Below, piece by piece: positions 1 to 64,000 of a DNA stretch of 64,000 nucleotides. The stretch covers positions 1-64,000 of the forward strand of contig CAJJAR010000037.1 of the NCBI GenBank assembly GCA_905182105.1, written 5' to 3'. The notes under the pieces were generated by a model. It did no database searches and had not been told where the DNA came from. It saw only the letters and a program-made list of their open reading frames with translations. Made by a program: the position numbers and the translations under genes. Source of the DNA: an uncultured Paracoccaceae bacterium. GTDB taxonomy: Bacteria > Pseudomonadota > Alphaproteobacteria > Rhodobacterales > Rhodobacteraceae. Numbering within the stretch: position 1 is the stretch's first letter; the number at the start of each line of letters is the position of its first letter.

Positions 1-1
1 G

Positions 2-97
2 TTACTTGCTGACGCCTATCATAAAACAGGTTTACCAGATCAGGCATTCATTGCACAAAATCGGGCCAACGCATCCCGCGCATCCTTAGCTAAATAA
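2..97 (+). CDS. C-terminal end of an unidentified gene (cut by left edge)
   Basis: An open frame enters from the left edge and ends in TAA at 95-97, giving 31 residues that finish in RASLAK. It is shorter than the ORF-track cutoff and has no start in the window. The composition is amino-acid-like (mixed charged and small residues), but I do not recognise a family from this tail. No terminator follows directly. The nearest hairpin is about 180 bp downstream. Confidence 0.45.
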   Translation, partial: LLADAYHKTGLPDQAFIAQNRANASRASLAK

Positions 98-276
98 GTC
101 TCTAATCCGCCTATTTGGCTAAAGGAGTATTCTCAGAAAAGCTCTGAAAGAGTGCGAGGAACGCGCGCAGCCTCTTTGCCTGCAGCCCATGCACGCGACT
201 CGCCCTTTACGAAATAAATGTCGCAACCGGAATGGCGCATCCTTGCTGTTTCAAAAGTTTGTTGATCCTGAATTCT

Positions 277-302
277 AAAAAGTTGCCCATGGGCAACTTT
301 TT
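277..302. repeat. Perfect 26-bp palindrome, possible terminator or operator
   Basis: The arms AAAAAGTTGCCC and GGGCAACTTTTT flank a central AT and are exactly complementary. Flanking A and T runs would let it act as a bidirectional intrinsic terminator, but it lies 180 bp beyond the nearest plus-strand stop codon. A protein-binding palindrome is the alternative. Nothing else in the region decides between them. Confidence 0.5.
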
Positions 303-423
303 AACAACTGAATTTTTGGTGCTTGTATAGCACTAGCTCTTTAGTAACTTTACCCACCAAGACAACAGCAGATGGGTGGGCTAAAATTCAAGAGCTTTCA
401 ACGTGAAACAAGGTACCAGCTAG

Positions 424-466
424 AAAAAAGCCCATTCAAGCTAGTATGTTTGGACGGGCTTTTTTT
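424..466 (-). terminator. Intrinsic terminator downstream of the cytochrome c gene
   Basis: AAAAAAGCCC(A)TTCAA pairs with TTGGACGGGCTTTTTT across a 10-nt loop, with one mismatch and one wobble pair. The A and T runs at both ends make it usable from either strand. It sits 30 bp beyond the stop codon of the minus-strand cytochrome c gene, so that is its most likely client. Confidence 0.8.
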
Positions 467-495
467 ATTCCAAAATTTTCGGCTTTTAACGTGTG

Positions 496-906
496 TTACT
501 GACTCATCGATGCAAGGTAGGCAGCAACATCGTTGCCACCTTTTTTCAGTTTAAAGGACATTTTGGATTTTGCCTTTGGGTTATCCAAGGCATTACGCAA
601 GAACGCTTTGGGGTCGGTGACCCACTCTGCCAAAAGTACTTCATTCCAAATAAGGCCAGCTTCGCCCGCAGCGAAGAGATCTTTGGAGTATTTGAAACCC
701 TCTACAGACCCAGCTGTGCGGCCAATCATGCCATAAAGGTTCGGGCCTGATTTACCACCTTTTGTCAGGACCTCACCATCGTCAGACTCTATCATGTGGC
801 AGGACTTACATTTCTTAAATAATTTTGCGCCAGCTTCTGAAACATTATCAGCGAACGCAGGAGCACCCAGGCTCAAAGCGGCAATAGCTATAAGTTTGTG
901 GATCAC
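496..906 (-). CDS. cycA: Cytochrome c2 / c550-type soluble cytochrome
   Basis: 136 residues. A cleavable signal peptide ends near residue 19 (APAFA), followed by a class I cytochrome c fold. Haem is attached at C33-K-S-C36-H37, and Met116 in KSKMSF is the expected distal ligand. The stretch GGKSGPNLYGMIGR is typical of the cytochrome c2/c550 of Rhodobacter and Paracoccus, which carries electrons between the bc1 complex and terminal oxidases or the photosynthetic reaction centre in the periplasm. The gene stands alone, followed by an intrinsic terminator, and is divergent from idi. The family call is firm. Whether it is the main respiratory shuttle here is inference. Confidence 0.9.
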   Translation of the reverse strand: MIHKLIAIAALSLGAPAFADNVSEAGAKLFKKCKSCHMIESDDGEVLTKGGKSGPNLYGMIGRTAGSVEGFKYSKDLFAAGEAGLIWNEVLLAEWVTDPKAFLRNALDNPKAKSKMSFKLKKGGNDVAAYLASMSQ

Positions 907-1075
907 GTTTTAGACTCCATTATAATTACGTTCAGCCTAGCCCAACTTCGCCATTTCGAATATTCACAAAGTTGCGATTAAAGGTCGCAGATCAGTTTGC
1001 TTGCGACAACTTTGGCTGCTATTTGTTGTGGCGAACACTATTGATTTGGACCGACTGACGAATAGGGCATTGCAA

Positions 1076-1609
1076 ATGAAAATCATGATTCCAGCTTGGG
1101 TTGATGATGTGCTGACCCCCGTTGAAAAATTGGAGGTTCATCAGCGAGGTCTACGTCACAAGGCCATTTCAGTTTTTATTCTGTGTGGCACGCAAGTTTT
1201 GTTACAACGCCGCGCTTTGAAAAAGTATCACACACCCGGCTTGTGGGCGAATGCCTGTTGTACACACCCCACTTGGGAAGAGGCGTCAGGCGCATGTGCC
1301 ATTCGTCGGTTGGATGAGGAATTAGGAGTCAAAATCACTGACCTTGAGTACCGAGACACTCTTGAATACCGCGCTGACGTTGGTGGTGGTTTGACTGAAC
1401 ATGAAGTTGTTGCTGTGTTTATTGCCCAAGTAGCTAGCGATCTGCAGATTACCCCAAATCTTGACGAAGTTATGAATTTCCAGTGGGTGGAGTACGTCGA
1501 TTTGCAAAAACGGATTGCCGATACGCCAGATGTCTTTACACCTTGGCTGCGTATTTACATGGCAGACTTTGCCGAAGCGATATTTGGTGCAGACTTCGGA
1601 CTAAAGTGA
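1076..1609 (+). CDS. idi: Isopentenyl-diphosphate delta-isomerase, type 1
   Basis: 177 residues from the ATG at 1076. The ORF track extends upstream to a TTG, but homologues start just before the IPAW segment. This Nudix-fold enzyme interconverts IPP and DMAPP for isoprenoid, quinone and carotenoid synthesis. Visible signatures are GLWANACCTHP, with the catalytic cysteine in CCTHP, and GLTEHEV with the acid/base glutamate. The Nudix-like REELG equivalent is RRLDEELG. In Rhodobacter the type 1 enzyme is often linked to pigment genes, but none are seen here. An alternative start is the ATG at 1085. The neighbour glpD starts about 80 bp downstream, probably as a separate unit. Confidence 0.92.
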   Translation: MKIMIPAWVDDVLTPVEKLEVHQRGLRHKAISVFILCGTQVLLQRRALKKYHTPGLWANACCTHPTWEEASGACAIRRLDEELGVKITDLEYRDTLEYRADVGGGLTEHEVVAVFIAQVASDLQITPNLDEVMNFQWVEYVDLQKRIADTPDVFTPWLRIYMADFAEAIFGADFGLK

Positions 1610-1690
1610 CCTACACCTTAACCATGTTACCCTAGCAAATTAGCGCGACCTTTGTTTGGTTGCTCTGACCTCAAAAAGATAGTGAACCGT

Positions 1691-3226
1691 ATGGAAAAGC
1701 AGCCCTTAGACTTATTTATCATCGGTGGCGGCATTAATGGGTGCGGTATCGCACGTGATGCAGCCGGCCGTGGTCTAAGGGTTGCACTGGCCGAAATGGG
1801 CGACTTGGGCGGAGCAACATCCTCTGCATCCACCAAGCTATTTCACGGTGGCTTGCGTTACCTGGAATTCTTTGAATTTGGGCTGGTTAGGTCTGCGCTT
1901 AAGGAACGCGAAGTATTGCTAAAAGCGATGCCACATATTTCCTGGCCCATGCGATTTGTATTGCCCTACAGCGAGGACATGCGTTTCGATAGTGAAACTC
2001 CGACCTCACGTTTGTTGACGTGGATTATGCCATGGATGAAAGGGTGCCGTCCCGCATGGCTCATTCGCTTGGGTCTTTTCATGTATGACCATCTGGGCGG
2101 GCGTGATATTTTGCCAGCGACCGAAACCCTTGATCTTCGTGTCGGGGCTGAAGGTGCGCCATTACAAGATCGTTTTGAAATGGCTTATGAATATTCTGAT
2201 TGCTGGGTCGAAGATTCACGGCTTGTCATGTTGAACGCACGCGATGCAGAAGCACGTGGCGCACAGATATTGCCCCGTTGCCGGGTAACGTCGGCACAGC
2301 GCAAAGGCGATTTTTGGCATGTCGAAACAGAGCAGGGGGATTTCACCGCCCGCAATTTGATCAACGCCGGTGGCCCATGGGTTGTCGACATCCTGTCAGG
2401 TGTTTTGCGGCAAAACAGCAGTGCGGGCATCCGATTGGTACGCGGTAGCCATATCGTGACCAAACGCTTGTACGATCACGACAAATGCTACTTTTTCCAA
2501 GGTACTGATGGGCGGATAACTTTCGCCATTCCTTATGAGCAAGATTACACACTAATCGGCACCACAGACGCAGAGCATCATGACCCTGATACGAAACCTG
2601 CAATCTCAGATGTTGAACGTGATTATCTTTGCAATTTTGCCTCTGAATATTTCAAGAAGCCTGTAACGCCTGATGATGTGGTTTGGACTTACTCTGGTGT
2701 GCGTCCACTTTATGATGACGGTGCTGCCTCTGCTACTGCGGCAACGCGCGACTATGTCTTGGATCTGGATACTAATGGCGCGCCATTGCTCAGCATCTTT
2801 GGTGGTAAAATTACAACATATCGCAAGTTGGCGCAAAAGGCTTTGGCAAAGCTTGAGCTGGGTGAGGATTGGACAGCAGAAGTTGCACTGCCTGGTGGGG
2901 ATTTTCCTGTCGATGGTGTTCAGGATTTAATCAATGGCTTAATAACCGATTATGCGTTTTTGGACGCGAAGTGGGCAAGTCGTTTGATCCGCGCCTATGG
3001 GACCGAGGCACGAGAATGGTTGGCTGATGCGAAAGAAACTGCCGATTTAGGTAAGAATTTTGGAGCGACTTTGACAGCGGCCGAACTGACGTGGATGATG
3101 ACCCATGAGTATGCGCGCACAGCAGAAGATGCGGTTTGGCGCCGTACGAAGTTGGGTCTGCGTTTGACCGCGAACCAGATTAAAACCATCGACACATGGA
3201 TGATAGAAGAAGAGCATCTACTATGA
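1691..3226 (+). CDS. glpD: Aerobic glycerol-3-phosphate dehydrogenase
   Basis: 511 residues from the ATG at 1691. The ORF track's 1652 TTG lacks support. It is an FAD enzyme at the inner membrane that oxidises sn-glycerol-3-phosphate to dihydroxyacetone phosphate and passes electrons to quinone. The N-terminal dinucleotide-binding motif is [19 protein letters not shown], followed by the family signature [13 protein letters not shown]. The all-helical C-terminal domain (about 390-511) is present, so the protein is full length. It is translationally coupled to glpK by an ATGA overlap, so the pair forms a glycerol catabolic unit. No transporter (glpF or an ABC system) or GlpR gene is in view. 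Confidence 0.95.
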
Positions 3227-4701
3227 CTTATATCTTAGCTATTGATCAGGGAACAACGTCATCGCGCGCAATTGTTTTTGATGCAAAAATGCAGCCCGTT
3301 GCGAGTGCTCAACAAGAATTTGAACAGTTTTTCCCAGTTTCTGGATGGGTTGAACATGACGTTGAAGAAATATGGGAAACAGTTCTGAAAACATGCCACG
3401 ATGCACTGGTTAAAGCAAATATTACTGCGAAGGACCTTGCTGCAATCGGAATTACAAACCAGCGTGAGACGACTGTGATTTGGGATGCAGAAACGGGTAA
3501 AGCGATACATAAGGCAATCGTTTGGCAAGATCGGCGAACTGCATCATTCTGTGATGAACTAAAAGCCAACGGGCATACAGATACGATTATGAATAAGACG
3601 GGTCTATTACCTGATCCATATTTCAGCGGAACGAAGGTAAAGTGGCTACTGGATCAACACGAGGGATCGAGGGAACTTGCTGCCGAAGGCAAGCTGCTGT
3701 TCGGCACCATGGACAGCTTCCTGATCTGGCGCCTTACAAACGGGGCCTCGCACGTGACTGATGCAACCAACGCGGCCCGTACGATGATGTACGATATTCA
3801 TGTGGGCGAGTGGAGCACAGACATGTGCGACATACTTGATGTACCAAAAGAAATGCTACCTAAGGTTTTGGATTGTGCCGCTGATTTTGGGATCGCTGAT
3901 GCATCACATCTAGGGGCTGATGTGCCTATCTTGGGCGTTGCAGGTGACCAACAGGCCGCCACCATCGGGCAAGCGTGCTTTGAACCAGGCATGATGAAAT
4001 CCACCTACGGCACGGGTTGTTTTGCCTTGCTGAACACGGGCGCTGATGCCGTTCCTTCAAAGAATAAGATGCTGACTACCATCGCCTATCAATTGGACGG
4101 CGTACCCACCTATGCGCTTGAAGGATCAATCTTTATCGCAGGTGCGGTGGTGCAATGGCTGCGTGACGGAGCGCAGATGATTTCGCATGCGCATGAGACC
4201 CAAGAACTAGCTGAGCAGGGCAGTGGCGACGTGACCATTGTGCCGGCGTTTACCGGCCTTGGTGCGCCCTATTGGAACGCTGATTGCCGCGGCGCAGTTT
4301 ATGGTTTGACGCGCGACAGTGGCCCCGCTGATTTCGCACGTGCAGCGCTGGAATGCATTGGTTTTCAAACACGGGATTTGTCTGAAGCAATGTTGGCAGA
4401 CTGGCCAAATGCGGATCAATCGACCCTTCGTGTGGATGGGGGCCTTAGCGCAAATGATTGGGCGATGCAGTTTCTGTCTGACATGTTAGGCGCGGCTGTT
4501 GATCGACCAGCTGGGGTCGAAACAACAGCGCTGGGTGCAGCATGGTTGGCGGGAATGCGTGCGGGTGTTTACCCCGATGCCAAAGGCTTCGCAGAGCTAT
4601 GGGCCTGCGAAAAGCAGTTTATCCCTGCATTGTCTGAAGATGAACGGTCTAATCTGTATGCACACTGGAAACGCTGCGTGAGCGCAACGATGATGGTTTA
4701 G
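3223..4701 (+). CDS. glpK: Glycerol kinase
   Basis: 492 residues. I place the start at the ATG at 3223, inside the ATGA that overlaps the glpD stop, rather than the upstream start in the ORF track. Homologues begin [14 protein letters not shown], exactly as seen after this ATG. It phosphorylates glycerol with ATP, feeding GlpD. FGGY-family features are the phosphate-1 motif [41 protein letters not shown], and the C-terminal [12 protein letters not shown] adenosine-binding segment. The 3' end overlaps the convergent FAH-family gene by 4 bp. Confidence 0.96.
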
Positions 4702-5381
4702 GCCACCGTTACCTCAATTTTACCAATACCATCAACGCCACCGGTCATCACGTCACCACTTATAACAGCGCCCACACCTGCGGGTGTGCCTGTCATTATG
4801 ATGTCTCCAGCCTCAAGCCGGACCGCTTGAGATAGGGCTGCGATGTGCTCATCCACGGTCCAGATCATATCACCGATGTCACCTGTTTGACGTGGCTCAC
4901 CATTCACAGACAACCAAATACGGCCCTCTGTTAAACTGTGCACATCCGCAAGAGGAACCAATGCAGAGATGGGTGCGGAATGGTCAAACCCTTTGGACAT
5001 GTCCCAAGGACGACGTTTGTCTTTGGCTTGTTGCTGAACGTCGCGGCGTGTCATGTCGATGCCCACACCGGCACCCCAAATGTGGTTCTGCACCTCTTCG
5101 GGTGCAATGTCTGAACCGCCTTTGCCGATGGCAATCACCAATTCGATTTCGTGGTGAAGATTATTGGTAAGCGTCGGATATGGCATGGTGCAGGGGCTAT
5201 CCATCACAGCATCTGCAGGTTTTGTGAAAAAGAACGGTGCCTCACGGGTGTCATTGCCCATTTCCACCACATGCTCCTCATAGTTGCGGCCCACACAAAA
5301 AATGCGGCGCACCGGGAAACGATCAGATGAATTTACAACAGCTAGGCTGGCTTGTGTGGCAGGGGGTATGACGTAGGTCAT
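4698..5381 (-). CDS. FAH-family hydrolase (fumarylpyruvate hydrolase-like)
   Basis: 227 residues of the fumarylacetoacetate hydrolase superfamily. It has the short architecture of fumarylpyruvate/acylpyruvate hydrolases: [18 protein letters not shown] near the N-terminus, [10 protein letters not shown], the metal-ligand segment [23 protein letters not shown], and the terminal MTGTPAGVG loop. These enzymes cleave C-C bonds of acylpyruvates with a divalent metal. The exact substrate cannot be set from sequence. It is convergent with glpK, overlapping by 4 bp, and divergent from a second, decayed FAH gene of another subgroup, so the two are not a tandem duplication. Confidence 0.85.
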
Positions 5382-5525
5382 GGGCGGTCCTTTAGCTCAA
5401 TTTTACTCAACTTGGCAGAACTATGCAGCACAGGGAATGGGGATGGTGCAGTAATCGCCACTGGCCCGTTTAAAATTGATCTATAAACTGTAAAGAAATT
5501 GCTGTGATCAAAGGGTGGCACCCAG

Positions 5526-6181
5526 ATGAGACTTATACGCTACGGCGCAATCGGCGCAAAAAACCGGGACTGATTGATAATGCAGCTGAAACTGGTGCGG
5601 CCATTCCAAAACACTCTATTCTCTTTTTCAAAGTGAACTCTGCCATTTTGGGGGCCTATGACGACGTGGTTATGCCGCGCGGATCAACCCATACCGATTG
5701 GGAAATTGAGCTGGGTGTAATTATTGGCAGAACGGCAAAATACATCTCTAAAGCAGACGCATTAGACTACGTCGCGGGGTATTGCGTCGTTAAAGATGTG
5801 TCTGAAAGGCACTTCCAAACACAGCTGACAGGGCAGTGGACGAAAAGAAAATCTTGCGACACATTTGGGCCAACGGGTCCATGGCTTGTGACGCGTGACG
5901 AGGTAGCTGATCCTCAAAATCTAAACATGTCTCTCGACGTGAACGGCAAGCGGATGCAGACGGGCAATACCAGCACGATGATCTTTTTCTGTTGCTGAAA
6001 TTATCGAGCATCTGTCGTCCTTGATGACTCTGCACCCAGGTGATGTGATTACCACAGGTACCCCCCGGGTGTTGGCATGGGGATCAAACCCGACCCCATT
6101 TATCTCAAAAAGGGCGATGTGATGTCCCTGACTATTGATGGTCTTGGCCAACAGCTACAAACGGTCGATCAAGACGCTTAA
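5526..6181 (+). pseudogene. Decayed FAH-family hydrolase (2-keto-acid hydratase/hydrolase type)
   Basis: The ancestral start is the ATG at 5526 (MRLIRYGAIGAK). The ORF-track start at 5504 is spurious. Four lesions are visible. One A is missing in the A-run near 5557-5563, shifting the frame. About 65 codons are missing between LIDNA and AETGAA, where intact relatives carry the linker and the GKFICIGLNY segment. There is one extra T in the TTTTT run near 5982-5987 (giving IFFCC-stop). One C is missing in the CCCCCC run at 6061-6066. Repairing the three indels restores a frame ending at 6181, with VAEIIEHLSSL and the TTGTPPGVGMG loop recognisable. The internal deletion removes part of the active-site scaffold, so the gene is dead even if the indels were errors. 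Confidence 0.85.
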
Positions 6182-6396
6182 ATCCTATTCATCAGTTAAT
6201 GATATTTTTCTTGCCATCTGATGTTGTTTTAGGCCAATTAGACACAACGGGTTAGCGATGGCGTCGCTCGCAATTTTGCGTATTCCCGTTTCACCATCCT
6301 GAACGCCGGGACTTTGCTTTGCCGTTGCCGCGGTGAGGGATGGTTCACGCCCCTTCTTCGTCTGCAACGCCAAGCCGTAAAGAAGGAGTTATGTTG

Positions 6397-7599
6397 ATGG
6401 AACGTCCACAACACTATCGTTTCCACCAAGGGCAAAAGGCCCTCCCATTCACCGCTGATGAGTATGAGGCCCGTTTGGCTAAATTGCGCGCGAGCATGGC
6501 TGAAAAGGGTATTGATGCTTGTGTGTTAACCTCGATGCACAATGTCGCTTATTATTCTGGCTTTTTATACTGTGCCTTTGGCCGCCCTTATGGGTTGGTC
6601 GTGACAGCCGCAGACAACGTAACATTCAGTGCAGGTATTGATGCCGCGCAACCATGGCGGCGAAGCCACGGTGATAACATCACTTTCACCGATTGGGAGC
6701 GCAACAACTACTGGCGCGCGGTTCTATCCCTAACCGGTTCTGGCAAATCGATTGGGTATGAAGCTGATCATCTGACAATCTATCAAATGAGTTTGATGGA
6801 TGAGTTTCTTGCCCCGAAAAAAAAGGTCGACGTGGCCCCGACAACGATGCTGCACCGAATGCACAAGTCCACGGCCGAGATTGAATTGATCCGTGCAGGT
6901 GCACAAACGGCTGATGTTGGCGGATATGCAATCCGTGATACGATCAAAGCGGGCGTGCGCGAGATTGATGTTGCAATGGCTGGACGTGATGCAATGGAGC
7001 TGGAAATTGCCAAGCGGTTCCCAGATGCAGAATACCGCGACACATGGGTTTGGTTCCAATCAGGAATCAACACAGACGGTGCCCACAATCCAGTCACAAG
7101 TCGCACATTGGAGCGTGGGGACATCCTAAGCCTGAATGCATTCCCAATGATTTCGGGATACTACACAGCCCTTGAACGGACGTTGTTTGTCCAAGAAGTC
7201 GATTCTGCGTCGCTCAAGATTTGGGAAGCAAATGTCGCGGCCCATGAATATGGGATGAGTTTGCTGAAACCGGGTGTGAGTTGTGCCGAGGTGACGGATA
7301 AAATCAACACGTTCTTCGCAGAACGCGATCTATTGCAGTATCGCACCTTTGGCTACGGTCACTCGTTTGGTGTTTTGTCCCACTACTATGGGCGTGAAGC
7401 AGGGTTGGAACTTCGTGAAGATGTAGACACGGTTCTAGAGGCGGGCATGGTCATTTCTATGGAGCCGATGTTGACGATTGCCGATGGGAAATCGGGGGCA
7501 GGGGGGTATCGTGAGCATGATATCTTGGTGATCACCGAGGACGGAAACGACAACATTACGGGTTATCCGTATGGGCCTGACTTCAACGTCGTGGGCTAA
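6397..7599 (+). CDS. Creatinase (creatine amidinohydrolase), M24 family
   Basis: 400 residues, compared with 403 in the Pseudomonas enzyme. It hydrolyses creatine to sarcosine and urea. It has the creatinase N-terminal domain followed by the pita-bread domain. The match to Pseudomonas creatinase is close over TWVWFQSGINTDGAHNPVTSR, FPMISGYYTALERTLF, LQYRTFGYGHSFG.LSHYYGREAGLELRED and SMEPML. These are creatinase-specific and distinguish it from prolidase. The catalytic histidine in FGYGHSFG is present. AAGGAG at 6383-6388 is 8 nt from the ATG at 6397 and only 2 nt from the ATG at 6391, so I chose 6397. It lies convergent with puuD at the edge of the purine cluster, suggesting a shared nitrogen-salvage theme (inference). 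Confidence 0.92.
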   Translation: MERPQHYRFHQGQKALPFTADEYEARLAKLRASMAEKGIDACVLTSMHNVAYYSGFLYCAFGRPYGLVVTAADNVTFSAGIDAAQPWRRSHGDNITFTDWERNNYWRAVLSLTGSGKSIGYEADHLTIYQMSLMDEFLAPKKKVDVAPTTMLHRMHKSTAEIELIRAGAQTADVGGYAIRDTIKAGVREIDVAMAGRDAMELEIAKRFPDAEYRDTWVWFQSGINTDGAHNPVTSRTLERGDILSLNAFPMISGYYTALERTLFVQEVDSASLKIWEANVAAHEYGMSLLKPGVSCAEVTDKINTFFAERDLLQYRTFGYGHSFGVLSHYYGREAGLELREDVDTVLEAGMVISMEPMLTIADGKSGAGGYREHDILVITEDGNDNITGYPYGPDFNVVG

Positions 7600-7632
7600 A
7601 TAAATGGACCTGAGTCGCGCTTGCGGCTTGGG

Positions 7633-8868
7633 TCAGCTTCCCGTGCGAACTTCGCGTATCCATGCCACGATTGTGGCGCGTGCTTCATCAGACATTTGAA
7701 TTGCGTTGGGTGGTGGCATTGCGCGGCTTAGGCCAGCGTGCAAATAGATTTGGTCAGCATAACGGGCCACGTCTGCTTGGGTTTCAAGATAGACGCCTTT
7801 GGGTGCCCACTGCATGTTGTTCCAAAACGGCTCGCGGGCGTGACACATGGAGCAGTTGCCAAGGACGGTATCGTATGCCGCCTCAAACCCATCCGCGGAC
7901 ACGTATTGTTGTTCCACAGCTGTGAGTGGGCGTAACTCTGCCTCTTCTACGGTTTCAGTTGGGCCAGCGGTTGAAAGCCACGCGATGATCAACATCAACA
8001 TGATCGTGACGCCCCATGTCCAATGCGGGCCTTTGCCGGTTGCGTGCATAGTGTTGAAGTAGTGGCGGATAGTGACACCGGTTAGGAACACGAGGCTTGC
8101 GATAATCCAGCTGTATTCAGTTCCAAAAGACAGCGGATAGTGATTGCTAAGCATCAGGAAGATGACAGGCAATGTGAGGTAGTTGTTATGGGTTGAACGT
8201 AGCTTTGCGATCTTGCCGTATTTGGCGTCCGGCGTGCGCCCTTCTTTTAAATCTTTTACCACGATCCGCTGGTTCGGCATGATGATGAAAAAGACATTGG
8301 CCGTCATGATGGTGGCAGTAAATGCACCCAAGTGCAGTAATGCAGCACGGCCAGTAAAGATTTCGTTGTATCCCCAAGACATCGCGATAAGGATCACAAA
8401 GAGCAAAAGCATTAGAAGCGTTGGACGTTCGCCTAGTTTGGATTTGCACATGAAGTCATAGCAAATCCAACCAATCGTCAGTGAACCGCCAGAGATCAAA
8501 ATACCCTGAAATAGGGTCAAATCAGCTTTGGTTGGGTCCAGCAAGAATAGCTCACCACCCGCCCAATAGACGATCATCAACAAAGCAGCGCCTGACAACC
8601 ACGTGAAATAGCTTTGCCATTTATGCCAGATCAAATGCTGTGGCATATTGTTGGGGGCGACCATGTATTTCTGGATATGGTAGAAACCACCACCATGAAC
8701 CTGCCATTCTTCACCGCTAACGCCATCAGGCATTCCCAGGGCTTTTTTCAGTCCTAAATCAAGAGCGATAAAGAAGAACGATGCACCAATCCACGCCATC
8801 GCTGTGATGACGTGCAACCAGCGCACGACAAAGGCGATCCAGTCCCACAAAATTGCCAGATCATACAT
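7633..8868 (-). CDS. puuD: PuuD-type membrane urate oxidase with C-terminal cytochrome c domain
   Basis: 411 residues. About eight hydrophobic segments (DUF989/urate hydroxylase region) are followed by a short cytochrome c domain with haem motif CSMCH near residue 340 and a possible Met ligand in SRAMPPPN. PuuD proteins oxidise urate to 5-hydroxyisourate and pass electrons through the attached haem to the respiratory chain, unlike soluble uricase. Conserved WIGASFFFIALD and NNYLTLPVIFLMLSNH segments support the family. It is divergent from the LysR gene, which makes that regulator a likely controller, and uraH for the next step lies 1 kb away. Confidence 0.92.
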   Translation of the reverse strand: MYDLAILWDWIAFVVRWLHVITAMAWIGASFFFIALDLGLKKALGMPDGVSGEEWQVHGGGFYHIQKYMVAPNNMPQHLIWHKWQSYFTWLSGAALLMIVYWAGGELFLLDPTKADLTLFQGILISGGSLTIGWICYDFMCKSKLGERPTLLMLLLFVILIAMSWGYNEIFTGRAALLHLGAFTATIMTANVFFIIMPNQRIVVKDLKEGRTPDAKYGKIAKLRSTHNNYLTLPVIFLMLSNHYPLSFGTEYSWIIASLVFLTGVTIRHYFNTMHATGKGPHWTWGVTIMLMLIIAWLSTAGPTETVEEAELRPLTAVEQQYVSADGFEAAYDTVLGNCSMCHAREPFWNNMQWAPKGVYLETQADVARYADQIYLHAGLSRAMPPPNAIQMSDEARATIVAWIREVRTGS

Positions 8869-8968
8869 GATCGCGCTCCTTCTAAATCAAATACTTGGAC
8901 ACACTAGCCGAGGATACATTATTCCGATATTGTCCAAAATGAAAAGCAGTATCAAGAAAAACAAGTCA
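8869..8968. promoter_or_regulatory. Divergent promoter region puuD / LysR gene
   Basis: About 100 bp separate the start codons of puuD (minus) and the LysR gene (plus). LysR regulators normally bind such divergent gaps. The region is AT-rich around 8885-8965 and contains no open frame. I could not settle on a specific T-N11-A operator by eye. Confidence 0.4.
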
Positions 8969-9889
8969 ATGTCCTATTTGAATAACATACGTACCTTTGT
9001 AAGGGTTTACGAGCTTGGAAGCATGTCTGCGGCAGGCCGCGATTTACGCATTTCACCCGCTGTCACGTCATCACGTATTTCGCAGCTCGAAGAACATCTT
9101 AGCGTTCGCTTGTTCCAACGCACAACACGCAGTTTAACACCCACAGAGCAGGGCAAGGCGTTTTACAGTGGTGCCTGTGAAATTTTGGAATCTGTAGACA
9201 GTGCAGAAGCGCAGGTGGTCAACATCACCGATAACCCCAAAGGGTCGCTTTATGTCGCGGCACCTTTTGGTGTTGGACGCCGTCTAATCGCACCGCAAGT
9301 GCCTGCATTTATCGCTGAATATCCTGAGGTGAAAATTCGCCTTCGTCTTACGGATCGTAAAGTTGATTTGACGACTGAAGGGCTGGATCTTGCCTTCTTC
9401 CTTGGACAACCAGAGGACAGCAACCTTCGTATTCGTAAAATTTCTGATGTTGAACGCGTTTTATGCGCATCCCCAGAATACATCGCAGCACGTGGCAATC
9501 CGGCGTCGGGAACGGAATTGGTCGCTGATAAACATGAATGCTTGAATTTGCGTTTCCCAGGTGCGACAGAATTTGAATGGCGTCTTCAAACCGATGACGG
9601 TGCAAAAAAATTCCGCGTCACTGGCCGTTATGAATCAGATGATGGGGATGTACTGACGGAGTGGGCCTTGGGTGGGAATGGCATTGTGATGAAGCCAATC
9701 TTTGAGGTAGCGGATCATTTGAATGCTGGGCGTCTTATCCCAGTTGCCAGTCAAACACCGCCAACACCTATTCAAATGGCCTGTCTGTTTACACATCGCA
9801 AACGGCAAGATCCTAAAACCAGATTGTTTATGGATTTTGTAATTGAACGGATTTCAAAAGCAGTGCGCTATCGCACCAGCGGTTCTTAA
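8969..9889 (+). CDS. LysR-family transcriptional regulator of the urate cluster
   Basis: 306 residues from the ATG at 8969 (MSYLNNIRTFV). The ORF-track extension upstream runs antisense into puuD and is discarded, and an ATG at 8939 is possible. The N-terminal winged HTH covers about residues 1-60 (SMSAAGRDLRISPAVTSSRISQLEEHL), followed by a periplasmic-binding-protein-like effector domain. It lies divergent to puuD and tail-to-tail with uraH (4-bp overlap), a typical place for a LysR activator of urate genes. The inducer is not readable from sequence. A purine or ureide is the obvious guess. Confidence 0.85.
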   Translation: MSYLNNIRTFVRVYELGSMSAAGRDLRISPAVTSSRISQLEEHLSVRLFQRTTRSLTPTEQGKAFYSGACEILESVDSAEAQVVNITDNPKGSLYVAAPFGVGRRLIAPQVPAFIAEYPEVKIRLRLTDRKVDLTTEGLDLAFFLGQPEDSNLRIRKISDVERVLCASPEYIAARGNPASGTELVADKHECLNLRFPGATEFEWRLQTDDGAKKFRVTGRYESDDGDVLTEWALGGNGIVMKPIFEVADHLNAGRLIPVASQTPPTPIQMACLFTHRKRQDPKTRLFMDFVIERISKAVRYRTSGS

Positions 9890-10239
9890 CTACCGCGGTA
9901 GGTCGAATACCCAAACGGCGAAAGCAACAAAGGCACGTGATAATGTGCTGCTTCAGACATGCCAAAACGAATTGGAACAACGTTTAGAAAACGTGGTTCT
10001 TCAGGTGGTGTGCCGATCGCGTCAAGGTACCCGCCAGCATGAAACACCAACTCGTATGTCCCTATTTCGAATTCCTCTACAGGTAAAATTTGCCCGTTGG
10101 TGCGACCGTCATCATTTGTTAATAATGTTTTCAGGTGCTTGCGTGTCTCACCATCGATTTTGAAAAGTTCGATTTTTAGACCCTGTGCAGGGCAACCACG
10201 TGCCGTGTCCAAAACATGCGTCGTCAAATATCCGGCCAT
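9886..10239 (-). CDS. uraH: 5-hydroxyisourate hydrolase
   Basis: 117 residues, full length for the transthyretin-like family. It hydrolyses 5-hydroxyisourate (the PuuD product) to OHCU. The family marks are the N-terminal THVLDTARGCPAQG, the internal AHYHVPLLLSPFGYSTYRGS, and the invariant C-terminal YRGS. GAGGAG 8 nt upstream of the ATG supports the start. It is divergent from the puuE-uraD fusion, so the intergenic region at 10240-10399 probably carries both promoters. It overlaps the LysR gene tail-to-tail by 4 bp. Confidence 0.95.
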   Translation of the reverse strand: MAGYLTTHVLDTARGCPAQGLKIELFKIDGETRKHLKTLLTNDDGRTNGQILPVEEFEIGTYELVFHAGGYLDAIGTPPEEPRFLNVVPIRFGMSEAAHYHVPLLLSPFGYSTYRGS

Positions 10240-10399
10240 TGGTGCAGCTCCTCGTTTTCATCTAGTATATAGACAGACCGCGCACCGCATGGAAACCTAT
10301 GGTGCAACAACCCAGTCAAAAGACTGCTTATTGTTTTTATTGAAAAACAGGGCGATTATATTGGAATATGGGTACCCAAACCCTGAGAGGATGAATTGA
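10240..10399. promoter_or_regulatory. Divergent promoter region uraH / puuE-uraD
   Basis: 160 bp lie between the divergent starts of uraH and the puuE-uraD gene, with no credible ORF. It is the natural site for co-regulation of the two halves of the urate pathway by the adjacent LysR protein. GAGAGG at 10385-10390 is the ribosome binding site for the GTG at 10400. Confidence 0.4.
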
Positions 10400-11812
10400 G
10401 TGAACCGCTATCCCCGTGACATGAGTGGCCATGGTGCCAATCCACCCGCTGCAAATTGGCCAAACGGCGCAAAGATCGCAGTACAAATTGTGCTGAATTA
10501 CGAAGAAGGCGGCGAAAACAACATCCTTCACGGTGATGCCGCCTCTGAGGCTTTCTTGTCAGAGATCACAGGTGCTCAGCCATGGTTTGGTCAGCGTCAC
10601 TGGAACATGGAAACTCTGTACGAATACGGTTCTCGCGCAGGGTTCTGGCGCCTCCACAGGATGCTCAGCGACTTACCAATTACAGTCTACGGGGTGGCAA
10701 CAGCATTAGCCCGCGCACCACAGCAAGTTGCAGCGATGAAATCTTCAGGTTGGGAAATCGCCAGCCACGGCCTTAAATGGGTCGAACATAAAGACATGGG
10801 CGAAGAAGAAGAACGCACCCAAATCGCCGACGCCATTCGCCTGCACACCGAAGTTGTTGGGGAAGCTCCACAAGGTTGGTACACAGGGCGTTGTTCCAAC
10901 AACACTGTGCGCCTGACAGCGGAAACGGGCCAGTTCGCATATGTCGCGGACAGCTATGCTGATGATCTGCCGTACTGGTCGAAAGAGGGCGGCGTCGATC
11001 AATTAATTGTTCCCTATACTATGGACTGCAACGACATGCGCTTTAGCATCCAAGCAGGTTTTACCAACGGCGATCAGTTTGAATCCTATCTTAAGGATAG
11101 CTTTGATTTTCTGTATGAAGAGGGTGAAGCTGGCGTACCGAAGATGTTATCAATTGGATTGCATTGTCGCATCATGGGCCGTCCGGGGCGCGCAGCTGCA
11201 TTGCGTCGTGTCATTGAATATATGAAATCACATAAGGGTGTTTGGTTCGCCACGCGCCTTGAAATTGCACAACATTGGGCAAAGGAAAATCCAGCCATGA
11301 CCACCGCCCCCGCGTCTCAAATGACTCGCGAAAAGTTCGTATCCGAATTTGGTGGCATCTTTGAACACAGCGCGTGGATTGCTGAAGGTGCGTTTGATCT
11401 GGAACTGGGTCCAACACATGACAATGCCCAAGGGGTTCATCAGGCGCTGGCACGTGTATTCCGGTCTGCTACCGAAGAACAGCGTTTGGGCGTTCTGACT
11501 GCGCACCCTGATTTGGCTGGTAAACTGGCTGCAGCGAAACGTTTGACCGCTGAATCCACAGCTGAACAGGCCGCCGCTGGTTTGAATGCGCTGACCGCTG
11601 AAGAACACGCCAGCTTTACCGATTTGAACAATGCCTACACCACCAAATTTGGTTTCCCGTTCATTATCGCTGTCCGTGACAATACCAAGACCACCATCAT
11701 GGCTGCCTTTAAGCGACGGATTAGCAATGACCGTGATGTGGAGTTTTCTGAGGCATGCAAACAGGTCGAACGCATCGCAGAGCTGCGCCTGATCGAAAAG
11801 TTCGAAGCATGA
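10400..11812 (+). CDS. puuE: Fused allantoinase (PuuE type) and OHCU decarboxylase
   Basis: 470 residues with two domains. Residues 1 to about 300 form a polysaccharide-deacetylase-like allantoinase (NYEEGGENNILHGD, GWEIASHGLKWV, GWYTGRCSNNTVRL, GLHCRIMGRPGR). Residues from about 310 to 470 form an OHCU decarboxylase domain (FGGIFEHSAWIAE, LTAHPDLAGKLA, LNNAYTTKFGFPFIIAVR). The second makes S-allantoin from OHCU and the first opens allantoin to allantoate, so one protein performs consecutive steps. It starts at a GTG with GAGAGG 9 nt upstream. The stop overlaps allA in ATGA. Such fusions are known in other proteobacteria. Confidence 0.93.
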   Translation: MNRYPRDMSGHGANPPAANWPNGAKIAVQIVLNYEEGGENNILHGDAASEAFLSEITGAQPWFGQRHWNMETLYEYGSRAGFWRLHRMLSDLPITVYGVATALARAPQQVAAMKSSGWEIASHGLKWVEHKDMGEEEERTQIADAIRLHTEVVGEAPQGWYTGRCSNNTVRLTAETGQFAYVADSYADDLPYWSKEGGVDQLIVPYTMDCNDMRFSIQAGFTNGDQFESYLKDSFDFLYEEGEAGVPKMLSIGLHCRIMGRPGRAAALRRVIEYMKSHKGVWFATRLEIAQHWAKENPAMTTAPASQMTREKFVSEFGGIFEHSAWIAEGAFDLELGPTHDNAQGVHQALARVFRSATEEQRLGVLTAHPDLAGKLAAAKRLTAESTAEQAAAGLNALTAEEHASFTDLNNAYTTKFGFPFIIAVRDNTKTTIMAAFKRRISNDRDVEFSEACKQVERIAELRLIEKFEA

Positions 11813-12294
11813 GTATTACATTGAAGCTAGAGCCACTTACATGTGCAGAATTTGCGCCCTTTGGTGATGTTTTAGAGGTTGCGGGTGACCCTGACAAAGT
11901 CATCAACGCAGGCATGTGTGGCCGTTATCACGATCGCGCAAATATCGAATGTGATGGTGGTGCTGCTGGGATCAGCCTGTTCAAATCAGAGGCCCGCAGT
12001 TTGCCTATTAACCTAGATATGATGGAACGGCACCCTGACGGAAGCCAGGCGTTTCTACCGATGAGCTTGGACCCATTCATCGTGGTGGTTGCGCCTGATG
12101 ACAACGGAAAACCGGGTCAGCCAAGGGCGTTTATTACGACCGTGGGGCAAGGCGTGAACTATGCGAAAAACACGTGGCACGGCGTCCTAACCCCGTTACA
12201 CGATCCAGGCCTGTTCGCGGTTATAGATCGAATCGGGGAGGGGCCAAACCTGCAAGAGCACTGGTTTGAAACCCCGTTTCTGATCGAAAGCTAA
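11809..12294 (+). CDS. allA: Ureidoglycolate lyase
   Basis: 161 residues from the ATG at 11809, which overlaps the upstream stop (ATGA). The ORF-track start at 11755 is inside puuE. It releases urea and glyoxylate from ureidoglycolate. The cupin-like AllA fold is recognised from LTCAEFAPFGDVLE near the N-terminus, FLPMSLDPFIVVVAP, and the C-terminal NYAKNTWHGVLTPL with the conserved WH. It ends 4 bp from the convergent allE, which supplies its substrate. Confidence 0.92.
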   Translation: MSITLKLEPLTCAEFAPFGDVLEVAGDPDKVINAGMCGRYHDRANIECDGGAAGISLFKSEARSLPINLDMMERHPDGSQAFLPMSLDPFIVVVAPDDNGKPGQPRAFITTVGQGVNYAKNTWHGVLTPLHDPGLFAVIDRIGEGPNLQEHWFETPFLIES

Positions 12295-12297
12295 GTC

Positions 12298-13116
12298 CTA
12301 GCGTAGTTTCATGTGGCGGTTCACATCTTTGTACAAAAGATAGCGGAACCGTCCAGGGCCACCCGCATAACAGGCTTGTGGGCAGAAGGCGCGCAGCCAC
12401 ATGTAATCGCCTGCTTCGACCTCAACCCAGTCGCTGTTCAGGCGGTAGGCTGCTTTACCTTCAAGCACATAAAGCCCATGCTCCATAACATGGGTTTCTA
12501 GAAACGGGATCACACCACCCGGTTCAAAGGTCACGATGTTGACGTGCATGTCGTGGCGCAGATCTGTTGGTTCCACAAAACGTGTAGTCGCCCAACGTCC
12601 TTCGGTATCTGGCATAACGTTCGGGGCGACATCTTGTTCGTTGGTGATAATAACTTCTGGGTAGGGCAGGCCCTCAACTGGCTCGTATGCTTTGCGAATC
12701 CAGTGGAAACGCAATATTTCATCGGTCGCGTTGTGCAACGTCCAATCCGTGGCAGGGGGTAAAAATGCGTATCCACCTTCGGTAAGCGTATGTATCTTGC
12801 CATCAACGGTTAGGCTGGCACTTCCCTCGACAACAAACAATACACCCTCTGCCCCTTCATCCAGTTCGGGACGGTCAGATCCGCCTCCAGGTGATACTTC
12901 CATGATGTATTGTGAAAATGTCTCGGCGAAACCGCTTAGGGGGCGGGCAATTACCCAAAGGCGTGTTTTCTCCCAGAATGGCAAGAAACTGGTGACAATG
13001 TCGCGCATCGTGCCTTTGGGGATGACAGCGTAGGCATCGGTGAAAACAGCGCGGTCCGTCAGCAGTTGATCTTGGCCCGGGTGGCCCCCTTTGGGTGCGT
13101 AATACTTTGGCGACAT
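12298..13116 (-). CDS. allE: (S)-ureidoglycine aminohydrolase, bicupin
   Basis: 272 residues from the ATG at 13116, which has TGAGG about 6 nt upstream. The ORF track begins 52 codons too early. Two cupin domains span roughly residues 60-130 (FVVEGSASLTVDGKIHTLTEGGYAFLPP) and 180-260 (FEPGGVIPFLETHVMEHGLYVLEGKA). The second carries the His/Glu/His metal ligands. It removes ammonia from ureidoglycine to give ureidoglycolate for AllA. Allantoate amidohydrolase, which makes ureidoglycine, is not in the window. The gene is divergent from the hydroxycinnamate operon. Confidence 0.92.
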   Translation of the reverse strand: MSPKYYAPKGGHPGQDQLLTDRAVFTDAYAVIPKGTMRDIVTSFLPFWEKTRLWVIARPLSGFAETFSQYIMEVSPGGGSDRPELDEGAEGVLFVVEGSASLTVDGKIHTLTEGGYAFLPPATDWTLHNATDEILRFHWIRKAYEPVEGLPYPEVIITNEQDVAPNVMPDTEGRWATTRFVEPTDLRHDMHVNIVTFEPGGVIPFLETHVMEHGLYVLEGKAAYRLNSDWVEVEAGDYMWLRAFCPQACYAGGPGRFRYLLYKDVNRHMKLR

Positions 13117-13202
13117 GAAAAACCTCAATTTGTGTTGTTCTATGTTGGGGCGCTGTCCGCTTAATATCCACCCGCAATCGAACGAAGGCACTGTTCGTGT
13201 GG

Positions 13203-13217
13203 ATTTGATAATCAAAT
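13203..13217. promoter_or_regulatory. 15-bp palindrome ATTTGAT-A-ATCAAAT
   Basis: This is a perfect inverted repeat with a single central base, in the divergent allE / SDR intergenic region about 85 bp upstream of the SDR start. It resembles a dimer operator. The half-site TTGAT is FNR-like but the spacing (1 instead of 4) is wrong for FNR. It could be a second site for the operon's MarR protein or serve allE. Confidence 0.45.
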
Positions 13218-13261
13218 GTCCGAAACGATGGGTAAAAAGAAGACTATACAATCCACAGATA

Positions 13262-13282
13262 TTAGTTATCAATTATAACTAA
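13262..13282. promoter_or_regulatory. Palindromic operator TTAGTTAT-N5-ATAACTAA, likely MarR site
   Basis: Two exactly complementary 8-bp half-sites are separated by CAATT. It lies 20 bp upstream of the SDR start codon and just before its ribosome binding site AAGGAG, the normal position for a repressor operator at or after the transcription start. The operon encodes a MarR-family protein, and MarR repressors typically bind AT-rich palindromes of about this length. Autoregulation, with relief by a CoA-thioester or free phenolic acid, is inferred. Confidence 0.65.
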
Positions 13283-13302
13283 ATATCTAAGGAGTGCGGT
13301 AC

Positions 13303-14067
13303 ATGGAAATTTCAGGACAAATGGCATTGGTCAGCGGCGGCGGCAGCGGACTGGGAGCCGCAACTGCACGCCATCTCACCAGCTTGGGCGCTAAGGTTGC
13401 TATTCTTGATTTTGATATCACTCGTGCACAAGCTGTTGCTGAAGAAATTGGTGGCGTGGCTGTTCAAGCAGATGTTGGCGATGAAGAAGCAGTAAACGCA
13501 GCTATGCAAAGCGCGTCTGAGCAACTCGGCGATGTCGCACGAATTGCGGTAAACTGCGCAGGCGTTGGCTTAGCGGCCCGCATTGTTGGACGCGAGGGCA
13601 AGTTGTCCTTTGACGTTTTTGAAAAGACCCTGCGCGTGAACCTATTTGGAACCTATAATGTAATGAGCCATGCCGCTAGGCGTATGGCTGAACTTGAGCC
13701 ACTTGATGACAACGAGCGTGGGGTGATCATCAATACCGCTTCCGTTGCCTATGAGGATGGCCAGTTGGGCCAAGCAGCCTATGCCGCATCCAAAGGTGCA
13801 ATTGCATCAATGTGTTTGCCAGCCGCGCGTGAGCTGGCCCAATCGGGTGTCCGTGTCATGGCTATCGCACCTGGACTGTTTCAGACCCCAATGATGGAAG
13901 GGCTGCCCCCAGAAGTAACATCAAAGATCACATCGAACATTCCGTTTCCTGCCCGTCTGGGTGCGCCCGAAGAATACGCGTTGTTGGCCGTACAAATCGT
14001 AAATAACAGGTTCCTGAATGGCACCACAATTAGGTTGGACGGCGCTGTACGCCTACCACCACGTTAA
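13303..14067 (+). CDS. SDR family 3-hydroxyacyl-CoA dehydrogenase-like protein
   Basis: 254 residues from the ATG at 13303, 8 nt after AAGGAG. It is a Rossmann-fold short-chain dehydrogenase: cofactor motif SGGGSGLGAATARHL, the NCAGV segment, catalytic Ser in NTASVAYEDG and YAASKGA for Tyr-x-x-x-Lys. The PGLFQTPMMEGLP segment resembles 3-hydroxyacyl-CoA dehydrogenase type 2 (HSD10-like) enzymes. As the first gene of the operon it would oxidise the 3-hydroxy-arylpropionyl-CoA made by the crotonase. The product is a 3-ketoacyl-CoA, so this gene points to beta-oxidative side-chain removal. The exact substrate is inference. Confidence 0.88.
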   Translation: MEISGQMALVSGGGSGLGAATARHLTSLGAKVAILDFDITRAQAVAEEIGGVAVQADVGDEEAVNAAMQSASEQLGDVARIAVNCAGVGLAARIVGREGKLSFDVFEKTLRVNLFGTYNVMSHAARRMAELEPLDDNERGVIINTASVAYEDGQLGQAAYAASKGAIASMCLPAARELAQSGVRVMAIAPGLFQTPMMEGLPPEVTSKITSNIPFPARLGAPEEYALLAVQIVNNRFLNGTTIRLDGAVRLPPR

Positions 14068-14076
14068 AGGAACGAT

Positions 14077-14844
14077 ATGCCAGAACCTATGCTAAAAATT
14101 TCTGTCGAGGGCACCATTGCAACCCTAACGATAAACCGACCCGACAAACGTAACGCTATGTGTGAAGCACTTTTGGATGACTTGGACGCATTCTTTTCTA
14201 ACCCTCCAAAACAGGTACGCGTTGTCATTCTAACAGGAACTGCAGGCCACTATTGTTCGGGTCTGGATCTGTCAGAACACGTCCATCGTTCAGCCGAGGA
14301 GAACCTACATCACTCCCGTGCATGGCATGGCGTGATGGAGAAAATACAGTTTGGCGGCTTGGCAGTTGTCTCAGCAATGTTCGGTGCCGTTATCGGTGGT
14401 GGGCTTGAGATAGCAGCAGCCACCCATGTGCGCATTGCAGAACCTTCAACTATCTTTCAACTGCCTGAAGGGCGCCGCGGTATCTTTGTTGGCGGTGGTG
14501 CCACCGCTCGCGTTGGACGCCTGATTGGTGCCGAACGCATGACTGAGATGATGCTGACTGGTCGCAAATATAATGCAGATGAAGGGTTGGCCTTGGGCCT
14601 CACTCATTACTCAGTTGGTGAAGGTGAAGCATTGGAACTAGCGCAGCAATTGGCTGACAAGATTTCTCGCAATGCCCCCCTGTCAAATTACATGATGATC
14701 CAATCGATTTCACGGATCAACGATATGTCTCAAAGCGATGGTTTGTTCACAGAATCTTTGGTCGCGGCGATGTCTCAAACAACACCCGACGCTGAAGAGG
14801 GGTTAAAGGCCTTTCTTGAAAAACGCGCGCCAAAGTTCCGGTGA
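14077..14844 (+). CDS. Enoyl-CoA hydratase/crotonase, probable hydroxycinnamoyl-CoA hydratase
   Basis: 255 residues of the crotonase fold. Oxyanion-hole segments are HYCSGLDL and GAVIGGGLEIA, and a candidate catalytic Glu lies in LPEGRRGIFVGGG. It follows the SDR gene by 9 bp and precedes the MarR gene by 4 bp. Given the feruloyl-CoA-synthase-like ligase in the same operon, hydration of a hydroxycinnamoyl-CoA is likely. Whether it also performs the retro-aldol lyase step of Ech-type enzymes cannot be told from sequence. The SDR neighbour argues for simple hydration. Confidence 0.85.
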   Translation: MPEPMLKISVEGTIATLTINRPDKRNAMCEALLDDLDAFFSNPPKQVRVVILTGTAGHYCSGLDLSEHVHRSAEENLHHSRAWHGVMEKIQFGGLAVVSAMFGAVIGGGLEIAAATHVRIAEPSTIFQLPEGRRGIFVGGGATARVGRLIGAERMTEMMLTGRKYNADEGLALGLTHYSVGEGEALELAQQLADKISRNAPLSNYMMIQSISRINDMSQSDGLFTESLVAAMSQTTPDAEEGLKAFLEKRAPKFR

Positions 14845-14848
14845 TGTG

Positions 14849-15337
14849 ATGGGTAAAGCGGTCTCCAAAAAGGGTGAACAGCCCAGTGTCGATAAGACAA
14901 ACTTTGAGACTCTCAATGGATTCACGGGCTATCATCTGAAACGGGCTACCAACCTGATGATGTCTGATTTGAACGCAACGTTGAAACCGTTTGAGTTGCG
15001 CCTCTTATCCTACACGGCACTGGTTTTGATCGTTGATAACCCGAGCATTAGAATGTCGCAATTGGCGGCGGCGATGGATGTTGAACGTCCGAATATGGTT
15101 GTGATTGTTGATGCGCTGGAAAGCCGTGAACTGATCAGCCGCCAACGTCTTGAAACTGACCGCCGCGCCTATGCTTTGAACATTACGCTGGCTGGACGAC
15201 GCTTGTATGAAAAAGCAACCGTGGCGGTGCACGCACACGAAGAACGCCTAACGCGCCAACTTGATGCAAAGACCCGTGACAAAGTTATTGAAGCTATGAA
15301 ATTGATCCTGAAAATCGGGGGCGTTGCAGATACATGA
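14849..15337 (+). CDS. MarR-family transcriptional regulator
   Basis: 162 residues from the ATG at 14849, four bases after the crotonase stop. The ORF-track start at 14816 is inside the upstream gene. Winged HTH of the MarR type: RLLSYTALVLIVDNPSIRMSQLAAAMDVERPNMVVIVDALESRELI, followed by the wing RLETDRRAYALNITLAGRR. Long helices at both ends give the dimer interface. Its place inside the ligase/hydratase operon is like hydroxycinnamate-responsive MarR repressors (CouR, FerR, HcaR types). The palindrome at 13262-13282 is the likely target. The stop overlaps the ligase start in ATGA. Confidence 0.88.
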   Translation: MGKAVSKKGEQPSVDKTNFETLNGFTGYHLKRATNLMMSDLNATLKPFELRLLSYTALVLIVDNPSIRMSQLAAAMDVERPNMVVIVDALESRELISRQRLETDRRAYALNITLAGRRLYEKATVAVHAHEERLTRQLDAKTRDKVIEAMKLILKIGGVADT

Positions 15338-17151
15338 AACGTACAACTGAATTTTTGAAACACGCCGTAACACGCACTGACCGTGATGATGGTACAATTC
15401 TTCTCACCTCAGATTATACATTGGGGCCTGTGACGGATCGCACTGGCGACTGGTTGCACAACTGGGCGGACAAGGCTGGTGATCGCGTTTTTATCGCTGA
15501 ACGCAGCGGTGCCGGTTGGCGAGAAGAAAGCTACACCGTAACTTTGCAAAAGGTACGTGCGATTGCCTCTTCATTACTTGCGCGTGGGATGGGGCAAGTA
15601 ACCCCTATCTTGATCATGTCCGGCAACGGGGTCGATCACGGCTTGCTCACGTTGGCTGCGCAATATGTTGGCGTTCCAACAGTTCCCGTGGCGGAACAGT
15701 ATTCACTGATCACTGGTGCACATGAGCGATTGCAACATGCCATAGAGCTAGTGCGCCCCAAGATGGCATATGTCATTGATGCCGAACAATACGCCGCCGC
15801 TATCGTCCATCCTGCCCTGAAAGGTGTGGAAATCGTTGCAACGAAAACAGGGCAGACGGGCAATGTCACGTCATTTGATAGCCTTCTGTCAGGTGACAAC
15901 AGCGTTGATGTTGATGCTGCCTTTGCATCTGTCACACCAGATACCGTTGCTAAAATCTTGATGACCAGTGGTTCCACGTCTTTACCAAAAGGCGTGCTGA
16001 CCACCCAAAAAATGATGTGCGTGAATCAAGCGCAATTGGCAGATTCGTTGCCGTTTCTACGCGCCCGTCCACCTCGCATTGTAGATTGGTTGCCATGGAA
16101 TCACGTTTTTGGTGGGTCCCACAATTTCAACATGATACTTGCGAATGGTGGCAGTTTATACATCGATGATGGTAAACCCGTTAAGGGATTGTTTGATCGT
16201 ACCCTCGAAAATCACGCGCTGATAACAGGCAATATTGTTTTCAACGTACCAATGGGTTTTTCAATGTTGCTGGAAGGTTTGCGCAAAGATGCGGATTTGC
16301 GCAAACGGTTTTTTGAAAATCTGGATATGGTGTTTTATGCAGGTGCGTCACTCCCCCAAGATGTTTGGGAAGGTTTTGAAACCCTTGCGATGGAAGTTAA
16401 GGGGGAAGTACCCCTTATGACCTCATCATGGGGCCTGACCGAAACAGCACCGGCAACGATGATCCAACAAGAACCGACCGAAAGTTCTGGCGTCATTGGA
16501 GTGCCGATGACAGGCGTGACGCTGAAACTGATCCCCGACAGCGATATGCGCTGTGAGGTCAGGGCTAAGGGACCAAACATCATGAATGGCTATTTCGAAG
16601 ACCCAGCCAAAACGGCAGCGGCCTTTGATGATGAAGGTTACTTTATTACCGATGATGCAATGGCGTTTGTTGATCCAAATGACGCGAACCGTGGAATGCG
16701 GTTTGATGGACGACTGTCTGAAGACTTCAAATTGCAGTCAGGTACATGGGTACGTGCCGCAGGCTTGCGCCTTGAAATGCTCTCAACCCTCGCACCATTT
16801 GTCGCTGATCTGGTCGTGACAGGGCAGGATCGCAATGAAATTGGCCTCATGATTTTCCCAAATCGTGAAGCAATTCAAGCAGCTGGTTACACGCTAGATG
16901 ACGACAATGGTGCCTATGTTTGCCCCAAATTGCGTGCCGATCTTGAACACCGCCTAAAGGAACGCGCGGCGGGGACCTCTGGCTCCTCAACCCATGTGGC
17001 CCGTGCCATTGTATTGGCAGAACCCCAGTCCCTTGTGGACGGGGAAATAACTGCCAAGGGCAACCTGAACTTCCGCACAGTCCTGACCCGTCGGGCTGAC
17101 TTGGTAACGCGACTGTATAACAATGATGCCGCCGGCATTGCGAAACTCTGA
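15334..17151 (+). CDS. fcs: Feruloyl-CoA synthase-like acyl-CoA ligase
   Basis: 605 residues of the adenylate-forming (ANL) superfamily, with the length and layout of the feruloyl-CoA synthase subgroup. Motifs: P-loop MTSGSTSLPKGVL, WNHVFGGSHNFN (the WLPWNHTFGG hallmark of this subgroup), the core SSWGLTETAPA, and the hinge/C-terminal FDGRLSEDFKLQSGTWV with a final catalytic Lys in ITAKGNLN. It would activate ferulate, p-coumarate or a similar aromatic acid with ATP and CoA. It starts within the MarR stop codon (ATGA). Substrate range is inferred from subgroup and operon. Confidence 0.88.
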   Translation: MKRTTEFLKHAVTRTDRDDGTILLTSDYTLGPVTDRTGDWLHNWADKAGDRVFIAERSGAGWREESYTVTLQKVRAIASSLLARGMGQVTPILIMSGNGVDHGLLTLAAQYVGVPTVPVAEQYSLITGAHERLQHAIELVRPKMAYVIDAEQYAAAIVHPALKGVEIVATKTGQTGNVTSFDSLLSGDNSVDVDAAFASVTPDTVAKILMTSGSTSLPKGVLTTQKMMCVNQAQLADSLPFLRARPPRIVDWLPWNHVFGGSHNFNMILANGGSLYIDDGKPVKGLFDRTLENHALITGNIVFNVPMGFSMLLEGLRKDADLRKRFFENLDMVFYAGASLPQDVWEGFETLAMEVKGEVPLMTSSWGLTETAPATMIQQEPTESSGVIGVPMTGVTLKLIPDSDMRCEVRAKGPNIMNGYFEDPAKTAAAFDDEGYFITDDAMAFVDPNDANRGMRFDGRLSEDFKLQSGTWVRAAGLRLEMLSTLAPFVADLVVTGQDRNEIGLMIFPNREAIQAAGYTLDDDNGAYVCPKLRADLEHRLKERAAGTSGSSTHVARAIVLAEPQSLVDGEITAKGNLNFRTVLTRRADLVTRLYNNDAAGIAKL

Positions 17152-17164
17152 AGAAAGAAAACAG

Positions 17165-18037
17165 ATGGTAGATTTTTCCAAAGTCCGGGCGATTGATTTT
17201 CACACACACGCAGAGGAACCTTGTGGCTGCCATGCGGATGACGGCTATGACGATCTGCAAGCAACGATGGCCAGCTATTTTCGTGCCCCTTGGAAACACC
17301 CACCAACAATCCCAGAAACAGCGCAGCATTACCGTGACCAAAACATTGCGGCAGTGATCTTTCCCGTCGATTCAGAACGTGAAACTGGTTACCGGCGCTA
17401 CAAGAACGAAGAGGTCGCGGAATTGGCCGCTGAAAACGACGATGTATTAATTCCATTTGCCAGTATCGATCCTCATAAAGGCAAAATGGGCCAACGTGAA
17501 GCACGTCGTTTGATCCGTGACTATGGCATCAAAGGATTCAAATTCCACCCAACCATGCAAGGGTTCTACCCCAACGACCGCATGGCTTATGGCTTATACG
17601 AGACAATCGCCGAAGAGGGTGGCATCGCACTATTCCACACGGGTCAAACTGGTGTGGGATCAGGTATGTCAGGCGGCAATGGGATGCGTTTGAAATACTC
17701 AAACCCAATGTATATGGATGACGTTGCGGTGGATTTCCCAGAAATGAAAATCATCCTCGCCCACCCATCATTTCCTTGGCAGGAAGAAGCGCTGGCCGTG
17801 GCCCAGCACAAGCCGAATGTGTACATTGATCTGTCAGGTTGGTCCCCTAAATATTTTCCGGATATTCTGGTAAAATACTGCAATTCAATATTAAAGAAAA
17901 AGGTATTGTTTGGTTCTGACTGGCCAATGATTACACCAGAGCGTTGGTTGGCCGATTTCGAAAAGATCACAATCAAAGATGAGCTGCGCGAAGGCATCAT
18001 TAAAGGTAATGCAATGAAGCTGCTTGGGGTCGAGTAA
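17165..18037 (+). CDS. Amidohydrolase family protein (ACMSD-like), hydroxycinnamate operon
   Basis: 290 residues from the ATG at 17165, 13 bp after the ligase stop. The ORF-track start at 17123 lies inside fcs. TIM-barrel metal hydrolase of the amidohydrolase_2 group: FHTHAEEPCGCHAD near the N-terminus, KGFKFHPTMQGF, LFHTGQTGVG, ILAHPSFPWQEEAL, and FGSDWPMI with the metal Asp. Relatives include decarboxylases and C-C hydrolases. As last gene of the operon it may hydrolyse the beta-keto-CoA intermediate or a later ring product. In my recollection a similar gene takes part in the CoA-dependent beta-oxidative hydroxycinnamate route of Agrobacterium. This role is inference. Confidence 0.82.
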   Translation: MVDFSKVRAIDFHTHAEEPCGCHADDGYDDLQATMASYFRAPWKHPPTIPETAQHYRDQNIAAVIFPVDSERETGYRRYKNEEVAELAAENDDVLIPFASIDPHKGKMGQREARRLIRDYGIKGFKFHPTMQGFYPNDRMAYGLYETIAEEGGIALFHTGQTGVGSGMSGGNGMRLKYSNPMYMDDVAVDFPEMKIILAHPSFPWQEEALAVAQHKPNVYIDLSGWSPKYFPDILVKYCNSILKKKVLFGSDWPMITPERWLADFEKITIKDELREGIIKGNAMKLLGVE

Positions 18038-18189
18038 TCGGCCAGCGGCAGCTAGAATAATTAACGCACCATTTATATGATGTTGGTCCTGGGTTTGTTT
18101 TGCACTCACTTCAGCAATGGTTGGCTTGTGTACATTAATCACCTAAACGGCCAAACATAGATTAACGTGGAAAAGCAAAAGGCCCCAAC

Positions 18190-18519
18190 ATGATCATTTA
18201 CGGACTAAGCACATGCTCAGATTGCCAGAAAGCGCAAAAAGCATTGGAGGCCGCAGGTAACACAATCACGTTTCGGGATGTGCGCGCAGAACCTTTGACT
18301 GAGGCGGAGCTTGAAGAACTATTAATTGAGTTTGGTGATTGCTTGGTGGATCGCACCACTAATGACTATAGGGCATTGAGCGCTTGGTTAAAGAACTCTG
18401 AAGCAGATGCACAGATCTCTTCCAAACCGAAGGTAATGGCCCGCCCCGTCATTCAAGACGAGGACCGCTACTATTTAGGTTGGACTGATGAGGTTCAGCA
18501 GGCTTTACTGGCTGATTAA
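18190..18519 (+). CDS. ArsC/Spx/YffB-like thioredoxin-fold protein
   Basis: 109 residues, full length for the ArsC/Spx family. The N-terminal IYGLSTCSDCQKAQKALEAAG holds a CxxC (CSDC) on the thioredoxin-like fold, and the C-terminal half has SSKPKVMARPVIQDEDRYYLGW with the RPV of the family. It resembles the YffB/ArsC-like subgroup with unclear substrate rather than a proven arsenate reductase. No ars genes are nearby. It is a single-gene unit by appearance, 152 bp after the hydroxycinnamate operon. Confidence 0.8.
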   Translation: MIIYGLSTCSDCQKAQKALEAAGNTITFRDVRAEPLTEAELEELLIEFGDCLVDRTTNDYRALSAWLKNSEADAQISSKPKVMARPVIQDEDRYYLGWTDEVQQALLAD

Positions 18520-18894
18520 GAGGCGCTTACCCAACGCAGACGCAGCGCGTTAAAGACAAAAACTCATATCAGATTTAGCTTGATATTACGCGTACCGCAC
18601 GCTGTGCTTGCAGTGGTCGAAATCATAACTACTAATTTTCTAGACGCGCTGGTTGCAATGTTTTCATCCAAAGTTTCTCTTCAACAAACCCAGGTAGCAA
18701 TTCGTTACCAATTACAAGAGGCGGTTCACATAAACCCTTGGATTTCAGACACTTTCTGAGCTCTGCATGACGGGCGAAAAGCTGTCAGCCAACGGCAACC
18801 CAAAAGTCATCAACTTACCAGAAATCCATAGCTGTTTTCAGATATCCAAGTCTAAATTCACCAATAAATTAACTGGCGCAATCATGGACGAATG
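18520..18894. other. 375-bp intergenic region with a possible gene remnant
   Basis: No intact gene is visible. On the minus strand, 18632-18784 is open for 50 codons without a start and reads like a real C-terminus (LCEPPLVIGNELLPGFVEEK). The adjoining frame upstream (LMTFGLPLADSFSPV) also looks coding-like, as if one gene had been broken by frameshifts and stops. I do not recognise the family. It could equally be chance. No tRNA or strong terminator was found here. Confidence 0.3.
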
Positions 18895-20130
18895 CTAGAC
18901 GACGAACTGAGTTAAAGCCTCGTCATTGGTTATGTCTGTCAAAGTAAATCCAGCCTCAGCAATCAGCTTGCACATAACATCAAAATTCTTTGGGTCAGAA
19001 GTTTCGATCCCGATCAAAACAGACCCAAAATTTCGTGCTGATTTTTTCATGTACTCAAAGCGTGCGATATTGTCGTCTGGGCCCAAAATATTCAAGAAGT
19101 CTTTTAGTGCACCCGGGCGTTGCGGAAGGCGCAAAATGAAATATTTTTTTAATCCCGAATATCGCTGCGCTCTTTCTTTAACCTCTGGTAATCGCTCAAA
19201 GTCAAAGTTTCCACCTGAGGCAACACAGACAACTGTCTTACCTTTAATCTGATCTAAGATCTCACTTAGCACCTCAATCGACATTGCTCCGGCTGGCTCA
19301 AGGACGATCCCTTCGACATTCAACATCTCTAGTATCGTATTACAAATACGGTCCTCATCCAGATGTAAAACAGTTGATCCATCGATGCCCTTCAAACGTG
19401 CAAATGTACGCTCTCCAATCCGCGCAACCGCTGCACCATCAACAAACGTATCCACCTTAGAAACGGTCATTGGTTCACCGGCATCAACAGCCACCTTCAA
19501 ACTTTGAGCACCTGTGGGTTCAACAAAAGTATAGGCGCAATCATCACCAAAATAACTAAACGTCCCCGCAGACAAACCGCCACCACCAACTGGAAGAACA
19601 ATGTGGTCTGGAACACGCCCTAACTGCTCTTCAATCTCAACCGCAACACTAGCCTGCCCTTCAATCACATCCTCATCGTCAAAAGGCGAAAGGAAGTAAG
19701 CACTTTGTTCAGAACAATATTTTTGAGATGCTTTAAGCGTCTCGTCAAAGTAATCACCAACCATCCGAATCTCAACATGGGTGCCACCAAACATCTGTGT
19801 TTTCATCACCTTCTGCTCTGGTGTTGTAACAGGCATAAACACCACGCCCTTCACACCAAAGTGACGACACATAAACGCAACACCTTGAGCGTGATTGCCA
19901 GCACTAGCGCAGACAAAGACATCGTGCGATGAAATCACCTTACGCATCGCATTAAACGCACCACGCAATTTGTAGGATCTGACAGGGCTCAAGTCTTCAC
20001 GTTTAAGCCAAATATCTGCCCCAAAACGTTGAGATAGAAGATCACTACGCATTAATGGAGTCGCTGGAAAAACCTTGCGCATCTCAGCAGTAGCAGCGCA
20101 GGCAGAAGCAACAAACGGGTCGAGGGCCAT
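18895..20130 (-). CDS. ilvA: Threonine dehydratase (threonine ammonia-lyase)
   Basis: 411 residues from the ATG at 20130, which has AGGA about 7 nt upstream. The ORF-track start at 20187 adds a spurious leader. PLP fold-type II enzyme that makes 2-oxobutyrate from threonine for isoleucine synthesis. Visible: PLP lysine in SPVRSYKLRGAFNA, SAGNHAQGVAF, the glycine loop LPVGGGGLSAG, and a single C-terminal ACT-like domain (KYFILRLPQRPGALKDFL) that normally mediates isoleucine/valine control. The length matches the one-regulatory-domain form. Divergent from argG. Confidence 0.93.
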   Translation of the reverse strand: MALDPFVASACAATAEMRKVFPATPLMRSDLLSQRFGADIWLKREDLSPVRSYKLRGAFNAMRKVISSHDVFVCASAGNHAQGVAFMCRHFGVKGVVFMPVTTPEQKVMKTQMFGGTHVEIRMVGDYFDETLKASQKYCSEQSAYFLSPFDDEDVIEGQASVAVEIEEQLGRVPDHIVLPVGGGGLSAGTFSYFGDDCAYTFVEPTGAQSLKVAVDAGEPMTVSKVDTFVDGAAVARIGERTFARLKGIDGSTVLHLDEDRICNTILEMLNVEGIVLEPAGAMSIEVLSEILDQIKGKTVVCVASGGNFDFERLPEVKERAQRYSGLKKYFILRLPQRPGALKDFLNILGPDDNIARFEYMKKSARNFGSVLIGIETSDPKNFDVMCKLIAEAGFTLTDITNDEALTQFVV

Positions 20131-20157
20131 AAAAAATCCTAAATAATGCGATACGTC

Positions 20158-20205
20158 AGACCTAAGGACAGGCCAGCAAAGGGTCAACGGCCTTGCTGTC
20201 CTTGC
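20158..20205. repeat. Imperfect hairpin between ilvA and argG
   Basis: AAGGACA pairs with TGTCCTT, and the inner GGCC pairs with GGCC across a loop, with a 4-nt bulge (TTGC) on one side. It lies in the divergent ilvA/argG region about 55 bp before argG. It could fold in a leader RNA of either gene or be a protein site. No poly-T tail follows, so it is not a clear terminator. Confidence 0.35.
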
Positions 20206-20260
20206 CTCTAGACGTAAAACGGGTTATCGCCTGCGGCAAACCTGACAAAGGAAATAAAAG

Positions 20261-21481
20261 ATGTCCGCGCCCAAAAAAGTTGTCCTAGCATACTCCGGTG
20301 GCCTTGATACCTCAATCATCCTGAAATGGCTGCAAACCGAATATGGTTGCGAAGTTATAACCTTCACTGCTGACCTGGGCCAAGGCGAAGAACTGGAGCC
20401 AGCACGCGCAAAAGCCGAATTGATGGGTGCATCATCGATTTATATCGAAGATGTGCGTGAAGAATTTGTGCGCGACTTTGTTTTTCCAATGTTCCGCGCC
20501 AATGCGGTTTATGAAGGTCTATATCTTCTAGGCACATCTATCGCACGCCCATTGATCTCAAAACGTCTTGTCGAAATCGCTGAAGAAACCGGTGCAGATG
20601 CAATCGCACACGGCGCGACAGGCAAAGGCAACGATCAAGTTCGCTTCGAGCTGGCAGCCTACGCCTTGAACCCAGACATCAAAGTGATCGCACCTTGGCG
20701 CGAGTGGGATTTGTCTAGTCGCACCAAACTTATTGATTTTGCTGAAAAGAACCAAATTCCAATCGCCAAAGACAAACGCGGCGAAGCCCCGTTCAGTGTT
20801 GACGCGAACCTGTTGCACACCTCATCAGAGGGTAAAGAACTGGAAGATCCAGCAGTGGATGCACCAGAATACGTGTACCAACGCACTGTGTCTCCAGAAG
20901 ATGCACCCAACGAGCCAGAGTTCATCGAAATCGGCTTTGAAAAAGGTGATGCAGTTTCAATCAACGGCGTAGCAATGTCACCAGCAACCGTTCTAACTGA
21001 ACTGAATCGTCTTGGCGGCAAGCACGGCATTGGCCGCCTTGATCTGGTTGAAGGTCGTTTCGTTGGCATGAAATCACGTGGCATCTACGAAACGCCCGGC
21101 GGCACGATCCTACTCGAAGCGCACCGTGGTATCGAATCCATCACATTGGATCGTGGCGCAGCGCACCTAAAAGATGAGCTGATGCCAAAATACGCAGAGC
21201 TGATTTATAACGGTTTCTGGTTCAGCCCAGAACGCGAAATGATGCAAGCAATGATCGACAAAAGCCAAGAGCACGTCACCGGCATTGTTCGCGTGAAGCT
21301 TTACAAAGGTCTGTCACGCACTGTTGGACGTTGGTCTGATCACTCGCTGTATTCCGAAGCACACGTGACGTTTGAAGATGACGCAGGCGCATACGATCAA
21401 AAAGACGCAGCAGGATTCATCCAGTTGAACGCACTGCGACTAAAACTTTTGGCAGCACGTGATCGCCGCCTTAAAAAGTAA
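20261..21481 (+). CDS. argG: Argininosuccinate synthase
   Basis: 406 residues, the usual length. It joins citrulline and aspartate with ATP in arginine synthesis. The N-terminal PP-loop is [18 protein letters not shown], followed by [14 protein letters not shown], and GKELEDP...[12 protein letters not shown]. An AAAGGAAATAAAAG ribosome binding site precedes the ATG. The stop abuts the convergent sulfotransferase-like gene with no gap. Confidence 0.97.
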
Positions 21482-22201
21482 CTACAACTTTACAGCCGCA
21501 AGCCTGTCGTAAAACGGCATGGCTTGCGCCACTACATCCGCATAATCCGGCTCTAACGAGGGTAGGTCACCTTCCGCATCTGCAAAACCGGTAGAGCGAT
21601 GAACAGCCCCATACCAATGCGACGCCCAGACGCCATCACTTGCGTGACCGCCACTTGGCCAGCGTAGCATACCCAAATCCCACGGCAAATTCAGCGCATT
21701 ACATAGTTTATGCATCATTCCCTTAGGATCATCCCGAATGTCATGTGAATCTATGACAAGCGGTGTTTGACCCAACGAAGTGACGTGGTCGAATAATTCG
21801 ACCTGTTGGCGGAATCCGATATCGTCTAACTGCGGCCCATCACGTTTTTTGGCATAACTTGCAACGACCCTTGCTGGGTGGCGGATCAAAAATACGTTGG
21901 TGACGTGGGCCATCCACCCACGTGGAACACCATCGACCATATGCTGGGTCATATGCTTTTGATAAAAAATTGGGCGGTCTGTTGGTGCTAAAAGCTGGCG
22001 GGCAACCATATCAGGGTCTTGGAATTGCGACGCCAATATCTCATTTTGCATCGGATGAAGGGTCCCTGTTTTGGCCAAATAGGCGGCATAAAACGGTTCA
22101 TCCATAACTGTAGAATCCTTGCGACCACCAAAACTATACATCATGGCAGTCGATAAATTGCGCGGCCCAGACCACATCGCGATGCGTTTTGTTTGATCCA
22201 T
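21482..22201 (-). CDS. Sulfotransferase-like P-loop protein
   Basis: 239 residues. The N-terminal IAMWSGPRNLSTAMMYSFG resembles the 5'-phosphosulfate-binding loop of sulfotransferases. The central NVFLIRHPARVVASYAKK matches the 3'-phosphate-binding stretch. Homologues are annotated sulfotransferase-like or branched-chain-aminotransferase-like. No biochemical role is assigned by sequence. It is tail-to-tail with argG. A family call is reasonable. A sulfate donor or acceptor cannot be named. Confidence 0.7.
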   Translation of the reverse strand: MDQTKRIAMWSGPRNLSTAMMYSFGGRKDSTVMDEPFYAAYLAKTGTLHPMQNEILASQFQDPDMVARQLLAPTDRPIFYQKHMTQHMVDGVPRGWMAHVTNVFLIRHPARVVASYAKKRDGPQLDDIGFRQQVELFDHVTSLGQTPLVIDSHDIRDDPKGMMHKLCNALNLPWDLGMLRWPSGGHASDGVWASHWYGAVHRSTGFADAEGDLPSLEPDYADVVAQAMPFYDRLAAVKL

Positions 22202-22343
22202 AACTCTCCCCAGTCTGAGAGCACCTTAGGCCTGCACATTCACACTGCCAATATGAAACCTCTCTCACCTCTGCGTTACATCATATGCTCTACACTTGCG
22301 TAAACCGCTCCAAATTGTGAACTCGAGTGCAAAGGAGAATGAC

Positions 22344-23002
22344 ATGATATCTACACGCTCAACTAAATTAACGGCCATTGTACTGGCAGCCACCATGGGA
22401 CTGTTTACAAAGGTGCAAACCGCACAGGCAGGTTCCGAAACACCTACCGTTGCCGGGGGATGTTTTTGGTGTGTTGAATCAGATTTCGAAATCGTCGACG
22501 GTGTAAAAGAAGCCATTTCAGGTTTAGCAGGCGGCGAGGTGCCAACCCTACATACAAACAAGTCATACGTGGTAAAACTGGCCATTATGAGGCTGTTCAA
22601 ATCATCTTTGACCCAGACATCGTTTCGCGCGACGAAATACTAAGCAAGTTCTTCCGCTCTGTGGATCCAATCGATGCAGGCGGCCAGTTCTGTGATCGCG
22701 GCCAAAGCTATGCAACAGCAATCTTTGCAGAGGGTCCACAACAAAAAGCCGCAGCTAAGAAGGCCGAGGCACAGGCTGCCAGCGATCTTGGGCAAAAGGT
22801 TGTAACCCCTATCTTGGGTTCATTTCCCTTCTACGTAACCGATGCATCACATCAGAACTATTACAAGGGTAGCAAAATTATGCTGACACGCTTTGGTCCA
22901 AAGAAACAGTCAAAAGCGTATAAAGCATACCGCGATGCATACGGTCACGATCAACGCATTGAAAAATTGTGGGGCGTTGCAGCTCAGTTTGTTGGTCACT
23001 AA
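22344..23002 (+). pseudogene. msrA: Peptide methionine sulfoxide reductase MsrA, periplasmic, frameshifted
   Basis: The ATG at 22344 has AAAGGAG 6 nt upstream. The first ~69 codons give a signal peptide (ending near VQTAQAG) and the MsrA catalytic motif [12 protein letters not shown]. The frame breaks after GGEVP: the DNA reads CCAACCCTAC where a CCAAACCCTAC-type sequence would continue [17 protein letters not shown]. Adding one A near 22545-22547 joins the two ORF-track pieces into 219 residues through FFRSVDPIDAGGQFCDRGQSY to the stop at 23002. All catalytic parts are otherwise intact. It is either a very recent pseudogene or a single sequencing error. Confidence 0.85.
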
Positions 23003-23874
23003 CCTAACTTCGCGTCCTGAATATCTTTTAGGTCAGGGATAACATCTGCCGTCCCAAGCCGTGTAACCATTAACGCACTGGCTTGGGTCGCCAATTTGAT
23101 AGCCTGCGCCATCGGCATACCCCGATCCAGTCCAGCAACAACATAACCGGTGAACGTGTCACCAGCCCCAGTGGTATCAACTGGTTCCACTTTGATTGCC
23201 TCAAAATCACTCTCTAACCCAGCTGAATTCGTATACCAACGGCATCCATCAGCACCTAAGGTTACAATGACATTTTCAACTTCCAGCGCATTTATTGGTT
23301 TTCCAATCGAAACTTCAAGCTGTGCTGCTTCGACTTTGTTCAAGAACAACAAATCGATATAAGGGAGCAACATCTTGACCGCATCCGCCTCAAACGGCGC
23401 AGCGGCATAGACGATCCGAAACCCCAGATCCCTAGCCATTTGCGCTGCAACCAATTGACCTGTCGTTTCGTTCTGCAACAATAAAGTGTCGCCAGTATCA
23501 GCCTCAGCCAATGCTGCACCGATTTGATCCACTTCAAGTCGGTAGTTTGCACCGGGCCACAACACAATCGAGTTTTCAGCACTGTCATCAACGCTGATAA
23601 TCGCGTGACCTGTCACCTCTGAAACCTCAGTGATGTGTTCCACATCGACGCCGTATTCTAAAAGACGTTCAACCGCCCAGCGCCCATCGGTTCCAACTGC
23701 CCCAATGTGACGTGTACGTGCACCTGCTCGGGCAGCTGCCACAGACATATTTGCGCCCTTACCACCCAGACCCTGAGAATAGGATTTTGCAGCCAAAGTT
23801 TCGCCAGGTGCCGGCAAATGCGGCACCTGATAAACCATATCGATGTTGATTGAGCCAAGGTTGTAGATCGTCAT
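22999..23874 (-). CDS. rbsK: Ribokinase (PfkB family)
   Basis: 291 residues. PfkB sugar kinase with N-terminal signature SQGLGGKGANMSVAAARAGA and the ATP/anion-hole motif DTTGAGDTFTGYVVAGL containing the catalytic Asp. It phosphorylates ribose at O5. Other nucleoside or sugar substrates of PfkB enzymes are possible. It starts one base into the maeB stop (TAATG), so it is likely co-transcribed with maeB. The 3' end overlaps msrA convergently by 4 bp. No ribose transporter is adjacent. Confidence 0.88.
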   Translation of the reverse strand: MTIYNLGSINIDMVYQVPHLPAPGETLAAKSYSQGLGGKGANMSVAAARAGARTRHIGAVGTDGRWAVERLLEYGVDVEHITEVSEVTGHAIISVDDSAENSIVLWPGANYRLEVDQIGAALAEADTGDTLLLQNETTGQLVAAQMARDLGFRIVYAAAPFEADAVKMLLPYIDLLFLNKVEAAQLEVSIGKPINALEVENVIVTLGADGCRWYTNSAGLESDFEAIKVEPVDTTGAGDTFTGYVVAGLDRGMPMAQAIKLATQASALMVTRLGTADVIPDLKDIQDAKLG

Positions 23875-26129
23875 TAGCCAACCTTACATGCGGCCAAAAT
23901 TGCCATGTTCAAAATATCATTGGCTGTCGCTGACGTTGAACAAACCTGAATGGATTCATCGACACCGGCAAGGATTGGCCCAATCACAGTGGCATCGCCC
24001 ATTTCTTGCATCAATTTAACAGAAATGCTGGCAGAGTGACGTGCAGGAACGACTAGAATGTTTGCAGGACCAGTCAGACGTGAAAATGGATACTGCTTTT
24101 GAGACTCCGCATTAAGCGCCACATCCACGGTCATTTCACCCTCGTATTCAAAATCAACACCCCGCTCGTCCAGTACCTTTGGCGCGAGGTGCATCTTCTC
24201 TGCCCTTTCAGAAATAGGATATCCAAAGGTTGAGAAGCTGACAAAAGCCACACGCGGCTCAAGGCCCATATCACGCGCAACAATTGCGGCGCGTTCTGCA
24301 ATTGTGGCCAGATCATTTTCGTCAGGCCATTCATGAACTAAGGTATCCGCAATGAACACAATCTTTCCTTTGTGAAGGATTGCAGTAATGCCCGCGGCAC
24401 CATGGGCTGCATCCGCATCAAACACGTGATTGATGCGTTCCAAAATATGCGCAGATTTGCGCGTCACACCCGTAACCAATCCATCGCCATGCCCATGCGC
24501 CAACATCAATGCAGAGAAAACGTGGCGATCACGTGAAGCTAAGCGGTGAATATCTGCGCGGTCAAAACCTTTGCGCTGCAAGCGATCGTACAAGAAGCTT
24601 TTATAAGTCTCTAAATGGGATGTATTGGCTGCATTGACCACTTCTAATTCACGCACAGCATCTGCTAGTCCAGCTTCTTCAAGCTTGGCTTTTACATCAG
24701 GAGCACGTCCAACAACCAATGCCTTGCCTAGACCAGAACGCTGGTAATTCACTGCTGCGCGCAACACACGCGGATCATCACCTTCGGCGAAAATCATCCG
24801 CGCTTGAGCCGTGCGCGCACGAATGTTTAGACCCCGCAAGATGCTTGCTGTTGGATCCATCCGCGATTTTAGCGAAACTTCGTATGCCTCGATATCAATA
24901 ATCGGGCGACGGGCCACACCAGTGTCCATTCCAGCTTTCGCAACAGCTGGTGGAATACGGTGGATCAATCGCGGATCAAACGGTGTTGGGATGATATAGT
25001 CACGTCCAAACGTAAGGTTTTTCCCATAGGCTAGTGCAACTTCATCCGGTACCTCTTCGCGGGCCAATTGGGCAAGCGCGTGAGCACAGGCGATTTTCAT
25101 CTCATCGTTGATTGCACGGGCGTGAATGTCCAATGCCCCACGGAACAAATATGGAAAGCCCAAAACATTGTTCACTTGATTTGGATAGTCACTGCGCCCT
25201 GTCGCAACGATGGCATCGACCCGCACTTCGTGTGCCTCTTCTGGTGTGATCTCAGGATCAGGGTTCGCCATTGCAAAGATAACCGGATTGTCCGCCATGC
25301 TGGCGACCATCGACGGGGTTACGGCACCTTTCGCCGAAACGCCTAGAAAAACATCACAGCCCTTCATCGCCTCGTCCAATGTGCGTGCGTCTGTGATCAC
25401 CGCATGCGCTGACTTCCATTGGTTCATACCCTCTGTGCGACCTTGATAGATCACACCCTTGGTATCGCACATGATACAGTTTTTGTTTTTCGCACCCATG
25501 GATTTCAATAATTCAAGGCATGCAATCCCAGCAGCACCCGCACCATTGAGCACAATTTTGACGTCTTCAATTTTTTTACCAGACAAATGAAGCGCGTTGA
25601 TCAGGCCTGCTGCACAAATGACTGCCGTGCCATGCTGATCATCATGAAAAACAGGAATGTCCATTTCCTCTTTCAAACGCTGCTCAATGATAAAGCACTC
25701 TGGTGCCTTAATATCCTCAAGATTGATTCCACCAAAGGTGGGGCCCATCAGCCTTACAGCCTTACAGAACTCATCTGGATCTTCGGTATCCAATTCGATG
25801 TCGATGCTGTTCACATCCGCAAAGCGTTTAAATAGAACCGCTTTGCCTTCCATTACAGGCTTCGACCCTAATGCACCCAAATTTCCCAATCCCAGCACAG
25901 CAGTACCATTGGAAATCACCGCAACAAGGTTCCCTTTGTTCGTATAGTCATAGGCCAAACCTGGATTCTCAGCGATCGCCAAACAAGGAACCGCAACGCC
26001 CGGAGAATAGGCCAAAGACAGATCCCGTTGCGTAGTCATCGGCACAGTGGCCGTGATTTCAAATTTTCCGGGTGTTGGTTCTAAGTGAAAGGCCAATGCC
26101 TCTTCATCGGTGACTTTGGTCTTGGACAT
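23874..26129 (-). CDS. maeB: NADP-dependent malic enzyme with phosphotransacetylase-like domain
   Basis: 751 residues from the ATG at 26129, preceded by GGGAGGAAA. The ORF-track start is 19 codons too long. Residues 1 to about 430 form the malic enzyme (SLAYSPGVAVPCLAI, FHDDQHGTAVICAAGL, VLNGAGAAGIACLELL). The rest is a phosphate acetyl/butyryl transferase-like domain (ARMIFAEGDDPRVLRAA, VVPARHSASISVKLMQEMG) that in MaeB proteins acts in regulation by acetyl-CoA rather than catalysis. It converts malate to pyruvate and supplies NADPH. Upstream of and coupled to rbsK. Divergent from mutS. Confidence 0.95.
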   Translation of the reverse strand: MSKTKVTDEEALAFHLEPTPGKFEITATVPMTTQRDLSLAYSPGVAVPCLAIAENPGLAYDYTNKGNLVAVISNGTAVLGLGNLGALGSKPVMEGKAVLFKRFADVNSIDIELDTEDPDEFCKAVRLMGPTFGGINLEDIKAPECFIIEQRLKEEMDIPVFHDDQHGTAVICAAGLINALHLSGKKIEDVKIVLNGAGAAGIACLELLKSMGAKNKNCIMCDTKGVIYQGRTEGMNQWKSAHAVITDARTLDEAMKGCDVFLGVSAKGAVTPSMVASMADNPVIFAMANPDPEITPEEAHEVRVDAIVATGRSDYPNQVNNVLGFPYLFRGALDIHARAINDEMKIACAHALAQLAREEVPDEVALAYGKNLTFGRDYIIPTPFDPRLIHRIPPAVAKAGMDTGVARRPIIDIEAYEVSLKSRMDPTASILRGLNIRARTAQARMIFAEGDDPRVLRAAVNYQRSGLGKALVVGRAPDVKAKLEEAGLADAVRELEVVNAANTSHLETYKSFLYDRLQRKGFDRADIHRLASRDRHVFSALMLAHGHGDGLVTGVTRKSAHILERINHVFDADAAHGAAGITAILHKGKIVFIADTLVHEWPDENDLATIAERAAIVARDMGLEPRVAFVSFSTFGYPISERAEKMHLAPKVLDERGVDFEYEGEMTVDVALNAESQKQYPFSRLTGPANILVVPARHSASISVKLMQEMGDATVIGPILAGVDESIQVCSTSATANDILNMAILAACKVG

Positions 26130-26261
26130 TGTGCACTTTCCTCCCTTGCGAGATTTTACCGTAAACGAGAGATCTGAAACCCTCAATGGTTACGCGCTTT
26201 ACGGGTTTTCCCACCCCCTCCGTCTTTGTAAGGTCAGCCAACACTTGTCGGGGGACAAAAT

Positions 26262-28892
26262 ATGACCGTCACACCAATGATGGCCCAGTATCTAGAGATC
26301 AAAGCCGCGCATCCTGATGCTTTGCTGTTTTATCGCATGGGTGATTTCTATGAGATGTTCTTTGATGATGCCGTGGCAGCGGCTGAAAGCTTAGACATCG
26401 CACTCACAAAACGCGGCAAACATAATGACAACGACATCCCCATGTGCGGCGTGCCCGTTCATGCGGCCGAAGGTTATTTGCTGACATTGATCCGCAAAGG
26501 ATATCGCGTTGGTGTTTGCGAGCAACTGGAAAGTCCTGCTGAAGCAAAGAAACGTGGCTACAAAGCGATCGTGAAACGCGATGTTGTGCGTCTAGTGACC
26601 CCAGGCACCTTGACCGAAGACAGCTTGCTAAACGCACGCAGCCACAATTATCTCGCGGCGTTTGTAGAGGTCCGCGATCAAGCTGCTATCGCATGGGTCG
26701 ATATTTCCACAGGTATGTTCAACGCAATGAAGGCGAACCAAACGCGGTTAGGCCCCGAACTCGCCCGTTTGTCTCCGTCAGAGCTGATCGTACCACAAGC
26801 CATAGAGAACGATTTGCACGAGTTAGTAACCGAATTTGGAATTTCACTAACGGGATTGTCAGGATCGTCCTTTGACAGCACATCTGGCGAAAAACGGTTG
26901 TGCGATCTGTTCGGTGTTAATACTTTGGACGCCTATGGCAACTTTGATCGGGCAGAAATTGCCGCGATGGGTGCCATCGTTGATTACCTAAATATTACTC
27001 AAAAGGGTAAATTGCCTCTATTGCAGCCCCCACAGCAGGAACAGCACAATAAAACCGTTCAAATCGACGCTGCAACGCGCCGCAATTTGGAACTAACCCA
27101 AGCGTTGTCAGGTGGACGTGCTGGATCATTGCTCGCTGTGATTGACACCACCGTCACCGCAGGCGGTGCACGCCTTCTTGAGCGAAGGCTTTCTGCACCT
27201 TCACGTGTGTTAGAGACAGTTTCGGACAGGTTGAATGCCGTATCTCACGTTTTAGAAAACATACGAATTACCGAAGATATACGCGAAAAACTACGCCAAG
27301 TTCCTGATCTGGATCGTGCCTTGTCTCGCCTTTCTTTGGACCGCGGCGGGCCACGTGATTTGACTGCAATTCGTAATGGATTAACAGAGGCAGAATTGAT
27401 CGCGACGAACGGCCTAGGTGATGCTCCCAAATTACTATCTGATGCCCTAAAAAATCTCACAGGGCATAACGAACTTATTGAGCTACTAGATCAGGCTTTA
27501 ATCGCCGATCCGCCACTTCTGGCCCGTGATGGTGGCTTTATCGCATCTGAATATGATGAAGACCTGGATGGGGCACGTAAGCTACGTGACGAAGGGCGTA
27601 GCGTGATCGCACAAATGCAGACTGAGTTCGCGGCAGAGACTGGAATTTCGACGCTCAAGATTAAGCACAACAACGTCTTGGGTTATTTTATCGAAACCAC
27701 GGCGACCCATGCGGATAAAATGCTGTCCCCACCTCTGAACGAAAACTTCATTCATCGCCAAACAACCGCCAATCAAGTTCGCTTTACCACCCTTGCGTTG
27801 TCTGAGATGGAAACAAAAATTCTCAATGCTGGTAACCGTGCTCTTGAAATCGAAAAGCGTCTCTATGAAAAATTAAAGTCCGCTATTTTGAACAATGCTG
27901 CCTTGATTACGCAAACAGCCCGCGCCTTGGCAGAAATCGACTTAGCGACCAGCTTGGCCCATCTGGCCCGCGCCCAAGATTGGTGCAAACCTACAGTTGA
28001 CAACTCACGTGCTTTTAACATCCTCGGCGGGCGCCATCCGGTGGTGGAAAAAGCGCTGCGTGATCAATCAGGCCAGCCCTTCATCGCAAACGACTGTGAT
28101 TTATCGGCGACAGATACTGCGAATATTTGGCTGCTTACTGGTCCGAACATGGCTGGTAAATCAACATTCCTGCGCCAAAATGCATTAATTGCCCTGCTGG
28201 CGCAAATGGGCAGTTATGTGCCCGCCACTTCGGCACATATTGGGATGATTAGCCAATTGTTCAGCCGCGTAGGCGCATCTGATGATTTAGCCCGTGGTCG
28301 TTCGACATTTATGGTCGAGATGGTGGAGACAGCAGCAATTCTTAACCAAGCTGATGACCACGCACTGGTGATCTTGGATGAAATTGGACGCGGTACTGCA
28401 ACCTATGATGGTCTATCAATTGCATGGGCCACGCTAGAACACCTGCACGACGTTAACCAATCACGCGCCTTGTTCGCTACGCACTATCATGAAATGACTG
28501 CGCTTTCGGGCAAGTTGGATGGAGTAGATAACGCTACTGTTGCGGTCAAAGAGTTTGATGGCGATATTGTCTTCTTACACGAAGTCAAAAAAGGGGCCGC
28601 AGATCGATCTTATGGCGTTCAGGTGGCAAAACTGGCTGGCCTGCCCGATGCAGTGATTGCGCGCGCACGTGTGGTGCTAGAAGCCTTGGAAAAAGGTGAG
28701 CGTGAAGGTGGTGCTTCACAAAAGACACTGATCGACGATTTGCCCCTTTTCGCCAGCACGCCGCCACCTGCACCAGTGAAGGTTGAAGCGTCCCCAGCAC
28801 TTGATTTATTAGGCGATATCCTTCCAGATGAGTTATCGCCAAAACAAGCGCTAGACTTGATCTACAAACTAAAAGAGGCGGCCAAAAAATGA
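26262..28892 (+). CDS. mutS: DNA mismatch repair protein MutS
   Basis: 876 residues, full length. The mismatch-binding N-terminal domain carries MGDFYEMFFDDA (the Phe-x-Glu). Then come connector, lever and clamp domains. The ATPase has Walker A TGPNMAGKSTFLRQ and Walker B HALVILDEIGRGTATYDGLS. The C-terminal tail ends in the small dimer/tetramer segment LSPKQALDLIYKLKEA. An intact mutS argues against a loss of this repair function as the cause of the single-base indels elsewhere in the window. The stop codon lies in the loop of a terminator hairpin. Confidence 0.97.
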   Translation: MTVTPMMAQYLEIKAAHPDALLFYRMGDFYEMFFDDAVAAAESLDIALTKRGKHNDNDIPMCGVPVHAAEGYLLTLIRKGYRVGVCEQLESPAEAKKRGYKAIVKRDVVRLVTPGTLTEDSLLNARSHNYLAAFVEVRDQAAIAWVDISTGMFNAMKANQTRLGPELARLSPSELIVPQAIENDLHELVTEFGISLTGLSGSSFDSTSGEKRLCDLFGVNTLDAYGNFDRAEIAAMGAIVDYLNITQKGKLPLLQPPQQEQHNKTVQIDAATRRNLELTQALSGGRAGSLLAVIDTTVTAGGARLLERRLSAPSRVLETVSDRLNAVSHVLENIRITEDIREKLRQVPDLDRALSRLSLDRGGPRDLTAIRNGLTEAELIATNGLGDAPKLLSDALKNLTGHNELIELLDQALIADPPLLARDGGFIASEYDEDLDGARKLRDEGRSVIAQMQTEFAAETGISTLKIKHNNVLGYFIETTATHADKMLSPPLNENFIHRQTTANQVRFTTLALSEMETKILNAGNRALEIEKRLYEKLKSAILNNAALITQTARALAEIDLATSLAHLARAQDWCKPTVDNSRAFNILGGRHPVVEKALRDQSGQPFIANDCDLSATDTANIWLLTGPNMAGKSTFLRQNALIALLAQMGSYVPATSAHIGMISQLFSRVGASDDLARGRSTFMVEMVETAAILNQADDHALVILDEIGRGTATYDGLSIAWATLEHLHDVNQSRALFATHYHEMTALSGKLDGVDNATVAVKEFDGDIVFLHEVKKGAADRSYGVQVAKLAGLPDAVIARARVVLEALEKGEREGGASQKTLIDDLPLFASTPPPAPVKVEASPALDLLGDILPDELSPKQALDLIYKLKEAAKK

Positions 28893-28903
28893 CCGCCTCT
28901 TTT
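28871..28903 (+). terminator. Intrinsic terminator overlapping the mutS stop codon
   Basis: AAAAGAGGCGG and CCGCCTCTTTT form a perfect 11-bp stem with an 11-nt loop. The stem's 5' arm encodes the last residues (KEAAK) and the TGA at 28890-28892 lies in the loop. The A and T runs allow use from both sides, so it can also stop grpE transcription, whose stop codon is 25 bp away. Confidence 0.8.
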
Positions 28904-28927
28904 AAAACTTGTAGTCGATAACTTAAC

Positions 28928-29491
28928 CTAGCCAGCAGGTGTAGACGACACGCCAACCTGTGCAGGACGCAACAAACGATCGTGCAACATAAAGCCCTCA
29001 GCGGCGACCTGTATGATGTCGCCAGCTACTGTCGCTGGCACTGGTGCTTCAAACATCGCTTGGTGAACCTGTGGATCAAACTTGTCGCCAACACCTGGCG
29101 TAATAACTTCGATGCCGTGCTTTTTAAACACGCTCAAAAGCTCGCGCATTGTCAGCTCAATACCTTCCAACAGCGGGCCAGCAACTTCGCGCTGCTCATC
29201 GGTGATCGTATCAAGCGCACGTTTCATATTGTCATAAACCGGCAGCATATCGCGGGCCAATTTGGAACCGCCATAGTTCTCTGCCTCACGACGATCTTTA
29301 TCCGAACGCTTACGTGCATTTTCAGCATCAGCCAAAGCGCGCACAAAACGATTTTTATAATCATCACGTTCTACGCGAAGCTCATCTAGCTCCAACGCTT
29401 CATCGGTGATTTCCTCGATTTCATCAGCGAATTCTTCCGCTTCCATATCCTCGATGTCCTCGAGAAAGTCGTTATTTGTTGGCTCAGCCAT
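28928..29491 (-). CDS. grpE: Heat-shock nucleotide exchange factor GrpE
   Basis: 187 residues. Releases ADP from DnaK. Acidic N-terminal tail rich in Glu/Asp, a long coiled coil (about 35-90, VERDDYKNRFVRALADAENARKR), then the beta-wing domain with VGDKFDPQVHQAMFE and VAAEGFMLHDRLLRPAQVGVS. It follows hrcA by 9 bp in the same direction, the usual hrcA-grpE pairing. dnaK is not in the window. Confidence 0.95.
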   Translation of the reverse strand: MAEPTNNDFLEDIEDMEAEEFADEIEEITDEALELDELRVERDDYKNRFVRALADAENARKRSDKDRREAENYGGSKLARDMLPVYDNMKRALDTITDEQREVAGPLLEGIELTMRELLSVFKKHGIEVITPGVGDKFDPQVHQAMFEAPVPATVAGDIIQVAAEGFMLHDRLLRPAQVGVSSTPAG

Positions 29492-29500
29492 AATCCACCT

Positions 29501-30565
29501 CTAGCTCCGGTCTGAAAGTAATTTTCCAACCAGTTGCGCCGTGTAATCTACAATCGGCACGATACGTCCATAATTCAGTCTCGTCGGACCAATGACGCCC
29601 ACGGCACCAATAATCTTTCGATCAGCGTTCATATAAGGGGAAACCACCAAAGAGGAACCCGAAAGTGAAAAAAGTTTGTTCTCAGAGCCAATAAAAATGC
29701 GAACACCGTCGCCATCCTCGGTTAATTCAAGAAACTCAGAGATATCACGCTTGCGTTCAAGATCATCAAACAGGTTTCGGATGCGTTCAAGATCATGTTC
29801 TTCTGCACTGGATTCGAGCAAGTTGGAGCGACCACGCACAATCAAACGTTCGCTGCGCTCCCCTTCAGCTTCCCAAACGGCCAGCCCACTATCAACCAAA
29901 CTGCGTGCCAAGACATCAATTTCTTGGCGGCGGTGTGATATCTCTTTTTGAATAACGCCGCGCACATCGCTAAGGGTTCGTCCCTCTACCAGTGAGTTCA
30001 AGAAATTGGCTGCCTCACGCATGGAACTCGGTGTTAGGCCCGGAGGTGGCGTGAACAGGCGGTTCTCAACATGTCCATCGGCAAAGACCAATACGACCAA
30101 TGCACGATCAATCGCCAACGATACAAATTCGATATGTTTGATCGGTGCCTCATGCTTGGGCGTCAAAACCAAAGATGCTCCCTGAGTCACTCCAGATAAT
30201 GCCGCACCAACTCGATCCAGCAATCCACCTACATCGTTTTCGTTGTGCCCCATCGTTGCATCGATCTTTTCACGGTCGGTATCGTCTGGAATTCCGACTT
30301 CCATCAACCCATCTACGAACATCCGCAGACCTGCTTGGGTCGGGATACGCCCTGCACTAACGTGGGGACTGTCCAGCAACCCCATATACTCAAGATCCTG
30401 CATAACGTTGCGAATGGTGGCCGCGCTGACCTTTTCGCTGAAATCGCGAGTAAGCGTACGAGACCCGACAGGGTCACCATTGTGCAAATACCCCTCAACC
30501 ACGCGGCGAAACACCTCACGGGAGCGGTCGTTCATATCATCAAGCATCTGTGGTTTATCTGTCAT
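29501..30565 (-). CDS. hrcA: Heat-inducible transcription repressor HrcA
   Basis: 354 residues from the second ATG at 30565, 6 nt after AAAGGT. The ATG at 30568 is too close to that site. Represses CIRCE-bearing chaperone operons and needs GroEL for activity. N-terminal winged helix (REVFRRVVEGYLHNGDPVGSRTL, VSAATIRNVMQDLEYMGLL), HVSAGRIPTQAGLRMFVD, then the GAF-like domain and IIGAVGVIGPTRLNYGRIVPIVDYTAQ. I see no CIRCE element (TTAGCACTC-N9-GAGTGCTAA) in front of it, so its targets are elsewhere. Upstream of grpE in one unit. Confidence 0.95.
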   Translation of the reverse strand: MTDKPQMLDDMNDRSREVFRRVVEGYLHNGDPVGSRTLTRDFSEKVSAATIRNVMQDLEYMGLLDSPHVSAGRIPTQAGLRMFVDGLMEVGIPDDTDREKIDATMGHNENDVGGLLDRVGAALSGVTQGASLVLTPKHEAPIKHIEFVSLAIDRALVVLVFADGHVENRLFTPPPGLTPSSMREAANFLNSLVEGRTLSDVRGVIQKEISHRRQEIDVLARSLVDSGLAVWEAEGERSERLIVRGRSNLLESSAEEHDLERIRNLFDDLERKRDISEFLELTEDGDGVRIFIGSENKLFSLSGSSLVVSPYMNADRKIIGAVGVIGPTRLNYGRIVPIVDYTAQLVGKLLSDRS

Positions 30566-30690
30566 CATGTACCTTTAGCCAAGTGCCAATAGCGCCGCAC
30601 CATTAAAGAGCACAATGAACAAAGGTCAATCAGGGTTGCACAAAGGGGGCGCAGGGCGGTATCCAACAAGCAACTTAAAAAGGATATCTC

Positions 30691-31404
30691 ATGCGACCTT
30701 CTGGACGTGCCCTCGATCAAATGCGCGAAGTTTCAATCGAAACTGGATTTACCAAACATGCTGAAGGGTCCGCCCTGATCAAAATGGGCGACACACACGT
30801 GTTGTGCACCGCATCAATTGAGCCGCGCGTTCCATCCTTTATCAAGGGATCTGGCCTTGGATGGGTCACCGCTGAATACGGCATGTTGCCACGCGCCACC
30901 AACACACGGATGCGCCGCGAAGCAGCGTCTGGAAAACAAGGCGGTCGCACTGTTGAAATCCAACGTCTCATTGGCCGTTCATTGCGTGCAGGCGTTGATC
31001 GCGTTGCCTTGGGCGAGCGCCAAATCACAATCGACTGTGACGTCTTACAAGCCGACGGCGGCACGCGTTGTGCATCCATCACAGGTGGCTGGATCGCATT
31101 GCGTTTGGCTGTGAACAAACTGATGAAAGCTGGCGATGTGGTCAGCGATCCCTTGGTTGATCCAGTTGCCGCAGTAAGCTGTGGTATCTACGCGGGCCAA
31201 CCAGTTCTTGATCTGGATTACCCTGAGGATTCTGAAGCCGGCGTTGATGGCAATTTCATCATGACCGGTTCCAAAAAACTGATCGAAGTACAGATGAGCG
31301 CTGAAGGCTCCCTGTTCTCACGTTCACAGCTAAACGAACTGATGGACCTAGCCGAAAAAGGCGTAGGCGAATTGGTAGAAGCCGCGAAAACCGCTACAGA
31401 ATGA
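30691..31404 (+). CDS. rph: Ribonuclease PH
   Basis: 237 residues. Phosphorolytic 3' exonuclease for tRNA 3'-end trimming. Typical [26 protein letters not shown] start, [31 protein letters not shown], and [25 protein letters not shown] precedes the ATG. It overlaps rdgB in ATGA and is first of a three-gene unit (rph-rdgB-hemW), divergent from hrcA. Confidence 0.97.
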
Positions 31405-32012
31405 GCCGTAAATTCACCCTAGATCGCCTGTTGGTTGCAACACATAACGCAGGCAAGTTGGAAGAAATGCATCAGCTATTTCAACCACTTGGGGTGGTCA
31501 TTACCGGTGCGGCCGAGATGAATTTGGCCGAACCAGAAGAGACGGAAAATACCTTTGTCGGAAACGCAAGGATCAAAGCCCACGCAGCCGTTAAAGCTAC
31601 AGGGCTCCCTGCGCTTTCTGATGATTCAGGCATCCAAGTTGATGGTCTAAATGGTGCGCCAGGTGTCTACACCGCCGATTGGGCAGAGACGCCAAATGGC
31701 CGTGACTTTATTATGGCTATGACCAAAACTCACAACCTTTTGGAAGAATGTAACGCCCCACATCCACGCACCACGCGTTTCTGTTCCACGCTAGTTTTGG
31801 CATGGCCAGACGGACATGACGAAGTATTTGAAGGCACGGTCGAGGGCACCTTAGTCTGGCCAATGCGCGGCAAGCAAGGTCACGGTTATGACCCCATGTT
31901 TATGCCGGTTGGCCACGATATCACCTTTGCTGAAATGGACCATGACGCAAAGAATCTGATCAGCCATCGCGCCCGTGCATTCGAGAAACTGATCGCTGGC
32001 TGTTTTGGCTGA
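31401..32012 (+). CDS. rdgB: XTP/dITP diphosphatase (non-canonical purine NTP pyrophosphatase)
   Basis: 203 residues of the Ham1/RdgB family. Cleans the nucleotide pool by hydrolysing ITP, dITP and XTP. Signatures: [14 protein letters not shown] at the N-terminus, [34 protein letters not shown], and [13 protein letters not shown] at the end. Starts inside the rph stop (ATGA) and overlaps hemW by 8 bp. Confidence 0.96.
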
Positions 32013-33162
32013 AGATTGGGAACAAGGTGGCTTTGGCCTCTACATCCACTGGCCATTTTGCGCCGCCAAATGCCCCTATTGCGATTTCAACAGCCACGTT
32101 TCGCGTAACATCAACCATTCCGCCTGGCGCGACGGCTATCTAGCCGAACTGCGTCGCGCAGCCCGTGAAACCAAAGGCCGCGTGTTGCGCAGCGTGTTTT
32201 TCGGTGGCGGCACCCCCAGTCTAATGGATCCAGACGTTGTGGCTGATATCATGTCAGAAATCTATCGCCTCTGGCCCACCGCCAACGATCTTGAAACCAC
32301 GCTTGAGGCCAACCCCAGCTCGGTCGAGGCTGGCCGCTTTGCCGCCTTCCGTCAGGCAGGCATCAATCGTATATCCATGGGTGTTCAGGCCCTCAACGAC
32401 GAAGACCTACGTAGACTGGGCCGCATCCATACAGTGGAGGAGGCGTGCACAGCATTCGACATTGCACGCACGACCTTTGATCGCGTTAGTTTTGATTTGA
32501 TCTATGGGCGTCAGAAACAAACACTCGATGATTGGAAAACAGAGCTAAAGAAGGCTCTAAATATGGCGATTGATCACCTTTCGCTATACCAGCTCACTAT
32601 TGAACAAGGCACAGCATTCGGCGATCGTTACAACGCGGGCAAGCTGGCTGGACTCCCCAGCGACGATCTTGGCGCAGATATGTACGAAGTGACCCAGGAC
32701 ATATGTGGCGAAGCCGGCATGCCATCCTACGAGGTATCCAACCACGCCCGTGATGGGGCGCAGTCACGTCACAACCTCGTCTACTGGCGCTATGGTGACT
32801 ACGTAGGAATCGGCCCAGGTGCGCACGGTCGTTTGACCGTCGATGGGCAACGGACGGCTACGGAATGTTTCAGTAACCCAAAACGCTGGCTCGACGCCGC
32901 GTTGACTGGCGAAACGGAAAAACCCCGCGAGCCGTTGGCGCGCGAGGATCAAGCAAGTGAACTTTTATTGATGGGCCTTCGATTGAAGGAAGGCATCGAC
33001 CCGAAGCGGTTTTTTAACCTGTCAGGCCGTAACATCGATCAAGACGCCATAAATGAGCTGATTGATTTAAATCTACTTCACACCGAAAAAGACAGAATTA
33101 TCGTTTCAAATCAGGGATTTATGATATTGAACGCTGTTTTAAGACGTCTCCTAGAGGCTTAG
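32005..33162 (+). CDS. hemW: Haem chaperone HemW (radical SAM, HemN-like)
   Basis: 385 residues starting at a TTG within the end of rdgB. The first conserved block is [19 protein letters not shown], with the radical SAM cysteines in CAAKCPYC, followed by [20 protein letters not shown], and [11 protein letters not shown]. The C-terminal HemN domain has [14 protein letters not shown]. The family is the haem-binding chaperone HemW rather than the true coproporphyrinogen oxidase HemN, judged by length and the missing HemN N-terminal extension. The 3' end overlaps convergent parB by 4 bp. Confidence 0.92.
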
Positions 33163-34052
33163 GCCCCACCTAGCCTACGACAAAGATCATCGAGATCGTC
33201 GAGAGAGCCATAATTAATGACCATCTGACCTTTCTCTGAACCTGGTTTATGGTTCAACAAAACCTTCATCTTGAGACCCGCTGATAAATCACCCTCCAGT
33301 GCTTTGGTATCGGCATCTTTGCCTGACTTGCCACCTACAACGTTTTCTCCATTCGTAGATTCTCCTTTAGATGCTGACGACTTCACAAGTGCCTCAGTCG
33401 CACGAACGCTGAGACCACCCTTGATTATAAGTTTGGCCAATTCAGATGCGTTCTCTGCTGGTACCAACGCACGAGCGTGACCAGAAGACAATTCACCAGT
33501 GCGAACAAGCTCAATTACATCATCTGGCAAGTTCAGCAAACGGAGCAAATTGGCGATGTGGCTACGGCTTTTGCCTAAAGCCTCTGCCATCTTTTCTTGC
33601 GTATGACCAAAGCGATCCATTAACTGACGATACCCAACAGCTTCTTCCATAGGGTTCAGATCAGCACGCTGAATGTTTTCAATGATCGCAACTTCTAAAA
33701 CCTCGACATCAGAAAACTGACGCACAACAACAGGCAGTTCATGCAATTTTGCCATCTGCGATGCGCGCCAGCGGCGTTCGCCCGCAACTATCTGGTAACG
33801 ACTATTGTCCAGAACCCGCACAATCAGCGGCTGGATAACACCTTTTTCTTTGATGGACGCAGCCAACTCATCCAAATCACCTTGAATAAATTGTTTGCGT
33901 GGTTGATCAGGATTAGCTTCGATTTGCTCGATTGGAACAAAGCGTTCAGCAACAGGCCCACCTTGTACTGGCGTTTCAGCCTCTGTTACGTCAGCCAACA
34001 ACGCTGAAAGCCCACGACCAAGTCCACGTTTGTTGTCTCTACCTGAAGCCAT
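33159..34052 (-). CDS. parB: Chromosome partitioning protein ParB
   Basis: 297 residues. CTPase/clamp protein that loads at parS and spreads around the origin region. N-terminal KRGLGRGLSALLADV (ParA-contacting region), ParB domain with IEANPDQPRKQF and RYQIVAGERRWRASQMA, the ENIQRADLNPMEEA motif, central HTH (TQEKMAEALGKSRSHIANLLRLL), and a C-terminal dimer domain. AGGGG precedes the ATG. Downstream of parA by 19 bp. Two parS sites lie 1.4 and 3.3 kb away. Confidence 0.96.
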   Translation of the reverse strand: MASGRDNKRGLGRGLSALLADVTEAETPVQGGPVAERFVPIEQIEANPDQPRKQFIQGDLDELAASIKEKGVIQPLIVRVLDNSRYQIVAGERRWRASQMAKLHELPVVVRQFSDVEVLEVAIIENIQRADLNPMEEAVGYRQLMDRFGHTQEKMAEALGKSRSHIANLLRLLNLPDDVIELVRTGELSSGHARALVPAENASELAKLIIKGGLSVRATEALVKSSASKGESTNGENVVGGKSGKDADTKALEGDLSAGLKMKVLLNHKPGSEKGQMVINYGSLDDLDDLCRRLGGA

Positions 34053-34071
34053 GTTGCACCCCTATTTTAGG

Positions 34072-34872
34072 TTATAGTTTGTTCTTTTCGATCAATTCTT
34101 GAGCCAATGCACGATATGCAGATGCCCCTTTGGACGCTGAATCATATATCAAAACCGGCATGGCAAAGGATGGTGCCTCGCTCAAGCGGATGTTTCTTGG
34201 AATGACTGTTTTAAACACCAGATCACCCAAATTATCACGCGCATCTTGCTCAACCTGTTGTGAAAGGTTGTTACGCTTATCATACATCGTAAGCACAACG
34301 CCTTCGATCCTAAGACCGGTATTTCCGGTTTGTCGAACTTCGCGGATCGTCAACATCAATTGAGACAACCCTTCAAGTGCAAAGAATTCGCTTTGAAGCG
34401 GCACCAATACTGTGTGTGCCGCAATCATAGCATTTACAGTCAAAAGGCTCAAAGATGGTGGGCAATCGATAAGAATGAAGTCAAATTCAAACTCATCAAT
34501 TTTCGGTTGGCGCAATGCGTCGTGTAACAAAAAGCTGCGCTTTTCGTTCGAAACCAGTTCAAGATCAGCCGAGCTCAGATCAACAGTTGCTGGAATGATC
34601 GCCAAATCTTCGATTGCAGTCGCCTGTATAACATCCTTTAGGTCGATATCTTCGAGTAAAAGCTCGTAAGTCGTAAACTCACGATCACTTTGTTCAACCC
34701 CCAAACCCGTTGACGCATTTCCTTGCGGATCCAAATCAACCACCAAAACACGATATCCTACTTCAGCCAGCGCAGCGGAGAGGTTAATTGTTGTCGTAGT
34801 CTTACCAACGCCCCCTTTTTGGTTCGCCACGGCAATAATTTTAGGACCATCTCGGCGCGTTAGATTAGACAC
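34072..34872 (-). CDS. parA: Chromosome partitioning ATPase ParA
   Basis: 266 residues from a GTG at 34872, with AGGA 8 nt upstream and an 8-bp overlap with rsmG. The ORF-track TTG at 34878 has poor spacing. Deviant Walker A IAVANQKGGVGKTTTTINL, Walker A' VLVVDLDPQGNASTGLG, and Walker B FDFILIDCPPSLSLLTVNAM. Drives origin segregation with ParB-parS. Part of the leftward mnmE-mnmG-rsmG-parA-parB series next to the origin. Confidence 0.96.
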   Translation of the reverse strand: MSNLTRRDGPKIIAVANQKGGVGKTTTTINLSAALAEVGYRVLVVDLDPQGNASTGLGVEQSDREFTTYELLLEDIDLKDVIQATAIEDLAIIPATVDLSSADLELVSNEKRSFLLHDALRQPKIDEFEFDFILIDCPPSLSLLTVNAMIAAHTVLVPLQSEFFALEGLSQLMLTIREVRQTGNTGLRIEGVVLTMYDKRNNLSQQVEQDARDNLGDLVFKTVIPRNIRLSEAPSFAMPVLIYDSASKGASAYRALAQELIEKNKL

Positions 34873-35479
34873 GGGCAAAATCCTTAATCTTTAAGATAGC
34901 TGCGTCATTATTAGTCTTACTTGTAATTTCCTCGTATTCAAATGACCAGTTTTCTTGTGCCTGTAAAATCTCTTTTTCCCAAGTCTCGCCTTTTGGAAGT
35001 ATCGCAACGCCATTTTTCGCGGAATGGCGCTCCACAAATTCTAGCAGACCGTTCAAATCCGTTAGCGCACGTGCTGAAATTACACTTGCCCCAATGGGGT
35101 CAAGTACTTCGATACGTTCAGCATGGACTTTCACATTTAAACCGATCTCACGAACAGCATTACGAAGGAACGCGCATTTGCGTTGATCACTTTCGACAAG
35201 ATAAAATTGCATATCTGGTCGAAGTTCTTTGGCAAAAATGGCTAGAACAATACCTGGCAAGCCACCACCGCTACCAAAATCAGCCCAAACTGAGCCCTCA
35301 ACAGCAATGTCAAAGATCTGAGCAGAATCCCAAATATGACGATCCCAGATTTCTGGCAGACTGGATTTTGAAACCAAATTAATCTTTGGATTCCACTTTT
35401 CTATCAAGGCAACGTAGGCTTCCAAGCGTTCAAATGTTTCACGTGAAACATCCGTCTTTAGCCAGCTTGGACTGTTCAT
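34865..35479 (-). CDS. rsmG: 16S rRNA (guanine527-N7)-methyltransferase RsmG
   Basis: 204 residues. SAM-dependent methyltransferase (GidB). Recognised from [32 protein letters not shown] and the SAM loop [17 protein letters not shown]. Starts in the mnmG stop (ATGA). A perfect parS site is encoded in-frame as DVSRETF at about residues 10-15, so the coding sequence doubles as a ParB loading site. Confidence 0.95.
35435..35450. promoter_or_regulatory. parS centromere site (perfect) inside rsmG
   Basis: TGTTTCACGTGAAACA is the exact 16-bp consensus parS palindrome. It lies in the 5' end of rsmG, 0.56 kb from the parA start and about 5.2 kb from the proposed oriC. This is a ParB nucleation site. 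Confidence 0.93.
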
Positions 35480-37335
35480 GCAGATTTCTTTTCAAATTGT
35501 CTAATTTTTGCCAATAACAAAGCCAACGCTGCCGGCGTCATACCATCAATACGCCCTGCCTGGGCCAATGTAGATGGACGAACCAACAATAACTTCGCCT
35601 TTAATTCGTTAGAAAGCCCATCAATAGGCTGATAATCAAACATTGTGGGGATTTTGTGCGCTTCATCCTTCGCAATCCGATCAATGTCACGCTGCTGTCG
35701 TGATAGGAAGCTTGCGTACGTCGCTTCTCGCTCTAGCTGTTTCTGCGTTTCTACATCCAGCTCAGCCAGCTTTGGCATCAATGGTAACAAATTTTCAAAC
35801 TTTACGCTTGGAAATGCCAGGATTTGATAGGCCGTGCGCCGCGAGCCGTCTTGGCTAACCTGAATGCCTGCGGTCTGCGCCTCTTTCGGAGTGAAGGTTT
35901 TAGCTTGAATCGTCTCGTATCCCTTAGCCAACCTCTCCATCTTAGCATCAAAGACATTGATGCGCTCACTTGAAGCTGCACCCAACTCTTTAGCCAGTGG
36001 AGTCAAGCGCTGATCAGCATTGTCTGCTCGAAGGGATAGACGGAACTCCGCACGAGATGTAAACATCCGATATGGCTCTGTCACACCCCGAGTTGTCAGA
36101 TCGTCAATCATGACACCAATGTAGCTTTCGCTGCGACTAAAGTGGACAGGATCACGCCCAAGCGCTGAGAGCGCTGCGTTGAAGCCGGCAACCATACCTT
36201 GCGCCGCCGCTTCCTCATATCCTGTAGTTCCGTTGATCTGACCCGCAAGATATAGACCACCAACGGTTGGTAGAGCGAGAGTATCATCAAGAACACGAGG
36301 GTCGATATAGTCGTACTCGATTGCATATCCAGGTTGTAGAATTTTCACATCCTCCAAACCATAGATCGATTTCACATAATCTTCTTGAACAGATTCAGGC
36401 AGGGATGTCGAAATTCCATTAGGATAAACTGTATGATCGTCCAAGCCCTCTGGCTCTAGAAAAACCAAATGGCTGTCCTTTTCGCCAAAGCGAACAATCT
36501 TATCTTCGATAGATGGGCAATACCGCGGCCCTACGCCATCAATGTGACCGCCATACATAGCAGATTTTTTAAGGTTTTCGCGGATAATGTCGTGTGTTTT
36601 TTCATTCGTATAAGTCATCCCACACGAAATTTGGCGGGCGGATACTTTATTCGACAGGAATGAGAACAAGGCAGGTTCATCGTCCCCCGCCTGCGATTCA
36701 AGTAAATCCCATTTGATTGTACGTCCGTCAAGACGCGGTGGCGTGCCTGTTTTCAATCGACCAAGTGGCAATTCAAAAGAATCGATTCGCTCTGCCAACT
36801 TGACCGAAGCCTTATCACCCATGCGTCCACCAGAATATGAGACATCACCGATATGAATGACACCACGAAGGAAGGTACCCGTTGTGAGAATAACGCGCTT
36901 TGCCTTGATTTCGGATCCATCAGCCAGCTGAACCCCAATGACGGTGTCGCCCGACATCAAAAAATCAACAACCTCTCCAATGACAATTGACAGGTTTTCA
37001 CGATTTTCAGTTTCAGCAAGCATCGACTGCTGATAAATTTTACGATCTGCTTGGGTTCGAGGCCCCTGCACTGCCGGTCCCTTTTTTCGATTTAGCAGAC
37101 GAAATTGAATCCCAGCAAGATCAGAAACACGACCCATGACACCATCAAGGGCATCAATTTCACGTACCAGGTGACCTTTCCCAAGACCACCAATGGCAGG
37201 ATTACAAGACATCACCCCAATACTGTCTCGCGTCATAGTTACCAAAGCGGTCGTCGCTCCAAGGCGTGCAGACGCATGTGCTGCTTCTGATCCGGCGTGA
37301 CCGCCACCAATAACGAGTACATCAAAATGTTTCAC
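35476..37335 (-). CDS. mnmG: tRNA uridine-5-carboxymethylaminomethyl modification enzyme MnmG
   Basis: 619 residues from the GTG at 37335 ([13 protein letters not shown]), 9 nt after GGAG. The ORF track starts 16 codons earlier with residues atypical of the family, and another GTG at 37344 abuts the GGAG. FAD enzyme that with MnmE modifies wobble U34. N-terminal dinucleotide fold [21 protein letters not shown], the signature [39 protein letters not shown]-like block, and the C-terminal MnmE-binding domain ending [11 protein letters not shown]. The initiation codon sits inside a parS site. Confidence 0.96.
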
Positions 37336-37343
37336 GTGAAACA
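37328..37343. promoter_or_regulatory. parS centromere site (perfect) at the mnmG start codon
   Basis: This is a second exact copy of TGTTTCACGTGAAACA. It covers the preferred mnmG initiation GTG (37335-37333) and part of its leader, between mnmG and mnmE, about 3.3 kb from the proposed oriC. The two copies lie 1.9 kb apart. I found no other exact copy in the window. Confidence 0.93.
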
Positions 37344-37348
37344 CTCCA

Positions 37349-38626
37349 TCACTTGCCCAGACAAAAGCTGGAGAAAATTTCATCTAGCAGGTTTTCAACG
37401 TCAATTCGACCCACCAAAGCCTCGAGCGAACGGACCGCTGTACGCAATTCTTCCGCAGCTATATCATAATGTTCAGGACCCAGATCAACGAGAGGTAACA
37501 CCAGATCAAGTGCAGTCAATGTTGATTGCATCGCAATTCGGTGACGTTCGTGCGTTGCAAGTCCAGCATGAGATGAACGTTGTTCTAAGGTTTGGTAAAT
37601 TTTGTCCAACAACTCAGAAACACCCTCCCCAGTTACTCCCGAAATGCCTGACCCAGAAATGTCAGCTTTTGGGGTAACGCGAATATCATCAGGTTGCTGG
37701 GCAAGCGGTAATACTTCATTATCATCAGCTAAGAATATACGAAGGTCCGCATCCCCTGCCCGCCCCAAAGCACGATTGATACCGATCACTTCAACTGCGT
37801 CTTGGCCATCGCGCAAACCTGCGGTGTCCAAAATAGTAACTGGTAAACCTTTCAAGTCCATACGAACTTCGATCACGTCTCGCGTTGTGCCAGCGATTTC
37901 AGACGTAATTGCAGCGTCACGACCAGCCATTGCATTCAGCAATGTTGATTTTCCAGCATTTGGTGCACCCACAATTGCAACTTCAAAACCAACGCGAATA
38001 CGTTCAGCAACTTTACTGCCCGCAATTTCTTTAATTAGGTCAGTTTTCACACCTGTTAATAATTCACGGACCTCAGGAGTCACATCAACGGGAACGTCCT
38101 CATCCACAAAGTCAATCGTGGCCTCAATAAGTGCAGCCGCGCGGATAAGCGATGAACGCCACTGCTCAACCAACGCTCCTAAGTGGCCAGTCACAACCCG
38201 CAAGGCTTGTTTGCGTTGCGCCTCAGTTTCAGATTCAATTAGATCAGCCAGGCCCTCAACTTGGGCCAGATCCATTCGACCATTTTCTAGTGCGCGACGC
38301 GTGAATTCTCCTGGATCAGCCAAACGCGCCAGTCCACTGTCACCCAAAACGCGTAGAACAGATTGGACTACAGCAATACTACCGTGCAGGTGCAGCTCGA
38401 CAACATCCTCACCCGTGAAACTACGTGGACCATCAAAACAAAGAACAAGCGCATGATCCAGCGGTTCACCAGCATCATCAATAAGGATACGAAGCCCTGC
38501 AACACGGTCATTAGGCAGATTAGAGGCAAATTTGGCCACAACTCCCTTAGCATCCGGCCCAGAAAGGCGGATGACGGAAACCCCAGCGCGACCTTGAGCG
38601 CTGGCAAGGGCAAAAATCGTATTCAT
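37349..38626 (-). CDS. mnmE: tRNA modification GTPase MnmE
   Basis: 425 residues. N-terminal tetrahydrofolate-binding domain ([55 protein letters not shown]), central G domain with G1 [15 protein letters not shown] and G3 [15 protein letters not shown], and the C-terminal CLGK with the catalytic cysteine. Works with MnmG on U34 of tRNAs. It sits directly upstream of mnmG, whose parS-bearing start is 13 bp beyond its stop. Confidence 0.96.
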
Positions 38627-38656
38627 CTATCTAACCCATTGTTAATGAACAATAAG

Positions 38657-39949
38657 TTACGTGTTCATTGAATCAAAGAAGTCTGCGTTGGATTTTGTTT
38701 GTTTCAGTTTCGAAATTAGGAACTCAACAGCATCTGTTGTACCCATTGGGTTCAGGATGCGGCGCAGAACGAATGTTTTCTGTAGATCGATTTTATCAAC
38801 CAACAGCTCTTCCTTACGTGTACCTGATTTTTGGATGTCGATCGCTGGGAACACTCGTTTATCAGAGATCTTTCGATCCAAGACAATTTCAGAGTTACCA
38901 GTCCCTTTGAATTCTTCAAAGATAACCTCGTCCATTCGACTACCTGTATCGATCAAAGCAGTTGCAATAATGGTAAGCGATCCACCCTCTTCGATGTTAC
39001 GTGCCGCACCAAAGAAGCGTTTTGGACGTTGAAGCGCATTTGCGTCCACACCACCGGTCAAAACTTTACCAGATGATGGAACCACAGTATTAAACGCACG
39101 ACCTAAACGCGTAATAGAATCGAGCAAGATGACGACATCACGCTTGTGCTCCACCAGACGTTTGGCTTTTTCAATGACCATTTCGGATACGGCTACGTGA
39201 CGCGTTGCTGGTTCATCAAAGGTCGAGGACACAACCTCGCCTTTTACGGACCGCTGCATGTCTGTAACTTCCTCTGGGCGCTCATCTATCAGCAAAACGA
39301 TCAGATAGCACTCAGGGTGGTTCTTTTCGATGCTGTTGGCGATATTCTGTAGCAAAACAGTTTTACCAGTACGCGGCGGTGCCACAATTAGGGAACGCTG
39401 GCCTTTGCCAATAGGGGAAACCAAATCGATGATACGCGCAGAGCGATCTTTAACTGTTGGATCTTCAACTTCCATTTTGAGGCGCTCGTCAGGGTAGAGA
39501 GGCGTCAAATTATCGAATGCGATCTTATGCTTAGCCTTCTCAGGAGCTTCGAAGTTGATCTTACGTGTTTCCGTCAAAGCAAAATAACGTTCTGCTTCTT
39601 CAGGGGCTTTAATCAAACCGTGAATTGTATCGCCCGTGCGCAAGGAATGTTGGCGAATCATATCAGGTGATACATAGATGTCATCTGGGCCAGCCAAATA
39701 GTTAGCTTCAGGCGAGCGCAAGAAACCAAATCCGTCTTGCAGAACTTCTAAAACACCGTCACCAGAAATTTCCCAACCTTCATCTGCACGTTCGCGCAGA
39801 ATTTGGAACATCATCTCACCTTTGCGCATCGTAGATGCGTTTTCGATCTCAAGCTCTTCAGCCATAGACAAAAGGTCTTTTGGCGTTTGGCGTTTCAGAT
39901 CAGCAAGGTCTAGAGTTTCTTGTTGAGCGTCAAAGGTCGTATCAGTCAT
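38657..39949 (-). CDS. rho: Transcription termination factor Rho
   Basis: 430 residues from the ATG at 39949. The TTG at 39961 in the ORF track is an upstream extension. N-terminal Rho-N helices ([25 protein letters not shown]), cold-shock-like RNA-binding domain ([23 protein letters not shown]), and the RecA-type ATPase with Walker [18 protein letters not shown], the Q-loop [20 protein letters not shown], and the R-loop [22 protein letters not shown]. Origin-proximal position next to hemJ is typical of Rhodobacteraceae. Confidence 0.97.
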
Positions 39950-40085
39950 GGGTATATCCAACCAAATCGTATGAGAGCATACGTTGGCGTTGAGTAAAAA
40001 AATGTTGGTTTTACACGATCCCCGAATGGGGCGTTGTAGACCATCTATGATTTTTAAGGGTTCGAGTCAATCAGCCGCGGTTTTC

Positions 40086-40535
40086 TCAGAACTTAACAAC
40101 TACGGAAATTACAATTACGATCATCAATACTGTTGGTACTTCGTTCATGATCCGGTAGCGCCGCCCACTTAATACGCCATCGCCTGCTACAAAATTCTTT
40201 TGCTGCTGTCCCAACCAATAGTGGAATAATGACATTGAGATTACGCAAGCTGCTTTTACCCAGGGCCAATATTCAGACCAATCAACAATGCCGGGTGTGA
40301 AAACAAGTAAAAGCCCAAAGATCCATGTGCTGGTCATCGCAGGTGTCATGATCACTTTAAATAATTTGCTTTCCATCATGCAAAACAGGTCATGGGTTTC
40401 GCCACTGAGTTCTACTTTCTCAGAATGATGAACAAACAATCGTGGCAAATAGAAAATACCAGCCATCCATGAAATGATGGAAATAATATGGATCGATAAA
40501 ATCCATGGATAGGCTTGGGCAAAAACGTCCGTCAT
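40086..40535 (-). CDS. hemJ: Protoporphyrinogen IX oxidase HemJ
   Basis: 149 residues from the ATG at 40535, with GGAG 8 nt upstream. The ORF-track start adds a 25-residue extension not seen in the family. Membrane protein with about four helices. The first holds the conserved His (YPWILSIHIISIISWMAGIFYLPRLFVHH), and LSGRRYRIMNEVPTVLMIVIVISVV ends it. It oxidises protoporphyrinogen in haem synthesis, typical for alphaproteobacteria lacking HemG/HemY. The gene borders the proposed oriC, and hemE, often found close by, is not present. Confidence 0.9.
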   Translation of the reverse strand: MTDVFAQAYPWILSIHIISIISWMAGIFYLPRLFVHHSEKVELSGETHDLFCMMESKLFKVIMTPAMTSTWIFGLLLVFTPGIVDWSEYWPWVKAACVISMSLFHYWLGQQQKNFVAGDGVLSGRRYRIMNEVPTVLMIVIVISVVVKF

Positions 40536-40610
40536 ATCACTCTCCATCATAGCCTTACTTAATATAATATATATATAAAGAGAAAGATGATGATTTAGTA
40601 GGGAAGCCAT

Positions 40611-40933
40611 TTTCTGTGGATTAATTAGTTATCCCCATTTTTATACATGAGGGATAGAAATTAATCATATTTTGTGGATGGACTGGTTGACTATAAAATG
40701 AACCCTTAAAATTAAGACTTTTTCTTCTCAGATTAAACTATTTTATCATTAAAACCTGTGGATATTGTTTGGATAACTTTTTCATCAACAGAAAGATGTT
40801 ATTCATATCCCAAGGGGATGAAATGAGTGAAAACGAGGTGAGAAAGATATGTTATCCCCTCTTGCGCAGTTACTCCCCATTATTCAGAAGACTTCATGAA
40901 TAAACTCTTAACTTAAGACATAGGTTATCCACA
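40611..40933. other. Probable chromosomal origin of replication (oriC)
   Basis: An AT-rich non-coding gap of about 400 bp lies between hemJ (leftward) and maf (rightward), with a cluster of DnaA-box-like 9-mers: 40615-40623 (-, TAATCCACA), 40629-40637 (+, TTATCCCCA), 40673-40681 (-, CCATCCACA), 40757-40765 (-, ATATCCACA), 40768-40776 (-, TTATCCAAA), 40852-40860 (+, TTATCCCCT), 40925-40933 (+, TTATCCACA, perfect). AT-rich tracts around 40640-40670 and 40700-40750 could be the unwinding element. Gene orientation flips at this point, and parAB plus two parS sites lie within 7 kb. The remaining part of the gap, 40536-40610, is an AT-rich leader of hemJ. Confidence 0.85.
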
Positions 40934-41532
40934 TGGTTATGCCCGTTATCCTCGCTTCTGGTTCTGAGATCCGTGCCCAAATGCTGCGTCAGGCGGGTGT
41001 GGATTTTGATGTTCAAGTCGCTCGTGTGGATGAGCAAATGATAAGAGAAGCTCTTGTTGCTGATGGTGCCCTGCCCCGTGATATTGCTGACGCATTAGCA
41101 GAATCCAAGGCGCGCAAGGTCGCCCAAAAGAACTATGATGCGTTTGTTATCGGTTGTGATCAGGTGTTGGAATTCAACGGAAACCTATTGTCCAAACCCA
41201 AAAGTCCTGACGAAGCGATCGATCAGATCATCGCAATGCGCGGAGAGCGCCATACATTACTATCCGCCGCAGTCATCTATAATGAGGGAAAACCGATCTG
41301 GCGCCACGTTGGACAAGTTCGCCTGAGAATGCGGGATGCAACGGACGCCTATATATCGGGCTATGTTGAGCGAAATTGGGATAGCATCCAGAACAGTGTT
41401 GGTGGATATAAATTAGAAGAAGAAGGTGTGCGGTTGTTTCACAGCGTTGAAGGGGATTACTTTAACGTGCTTGGTATGCCACTTTTGCCACTTCTAGCAT
41501 TTTTAACCCTTCGTGGAGTGATTGAACAATGA
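40933..41532 (+). CDS. maf: Maf-family nucleotide pyrophosphatase
   Basis: 199 residues. House-cleaning dTTP/UTP or modified-nucleotide pyrophosphatase. VILASGSEIRAQMLRQAGVDFDV at the N-terminus, ESKARKVA, the catalytic CDQVLEFNG (Asp general base), SKPKSPDEA, and GGYKLEEEG. The ATG shares its A with the last base of the perfect DnaA box, so its promoter lies within the origin region. First of maf-aroE-coaE-dnaQ, with an ATGA overlap into aroE. Confidence 0.93.
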   Translation: MVMPVILASGSEIRAQMLRQAGVDFDVQVARVDEQMIREALVADGALPRDIADALAESKARKVAQKNYDAFVIGCDQVLEFNGNLLSKPKSPDEAIDQIIAMRGERHTLLSAAVIYNEGKPIWRHVGQVRLRMRDATDAYISGYVERNWDSIQNSVGGYKLEEEGVRLFHSVEGDYFNVLGMPLLPLLAFLTLRGVIEQ

Positions 41533-42362
41533 GCCTACCTAAAATTCCACTGGCTGGCGTCATTGGATCACCTATTGCGCATTCAAAATCGCCACAGCTT
41601 CATCGCCACTGGCTAAAGACCTATGGCTTACAGGGGTTCTACATTCCGATGAATGTATCTCCAGTGAACTTGCGTGAAGTTCTGATGAGCCTGCCTAAGA
41701 TGGGGTTTGTTGGCGTTAATATAACGATCCCTCATAAAGAAATTGTTTTGCAGATTGCTGATTTGGTTACCGATCGCGCAACACTTATAGGCGCAGCGAA
41801 CACTCTGATTTTCCGTAAAGACGGTAAAATCCACGCGGACAATACCGATGGCTATGGTTTTCTTGAAAACCTCAAAGCGGGCGCTCCAACTTGGAATCCA
41901 AAATCTGGCCCAGCTGTTGTGTTAGGCGCTGGCGGCGCATCGAGGGCTGTAGTGGCCTCGCTACTGGATGCTGGTGTCCCTGAAATTCTAATTTCAAACC
42001 GTACGCGTATTCGGGCGGAAATATTGGCGGAAGACTTTGGGAAACGGTTGCAGGTTGTTGATTGGGTTCAAGTAGGAAACGTTTTGGAAGAGGCAACTCT
42101 AACCGTAAACACCACATCCTTGGGTATGGTTGGTCATCCAGAACTGCGCGTACCACTTGATGGTTTACGCAAAGGATCAATTGTCACCGATTTGGTCTAT
42201 ACACCATTACAGACCAGTTTTCTGCGTGAGGCAGAAGCACAAGGATGTATTACCGTCGATGGTTTGGGAATGTTGCTGCATCAAGCGGCCCCTGGGTTTG
42301 AGCGTTGGTTTGGTCATCGCCCCGAAGTTGATAGCGCAACACGTGTTGCGGCGCTTCGGTGA
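41529..42362 (+). CDS. aroE: Shikimate dehydrogenase
   Basis: 277 residues. NADPH-dependent reduction of 3-dehydroshikimate. Substrate-binding GVIGSPIAHSKSPQLHRHWL, NITIPHKEIV with the catalytic Lys, NTLIFRKDGKIHADNTDGYGF with the Asp, then the Rossmann VVLGAGGASRAVVASLL and the C-terminal GLGMLLHQAAPGFERWFG. Starts in the maf stop and ends in a GTGA overlap with coaE. Confidence 0.96.
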   Translation: MSLPKIPLAGVIGSPIAHSKSPQLHRHWLKTYGLQGFYIPMNVSPVNLREVLMSLPKMGFVGVNITIPHKEIVLQIADLVTDRATLIGAANTLIFRKDGKIHADNTDGYGFLENLKAGAPTWNPKSGPAVVLGAGGASRAVVASLLDAGVPEILISNRTRIRAEILAEDFGKRLQVVDWVQVGNVLEEATLTVNTTSLGMVGHPELRVPLDGLRKGSIVTDLVYTPLQTSFLREAEAQGCITVDGLGMLLHQAAPGFERWFGHRPEVDSATRVAALR

Positions 42363-42952
42363 CGTTTAAATTGGGCCTTACAGGCTCCATCGGAATGGGT
42401 AAATCTACCACTGCTTCGATATTCAGTGAATTTGACTGTGACGTTTGGGATGCGGATGCGGCTGTGCATCGCCTTTACGCTAAGGATGGCGCTGCTGTGC
42501 TGCCAATGTCTGAAAAACTTCCACAGGTGATAGTGGAAGGTGCCGTTTCACGCGAGCAACTTCGCACACTTATAGCTACTGATCCGTCGGCACTAAAAAC
42601 CATCGAGAAAATTGTGCATCCGTTGCTGGTTCAAGACCGCGCAAATTTTGTTGGAAGCTCTCAAAGCGATATCTTGGTGTTTGATATTCCGTTGCTGTTT
42701 GAAACAGGTGGTGACGCCAACATGGATGGTGTTGCCTGCGTTTGGACAACGGTCGAAGTTCAGCAACAACGCGTCATAGAGCGTGGCACAATGAGTATGG
42801 AGCAATTCGAAGTGATCCGTGCCAAACAACTGCCTGCAGATGAAAAACGGGACAGGTCGGATTTCGTTATCATTACAGATACGATTGAACATGCCCGTGT
42901 ACAGGTGCAAAATGTACTAGCCCAAATTCGTCAAAGGATGACCGATGCGTGA
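42359..42952 (+). CDS. coaE: Dephospho-CoA kinase
   Basis: 197 residues from a GTG that overlaps the aroE stop (GTGA). Final step of CoA synthesis. P-loop LGLTGSIGMGKSTTASIF, DADAAVHRLY, IVHPLLV, and VFDIPLLFETGGD. Ends 8 bp inside dnaQ. Confidence 0.95.
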   Translation: MTFKLGLTGSIGMGKSTTASIFSEFDCDVWDADAAVHRLYAKDGAAVLPMSEKLPQVIVEGAVSREQLRTLIATDPSALKTIEKIVHPLLVQDRANFVGSSQSDILVFDIPLLFETGGDANMDGVACVWTTVEVQQQRVIERGTMSMEQFEVIRAKQLPADEKRDRSDFVIITDTIEHARVQVQNVLAQIRQRMTDA

Positions 42953-43634
42953 GATCGTACTTGATACTGAAACTACAGGATTTGACCCATTCAATGGTGA
43001 CCGCATTGTAGAAATTGGTGCGCTTGAATTGGAAGGTCACGTGCCGACTGGTGTTCAGTTTCATGAATACATCAACCCTGAACGTGGAATGCCAAATGAA
43101 GCATTTCAGGTTCACGGCTTGGGCGATGATTTCTTGCGTGACAAACCAAAGTTCGCGCAAGTGGGCCAGAAGTTTCTTGATTTCATTCAGGACTCAACTC
43201 TGATTATTCACAATGCCGCGTTTGATATGAAGTTCTTGAACGCTGAATTAAAAAAGATAGGGCTGCCCGAAATCCCAATGAACCGCGCGCTTGATACTTT
43301 GCCAATGGCACGCAAGAAGTTTCCAGGTTCACCGGCATCTTTGGATGCTTTGTGCCGACGTTATGGGATTACGAACTTTGAACGGGATTTGCACGGCGCC
43401 TTGTTGGACAGTGAAATTCTTGCTGAGGTGTATTTAGAATTGATTGGTGGACGGCAGCCTGATTTTGGGCTGGCTACAACATCATCTTCTAAGGGGGGGG
43501 CGGATGGTGGGGAATGGAAACCTCAACCGCGTCCAAACCCACTACCATCAAGATTGTCTGAGGCAGAGGCCGAAACCCACAAAGCCTATGTAGCCAAAGA
43601 GCTGGGCGATGCCGCTCTTTGGCTAAAGCCTTAA
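42945..43634 (+). CDS. dnaQ: DNA polymerase III epsilon subunit (3'-5' proofreading exonuclease)
   Basis: 229 residues. DEDDh exonuclease: Exo I IVLDTETTGFDP, Exo II LIIHNAAFDMKFLNAEL, Exo III RDLHGALLDSEILAEVYLEL with the His and Asp. The C-terminal tail that binds the alpha subunit has GEWKPQPRPNPLPSRLSEAE and is variable. Overlaps coaE by 8 bp. Convergent with secB, 3 bp apart. Confidence 0.95.
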   Translation: MREIVLDTETTGFDPFNGDRIVEIGALELEGHVPTGVQFHEYINPERGMPNEAFQVHGLGDDFLRDKPKFAQVGQKFLDFIQDSTLIIHNAAFDMKFLNAELKKIGLPEIPMNRALDTLPMARKKFPGSPASLDALCRRYGITNFERDLHGALLDSEILAEVYLELIGGRQPDFGLATTSSSKGGADGGEWKPQPRPNPLPSRLSEAEAETHKAYVAKELGDAALWLKP

Positions 43635-43637
43635 GTT

Positions 43638-44135
43638 CTACGCGTTTTCAGGTGCAGGTGTTTCTGCCTGACGACGTGCAATTTCACCGCGGTATAGTGC
43701 GATGAAGTCGATGTTTTCCAAGTTCAATGGCGGGAAGCCACCGTCGCGTGTGATGTCGCTGACGATACGGCGCAAGAATGGGAAAATCATGCGAGGGCAT
43801 TCGATCAACAAAAATGGGTGTATTTGATCTTCTGGTACACCTTCAACGTGGAAGATACCGACATAGTCGATTTCCAAAACGAAGATTGTTGTGTCGCTGC
43901 CTTTGTCTTTCGACGTGACAGTCAATTTGATCGCTGATTCATATTGGTTTGCTGGTTCGCGCTTTTTTGCGTCCAAGTTAACCTGAACCTGCACATCAGG
44001 TTGCGCATCAGATGGCGCGCCTTTTTGTGCAATGATGTTTTCAAAAGACATATCGCGGATAAACTGACCCAAGATTCGCATTTGTGGTTGTGATGGAGCA
44101 GCTGCTGCAGCTGCTGGTGTTTCGTTCTCGGCCAT
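43638..44135 (-). CDS. secB: Protein-export chaperone SecB
   Basis: 165 residues. Tetrameric cytosolic chaperone delivering preproteins to SecA. Conserved RILGQFIRDMSFEN near the N-terminus, the VNLDAKK and TIFVLEIDYVGIFHVEGVPE strands, and LLIECPRMIFPFLRRIVSDITRDGGFPPLNLENIDF. The Ala/Pro-rich N- and C-terminal tails are common in this family group. Starts divergently to nothing close, with fxsA next on the same strand 59 bp upstream. Confidence 0.95.
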   Translation of the reverse strand: MAENETPAAAAAAPSQPQMRILGQFIRDMSFENIIAQKGAPSDAQPDVQVQVNLDAKKREPANQYESAIKLTVTSKDKGSDTTIFVLEIDYVGIFHVEGVPEDQIHPFLLIECPRMIFPFLRRIVSDITRDGGFPPLNLENIDFIALYRGEIARRQAETPAPENA

Positions 44136-44194
44136 TATTTTCTCCTGCGGATGTTCCGAATTTTTTTAGTCTGTATCAGTTTGGTTCATGGGTC

Positions 44195-44677
44195 TCAATG
44201 CTTGGTCCAACCAGAGGGATCCGATGGTTTATTTGGGTTGATTTCGACCTCTTCAAAATCTCCATCGATCACATTTGGGTCATATGATTGATGCGGCTGA
44301 TGCCCAGTTGATCCCATGCTGAAGGACTGCATTTTTACCTTTTGGCGCAGGCTATTGAAAACCCATGTTCTAATGAAAGGCACGCACAGTGCAAACCCAA
44401 CACCATCAGTGAAAAATCCGGGTGTCAGCAGCAATGCACCCGCGAACAAGATCATAGCCCCATGTGCCAAAGGTTCAGTTGGGTCCTGAAGCTGTGAAAA
44501 TGATGATTGGAGCTTACCAATTGCCATCAATCCTTGGGTGCGCACCAAATAAGTGCCCAATATAGCGGTCAAAACAACAACCAAAAGCGTTGGCCAAAGC
44601 CCAATGACGCCCCCGATTTGAATAAACAAACCGATTTCAATGAGCGGTACGGCCAAAAAGGCTACAAAAAGCCACAT
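44195..44677 (-). CDS. fxsA: FxsA-family membrane protein
   Basis: 160 residues from the ATG at 44677 (MWLFVAFLAVPLIEIGLF), with AAAGGA 9 nt upstream. The ATG at 44695 used in the ORF track is possible. Cytoplasmic membrane protein with about three hydrophobic stretches and the family blocks GGVIGLWPTLLVVVLTAILGTYLVRTQG and LLTPGFFTDGVGF. E. coli FxsA overproduction relieves F-plasmid exclusion of phage T7. The normal role is unknown. Divergent from the Tim44-like gene. Confidence 0.88.
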   Translation of the reverse strand: MWLFVAFLAVPLIEIGLFIQIGGVIGLWPTLLVVVLTAILGTYLVRTQGLMAIGKLQSSFSQLQDPTEPLAHGAMILFAGALLLTPGFFTDGVGFALCVPFIRTWVFNSLRQKVKMQSFSMGSTGHQPHQSYDPNVIDGDFEEVEINPNKPSDPSGWTKH

Positions 44678-44698
44678 GTCGAGCAATCCTTTCATGGT

Positions 44699-44719
44699 CC
44701 CTGCAGTGGACTTGCAGGG
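44699..44719. repeat. Hairpin CCCTGCA-N7-TGCAGGG between fxsA and the Tim44-like gene
   Basis: Perfect 7-bp inverted repeat with a 7-nt loop, in the divergent promoter region (about 100 bp). It is followed by another short GGGG/CCCC repeat (GGGGGTCAGCCCC). No T-run follows, so a terminator is unlikely. An operator or leader hairpin is possible. Confidence 0.3.
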
Positions 44720-44783
44720 GGTCAGCCCCTACATAAGGTTAACAGCCAAATTTTTCCATGGTATTACATTAATAGAGGTAATT

Positions 44784-45443
44784 ATGAATCAGCCCCTGAT
44801 CCAACTGTTGGTATTGGCCGGCATCGCCGTTTTCCTGATCCTGCGTTTGAAAAACGTATTGGGTACCCGTGAGGGATTTGAAAATGGGCCTGCCACAGCT
44901 CCAGTCAACGAACGCCGTGGTAGCCCTGATCTCGAAGTGATTGAGGGTGGTCCAGATCTGGATATTACCGATCATGTCGAGGTCGATACGCCACAAGCAA
45001 CCGCATTGTCTGGTATGAAGCGCCTTGAGCCATCGTTTAACGTTGGCGATTTCATCGGTGGTGCGCGTGGCGCATATGAGATGATCTTGATGGGTTACGA
45101 GACAGGCGAACTGACCGAAATCCAGCCGTTTATGTCCGAAGAAATCTACGAGAGCTTTGTAGACGGTGTTGCAGCGCGCGAAGACCAAGGCCTGAAAATC
45201 GATGCAAACTTCTTTGGCGTGCGCGAAATGAAATTGGTCGATGCAACCTTGAACCCAAAAACGAACGAGGCCGAAATTTCGATCCGCTTTGTTGCTGAAC
45301 TGACATCTGCCGTGCGTGATCGTGGCGGTGACATCGTTGAGGGCAGCACAACTGAAGTTAAGAAACAAAAAGACACATGGGCGTTTGCGCGTATCATGGG
45401 CGCGGATGATCCAAATTGGTTACTTGTTTCTACAGACGCTTAA
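44784..45443 (+). CDS. Tim44/TimA-like domain protein
   Basis: 219 residues from the ATG at 44784 (MNQPLIQLLVLAG), with AGAGG upstream. The ORF-track start overlaps fxsA antisense. A short N-terminal membrane anchor (about 5-22) is followed by a linker and the Tim44 domain (about 85-215, FIGGARGAYEMILMGYETGELTEIQPFMSEEIYESF), ending with WLLVSTDA. Bacterial relatives (TimA) are peripheral or anchored inner-membrane proteins of poorly known role. It is followed by the mltA remnant and smr, the conserved order in this family of bacteria. Confidence 0.85.
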   Translation: MNQPLIQLLVLAGIAVFLILRLKNVLGTREGFENGPATAPVNERRGSPDLEVIEGGPDLDITDHVEVDTPQATALSGMKRLEPSFNVGDFIGGARGAYEMILMGYETGELTEIQPFMSEEIYESFVDGVAAREDQGLKIDANFFGVREMKLVDATLNPKTNEAEISIRFVAELTSAVRDRGGDIVEGSTTEVKKQKDTWAFARIMGADDPNWLLVSTDA

Positions 45444-45994
45444 GCCGCGCAGTCGCGATTGCTTGTGCAGTAGGTTTTGCCTTAACGGCGGAACCTGCCA
45501 CAGCAGAGGTGACTTACAAGGTCTTATCATTTGACGATTTAGAAGACTGGGCAGAGAATGGTCATTCCGCTGCCCTAATCGTGGTTCAGAACACATGTTG
45601 CGATATGGATGATCCAGATTGGACGGCTTTGTGTGCTTACGCGACAGCCCAACCAGACGCGCGTACTTTCTTTGAATTGTTGTTTCGCAATGCAGATCAG
45701 GTGCTTGCACACAAAGGCCCGCTTGGGGCAATGAACAGATCGATCACGCAGATGCGCAGCGTTGCTGTGGATTCCAAGTTTGTGAAACTTAGCTCACCTG
45801 TATGGTTGGAAAAAGACGTGAAAAACCTAATACGTCGTTTGATGATGGCACAAGATACAGAGTCCGCAATTAAGGGTGCCCAGCGTGCCGATGTGTTTGT
45901 TGGAACTGGTGACGAGGCAGTGCGCAAAGCAGGTCGTATGATGGTCTTTATGCCAATCCAACGCGCCTACGCGCGGCTATTGGAGGACACCTGA
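45416..45994 (+). pseudogene. mltA: Murein transglycosylase A with its central part deleted
   Basis: The open frame has 192 codons starting at a TTG within the Tim44-like gene. The N-terminus carries a signal-peptide-like segment and the alphaproteobacterial MltA start YKVLSFDDLEDWAENGH...CDMDDPDW.ALC...FFELLFR. It then jumps to the C-terminal part GPLGAMNRSITQMRSVAVDSKFV and MAQDTESAIKGAQRADVFVGTGD, which includes the catalytic-type Asp. Intact relatives are about 330-380 residues, so roughly 150 residues including most of the barrel domains are gone. A few residues are also missing after VFVGTGDEA. The frame is kept, but a working lytic transglycosylase is unlikely. Position between tim44 and smr confirms identity. 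Confidence 0.82.
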
Positions 45995-46602
45995 TGGGTC
46001 GTAAGTTAAGGCCTGAAGAGGTCGAATTGTGGAAGCAAGTGACTGACCGAACTGAACGGTTAGAGCAGGGACGAAAGCCTGTTGATTTTGGTGCCATGTT
46101 GAATATGGAACCACAAATCTTGCCCATGCCAAAGCGGCGCAAGTTGATCGACACTTTGGTTAAACCATCAGGTCCCAAAGTAGGTCAGAAACCCAAATCT
46201 TTGACCCGCGTTGATCGTGTCGCACCAATTGCAGAACAAGTGCGTAATGCAAGGATCACGATGGATCGAAAAGCCTTTGATCAGATGAAACGTGGCAAGC
46301 TCAAACCCGAAGAACGCTTGGATTTGCACGGTTTGACATTGGATCGTGCACACCCACTTTTAACGCAGTTTATCTTGTCGGCTTATGGAAACGGGAAACG
46401 TCTGGTTCTGGTAATTACCGGTAAAGGCAAATCGCGTGATGACGGTGGGCCGATCCCCGTGCGCTTTGGAGTGTTGCGCCATCAAGTACCACAGTGGCTG
46501 GCTCTGGTACCTTTGTCCTCAGCAGTGCTGCAAGTGACCCAAGCCCACGATCGACATGGTGGAGGCGGTGCATACTACGTCTATCTGCGCAAACGCTGTT
46601 AG
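45994..46602 (+). CDS. Smr-domain protein (possible endonuclease)
   Basis: 202 residues. A variable basic N-terminal half is followed by a C-terminal Smr domain (about 105-200) with LDLHGLTLDRAHPLLTQFI and VITGKGKSRDDGGPIPVRFGVLRHQVPQWL. Smr domains of MutS2 and SmrA nick DNA or RNA. The conserved DLHG and TGKG motifs are present. The start ATG shares one base with the upstream stop (TGATG), so translation is coupled to the mltA remnant. Overlaps the convergent MFS gene by 4 bp. Confidence 0.9.
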   Translation: MGRKLRPEEVELWKQVTDRTERLEQGRKPVDFGAMLNMEPQILPMPKRRKLIDTLVKPSGPKVGQKPKSLTRVDRVAPIAEQVRNARITMDRKAFDQMKRGKLKPEERLDLHGLTLDRAHPLLTQFILSAYGNGKRLVLVITGKGKSRDDGGPIPVRFGVLRHQVPQWLALVPLSSAVLQVTQAHDRHGGGGAYYVYLRKRC

Positions 46603-47813
46603 GCTTTTAGACTGGGTGCGTGTTTACGGACGCCAATCCATAAGACAATTGTTGCCAATGCGAAGTAACCTGCGATCCAATAGAATTGGGTCTCAAGTCC
46701 TATACCATAATCAATCATAACGCCAGTAATCCCAGGCCCGATTGCTGAGCCTAGCACCATGACAGCAGCGGCTAACGCCTTGATCGATCCAATGAATTTG
46801 GTGCCATAGAATTCCGCCCAGAATGCGCTGGGTAAAGTTGCACCTGCACCTGCTGTTATACCCAACATGACAAAGCCAAGGGTGATCATGAGTGTGCTTT
46901 GTGCGAGTGCAAAAATAATAAAGGCCGCGATCATGGGCACTTGGATGAATGGCAAGAGACGCGGTGTTCCAAGTTTATCTAAACCCCAACCCGATAGCAG
47001 CATCGCACCAACGGATACCGCTGTATAAAGCGGGAATTGTGCGACCAATGCGATGTGCGTGATTTGCTTCAATTCAGCAAAGTGGACCTGGTGGAAAAAG
47101 AACGCGGTGTTGAATGCAGAAGGCCCAAGGACCGTAGGAACCATGCACCAGAACAAGGGATGGCGCAGTGCTTCAAAGCGTTTCCAATAACGCCCTTCCA
47201 TTCCCAATGAGGGGTTTTCATTGGCCATTGATTGTGGCGTGCGTTCTTTGCGCAGCAACCTTTGCAAAATGGGGATACCTGCAACTGCAATCACAGCAGC
47301 CACTACCCATAACAAGCGCCAGTCCATGACGCCCAACAGCATAACAAAGATAATTGGTAAAATTGCCTGACCTGCTGAAAACCCAAGAGCAGAAATTGAC
47401 AGCGCACGACCACGTGCTGCAGAAAACCAACGGGCCATTGCAACGACTGCAATGTGGCTGGTCATGCCCTGTCCGAAAAGACGAAGCGCAAAGATCACTA
47501 GAGGCAGCAAGACGGCAAATGGGTTAAAGGCCATGAACAAACAAGCCAGCGCAAGCAGCAACAAAATAGCGGAGCTCAGTGTGCGAACGCGAAACTTATC
47601 GGTCAGGCCACCGGCCCATACCATCACAATAGCTGACGCAGTTGTTCCCAACGCATATATGCCGCCCCATGCACCGTGGCTTAGGCCAAACTCAGACTGA
47701 ATTTCCGCAGCAAAAATAGATATGAAAAACGTCTGCCCAAAGGATGACAGCAACGTCAAAAGTGCACCCGCCGCCAACCATGGGGCGTTTCTAAATAGAA
47801 ATGTATCGCGCAT
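46599..47813 (-). CDS. MFS transporter
   Basis: 404 residues with twelve predicted hydrophobic helices. Loop 2-3 carries the MFS signature GGLTDKFRVRTL. A cytoplasmic central loop follows helix 6 (RLLRKERTPQSMANENPS). It looks like an OFA/monocarboxylate-type or general symporter family member. Substrate is unknown and neighbours give no help. It sits as a single gene between smr and hslU. Confidence 0.85.
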   Translation of the reverse strand: MRDTFLFRNAPWLAAGALLTLLSSFGQTFFISIFAAEIQSEFGLSHGAWGGIYALGTTASAIVMVWAGGLTDKFRVRTLSSAILLLLALACLFMAFNPFAVLLPLVIFALRLFGQGMTSHIAVVAMARWFSAARGRALSISALGFSAGQAILPIIFVMLLGVMDWRLLWVVAAVIAVAGIPILQRLLRKERTPQSMANENPSLGMEGRYWKRFEALRHPLFWCMVPTVLGPSAFNTAFFFHQVHFAELKQITHIALVAQFPLYTAVSVGAMLLSGWGLDKLGTPRLLPFIQVPMIAAFIIFALAQSTLMITLGFVMLGITAGAGATLPSAFWAEFYGTKFIGSIKALAAAVMVLGSAIGPGITGVMIDYGIGLETQFYWIAGYFALATIVLWIGVRKHAPSLKA

Positions 47814-47868
47814 GGACTGACCTTAAGGCTGAGATTGGAACCGCTCTATCCCAGCAATCTGCCTCTGA

Positions 47869-49176
47869 CTAGAGCACGTAGCGGCTTAGGTCCGTGGACT
47901 TGGTCAATTCGCCAAGGTTCTTTTCAACGAATGCAGCGTCTACGACCACCTCATCGCCTGCGCGATCAGGGGCGCCAAAAGAAAGTTCCTCAAACACCCG
48001 TTCCATCACAGTATAGAGACGGCGGGCGCCAATGTTCTCGATGCTTTGGTTCACATCAGCTGCAATTTTTGCTAGCGCTTTGATGCCATCTTCTTCAAAT
48101 GTAACGGTCACTTCCTCAGTACCCATCAATGCAGAATACTGAAGTGTCAGGGCATTCTCTGTTTCTGTTAGGATACGGACAAAATCACTCTCTGTGAGTG
48201 GCTGCAATTCAACGCGGATCGGTAGGCGGCCCTGAAGTTCAGGCAATAAATCCGATGGCTTGGCGATGTGAAAAGCACCAGATGCGATGAATAGGATATG
48301 ATCAGTTTTGACCGTGCCATGCTTGGTGCTGACATTGGTACCCTCGATAAGCGGCAACAGATCGCGCTGCACACCTTCACGGCTCACATCGCCACCACGG
48401 GCATCTGCGCGGGTGCAAACCTTGTCGATCTCGTCTAGAAATACGATGCCGTTTTGCTCAACAGCTTCAAGGGCAGCGCGTGTGACTGTTTCGTCGTCCA
48501 GAAGTTTGTCGGCCTCTTCGCCAATCAGAACGTCGTAGCATTCTGAAACTTTTAATTTGCGGCGGGTGGTACGCCCACCCATGGCTTTTCCAAACATTTC
48601 GCCAAGGTTCATCATACCCATGTTTGATCCAGGTTGTCCCGGGATTTCCATTGATGGGAAAGGGCTAGTTGTGTCTGCGACCTCAAGTTCGATAACCGTG
48701 TCATCCAGAACGCCCGACTTCAGCTTTTTGCGGAACATGTCGCGTGTGCCTTCGCGGGCATCAGTGCCTGCGATTGTATCAATCACGCGATCTTCGGCAG
48801 CCTGGTGTGCCTTGGCTTTTACATCGTCGCGCATGTGTTCGCGGGTCATTGTGATCGCGCTTTCCATCAGATCGCGGATGATCTGTTCGACGTCGCGGCC
48901 AACGTAGCCGACTTCAGTAAATTTCGTCGCTTCTACCTTTATAAAGGGTGCTTTTGCCAGTTTGGCCAAACGACGGCTGATTTCAGTTTTACCAACGCCA
49001 GTAGGGCCAATCATTAGGATATTTTTTGGATAGACTTCATCACGCAAATCATCTGGCAGCTGTTTGCGACGCCAGCGATTACGCAATGCAACGGCAACAG
49101 CGCGTTTGGCATCGTTCTGACCGATGATAAAGCGATCAAGTTCTGAAACAATTTCTCTGGGTGTAAGATCGGTCAA
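47869..49176 (-). CDS. hslU: ATP-dependent protease ATPase subunit HslU
   Basis: 435 residues starting at a TTG (49176) with AGGA 7 nt upstream. AAA+ unfoldase partner of Hsl[25 protein letters not shown] at the N-terminus, Walker [18 protein letters not shown], pore loop [12 protein letters not shown] domain in the middle, Walker [12 protein letters not shown], and the C-terminal LSRYVL that docks into HslV. It is separated from hslV by the opposite-strand DM13 gene, so the usual hslVU operon is interrupted. Confidence 0.96.
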
Positions 49177-49344
49177 AGGGGCATCCTGAGTTGAATAGGT
49201 AATAATTTATGTAAACGTTGGGCTCTGGAACGCAACCTTGAACACGAAAACAACTGTCGAATTCATGAATGGGAGAGGTGGCTAGCGGGAAAATAATTCA
49301 TCTGTCAGGTTGGGCCCTAACAATCAGCAATCAAAGGAATGCCA

Positions 49345-49727
49345 ATGAAACGTCGTCTTCGCTGAATTTATCCGTAGCCGCTGGTGCAACAACTCTGGAA
49401 TCATCAGTCTTTGTGGGTGGCTATGGCCGGCTTGCTGAGTTCAAAGGGATGAATGGTCACATTACAACAGTTCGTGCTGAAATTGCTAAAAAGGACGGTG
49501 GGTTCGTTGTAAACCTTTTGGATGATTTCACCTTTGACGGCGCCCCTGACCCCAAAATCGCATTGGGGAACAATAGCTTTGATAAGTCGACAATTATGGG
49601 CACACTTAAAAGCCTAAATGGTGCGTCATCTTATGAAGTTTCAAGAGGTATCAACCCAGACGACTACAATGAGGTCTGGGTCTGGTGCGAAAGATTTAAT
49701 GTGGGTCTTGGTGTTGTGAAGTTTTGA
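49345..49727 (+). pseudogene. DM13-domain protein, probably frameshifted at the N-terminus
   Basis: The DM13 domain is intact (about 49420-49727): GYGRLAEFKGMNGHITTVRA, LLDDFTFDGAPDPKIALG, and the end YNEVWVWCERFNVGLGVVKF. The best ribosome site (AAAGGA, 49333-49338) serves an ATG at 49345 that reads MKRRLR then stops. One added base near 49357-49361 would join MKRRL to LNLSVAAGATTL, resembling an export signal with a twin arginine, and give 127 residues. An unshifted ORF from 49269 also exists but lacks a signal. DM13 proteins are predicted secreted redox domains. It lies between hslV and hslU on the opposite strand. Confidence 0.6.
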
Positions 49728-50291
49728 TTAAGATTTAGGCTTAATAACTTCTACAGTCAGTTTGCCGTTGGTATAAACACAAATATCAGCGGCAATCGCC
49801 ATCGCATCACGCGCGATCTGTTCTGCGTTACGATCACTGTCCATCAATCCACGCGCTGCGGCCAAGGCAAAGTTACCACCTGATCCGATGGCTGCTACAT
49901 TGTGCTCAGGCTCAAGAACATCACCAGCGCCAGTAATTACGAACAACTCAGTTCCATCCGTAACAATCAACATGGCTTCGAGCTTTTGCAAATACTTGTC
50001 GGTGCGCCAATCTTTTGCTAACTCAACAGAAGCACGCGCCAATTGGCCCGGTGTTGCTTCTAGTTTGGCCTCTAGCCGTTCCAGTAGCGTAAATGCATCA
50101 GCGGTCGATCCCGCAAATCCGGCGACAACATCAAACCCACCTGGGGACAAGCGGCGCACCTTGCGTGCAGTGCCTTTAATAACGGTCTGTCCCAAAGATA
50201 CTTGACCGTCGCCTGCAATCACAACTTCACCGCCTTTTTTGACGCCGATAATTGTGGTTCCATGCCAACCTGGGAATCCTTCGCGCGCCAT
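49728..50291 (-). CDS. hslV: ATP-dependent protease peptidase subunit HslV
   Basis: 187 residues. N-terminal-threonine peptidase: after the leader ([11 protein letters not shown]) comes [37 protein letters not shown], with the catalytic Thr exposed on processing, then [17 protein letters not shown] and [16 protein letters not shown]. Forms the ClpQ chamber capped by HslU. The DM13 gene separates it from hslU, and a dead IS6 element ends about 90 bp upstream of its start, so its promoter must lie in that short gap or within the element. Confidence 0.96.
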
Positions 50292-50379
50292 TTTAGTCTC
50301 CTAAGGTTTGTTGATTGATAATATGGCGACGTGGGGCCAAAGTCACAAGAGCAACAGGCTTGTTGCTATTAGATATAAG

Positions 50380-50399
50380 GGCATTGCCAAGTTGTTGAG
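50380..50399. repeat. IS6 left terminal inverted repeat
   Basis: GGCATTGCCAAGTTGTTGAG. It matches the complement of the right end at 19 of 20 positions, differing only at the ninth base. Confidence 0.85.
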
Positions 50400-50429
50400 C
50401 GAAGTTTGATCGAAACTATCGGTTTAATT

Positions 50430-51138
50430 TTAGGCGTTCATTTCGACGGTGTAGTCAGACCACAATTCGAAAGCATCTGATCTGGCATGGTGATATGAGC
50501 TGGCCGTGAGTTGGTAACGGCGGGGTCGAAAGGCGATGTTAATTTGATCGTGCGCGGATATAAATCGTTGCCCTTGCCGGGACGATTTGAAACGTCCCTG
50601 TATTTTTTTCGCTTCGGGTGGGTTGATGTAATCCCTCGATCGTGTTGTTCAGCCCCTTGTGCGCGCGGTGGTCGGAATCTGGTTCCAAAGATCTGATCGG
50701 CTTGAAATAGCTCCGCAGTTTGTCGGTGATCACAATGTGGGGTTAACCGTACCGTCTGATCAGCCTCTTCAAAAAGCGCCTTGCTGCCTTATTGTTTCGG
50801 CACGGTTGCACCAGGATACCCAACACATATCCATTTGCATCGATGGCCCGCCACAGCCAGTATTTCACACCACGGATCGAGATGACAACTTCATCCAAAT
50901 GCCATTTATCGTTGGGCCTAGGTCGATCTCGGCGGATGCAATCTGCGAAGTGAGTGCCGAAACGATTGACCCAAAGACGTACCGCTTCCCGACTGACGTA
51001 GACACCGCGCTTGGCAAGCAAGTCCTCGATATCGGCTGTGCTCAGAGCGAACCTGTGGTATGCCTAAACGGCATAGGCGATAATCTCGCGAGGGTAACGC
51101 AAGCCCTTGAGGTGCGGTAAAAGTGCTGGGATTTTCAT
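50430..51138 (-). pseudogene. IS6-family transposase, inactivated
   Basis: Reading from the ATG at 51138 gives the IS6 N-terminus (YPREIIAYAV, then a TAG at 51066-51064 where relatives have Trp, then AYHRFALSTADIEDLLAKRGVYVS). The DDE domain follows with DKWHLDEVVISIRG and LWRAIDANGYVLGILVQ. A TAA at 50745-50743 interrupts RRYG-PHIVITDKLRSYFKPIRSLEPDSDHRAHKGLNN. An extra base in the A-run near 50603-50609 shifts the frame before IQGRFKS and the C-terminal AHDQINIAFRPRRYQL. Repaired, it would be 235 residues, normal for the family. The two main ORF-track pieces here (50539-50733 and 50743-51021) are fragments of it. Confidence 0.88.
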
Positions 51139-51165
51139 GATCTTAGGCTATCTGCTTCCCGCAAA

Positions 51166-51185
51166 CTCAACAACTTAGCAATGCC
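51166..51185. repeat. IS6 right terminal inverted repeat
   Basis: CTCAACAACTTAGCAATGCC. Its complement GGCATTGCTAAGTTGTTGAG pairs with the left end with one mismatch. The transposase start lies 27 bp inside it. Confidence 0.85.
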
Positions 51186-51188
51186 GTA

Positions 51189-51214
51189 AAAGGCACCCGT
51201 GAACGGATGCCTTT
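51189..51214 (-). terminator. Intrinsic terminator downstream of trxA
   Basis: AAAGGCACCCG pairs with CGGATGCCTTT around a 4-nt loop with one mismatch (11-bp stem). On the minus strand it follows the trxA stop by about 20 bp and ends in CCTTTTAC. It lies just outside the IS6 right end. Confidence 0.65.
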
Positions 51215-51235
51215 AAGTACGTGATCAGTTTAGTC

Positions 51236-51556
51236 TTAAATTGACTCTTCGATCCAGCTTTTTAACGCTGCTTTTGGCTTTGCGCCTGCCATGTTTGCAA
51301 CAACTTGGCCGTCTTTGATGACGAATAGGGCAGGGATGCCACGGACACCCATTTTTGCTGCTGAGTTTGGGTTAGTGTCGACGTCAACTTTGACGATCTT
51401 GACCTTGCCACCCAGCTCTTCAGACAATTCTTCGAGTGATGGGCCGATTTGTTTACAAGGTCCACACCATTCTGCCCAAAAATCAACAACAACCGGGATG
51501 TCTGAATTTGTGACTTCTGCTTCGAATTGTGCGTCTGATACTGCAACGGTTGCCAT
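51236..51556 (-). CDS. trxA: Thioredoxin
   Basis: 106 residues from the ATG at 51556, with GAGGAG upstream. The ORF-track start adds MRRSQ. General cytosolic disulfide reductase. [20 protein letters not shown] carries the WCGPC redox centre near residues 30-34, and [14 protein letters not shown] has the cis-Pro loop. It sits 54 bp after addA in the same direction, an order seen in related bacteria, and ends at a terminator. Confidence 0.96.
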
Positions 51557-51610
51557 TTGGCTTCTCCTCAAGGGGCTAATTTGTTGGTTGGGAATCTATG
51601 TACCCAGTGT

Positions 51611-54600
51611 TCAAAGGTCAAGATATGTTGATGTCTTTAGCGCCTGAGACACAAGATCGTGTGTTAAAGGCATTAAGCTTTGTGTGTTGGTCCACAATAT
51701 AGCTGTTTCGATCTCATGATCGGGATAAATTTCACGTAATGCACAGGCATAGGCACCCATTTGGCGAAGCAAACCAATTGGGCAATTCTCAGCTGAATGT
51801 GGAATGGCGCGGTTGGTTTTGAAATCGATCGCGGTGATCTTATTGTTGGTGATCAATAAACGGTCAATCGTGCCATGAATGCGCTGCGATCCGATGGGGG
51901 CAGTGATCGAAATCTCTGCCAAGGTGTCGGGTGCAAAGACATGGGCCAATTCGGGCTTATCCAAAACTGCAACTGCCTCGGCCTTCGCTTGGGTTCGCAA
52001 GGTGTCTGACAACCCAAAATCCTGTTCAGTGGATTTATTCGGGTGTTCTAGATGCCAGTGCACCAAACTACCGTATGAAAGGGCGATATCCTCATCCATT
52101 CCCAACTCACCTGCAAGGGCTTTGGCACCACCCAGATCAGATGGTGAAAGGGTTTTGACTGCCTCAACCGGATGGGCAGGTTTTTGAGTGTAAAGGGTCT
52201 CTAATATGGGGATTTTTGTCAAAGGCACCGTCTTCTGTTTAAAAACAGGAGCATCCCAATCACCATGTTCAACCCGCAAGATTGGGCCAACTTCGGGCAT
52301 GGATGTGTCTACCGCACCGGCATGTTCCATCGCGCCCTGAACAGTGTGGTACCATGATGGCTCGCTCTTACCCAAATCACCTGCGGCGGCCACGATCAGC
52401 CATTTCTCTGCGCGGCTCAACGCAACATAAAGCAGGCGCAGCTGTTCATTGCGCTGGGCGTCTTTCATCTCTTCCAATGCGTCCTGCATTGTCTTGGGTG
52501 TTTCACCTTCGCGCGCTTTCCAAACGGGTACATCACCCATTTTGATTACATCGCTTTTGACCTGAATGTTGCGTTTACCAGTGTCAGGCAAAATCACGAT
52601 GGGCGCTTCAAGGCCTTTTGATCCATGCACCGTCATCACGCGAATTTGGTCTGACGCACTATCAATTTGACGTTTGATGTTCAGATCATCGGCCTTCATC
52701 CAGACGATGAACCCTGTCAGGCTGGGAACCGCTGTGCGCTCATATGCCAGCGCTTGGGACAGCAATGCATTAATGCCGTCTTCTGCCTCTGTACCCAAAC
52801 GCCCTAACAATTTGCGCCGTCCATCATGGCGGGTCAAAATGCGTTCAATCAGATCGTAAGGGCGCAAGAAATCAGCATTGTCGCGCAGATCGCGCAGGAC
52901 AGGTACCGTACCTGGAAAATCATCTGCGCGATCACGCAGGTTTTGCCATAGGTGCTCTTGGCTTCTGCGGTGTGCCACGTCGAACAGTTGTTGTTCGCTC
53001 CACCCAAACAGTGGGGATTTCAATACGGTGGCAAGCGATAGACTGTCTTCTGGCGTCGCCAAAAAGGAAAGCAACGCACCAAGGTCACGCACCGCCAATT
53101 CAGCGCCAACCTTTAGCCGATCGGCACCTGCTATGGCCAATTTCTGAACCTTACAGGCGCGAATGATCTCAGAAAATAGAGCAGAGCGGCGTTGTACAAG
53201 GATCAGGAAATCACCGGCGGTAATAGGGCGTTTGATCGTCGTACCGTTTGGTCCGTCATCAGGAATAGTGTGTTTTTCGTTAATCAGCCTGGCGATGGAT
53301 CGAGCAATTTGATCCGCTAAAATCACGGTGTGGTGCTGTTCGCTGCGCCGATCAATGGGATCGAACCAATCACGTTCATCGTCGTCTTTGATGGGTTCGA
53401 TGACAGGCCACAGGTCTACGCGACCGGGCAGATCGGATTTAAATGCGATGTGCTTTGAATCCTGCACAAACCCAGCTTGGGTTTTGTTGTCAAAGGCCTG
53501 ATCCACCATACGCAAAATCGCGGCAGAGGAACGGAATGAAAAATCCAAAGTGGTCTCTTGGAAAGGCGCGCCAATGGCTGTGAATTTTTCCTTAAACTCT
53601 TCCTGCATCCGGTCAAATTCACGCGGGTCTGCCCCTTGGAATGAATAGATGGACTGTTTTTTATCTCCAACAACAAACAAAGTACGTTTGACATCTTCGC
53701 GGGCACCATCTCCGCTCGAGAATTCTTCGGCCAGTTTGCGGATCACATCCCACTGGTCTGGGCTGGTGTCTTGGGCTTCATCCACAAGAATATGGTCGAT
53801 GCCGCCATCAATGCGGAACAACACCCACGCAGCCACTTTTTCGTCATTCAAAAGATGACGTGCCTTTAGGATCAGATCGTCAAAGTCCAACCAGCCGCGC
53901 ACCAGTTTGGCCTGTTCGTATTTTCCAACGAAGGCATGAGCAAAGTCGTGTAAAACCTGTGTTCGACGCGCAGATTGTAGGGCCAAACGCCTATCTCGCG
54001 TATCTTCGACCCGCAGCATGAATGCCTTTAAGTGGGGCATCAATGCTTCAACATTGCTTTGGGTTGCTTTGGTTGGAAACGTCCCTAACTTGGCTGAAAA
54101 CGGGTCTTTGGCACTGCCACCAGTTAGAAAAACACTTTCTAAAACGGGCAAAGATTTGAGGGACAATGTGCCAACCATCTTCAGCTTTTCGCCCGCCTTG
54201 CCATCATTGCCACCTTTGGCGATTAAAACGGGGATCAGCTGATCCAGCAGCTGCCGTTCACCACCTTGAAACGCCAAGCCTTCAATCCCTGCCTCGTCCA
54301 GTCCCGCGGCTTGACCAAACAGTGCGAGGCAATCATCCCACGCCAGTGGATTTGCAAATGCAGCACGGTGGCTGACAATCTCCCGGGTCAATCGTAAGAA
54401 ATCTTCGCCTGAGTATTGGTTGGCAAGTGCGGCAACCAAACCCGCTTCTGATCCGTCTGCCATCATATCTATGATCTCACCGCGCAGCATATCAGCTGCG
54501 CGTTCTTCGATCTCTTTGAACTGTGGGCTTACGTCAGCCTCCAACGGAAAGCGGCGTAGAAGTGAGGCGCAGAACGAGTGGATAGTTTGGATTTTCAATC

Positions 54601-54952
54601 CACCGGGGGTTTCAATCGCACGGGCAAACAATGTGCGGGCATCGCGCAACTGATCGCCATCCGGATTGTGGCGCACACCTAATTCGGTCAGGGCATGGCG
54701 CAATTCTGCATCTGGCAACATGGCCCAATCACCAAGGCGCTTGAAAAGACGGTTTTGCATCTCTGATGCGGCGGCCTTGGTGTAGGTTAGGCATAGAATA
54801 TGTTGCGGCTGGATCTTGTCCAAAAGCAGACGGGCCACGCGGTCCGTCAGAACGCGGGTCTTGCCCGAACCTGCGTTGGCTGCAAGCCATGTAGACGTGG
54901 TTGGATCTGCTGCGGCCAATTGGCGGCGCGTAGCTTCGTTCGGTGTCATCAT
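51611..54952 (-). CDS. addA: Double-strand break repair helicase-nuclease AddA
   Basis: 1113 residues from the ATG at 54952 within the ATGA overlap with addB. The ORF-track start at 54991 lies in addB. UvrD-type helicase: Walker A LAANAGSGKTRVLTDRVARLL, motif Ia LCLTYTKAAASEM, Walker B DHILVDEAQDTSPDQW, motif III KQSIYSFQGADP, and VMTVHGSKGLEAPIVILPD. The C-terminal RecB-type nuclease has ITAIDFKTNRAIP. With AddB it processes double-strand ends for RecA, replacing RecBCD. Length and motifs match the alphaproteobacterial AddA subgroup. Confidence 0.95.
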   Translation of the reverse strand: MMTPNEATRRQLAAADPTTSTWLAANAGSGKTRVLTDRVARLLLDKIQPQHILCLTYTKAAASEMQNRLFKRLGDWAMLPDAELRHALTELGVRHNPDGDQLRDARTLFARAIETPGGLKIQTIHSFCASLLRRFPLEADVSPQFKEIEERAADMLRGEIIDMMADGSEAGLVAALANQYSGEDFLRLTREIVSHRAAFANPLAWDDCLALFGQAAGLDEAGIEGLAFQGGERQLLDQLIPVLIAKGGNDGKAGEKLKMVGTLSLKSLPVLESVFLTGGSAKDPFSAKLGTFPTKATQSNVEALMPHLKAFMLRVEDTRDRRLALQSARRTQVLHDFAHAFVGKYEQAKLVRGWLDFDDLILKARHLLNDEKVAAWVLFRIDGGIDHILVDEAQDTSPDQWDVIRKLAEEFSSGDGAREDVKRTLFVVGDKKQSIYSFQGADPREFDRMQEEFKEKFTAIGAPFQETTLDFSFRSSAAILRMVDQAFDNKTQAGFVQDSKHIAFKSDLPGRVDLWPVIEPIKDDDERDWFDPIDRRSEQHHTVILADQIARSIARLINEKHTIPDDGPNGTTIKRPITAGDFLILVQRRSALFSEIIRACKVQKLAIAGADRLKVGAELAVRDLGALLSFLATPEDSLSLATVLKSPLFGWSEQQLFDVAHRRSQEHLWQNLRDRADDFPGTVPVLRDLRDNADFLRPYDLIERILTRHDGRRKLLGRLGTEAEDGINALLSQALAYERTAVPSLTGFIVWMKADDLNIKRQIDSASDQIRVMTVHGSKGLEAPIVILPDTGKRNIQVKSDVIKMGDVPVWKAREGETPKTMQDALEEMKDAQRNEQLRLLYVALSRAEKWLIVAAAGDLGKSEPSWYHTVQGAMEHAGAVDTSMPEVGPILRVEHGDWDAPVFKQKTVPLTKIPILETLYTQKPAHPVEAVKTLSPSDLGGAKALAGELGMDEDIALSYGSLVHWHLEHPNKSTEQDFGLSDTLRTQAKAEAVAVLDKPELAHVFAPDTLAEISITAPIGSQRIHGTIDRLLITNNKITAIDFKTNRAIPHSAENCPIGLLRQMGAYACALREIYPDHEIETAILWTNTQSLMPLTHDLVSQALKTSTYLDL

Positions 54953-57906
54953 GTCAGATCCTCTGGCACAGGAATATCGGTGCCGTCCCATTCCCCAAAA
55001 CGCGCAAGGTGATCGTAATCACCGCGCTCCCGTTCGCTTTGGATTGTGCGTTGCGAGGTAAAACCCTGCTCAATGGACAAATAGGCGCGGATCAATTGCG
55101 CGAGTTCATCCAACACCTTAGCAGGCGGTTCTTTTTGCAATGGGGCGCGCACCTCAACAGGCGTGCTTCCCAGACCGATAAACACAGCTTCCGTCACCGT
55201 GTTCACACCCACATGTTTAAAGCTGCCTTGTTCCATCATTGCCGCTTCGATCAGCAATTGTTTGTCGAACTTGGCCTGCTGTTTTTCAGTCGGGGGTGTC
55301 CCGGTTTTGTAGTCAAAAATCGCAACGCTATCGGGACCGGTTTGGTCAATCCGATCCGCATATCCGGTAAGGGTGAAGTCTAATTTGGGCATGCTCATGA
55401 CACCCTTGGCTTGCTTTTCAAATGCAACGGGTGTGCTGCGAGCTTGGCGCTCTGCTTCTCTGGCGACAAACCAATCTGTCACGCGCGATAGCTTTGCCAA
55501 CCAAAGTGCACGGGTCGCAGGCCAAGGCACGTCGCGGCCCAGCACGTCTGTGGCAACTTTCATCAAGTGTGTTGAGGTCAGCAAAGACGGATCTGCCATT
55601 ATGTCTTTAACGAACACCTCCATAACGGAGTGGATCAAGATACCGCGCATAGGTGCATCTGGGGATTGTACGATTGGATTCAGGGCACGCAGTTTTAATG
55701 TGTGCTTGGCATAAACTGCGTAAGGGTCGCGGATCAGGCGCTTGATCTCTGTCACGGACAGGGCGTGTGGGCGCGCAGCGATTGGTGGACGTGGGGAAGG
55801 GCGATGGGCACGATCAACGGTTGTAGGTTTCTCTAGCACTTTAGTCTTGGCCAACCATTCATCGCCTTTCGCGATCATTTCCTTCAACACTTCAGGTCCA
55901 TCAAGTGTGGGCAAGCCGCCCAACAAGTTCTGCAAGCGGTTCAGCCAGCGCGAGGGCACAGTTTCTGCATCGTCAGACCGTACAGACCGTGTGATCCAGA
56001 CCTCTTCTGCGGCAACGGCCTGCTGGAAATCGTGTGCAGACAGACCAATGCGCCGCTCGGGCAGCAGCAAACCCGCCTGATTGCGCAGGGCGCGGTTCAA
56101 CCACGGATCGGGTTTGGGGGCTTCGGGCCATGCGCCCTCATTCAACCCGCCCAAAATGACCAAATCAGCCCCTTGAACCCGGGCTTCAAGGGTACCCCAA
56201 ATCATGATATTTGGATGAGGCGCATCGCGGTCGCGCACTTCTTCGCCTGATAGCAAAGCACCCACCAGATCAACATAGTCAGAGGCGGACATTTCGCCAC
56301 CGTACTTCCCGTGTTCCGTCAGGGTTTCCATTACTTTGCGGGCCTTTTGACCTGCGGATTTCAACCACAATTCACCCGTAGTTTCGCCCATAGGGCCTGA
56401 TGCTATCGCTTCAGCCACTTGGATGTGGAGGGCGGTCCAATCGGCCAAGGTGCGGTCTCCTGCGAAATGCAGATTGCAAAACGTCTGGGCAACCCAATCC
56501 GCCCAATCGGTGAGTGTGGTTGGCGGGTCTAGTTTGGCTGCTGCTTTTTGCGCGACCTCTGACACCCCTTCAGCAGTGGGATAAGGCAGCCCATCACGGC
56601 GAATGCGCAGTTCGATCCGTTGAGTGTTTAATTGGTGTAACCCGCGATCATCACCGCTGTGGGTCATCGGATGTTTTAGCAATGTCAGTAAGGATTCAGT
56701 ATCTAGCAAACGGGAAAACAACCCACCTACATGGCGCAGAAACCGCCCGGGAGGGGAAAGATGCAGCGGTGAACCCGCACTGTCATCGGGCAGAATATCC
56801 CAACGATCCAATGCCGCCGACACTTGTCGCGTTAACATTCGATCAGGCGTAATAAGTACTGCTGTTTGGCCGTCTTCAGCAGCCTTGCGCAGGCGCATCG
56901 CAATGGCCAACGCTTCATCGCGTGGCGTTTCAGCTTGTAACAGCGTGACGCCTTTCAACCCTTCAGCAATACCAGTTAAATTGGGGCCTTCAGACAACCA
57001 CGCATCTGTGACAGGCGCTGGGCGTAGAGCAAGGGAAACCAGTTTATTACGGGCAGGGGCGGCAGGCGCGTCATCGGCCCATGGGATCACGTCATCTGAC
57101 GACGTTTCCAACGACAGTAGCAGTTTGTGAAAACGGAACTGCGGGTGGTCTTCCGATAGCATCGCGTCAGACAGGCTGGTCCACACATCTGTTGGCATAT
57201 CAAAATCAAAACCGGGCAGGATAACAGCACCATTTGGCAGTCTTGCGATGGCTTGCATCAGCATCAATGTCGTGCCGCGTGATCCTGTTGAACCCGCAAG
57301 GATAATGGGATGCTTTGGCGGGGTGTGTTCCCAACGTTCAACCAGATTTTGCACAATGATACGTTGGCGTGCTTCGGTGTCAGGCGTGTCTTGGGACAGA
57401 TCGATGTAGGATTGCGCAATATTGATGAACGTCTTTGCGCGCTCCCAGTGGCCCGATTGATCTGTGACATCAAGGTTCGCAATGGCTTCGGCCGAAACGC
57501 CTTCGCCCTGCATCTCGTCCATCAAAGTGGCAAGGCTGTCAGCAAGGTCATAAAGCGATGCGCGCGCAGCAAAGCTTTGCTCGCGTTCGAGCAAATTGGC
57601 GACAAGCTGTACCAATTCCAAACGACGCTTAAGTGCGGAATTGGATTTAGGTACATCAAGGTCTGGCAGCAGATCCTCGATCTCGTTCAGCATTCGAATG
57701 CGGGGCAATAAAAGGGCAGGGCCCGCATCAAACAAATCCCGCATACGGCGTGCCATACGACGGGTGTTCAAGATGACTTCGACCTGCGCCATCTCATGGG
57801 GCGGGTGGCCATCCATCCGTTTGATCAGACCATTCACCAGCGATTTTGGAAAATCTACACCGTTGGGGATGCCAAACAAATGCGTAGGGTTTTGGGGATC
57901 AAACAT
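54949..57906 (-). CDS. addB: Double-strand break repair protein AddB
   Basis: 985 residues, the alphaproteobacterial form. Degenerate N-terminal helicase-like part (PTHLFGIPNGVDFPKSLVNGL, LAGSTGSRGTTLMLMQAIA) and a C-terminal PD-(D/E)xK nuclease domain with LTGYADRIDQTGPDSVAIFDYKTGTPPTEKQQ, the motif II-III region. Partner of AddA. The two are coupled by ATGA. Its start overlaps murU by 8 bp. Confidence 0.94.
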   Translation of the reverse strand: MFDPQNPTHLFGIPNGVDFPKSLVNGLIKRMDGHPPHEMAQVEVILNTRRMARRMRDLFDAGPALLLPRIRMLNEIEDLLPDLDVPKSNSALKRRLELVQLVANLLEREQSFAARASLYDLADSLATLMDEMQGEGVSAEAIANLDVTDQSGHWERAKTFINIAQSYIDLSQDTPDTEARQRIIVQNLVERWEHTPPKHPIILAGSTGSRGTTLMLMQAIARLPNGAVILPGFDFDMPTDVWTSLSDAMLSEDHPQFRFHKLLLSLETSSDDVIPWADDAPAAPARNKLVSLALRPAPVTDAWLSEGPNLTGIAEGLKGVTLLQAETPRDEALAIAMRLRKAAEDGQTAVLITPDRMLTRQVSAALDRWDILPDDSAGSPLHLSPPGRFLRHVGGLFSRLLDTESLLTLLKHPMTHSGDDRGLHQLNTQRIELRIRRDGLPYPTAEGVSEVAQKAAAKLDPPTTLTDWADWVAQTFCNLHFAGDRTLADWTALHIQVAEAIASGPMGETTGELWLKSAGQKARKVMETLTEHGKYGGEMSASDYVDLVGALLSGEEVRDRDAPHPNIMIWGTLEARVQGADLVILGGLNEGAWPEAPKPDPWLNRALRNQAGLLLPERRIGLSAHDFQQAVAAEEVWITRSVRSDDAETVPSRWLNRLQNLLGGLPTLDGPEVLKEMIAKGDEWLAKTKVLEKPTTVDRAHRPSPRPPIAARPHALSVTEIKRLIRDPYAVYAKHTLKLRALNPIVQSPDAPMRGILIHSVMEVFVKDIMADPSLLTSTHLMKVATDVLGRDVPWPATRALWLAKLSRVTDWFVAREAERQARSTPVAFEKQAKGVMSMPKLDFTLTGYADRIDQTGPDSVAIFDYKTGTPPTEKQQAKFDKQLLIEAAMMEQGSFKHVGVNTVTEAVFIGLGSTPVEVRAPLQKEPPAKVLDELAQLIRAYLSIEQGFTSQRTIQSERERGDYDHLARFGEWDGTDIPVPEDLT

Positions 57907-58582
57907 TCATCATCTCTTCTGCCTGTGCGATGCCTTCAGGGTGCCCAACGTCGCACCAGTTGCCATCATACGAAATCCCAAAAAGACGATCGTTCTTTAG
58001 TATTTTGTTCCAAATGACGTTCAATGAGAACGATGGTTCTTTGATCGTTTTGAGCAGGTCAGTTTTAATGATCTGGATGCCGCCATAAACAACACCTGCC
58101 CCACGCGCCAAACGGCCATCGGATGCAATTGTGAAATCGCCATCACCAGAATAACCAACAGTTTGCGCGACAGGGACACATACCAACAGAGCATCCATTT
58201 CAATCGGGTCCCAAATGTCCAACGCCTGTTGCAAAGGATTGGCCCCTTTCCAAATAGCGTCTGTATTCATGGTAAATACCGGGTCGGTTTCTAGAAGAGG
58301 CAGCGCATTGCGCAACCCTCCCCCTGTTTCCAAAACATCAGGCGCTTCAGTGACAGTCTGAACCTCTGTTCCACTCAGATGATCGACCAACATTTGAGGA
58401 AGGTAATGTAGGTTTGCGACAATGTTTTTGGGGGTGATTGCGCGGGCCAAATCGATTGAGTGATCAATCAGCGCCTTACCTCCAACCTGAACCAATGGTT
58501 TGGGTTGATGGGCGGTCAAATGCTTCATCCGCGTGCCAAAGCCCGCAGCGAAAAGCATCACAGATGTGGAACGGTCGCGCAT
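57899..58582 (-). CDS. murU: N-acetylmuramate-1-phosphate uridylyltransferase MurU-like
   Basis: 227 residues. Sugar nucleotidyltransferase with VMLFAAGFGTRMKHLTAHQPKPLVQVGGKALIDH (nucleotide-binding signature), TEAPDVLETGGGLRNALPLL, FTMNTDAIW (metal Asp), and WCDVGHPEG. Paired with amgK it fits the AmgK-MurU route that turns recycled MurNAc into UDP-MurNAc, bypassing de novo synthesis. The start overlaps amgK by 25 bp. An ATG at 58558 (TGATG with the amgK stop) is a shorter alternative. Confidence 0.85.
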   Translation of the reverse strand: MRDRSTSVMLFAAGFGTRMKHLTAHQPKPLVQVGGKALIDHSIDLARAITPKNIVANLHYLPQMLVDHLSGTEVQTVTEAPDVLETGGGLRNALPLLETDPVFTMNTDAIWKGANPLQQALDIWDPIEMDALLVCVPVAQTVGYSGDGDFTIASDGRLARGAGVVYGGIQIIKTDLLKTIKEPSFSLNVIWNKILKNDRLFGISYDGNWCDVGHPEGIAQAEEMMNV

Positions 58583-59580
58583 TTTGATTTCAACTTGGAT
58601 AAAATGGTTTCATCTGGAAATGGAAGGTCGTTTAGAACCATACCTGCGATCGAAGACAGTGCTGGATGGGCTAAATTTGTCTCGATATGTGACCAAACAC
58701 GGGGAATAAGATCAACGTAATGTGCTTTGCCATCACGCATACAAAGACGGGCAAAAACACCTAATATGCGTAGGTTGCGCTGCGCACCAAGAAGGGCATA
58801 AGCTGTGTCAAATTCATCGGCGTTCAGATTGTTTTGCGCGATGTAGCGGGCCTTCATCTGTGACTGAACTGCAGGTGACACATCGCGCCGCGCGTCTTGC
58901 AAAACAGACACCAGATCATATGCAGGATGGCCCAGCATAGCGTCCTGAAAATCAAGCAAACCAACCTTTTTAACCCCGTCTCGTTCGGGCATCCAAAGAA
59001 GGTTTTCAGCATGGTAATCGCGTTGGATCAAAACTTGGGGTGCGGATTGTAGGGGGGTAAGAAGCTGACTGAATTTGGTCGAAAATACAGTGGTTTTTGC
59101 AGGGTCTATTTGACCGGTGGAACCCAGAACATACCATTCATAAGCAAGCGCAGCCATTTGCGTCATGACCTCAGTTTCATATGGGGAAAGCGGCGGATAG
59201 GGTGCTTTGTGTAGATGAGTTAAGACATCAACCGCAGCCTCGTAAAGCGGGACCTCAAGATTAGGCGATACCTCTAAAACCCGCACAAACAGGTCATCGC
59301 CAAGGTCTTCTAAGATCAGAAAACCGTGCTGTTCGTCTTGCGCATAGATGCTGGGTGGGTTCAGTCCGATCGCATCCAAGTGCTGCGCAATTTTAACAAA
59401 CGGACGGATATCCTCGCCTTTTTCTGGCGATGCATCCATCAAAATTGCGGCAGTGCCATCAACATGCGTTAACCGATCATAGCGTCGATTGGATGCGTCA
59501 CCTGCCACGGTCACACGCTGGGCATTGCTCCACTGGGTTGCTCCCAGAAAATTGGTCATGGCAGTTTCGCGATCAGTCAC
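58558..59580 (-). CDS. amgK: AmgK-like cell-wall sugar kinase (aminoglycoside phosphotransferase fold)
   Basis: 340 residues from a GTG at 59580, overlapping tsaE by 8 bp. The ORF track's ATG at 59619 and the ATG at 59559 are alternatives. Kinase fold with VAGDASNRRYDRL near the N-terminus, the hinge LILEDLGDDLF, catalytic loop LIQRDYHAENLLW, and metal-binding LLDFQDAMLGHPAYDLVSVLQD. AmgK phosphorylates MurNAc/GlcNAc at C1 and hands it to MurU, encoded just downstream. Confidence 0.86.
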   Translation of the reverse strand: MTDRETAMTNFLGATQWSNAQRVTVAGDASNRRYDRLTHVDGTAAILMDASPEKGEDIRPFVKIAQHLDAIGLNPPSIYAQDEQHGFLILEDLGDDLFVRVLEVSPNLEVPLYEAAVDVLTHLHKAPYPPLSPYETEVMTQMAALAYEWYVLGSTGQIDPAKTTVFSTKFSQLLTPLQSAPQVLIQRDYHAENLLWMPERDGVKKVGLLDFQDAMLGHPAYDLVSVLQDARRDVSPAVQSQMKARYIAQNNLNADEFDTAYALLGAQRNLRILGVFARLCMRDGKAHYVDLIPRVWSHIETNLAHPALSSIAGMVLNDLPFPDETILSKLKSKCATVPHL

Positions 59581-60049
59581 TGCGCCATCCCTTAGTTTTT
59601 GTATCCCACTTTGGGTCATTCCATTGCGCGATTAGCACGCGTGAATCCAAGATGTTTGAAGGTGTTAATTCGATATGAAGTGCATCAGTTGGGGCATAGC
59701 TACCCAATCTGTCAGGCCATTCTATCAGGCAAACTGCTTCGGTCATTGCATCAAAAAGGCCAAGCTCTTCGATCTCTTGTTCTGCGTTTAAGCGGTAAAG
59801 ATCAGAGTGCCAGACTTCGCCAGCCGTGGTGTCATATGTCTGCACAAGTGTGAAAGTTGGAGAGGGCACGTCTTCGTCCACCGTCAAAAGAGATTTGATA
59901 AAGGAACGCGCAAAATGTGTTTTGCCGGCACCAACTGCGCCCGTCAGTAAAATTGTGTCACCAATTTGGACGTTTTGCGCAAGAATACCTGCAAGATTTG
60001 CAGTCTCATTCGCGTCTGCCAGATCAATTTTTAGGGTGTTGTTTACCAT
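59573..60049 (-). CDS. tsaE: tRNA threonylcarbamoyladenosine biosynthesis ATPase TsaE
   Basis: 158 residues from the ATG at 60049. The upstream TTG at 60085 is not needed. P-loop LLTGAVGAGKTHFARSFIKSL, switch region SPTFTLVQTYD, and DLYRLNAEQEIEELGLFDAMTEAVCLIEWPDRL. Works with TsaB/TsaD in t6A37 formation. First of the tsaE-amgK-murU-addB-addA-trxA leftward series, each gene overlapping or close to the next. Confidence 0.94.
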   Translation of the reverse strand: MVNNTLKIDLADANETANLAGILAQNVQIGDTILLTGAVGAGKTHFARSFIKSLLTVDEDVPSPTFTLVQTYDTTAGEVWHSDLYRLNAEQEIEELGLFDAMTEAVCLIEWPDRLGSYAPTDALHIELTPSNILDSRVLIAQWNDPKWDTKTKGWRSD

Positions 60050-60054
60050 GACGC

Positions 60055-60288
60055 CTATGGTGGCGTGGGTGTGGCCAAGCTGCAAGTCAAATTGGTCTTA
60101 TTCTTGTAGTTCAGGAGCCGTGCTGAACCGGATGACCGAACTCGGTCGCCCACATTTCGAACGCACCGCCTGAAATCCATCTCGGGTAGGGCGCGTTCCG
60201 AGCCGTCGCTGATCCGTGCAACACGGCTGGTATTTAGCAAGGCCGCTACGACGACTATCAAAATATCAAAAAGTTCTATTCCTGCCAT
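60055..60288 (-). CDS. Possible small membrane protein, reading frame unsettled
   Basis: 77 codons. Residues 1-18 form a hydrophobic segment (MAGIELFDILIVVVAALL) like a single membrane helix. AGGGG is very close to the ATG. The second half is open in all three minus-strand frames, and the other frames give equally natural tails (for example GGAFEMWATEFGHPVQHGS or KCGRPSSVIRFSTAPELQE), so a frameshift is possible. I recognise no family. It lies between regB and tsaE. Confidence 0.3.
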   Translation of the reverse strand: MAGIELFDILIVVVAALLNTSRVARISDGSERALPEMDFRRCVRNVGDRVRSSGSARLLNYKNKTNLTCSLATPTPP

Positions 60289-60365
60289 ATCCCCTGTCCA
60301 ATGTTCTGGGGGAACTGTCAGCGGAAATGGTTAACAGCCCGTTAACCAATGGGTAAGTCGTTTAA

Positions 60366-61763
60366 CTACCCTAGAAATCTTTGGTTTTCACCAAGTGGAA
60401 TTGCGTTGCTGCCGTGGCGCGCATCAATCGTGTCGCGAGGCCATTTCACTTCGACAATTGCGCCAGTATGTTTGGCAGCATCTGGTGCTGTCATGTATGG
60501 ATCAGACCCGTTTGCAAAACTCAGTTCAGCACCAGATCTTTCTAGCAAGGTCTTGGCAATAAACAGACCTAAACCCATACCTTCATACCCTGGCCGGTCT
60601 TGACCTTCAGACGGCGTTTTGCGGCGCCCGACAAAAGGATCACCGATGCGTCCAATTAAATGAGGTGGGAAACCTGTCCCATCATCAACGATCCGGATTG
60701 AAATGGTGTCTGCAGTCCAATGTCCTTCGACCCAAACATTCTTGCTGGCGAAGTCGACGGCGTTTTGCACCAGATTACGCAACCCATGAATAATCTCTGG
60801 TTTGCGCAAAATAGCGGGTTGGCTCATTTCCACACCAGCTAATGGGTCGTGTGAAAAGTGCATGGCTTTGCCACGATGGGCGTGGGGTTCGGCGGCTTCT
60901 GCGATGACGGTCATCAAGGGTGCTTGGCGCAGGTGCAAATCGTCTTTTCCTGCCTGACCCATATCGCGTAAAATATCGCGACACCTGTCTGCTTGTTCAC
61001 GGATCAATGCAGCATCTGCGCGTAAATCTTCGCGATCCTCCAATTCGTCCATCAACTCAGAACTGGCGAGCTTGATCGTGGCAAGAGGAGTGCCTAATTC
61101 ATGGGCTGCAGCAGCGATAACGCCGCCTAGATCAGTCAACTTTTGTTCGCGCGACAGGGCCATTTGAGTGGCGGTTAGCGCATCGGACATAGAGTGCATT
61201 TCAGACGTAATCCGACGCGAATAGGCCCCGATAAATACAATGGCAATGACCAATGCGATCCAGTTCCCAAACAGGAAAACATCGGGCACGCGCAGGATAA
61301 ACCCTTGGTCAGTCCTAAGGGATAGATGGAACTTGGACAGCAGCGTCACCATCGCAATTGCAGTGCCACCTGCTAGTAGGGTCGACCGCGTTGTAAGGAC
61401 CGCGGCTGACACAGTAACTGGACCCAACAGCAACAATGCAAACGGATTGTGCATACCACCAGAAAGGAACAACAAGAAGCCCAATTGCAGCAAATCGAAC
61501 ATCACCATGGATAGGTTTTCGCGTTCAGACAGACGCTTGTTTTCTGGAAAGACAAAGGCAGCGACCAGATTTCCGATGATCGAAAGGCCTACAGCAAAGT
61601 AACAAAGACCCAATTCCAGCTGCAATCCATAAATAAATTGTCCCACCAAGATTGCGGTTAATTGTCCCACGATGGCGACCCACCGCAGGAAAATCATGGT
61701 TCTTAGCCTTATCCAATTGGATCTTTGCTGCTCGGTGAAAACGCTAAGGTGGGAATCTGGCAT
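60366..61763 (-). CDS. regB: Redox-sensing histidine kinase RegB/PrrB
   Basis: 465 residues. Six hydrophobic segments in residues 25-185 contain the quinone-sensing SGGMHNPFALLL. The H-box is AAAAHELGTPLATIKL with His221, and the redox-active cysteine is Cys261 in QADRCRDILRDMG. Both are offset by four from the R. capsulatus numbering (225 and 265, from memory). N and G boxes: LRNLVQNAVDFA, DDGTGFPPHLIGRIGDPF, GMGLGLFIAKTLLERSG. Phosphorylates RegA, controlling photosynthesis, respiration, carbon and nitrogen fixation genes in relatives. Divergent from senC-regA, the conserved arrangement. Confidence 0.95.
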   Translation of the reverse strand: MPDSHLSVFTEQQRSNWIRLRTMIFLRWVAIVGQLTAILVGQFIYGLQLELGLCYFAVGLSIIGNLVAAFVFPENKRLSERENLSMVMFDLLQLGFLLFLSGGMHNPFALLLLGPVTVSAAVLTTRSTLLAGGTAIAMVTLLSKFHLSLRTDQGFILRVPDVFLFGNWIALVIAIVFIGAYSRRITSEMHSMSDALTATQMALSREQKLTDLGGVIAAAAHELGTPLATIKLASSELMDELEDREDLRADAALIREQADRCRDILRDMGQAGKDDLHLRQAPLMTVIAEAAEPHAHRGKAMHFSHDPLAGVEMSQPAILRKPEIIHGLRNLVQNAVDFASKNVWVEGHWTADTISIRIVDDGTGFPPHLIGRIGDPFVGRRKTPSEGQDRPGYEGMGLGLFIAKTLLERSGAELSFANGSDPYMTAPDAAKHTGAIVEVKWPRDTIDARHGSNAIPLGENQRFLG

Positions 61764-61810
61764 AGGCTCACTATTTCTTGGATTGCGCAGGATAGGTGGA
61801 CTGGTATCAA

Positions 61811-61825
61811 TTTAACATTGTTAAA
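61811..61825. promoter_or_regulatory. Palindrome TTTAAC-N3-GTTAAA in the regB / senC gap
   Basis: Two 6-bp half-sites that are exact complements, 27 bp before the senC start and about 50 bp upstream of regB. It could be an operator shared by both promoters. It does not match the RegA consensus I know. Confidence 0.35.
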
Positions 61826-61851
61826 CAATACTAACATATAAGGTGAATAAC

Positions 61852-62466
61852 ATGTCACGTATCATCGCACCCATTGCTGCAATTGCCGCAGCTGTTTTAG
61901 TTGGGGGCTCATGGCTGGCAACCCGAGACGTCAATCCAGATCAATTTGCACAGTGCCGCGCATCTGCGGTTGCGGGTGGAACAGCCATTGGCGGACCCTT
62001 TGAACTGGTGAATGCCAAAGGCGAAACCGTGACAGACAAGGACGTCATCACCGAACCGACAATGATATATTTTGGTTATACGTTCTGCCCAGATGTTTGC
62101 CCACTTGATGTTTCGCGCAACGCTGAGGCTACTGACTTTTTAGCTGAGGGGGGGCAATCAATGACACCGCTTTTTATCTCCATCGATCCCAATCGTGACA
62201 CGCCAGAAGTAGTTGGCGATTTTGCGTTCAACATGCACGAAAAAATGATTGGTTTGACGGGGTCACCTGAACAGGTTATGGCCGCCAGCCAAGCGTACCG
62301 TACATACTACAAAGCGCACCCAGCGGACGACGAATATTACCTCGTTGATCACTCAACGTTTAGTTATCTGGTTCTTCCAGAACATGGGTTTGTCGAATTT
62401 TTCCGCCGTGAAGTTGGGGCCGAAGATATGGCCCAAACGGTCGGGTGTTTCATCGACAACGCTTAA
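61852..62466 (+). CDS. senC: SCO1/SenC copper chaperone (PrrC)
   Basis: 204 residues from the ATG at 61852, 6 nt after AAGGTG. The GTG at 61843 is the ORF-track start. N-terminal membrane anchor (about 3-22), then a thioredoxin-like periplasmic domain with copper ligands YFGYTFCPDVCPLDVSRNA (CxxxC) and the His in VDHSTFSYLVLP. Helps assemble CuA of cytochrome oxidase and, in Rhodobacter, is tied to RegB signalling. regA follows 67 bp downstream. Confidence 0.93.
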   Translation: MSRIIAPIAAIAAAVLVGGSWLATRDVNPDQFAQCRASAVAGGTAIGGPFELVNAKGETVTDKDVITEPTMIYFGYTFCPDVCPLDVSRNAEATDFLAEGGQSMTPLFISIDPNRDTPEVVGDFAFNMHEKMIGLTGSPEQVMAASQAYRTYYKAHPADDEYYLVDHSTFSYLVLPEHGFVEFFRREVGAEDMAQTVGCFIDNA

Positions 62467-62533
62467 TATTGTGACTTAATTTGACCAAAGGGTGTCCGCG
62501 ACCCATATTAACTCTGAACAAGGAGACGATCAC

Positions 62534-63088
62534 ATGGCAGGCCCAATCGAATACGACCTTGGTGAAGACCGCACATTGATGTTGCTGGATGATGACGAAC
62601 CCTTTTTGCGCCGTCTTGCAAAAGCGATGGAAAAACGTGGCTTTGAAGTTGAGACTGGCGGCAGCGTTGCCGCAGGTCGCGCAATTGCGACGGCCCGTCC
62701 ACCAGCTTACGCTGTGATCGATCTGCGCCTTGAGGATGGTAATGGTTTGGACGTGGTCGAAGTACTGCGTGAAAAACGTCCAGATGCACGTATCGTTGTC
62801 CTGACAGGTTACGGTGCAATTGCGACGGCTGTTGCTGCGGTGAAAATTGGCGCAACAGACTATTTGTCCAAGCCAGCGGACGCGACCGATATCATGAACG
62901 CGTTGTTGGCCACAGGCGCTGATCTGCCCCCACCACCAGAAAACCCTATGAGTGCGGATCGCGTACGCTGGGAACACATTCAGCGCGTCTATGAACTGTG
63001 TGATCGCAACGTATCTGAAACAGCACGTCGCCTGAACATGCACCGCCGGACATTGCAGCGTATCTTGGCTAAACGTTCACCGCGTTAG
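62534..63088 (+). CDS. regA: Response regulator RegA/PrrA
   Basis: 184 residues from the ATG at 62534, 8 nt after AAGGAG. The ORF-track start adds 14 codons. Receiver domain (DRTLMLLDDDEPFLRRL acidic pocket) with phosphoacceptor Asp63 in AVIDLRLEDGNG, the switch Thr in VVLTGYGAI and Lys in YLSKPA. A proline linker (DLPPPPENP) leads to the Fis-type HTH NVSETARRLNMHRRTLQRILAKRSPR, nearly invariant in RegA. Global redox regulator, partner of RegB. Confidence 0.97.
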   Translation: MAGPIEYDLGEDRTLMLLDDDEPFLRRLAKAMEKRGFEVETGGSVAAGRAIATARPPAYAVIDLRLEDGNGLDVVEVLREKRPDARIVVLTGYGAIATAVAAVKIGATDYLSKPADATDIMNALLATGADLPPPPENPMSADRVRWEHIQRVYELCDRNVSETARRLNMHRRTLQRILAKRSPR

Positions 63089-63092
63089 GCGA

Positions 63093-63578
63093 TTAGATAT
63101 CGTAGCGTTTGCTGATTTTGTCGACGATTAAACTGGTGTCCAACTTGATGTCTTTATCGATGGTCCACGTGCGAAAACCGCGCGATTGATAATAGGTTAA
63201 TCCGCCCTCGTTGTCCGCGCGGATACTGGCGTTGATCCACACATATCCCAAGTTTTTGGCTGCCTTTGAGGTGGCCGAAAACAGTGATGACCCAATGCCC
63301 AACCCCGTACGCCCGACCTGAACAAAGGTCGCAATATCGCACGCCTCCGCGGGCAGTTTTTTGTGCGGGGAAATCCATTGAAAGCCGACGACCTGTTCAG
63401 CATCATCCAATGCGACATGCCATGCAGATTCGTCTGGGGCAAAGGACATCCATTTGTTGATGTCGTCCCCCGTTACTGTTTGGGTCTTAGCCGTGGTGCC
63501 ACCCTTTTCAATGATAGCATTCAACAAGGTCGCCATTGATTTGGCGTCCATCGAACTGGCGTGACGTACAGAGGTCAT
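63093..63578 (-). CDS. GNAT family acetyltransferase
   Basis: 161 residues. Acetyl-CoA fold: FVQVGRTGLGIGSSLFSATSKAAKNLGY carries the Q/RxxGxG/A loop, and IRADNEGGLTYYQSRGF the C-terminal strand-helix. Acceptor unknown. Overlaps the HD-domain gene by 4 bp in the same direction, so probably co-transcribed with it. Convergent with regA. Confidence 0.88.
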   Translation of the reverse strand: MTSVRHASSMDAKSMATLLNAIIEKGGTTAKTQTVTGDDINKWMSFAPDESAWHVALDDAEQVVGFQWISPHKKLPAEACDIATFVQVGRTGLGIGSSLFSATSKAAKNLGYVWINASIRADNEGGLTYYQSRGFRTWTIDKDIKLDTSLIVDKISKRYDI

Positions 63579-64000
63579 GGCATTTCCCTTAGCAGTGCGT
63601 GGTGACGGGCGGTAAAGTCGTTGCGCGTTTCAACTGGTGTGCGCAAAACGATCGAAAGCCCGTCGATCACGTTGGCATCTGGTTTGCCAAACAGCTTTGT
63701 CGCTTCTTCATGCGAAAAGCCCGCGATTTGCACGGCTTCCATCCATGCGCTGATACGGTCTGCTTTCTTGATCTGCTTTTTGATAGCAACAGGGATCACC
63801 GCAGGCAGACCAAAACGAATGTGGATTGCAGCCGTTAAGCGATCATCTAATTCCCCATAACCCGGACCGACGGCGGCTTTAACGGGGGAAATCATATCAC
63901 CAATCACGTATTCAGGCGCATCATGCAGCAGGGCCACCAACCGCCACTTAATCGGGACATTTGGAGATATACGCCCATATAGGGTCTCAACGAGTAACGA
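63575..64000 (-). CDS. HD-domain phosphohydrolase (YfbR-like), N-terminus cut by window edge
   Basis: At least 141 residues. The frame runs to the right edge without a start, and the ORF-track ATG/GTG at 63940 is internal. SLLVETLYGR precedes VALLHDAPEYVIGDMISPVK, which holds the HD pair and the E-Y-V-GD motif of the YfbR/5'-nucleotidase group. KKADRISAWMEAV supplies the later Asp. Likely a nucleotide phosphohydrolase. Overlaps the GNAT gene. Confidence 0.85.
   Translation of the reverse strand, partial: SLLVETLYGRISPNVPIKWRLVALLHDAPEYVIGDMISPVKAAVGPGYGELDDRLTAAIHIRFGLPAVIPVAIKKQIKKADRISAWMEAVQIAGFSHEEATKLFGKPDANVIDGLSIVLRTPVETRNDFTARHHALLREMP

Follow-up and report, generated by a model that had tools for sequence, protein, structure and literature searches.

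The hemJ–maf intergenic region is a probable chromosomal replication origin in an Ascidiaceihabitans-like marine Rhodobacteraceae

Results

A predicted oriC between hemJ and maf

The non-coding gap between hemJ and maf (40536–40932) is in all likelihood the DnaA-dependent oriC of the main chromosome in this Ascidiaceihabitans-like marine member of the Rhodobacteraceae. The evidence consists of a cluster of DnaA boxes, an AT-rich tract, conservation of both in relatives, conserved synteny, a switch in GC skew and nearby parS sites. A first-pass annotation had proposed a probable chromosomal oriC between these two genes, and its proposal is supported by the box enrichment, by the skew minimum of the contig and by chromosome-scale skew in relatives. 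The window (the whole 64,000-nucleotide stretch analysed) belongs to contig C37, which is 68,891 bp long and comes from a draft genome of 2.66 Mb in 49 unordered contigs, estimated to be 88.5% complete.

The gap is 397 bp long and has a G+C content of 32%, compared to ~50% for the contig. It had been delimited earlier as 40611–40933. Its description as AT-rich and non-coding stands, but the left border should be 40536, as the earlier one cut off the AT-rich tract. The start of hemJ (UPF0093; 40086–40535, minus strand; PF03653, E = 4.7e-55) is most likely at 40535 rather than 40610, since the conserved domain is consistent with the shorter form and homology to relatives stops at that point. Moving the start to this position brings the AT-rich tract at 40556–40603 into the gap. 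On the other side, maf occupies 40933–41532 on the plus strand, with its ATG at 40933 (PF02545, E = 7e-43). Composition, boxes and skew all mark this intergenic region as the predicted oriC, and relatives have kept its length (median 404 bp, range 358–429).

DnaA boxes are enriched in the gap

Seven DnaA-box-like 9-mers had been counted in the gap. The cluster is confirmed, but the figure of seven depends on the cut-off: between 40611 and 40933 there are five boxes within one mismatch of TTATCCACA and ten within two, namely one perfect copy, four with one mismatch and five with two. The leftmost, TAATCCACA (40615–40623, minus strand), adjoins the AT-rich tract and is R1-like in position and orientation. 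It is followed by the moderately conserved TTATCCCCA (40629–40637, plus strand, one mismatch) and by the weak CCATCCACA (40673–40681, minus strand, two mismatches), which is not conserved. Two boxes with one mismatch each lie 11 bp apart on the minus strand in the middle of the gap, ATATCCACA (40757–40765) and TTATCCAAA (40768–40776); most relatives have a box corresponding to the former, near –180 to –190 from maf. Four weak boxes on the plus strand, each with two mismatches, come next: TCATCAACA (40782–40790), TTATTCATA (40799–40807), TTATCCCCT (40852–40860) and TTATTCAGA (40880–40888). The second of these is conserved in position as TTATCCTT (87.5%). The only perfect box, TTATCCACA, lies at 40925–40933 on the plus strand and, as the first-pass annotation had stated, overlaps the maf start codon by one base, its final A.

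To assess enrichment over AT-matched sequence, a check that the annotation had called for, the gap itself was shuffled with dinucleotides preserved. The expected numbers are 0.21 boxes at one mismatch or fewer and 2.2 at two or fewer, and none of 1,500 shuffles reached the observed five or ten. The highest counts obtained with any of 300 permuted control words were 2 and 7 at the same thresholds. A scan for rival clusters at one mismatch, covering 889 kb of the 2.66-Mb genome, found the gap to be the densest cluster, the runner-up being a 390-bp stretch with two boxes versus five. The other 21 perfect boxes, listed genome-wide, form no clusters. Because the counts exceed those of all shuffles, of the permuted words and of the rest of the 889 kb, the box cluster is real and far beyond chance.

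The gap is conserved among relatives

We collected the corresponding loci of relatives with Maf (80 named and 30 further) and found the gap to be syntenic in about 107 of them. In nearly all complete loci, the order is parB-parA-rsmG-mnmG-mnmE-rho-hemJ to the left of the gap and maf-aroE-coaE-dnaQ to its right (rsmG had no query of its own). When 78 gaps were aligned, conservation averaged 62.7%, the 9-mers with the highest values being the 40615 box (92.7%) and the 40925 box (92.6%); the block at 40581–40603, behind the AT-rich tract, and the 40799 box came next. Of 99 distinct sequences, 76 have GTGGATTA at the site of the 40615 box. A box with at most one mismatch occurs at exactly the position of the maf-start box in 86 of 99 distinct relatives. 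The family-wide footprint is thus an AT tract with a GATGATG block, an inward box ~320 bp before maf, and a box on the maf start codon.

The arrangement hemJ-gap-maf is that of most Rhodobacteraceae compared. Some more distant relatives (e.g. G045, G048, G050 and G051) retain hemE-gap-COG1806-maf, while in G012 and G026 the order is hemJ-gap-COG1806-maf and hemE lies at another locus. In the source genome, hemE (PF01208) lies on contig C25, away from the gap, and COG1806 (PF03618) gave no match. Six relatives have rho-gap-maf (G004, G010, G013, G020, G031 and G036; loci L091, L092, L100, L096, L104 and L105); here a box-bearing gap of 517–549 bp persists, with boxes sparse in the GC-rich ones. 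The only UPF0093 gene found in these six is diverged and lies elsewhere in the genome. Our reading is that the origin stayed put while hemE, COG1806 and sometimes hemJ left or moved one by one.

An AT-rich tract lies beside a strong inward box

AT content rises to 85% at about 40561–40600, next to the boxes. The stretch 40556–40603, which combines an AT-rich tract with the conserved block AAAGRATGATGRTTTWGTAGG behind it, is the likely DNA-unwinding element (DUE), judging from its AT content, its conservation and the skew minima. Nine-mers at 40582–40595 are 88–92% conserved across 78 genomes. The block AAAGRATGATGRTTTWGTAGG itself (40581–40603), which separates the AT-rich tract from the first box, is conserved to the same degree as the DnaA boxes and fits neither the 13-mer nor the DnaA-trio rules.

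Other motifs associated with origins were also considered. Three matches to the E. coli 13-mer repeats occur in the gap at three mismatches, versus 1.6 expected, which is not significant. No run of four or more 5'-[TA]A[GA]-3' triplets, as in the DnaA-trio of the basal unwinding system, is seen near a box on either strand, and folding of the AT tract and first boxes as a DNA hairpin yielded nothing (z = –0.97). The gap contains no match to the IHF consensus, and no tRNA or Rfam matches were obtained across the window.

GC skew switches at or near the locus

The annotation had predicted a minimum of cumulative GC skew at this site. On the scale of the contig, this was borne out: over the whole of C37, the minimum falls at 40558, inside the gap, and the GT-AC minimum falls at 40585, both at the AT-rich end. 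Because divergent genes partly predict such a local minimum, chromosome-scale skew was sought in relatives. In a genome of the same genus (G004; 3.73-Mb contig, skew sampled in 32 stretches of 20 kb), skew is negative as far as 127 kb, then positive until ~2.0 Mb, apart from one sample close to zero, and negative from there on. The switch in sign falls between the 107–127 kb and 127–147 kb samples, orthologous maf is at 126,978–127,568, and a local minimum at 128,026 lies within the orthologous gap. The maximum, near 2.0–2.1 Mb, is roughly opposite the locus (half-chromosome point, 1.99 Mb). In G024, G020 and G014, the sign changes within about 0.02–0.2 Mb of the locus, the turn being broad and the sampled minimum lying 20–200 kb away from it. 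The local minimum of G010, at 382,189, is ~60 bp outside the gap.

At the left end of the window (1–18523), GC skew is positive, opposite to the sign expected left of an origin, and genes are mostly on the plus strand. A local inversion or an inserted segment left of ~18.5 kb is therefore possible.

Neighbouring genes include parAB and two parS sites

The gene names of the first-pass annotation were upheld by Pfam for hemJ/UPF0093, Maf, Rho, ParA, ParB, AroE, CoaE and DnaQ-type RNase_T; SecB was likewise identified, and mnmE, mnmG and rsmG are named from their translations only. Genes parB (33159–34052; ParB_N, HTH_ParB and ParB_C) and parA (34072–34878; AAA_31) together occupy 33159–34878 on the minus strand. 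Two parS sites had been placed close by, and both prove to be perfect copies of GTTTCACGTGAAAC, one within the start of rsmG (35436–35449) and the other within the start of mnmG (37329–37342). They are the only perfect parS sites in the genome. The same two-site layout, in the coding starts of mnmG and rsmG, recurs in the inspected Rhodobacteraceae loci that span the region.

Genes on either side had also been described as co-directional with forks leaving this point. This is true for about 33.2–40.5 kb and 40.9–43.6 kb, but not over the whole contig, where leading and lagging orientations account for 17.3 kb versus 19.5 kb left of the origin and for 9.4 kb versus 16.3 kb right of it. With the lagging orientation holding a slight majority on either side, co-directionality is weak evidence. 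The dnaA gene is not adjacent to the gap but sits on contig C9 (24765–25247); adjacency of dnaA to the origin is common but not a defining feature.

Discussion

Alternative readings of the gap

The divergence of the two genes and the box on the maf start codon would also fit a divergent hemJ/maf promoter region, with DnaA serving as a transcription regulator and replication starting elsewhere. We consider this very improbable. The gap persists where hemJ is absent, ten boxes (two mismatches or fewer) and an AT-rich tract surpass the needs of a promoter, and a chromosome-scale skew switch lies at or near the locus in four chromosomes. Placement of the origin at another locus, such as near hemE (the Caulobacter-type flank, contig C25) or near dnaA (C9), has precedent, in that the Caulobacter origin adjoins hemE (PMC1914354) and dnaA adjoins the origin in many bacteria. 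However, no box cluster was seen near either gene, with two scattered one-mismatch boxes in 20 kb for hemE and three in 10 kb for dnaA, and hemE is 0.66 Mb (G014) and 0.58 Mb (G024) from the maf locus, away from the skew switch. These observations leave the idea scarcely credible.

Because parAB and parS are also found on plasmids, of which Rhodobacteraceae have many, one could also ask whether C37 represents a secondary replicon, either a chromid or a plasmid, with a plasmid-type parAB and the gap as its origin. We give this virtually no weight: the neighbourhood is that of a core chromosome (rho, mnmE, mnmG, secB, hslUV, mutS), its central part is conserved in about 107 loci, and in each of G004, G014, G024 and G020 the largest contig is the one carrying the locus.

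How initiation might proceed

With the gap taken as the chromosomal oriC, its anatomy and established oriC biology together suggest a mechanism, and we infer that DnaA binding, unwinding, helicase loading and initiation take place here. DnaA, encoded on contig C9, would bind the strong boxes near both ends of the gap, at 40615 and 40925, and would then fill the weaker boxes in between. The resulting filament may melt the AT-rich tract at 40556–40603 beside the 40615 box, after which DnaB would be loaded onto the opened strands and a pair of forks would set off bidirectionally. The parS sites, 3.3 and 5.2 kb to the left, would be bound by ParB, which together with ParA would then move the newly copied origin away.

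A single point of interest is left over, namely the DnaA box locked onto the maf start codon. Maf is a nucleotide pyrophosphatase, and its gene is linked to septation. One thought is that the box provides regulatory coupling, such that maf would be switched off as DnaA fills the origin and initiation would directly gate maf expression; we regard this as unlikely. It is equally possible that the box is fixed merely as the outer end marker of the origin.

With an origin pinned in a draft genome, replichores can guide the ordering of contigs, and metagenomic coverage can be used to read growth rates.

Comparison with known origins

Caulobacter crescentus Cori resembles the gap described here in being intergenic, of comparable size, and endowed with both DnaA boxes and an AT-rich stretch. 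The wider surroundings are alike as well, rho and hemJ being close by in one direction and maf-aroE-coaE-dnaQ in the other. Cori is located between hemE and COG1806/CC0001 (PMC1914354), and hence the gap occupies the corresponding place on the chromosome, with different genes around it. It differs from Cori in that both classical flanks are absent and in that the gap contains neither the full CtrA site TTAA-N7-TTAA, which is also absent from the gaps of 90 of 99 relatives, nor the CcrM motif GANTC. Absence of the full CtrA site makes Caulobacter-style silencing by CtrA appear unlikely here. Absence of GANTC is uninformative, because the gaps of relatives hold from 0 to 7 copies.

Relative to E. 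coli oriC, the flanking genes are different and convincing 13-mer repeats are lacking, but the overall plan is shared: an AT-rich unwinding tract lies beside a strong inward box (TGTGGATTA), with further boxes beyond. In E. coli, the R1 box (TGTGGATAA) is directly beside the AT-rich unwinding tract.

We found no marker-frequency or cloned-origin test of this locus in Rhodobacteraceae in the open-licence literature. Chromosomal oriCs in 101 closed Rhodobacteraceae genomes have been placed by Ori-Finder, with the same criteria as those applied here, proximity to parAB among them (PMC6699656). R. sphaeroides oriC1 was placed by skew and Ori-Finder (PMC6315104). Judged by these criteria, the gap shows no essential difference from the surveyed oriCs: it has the skew minimum, the local GC minimum, the DnaA boxes and the adjacent parAB, and is the same predicted element. 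The find is solid but ordinary, because the position is the one expected for the family; the gap is a standard oriC, predictable both for the family and by the published criteria (PMC6699656).
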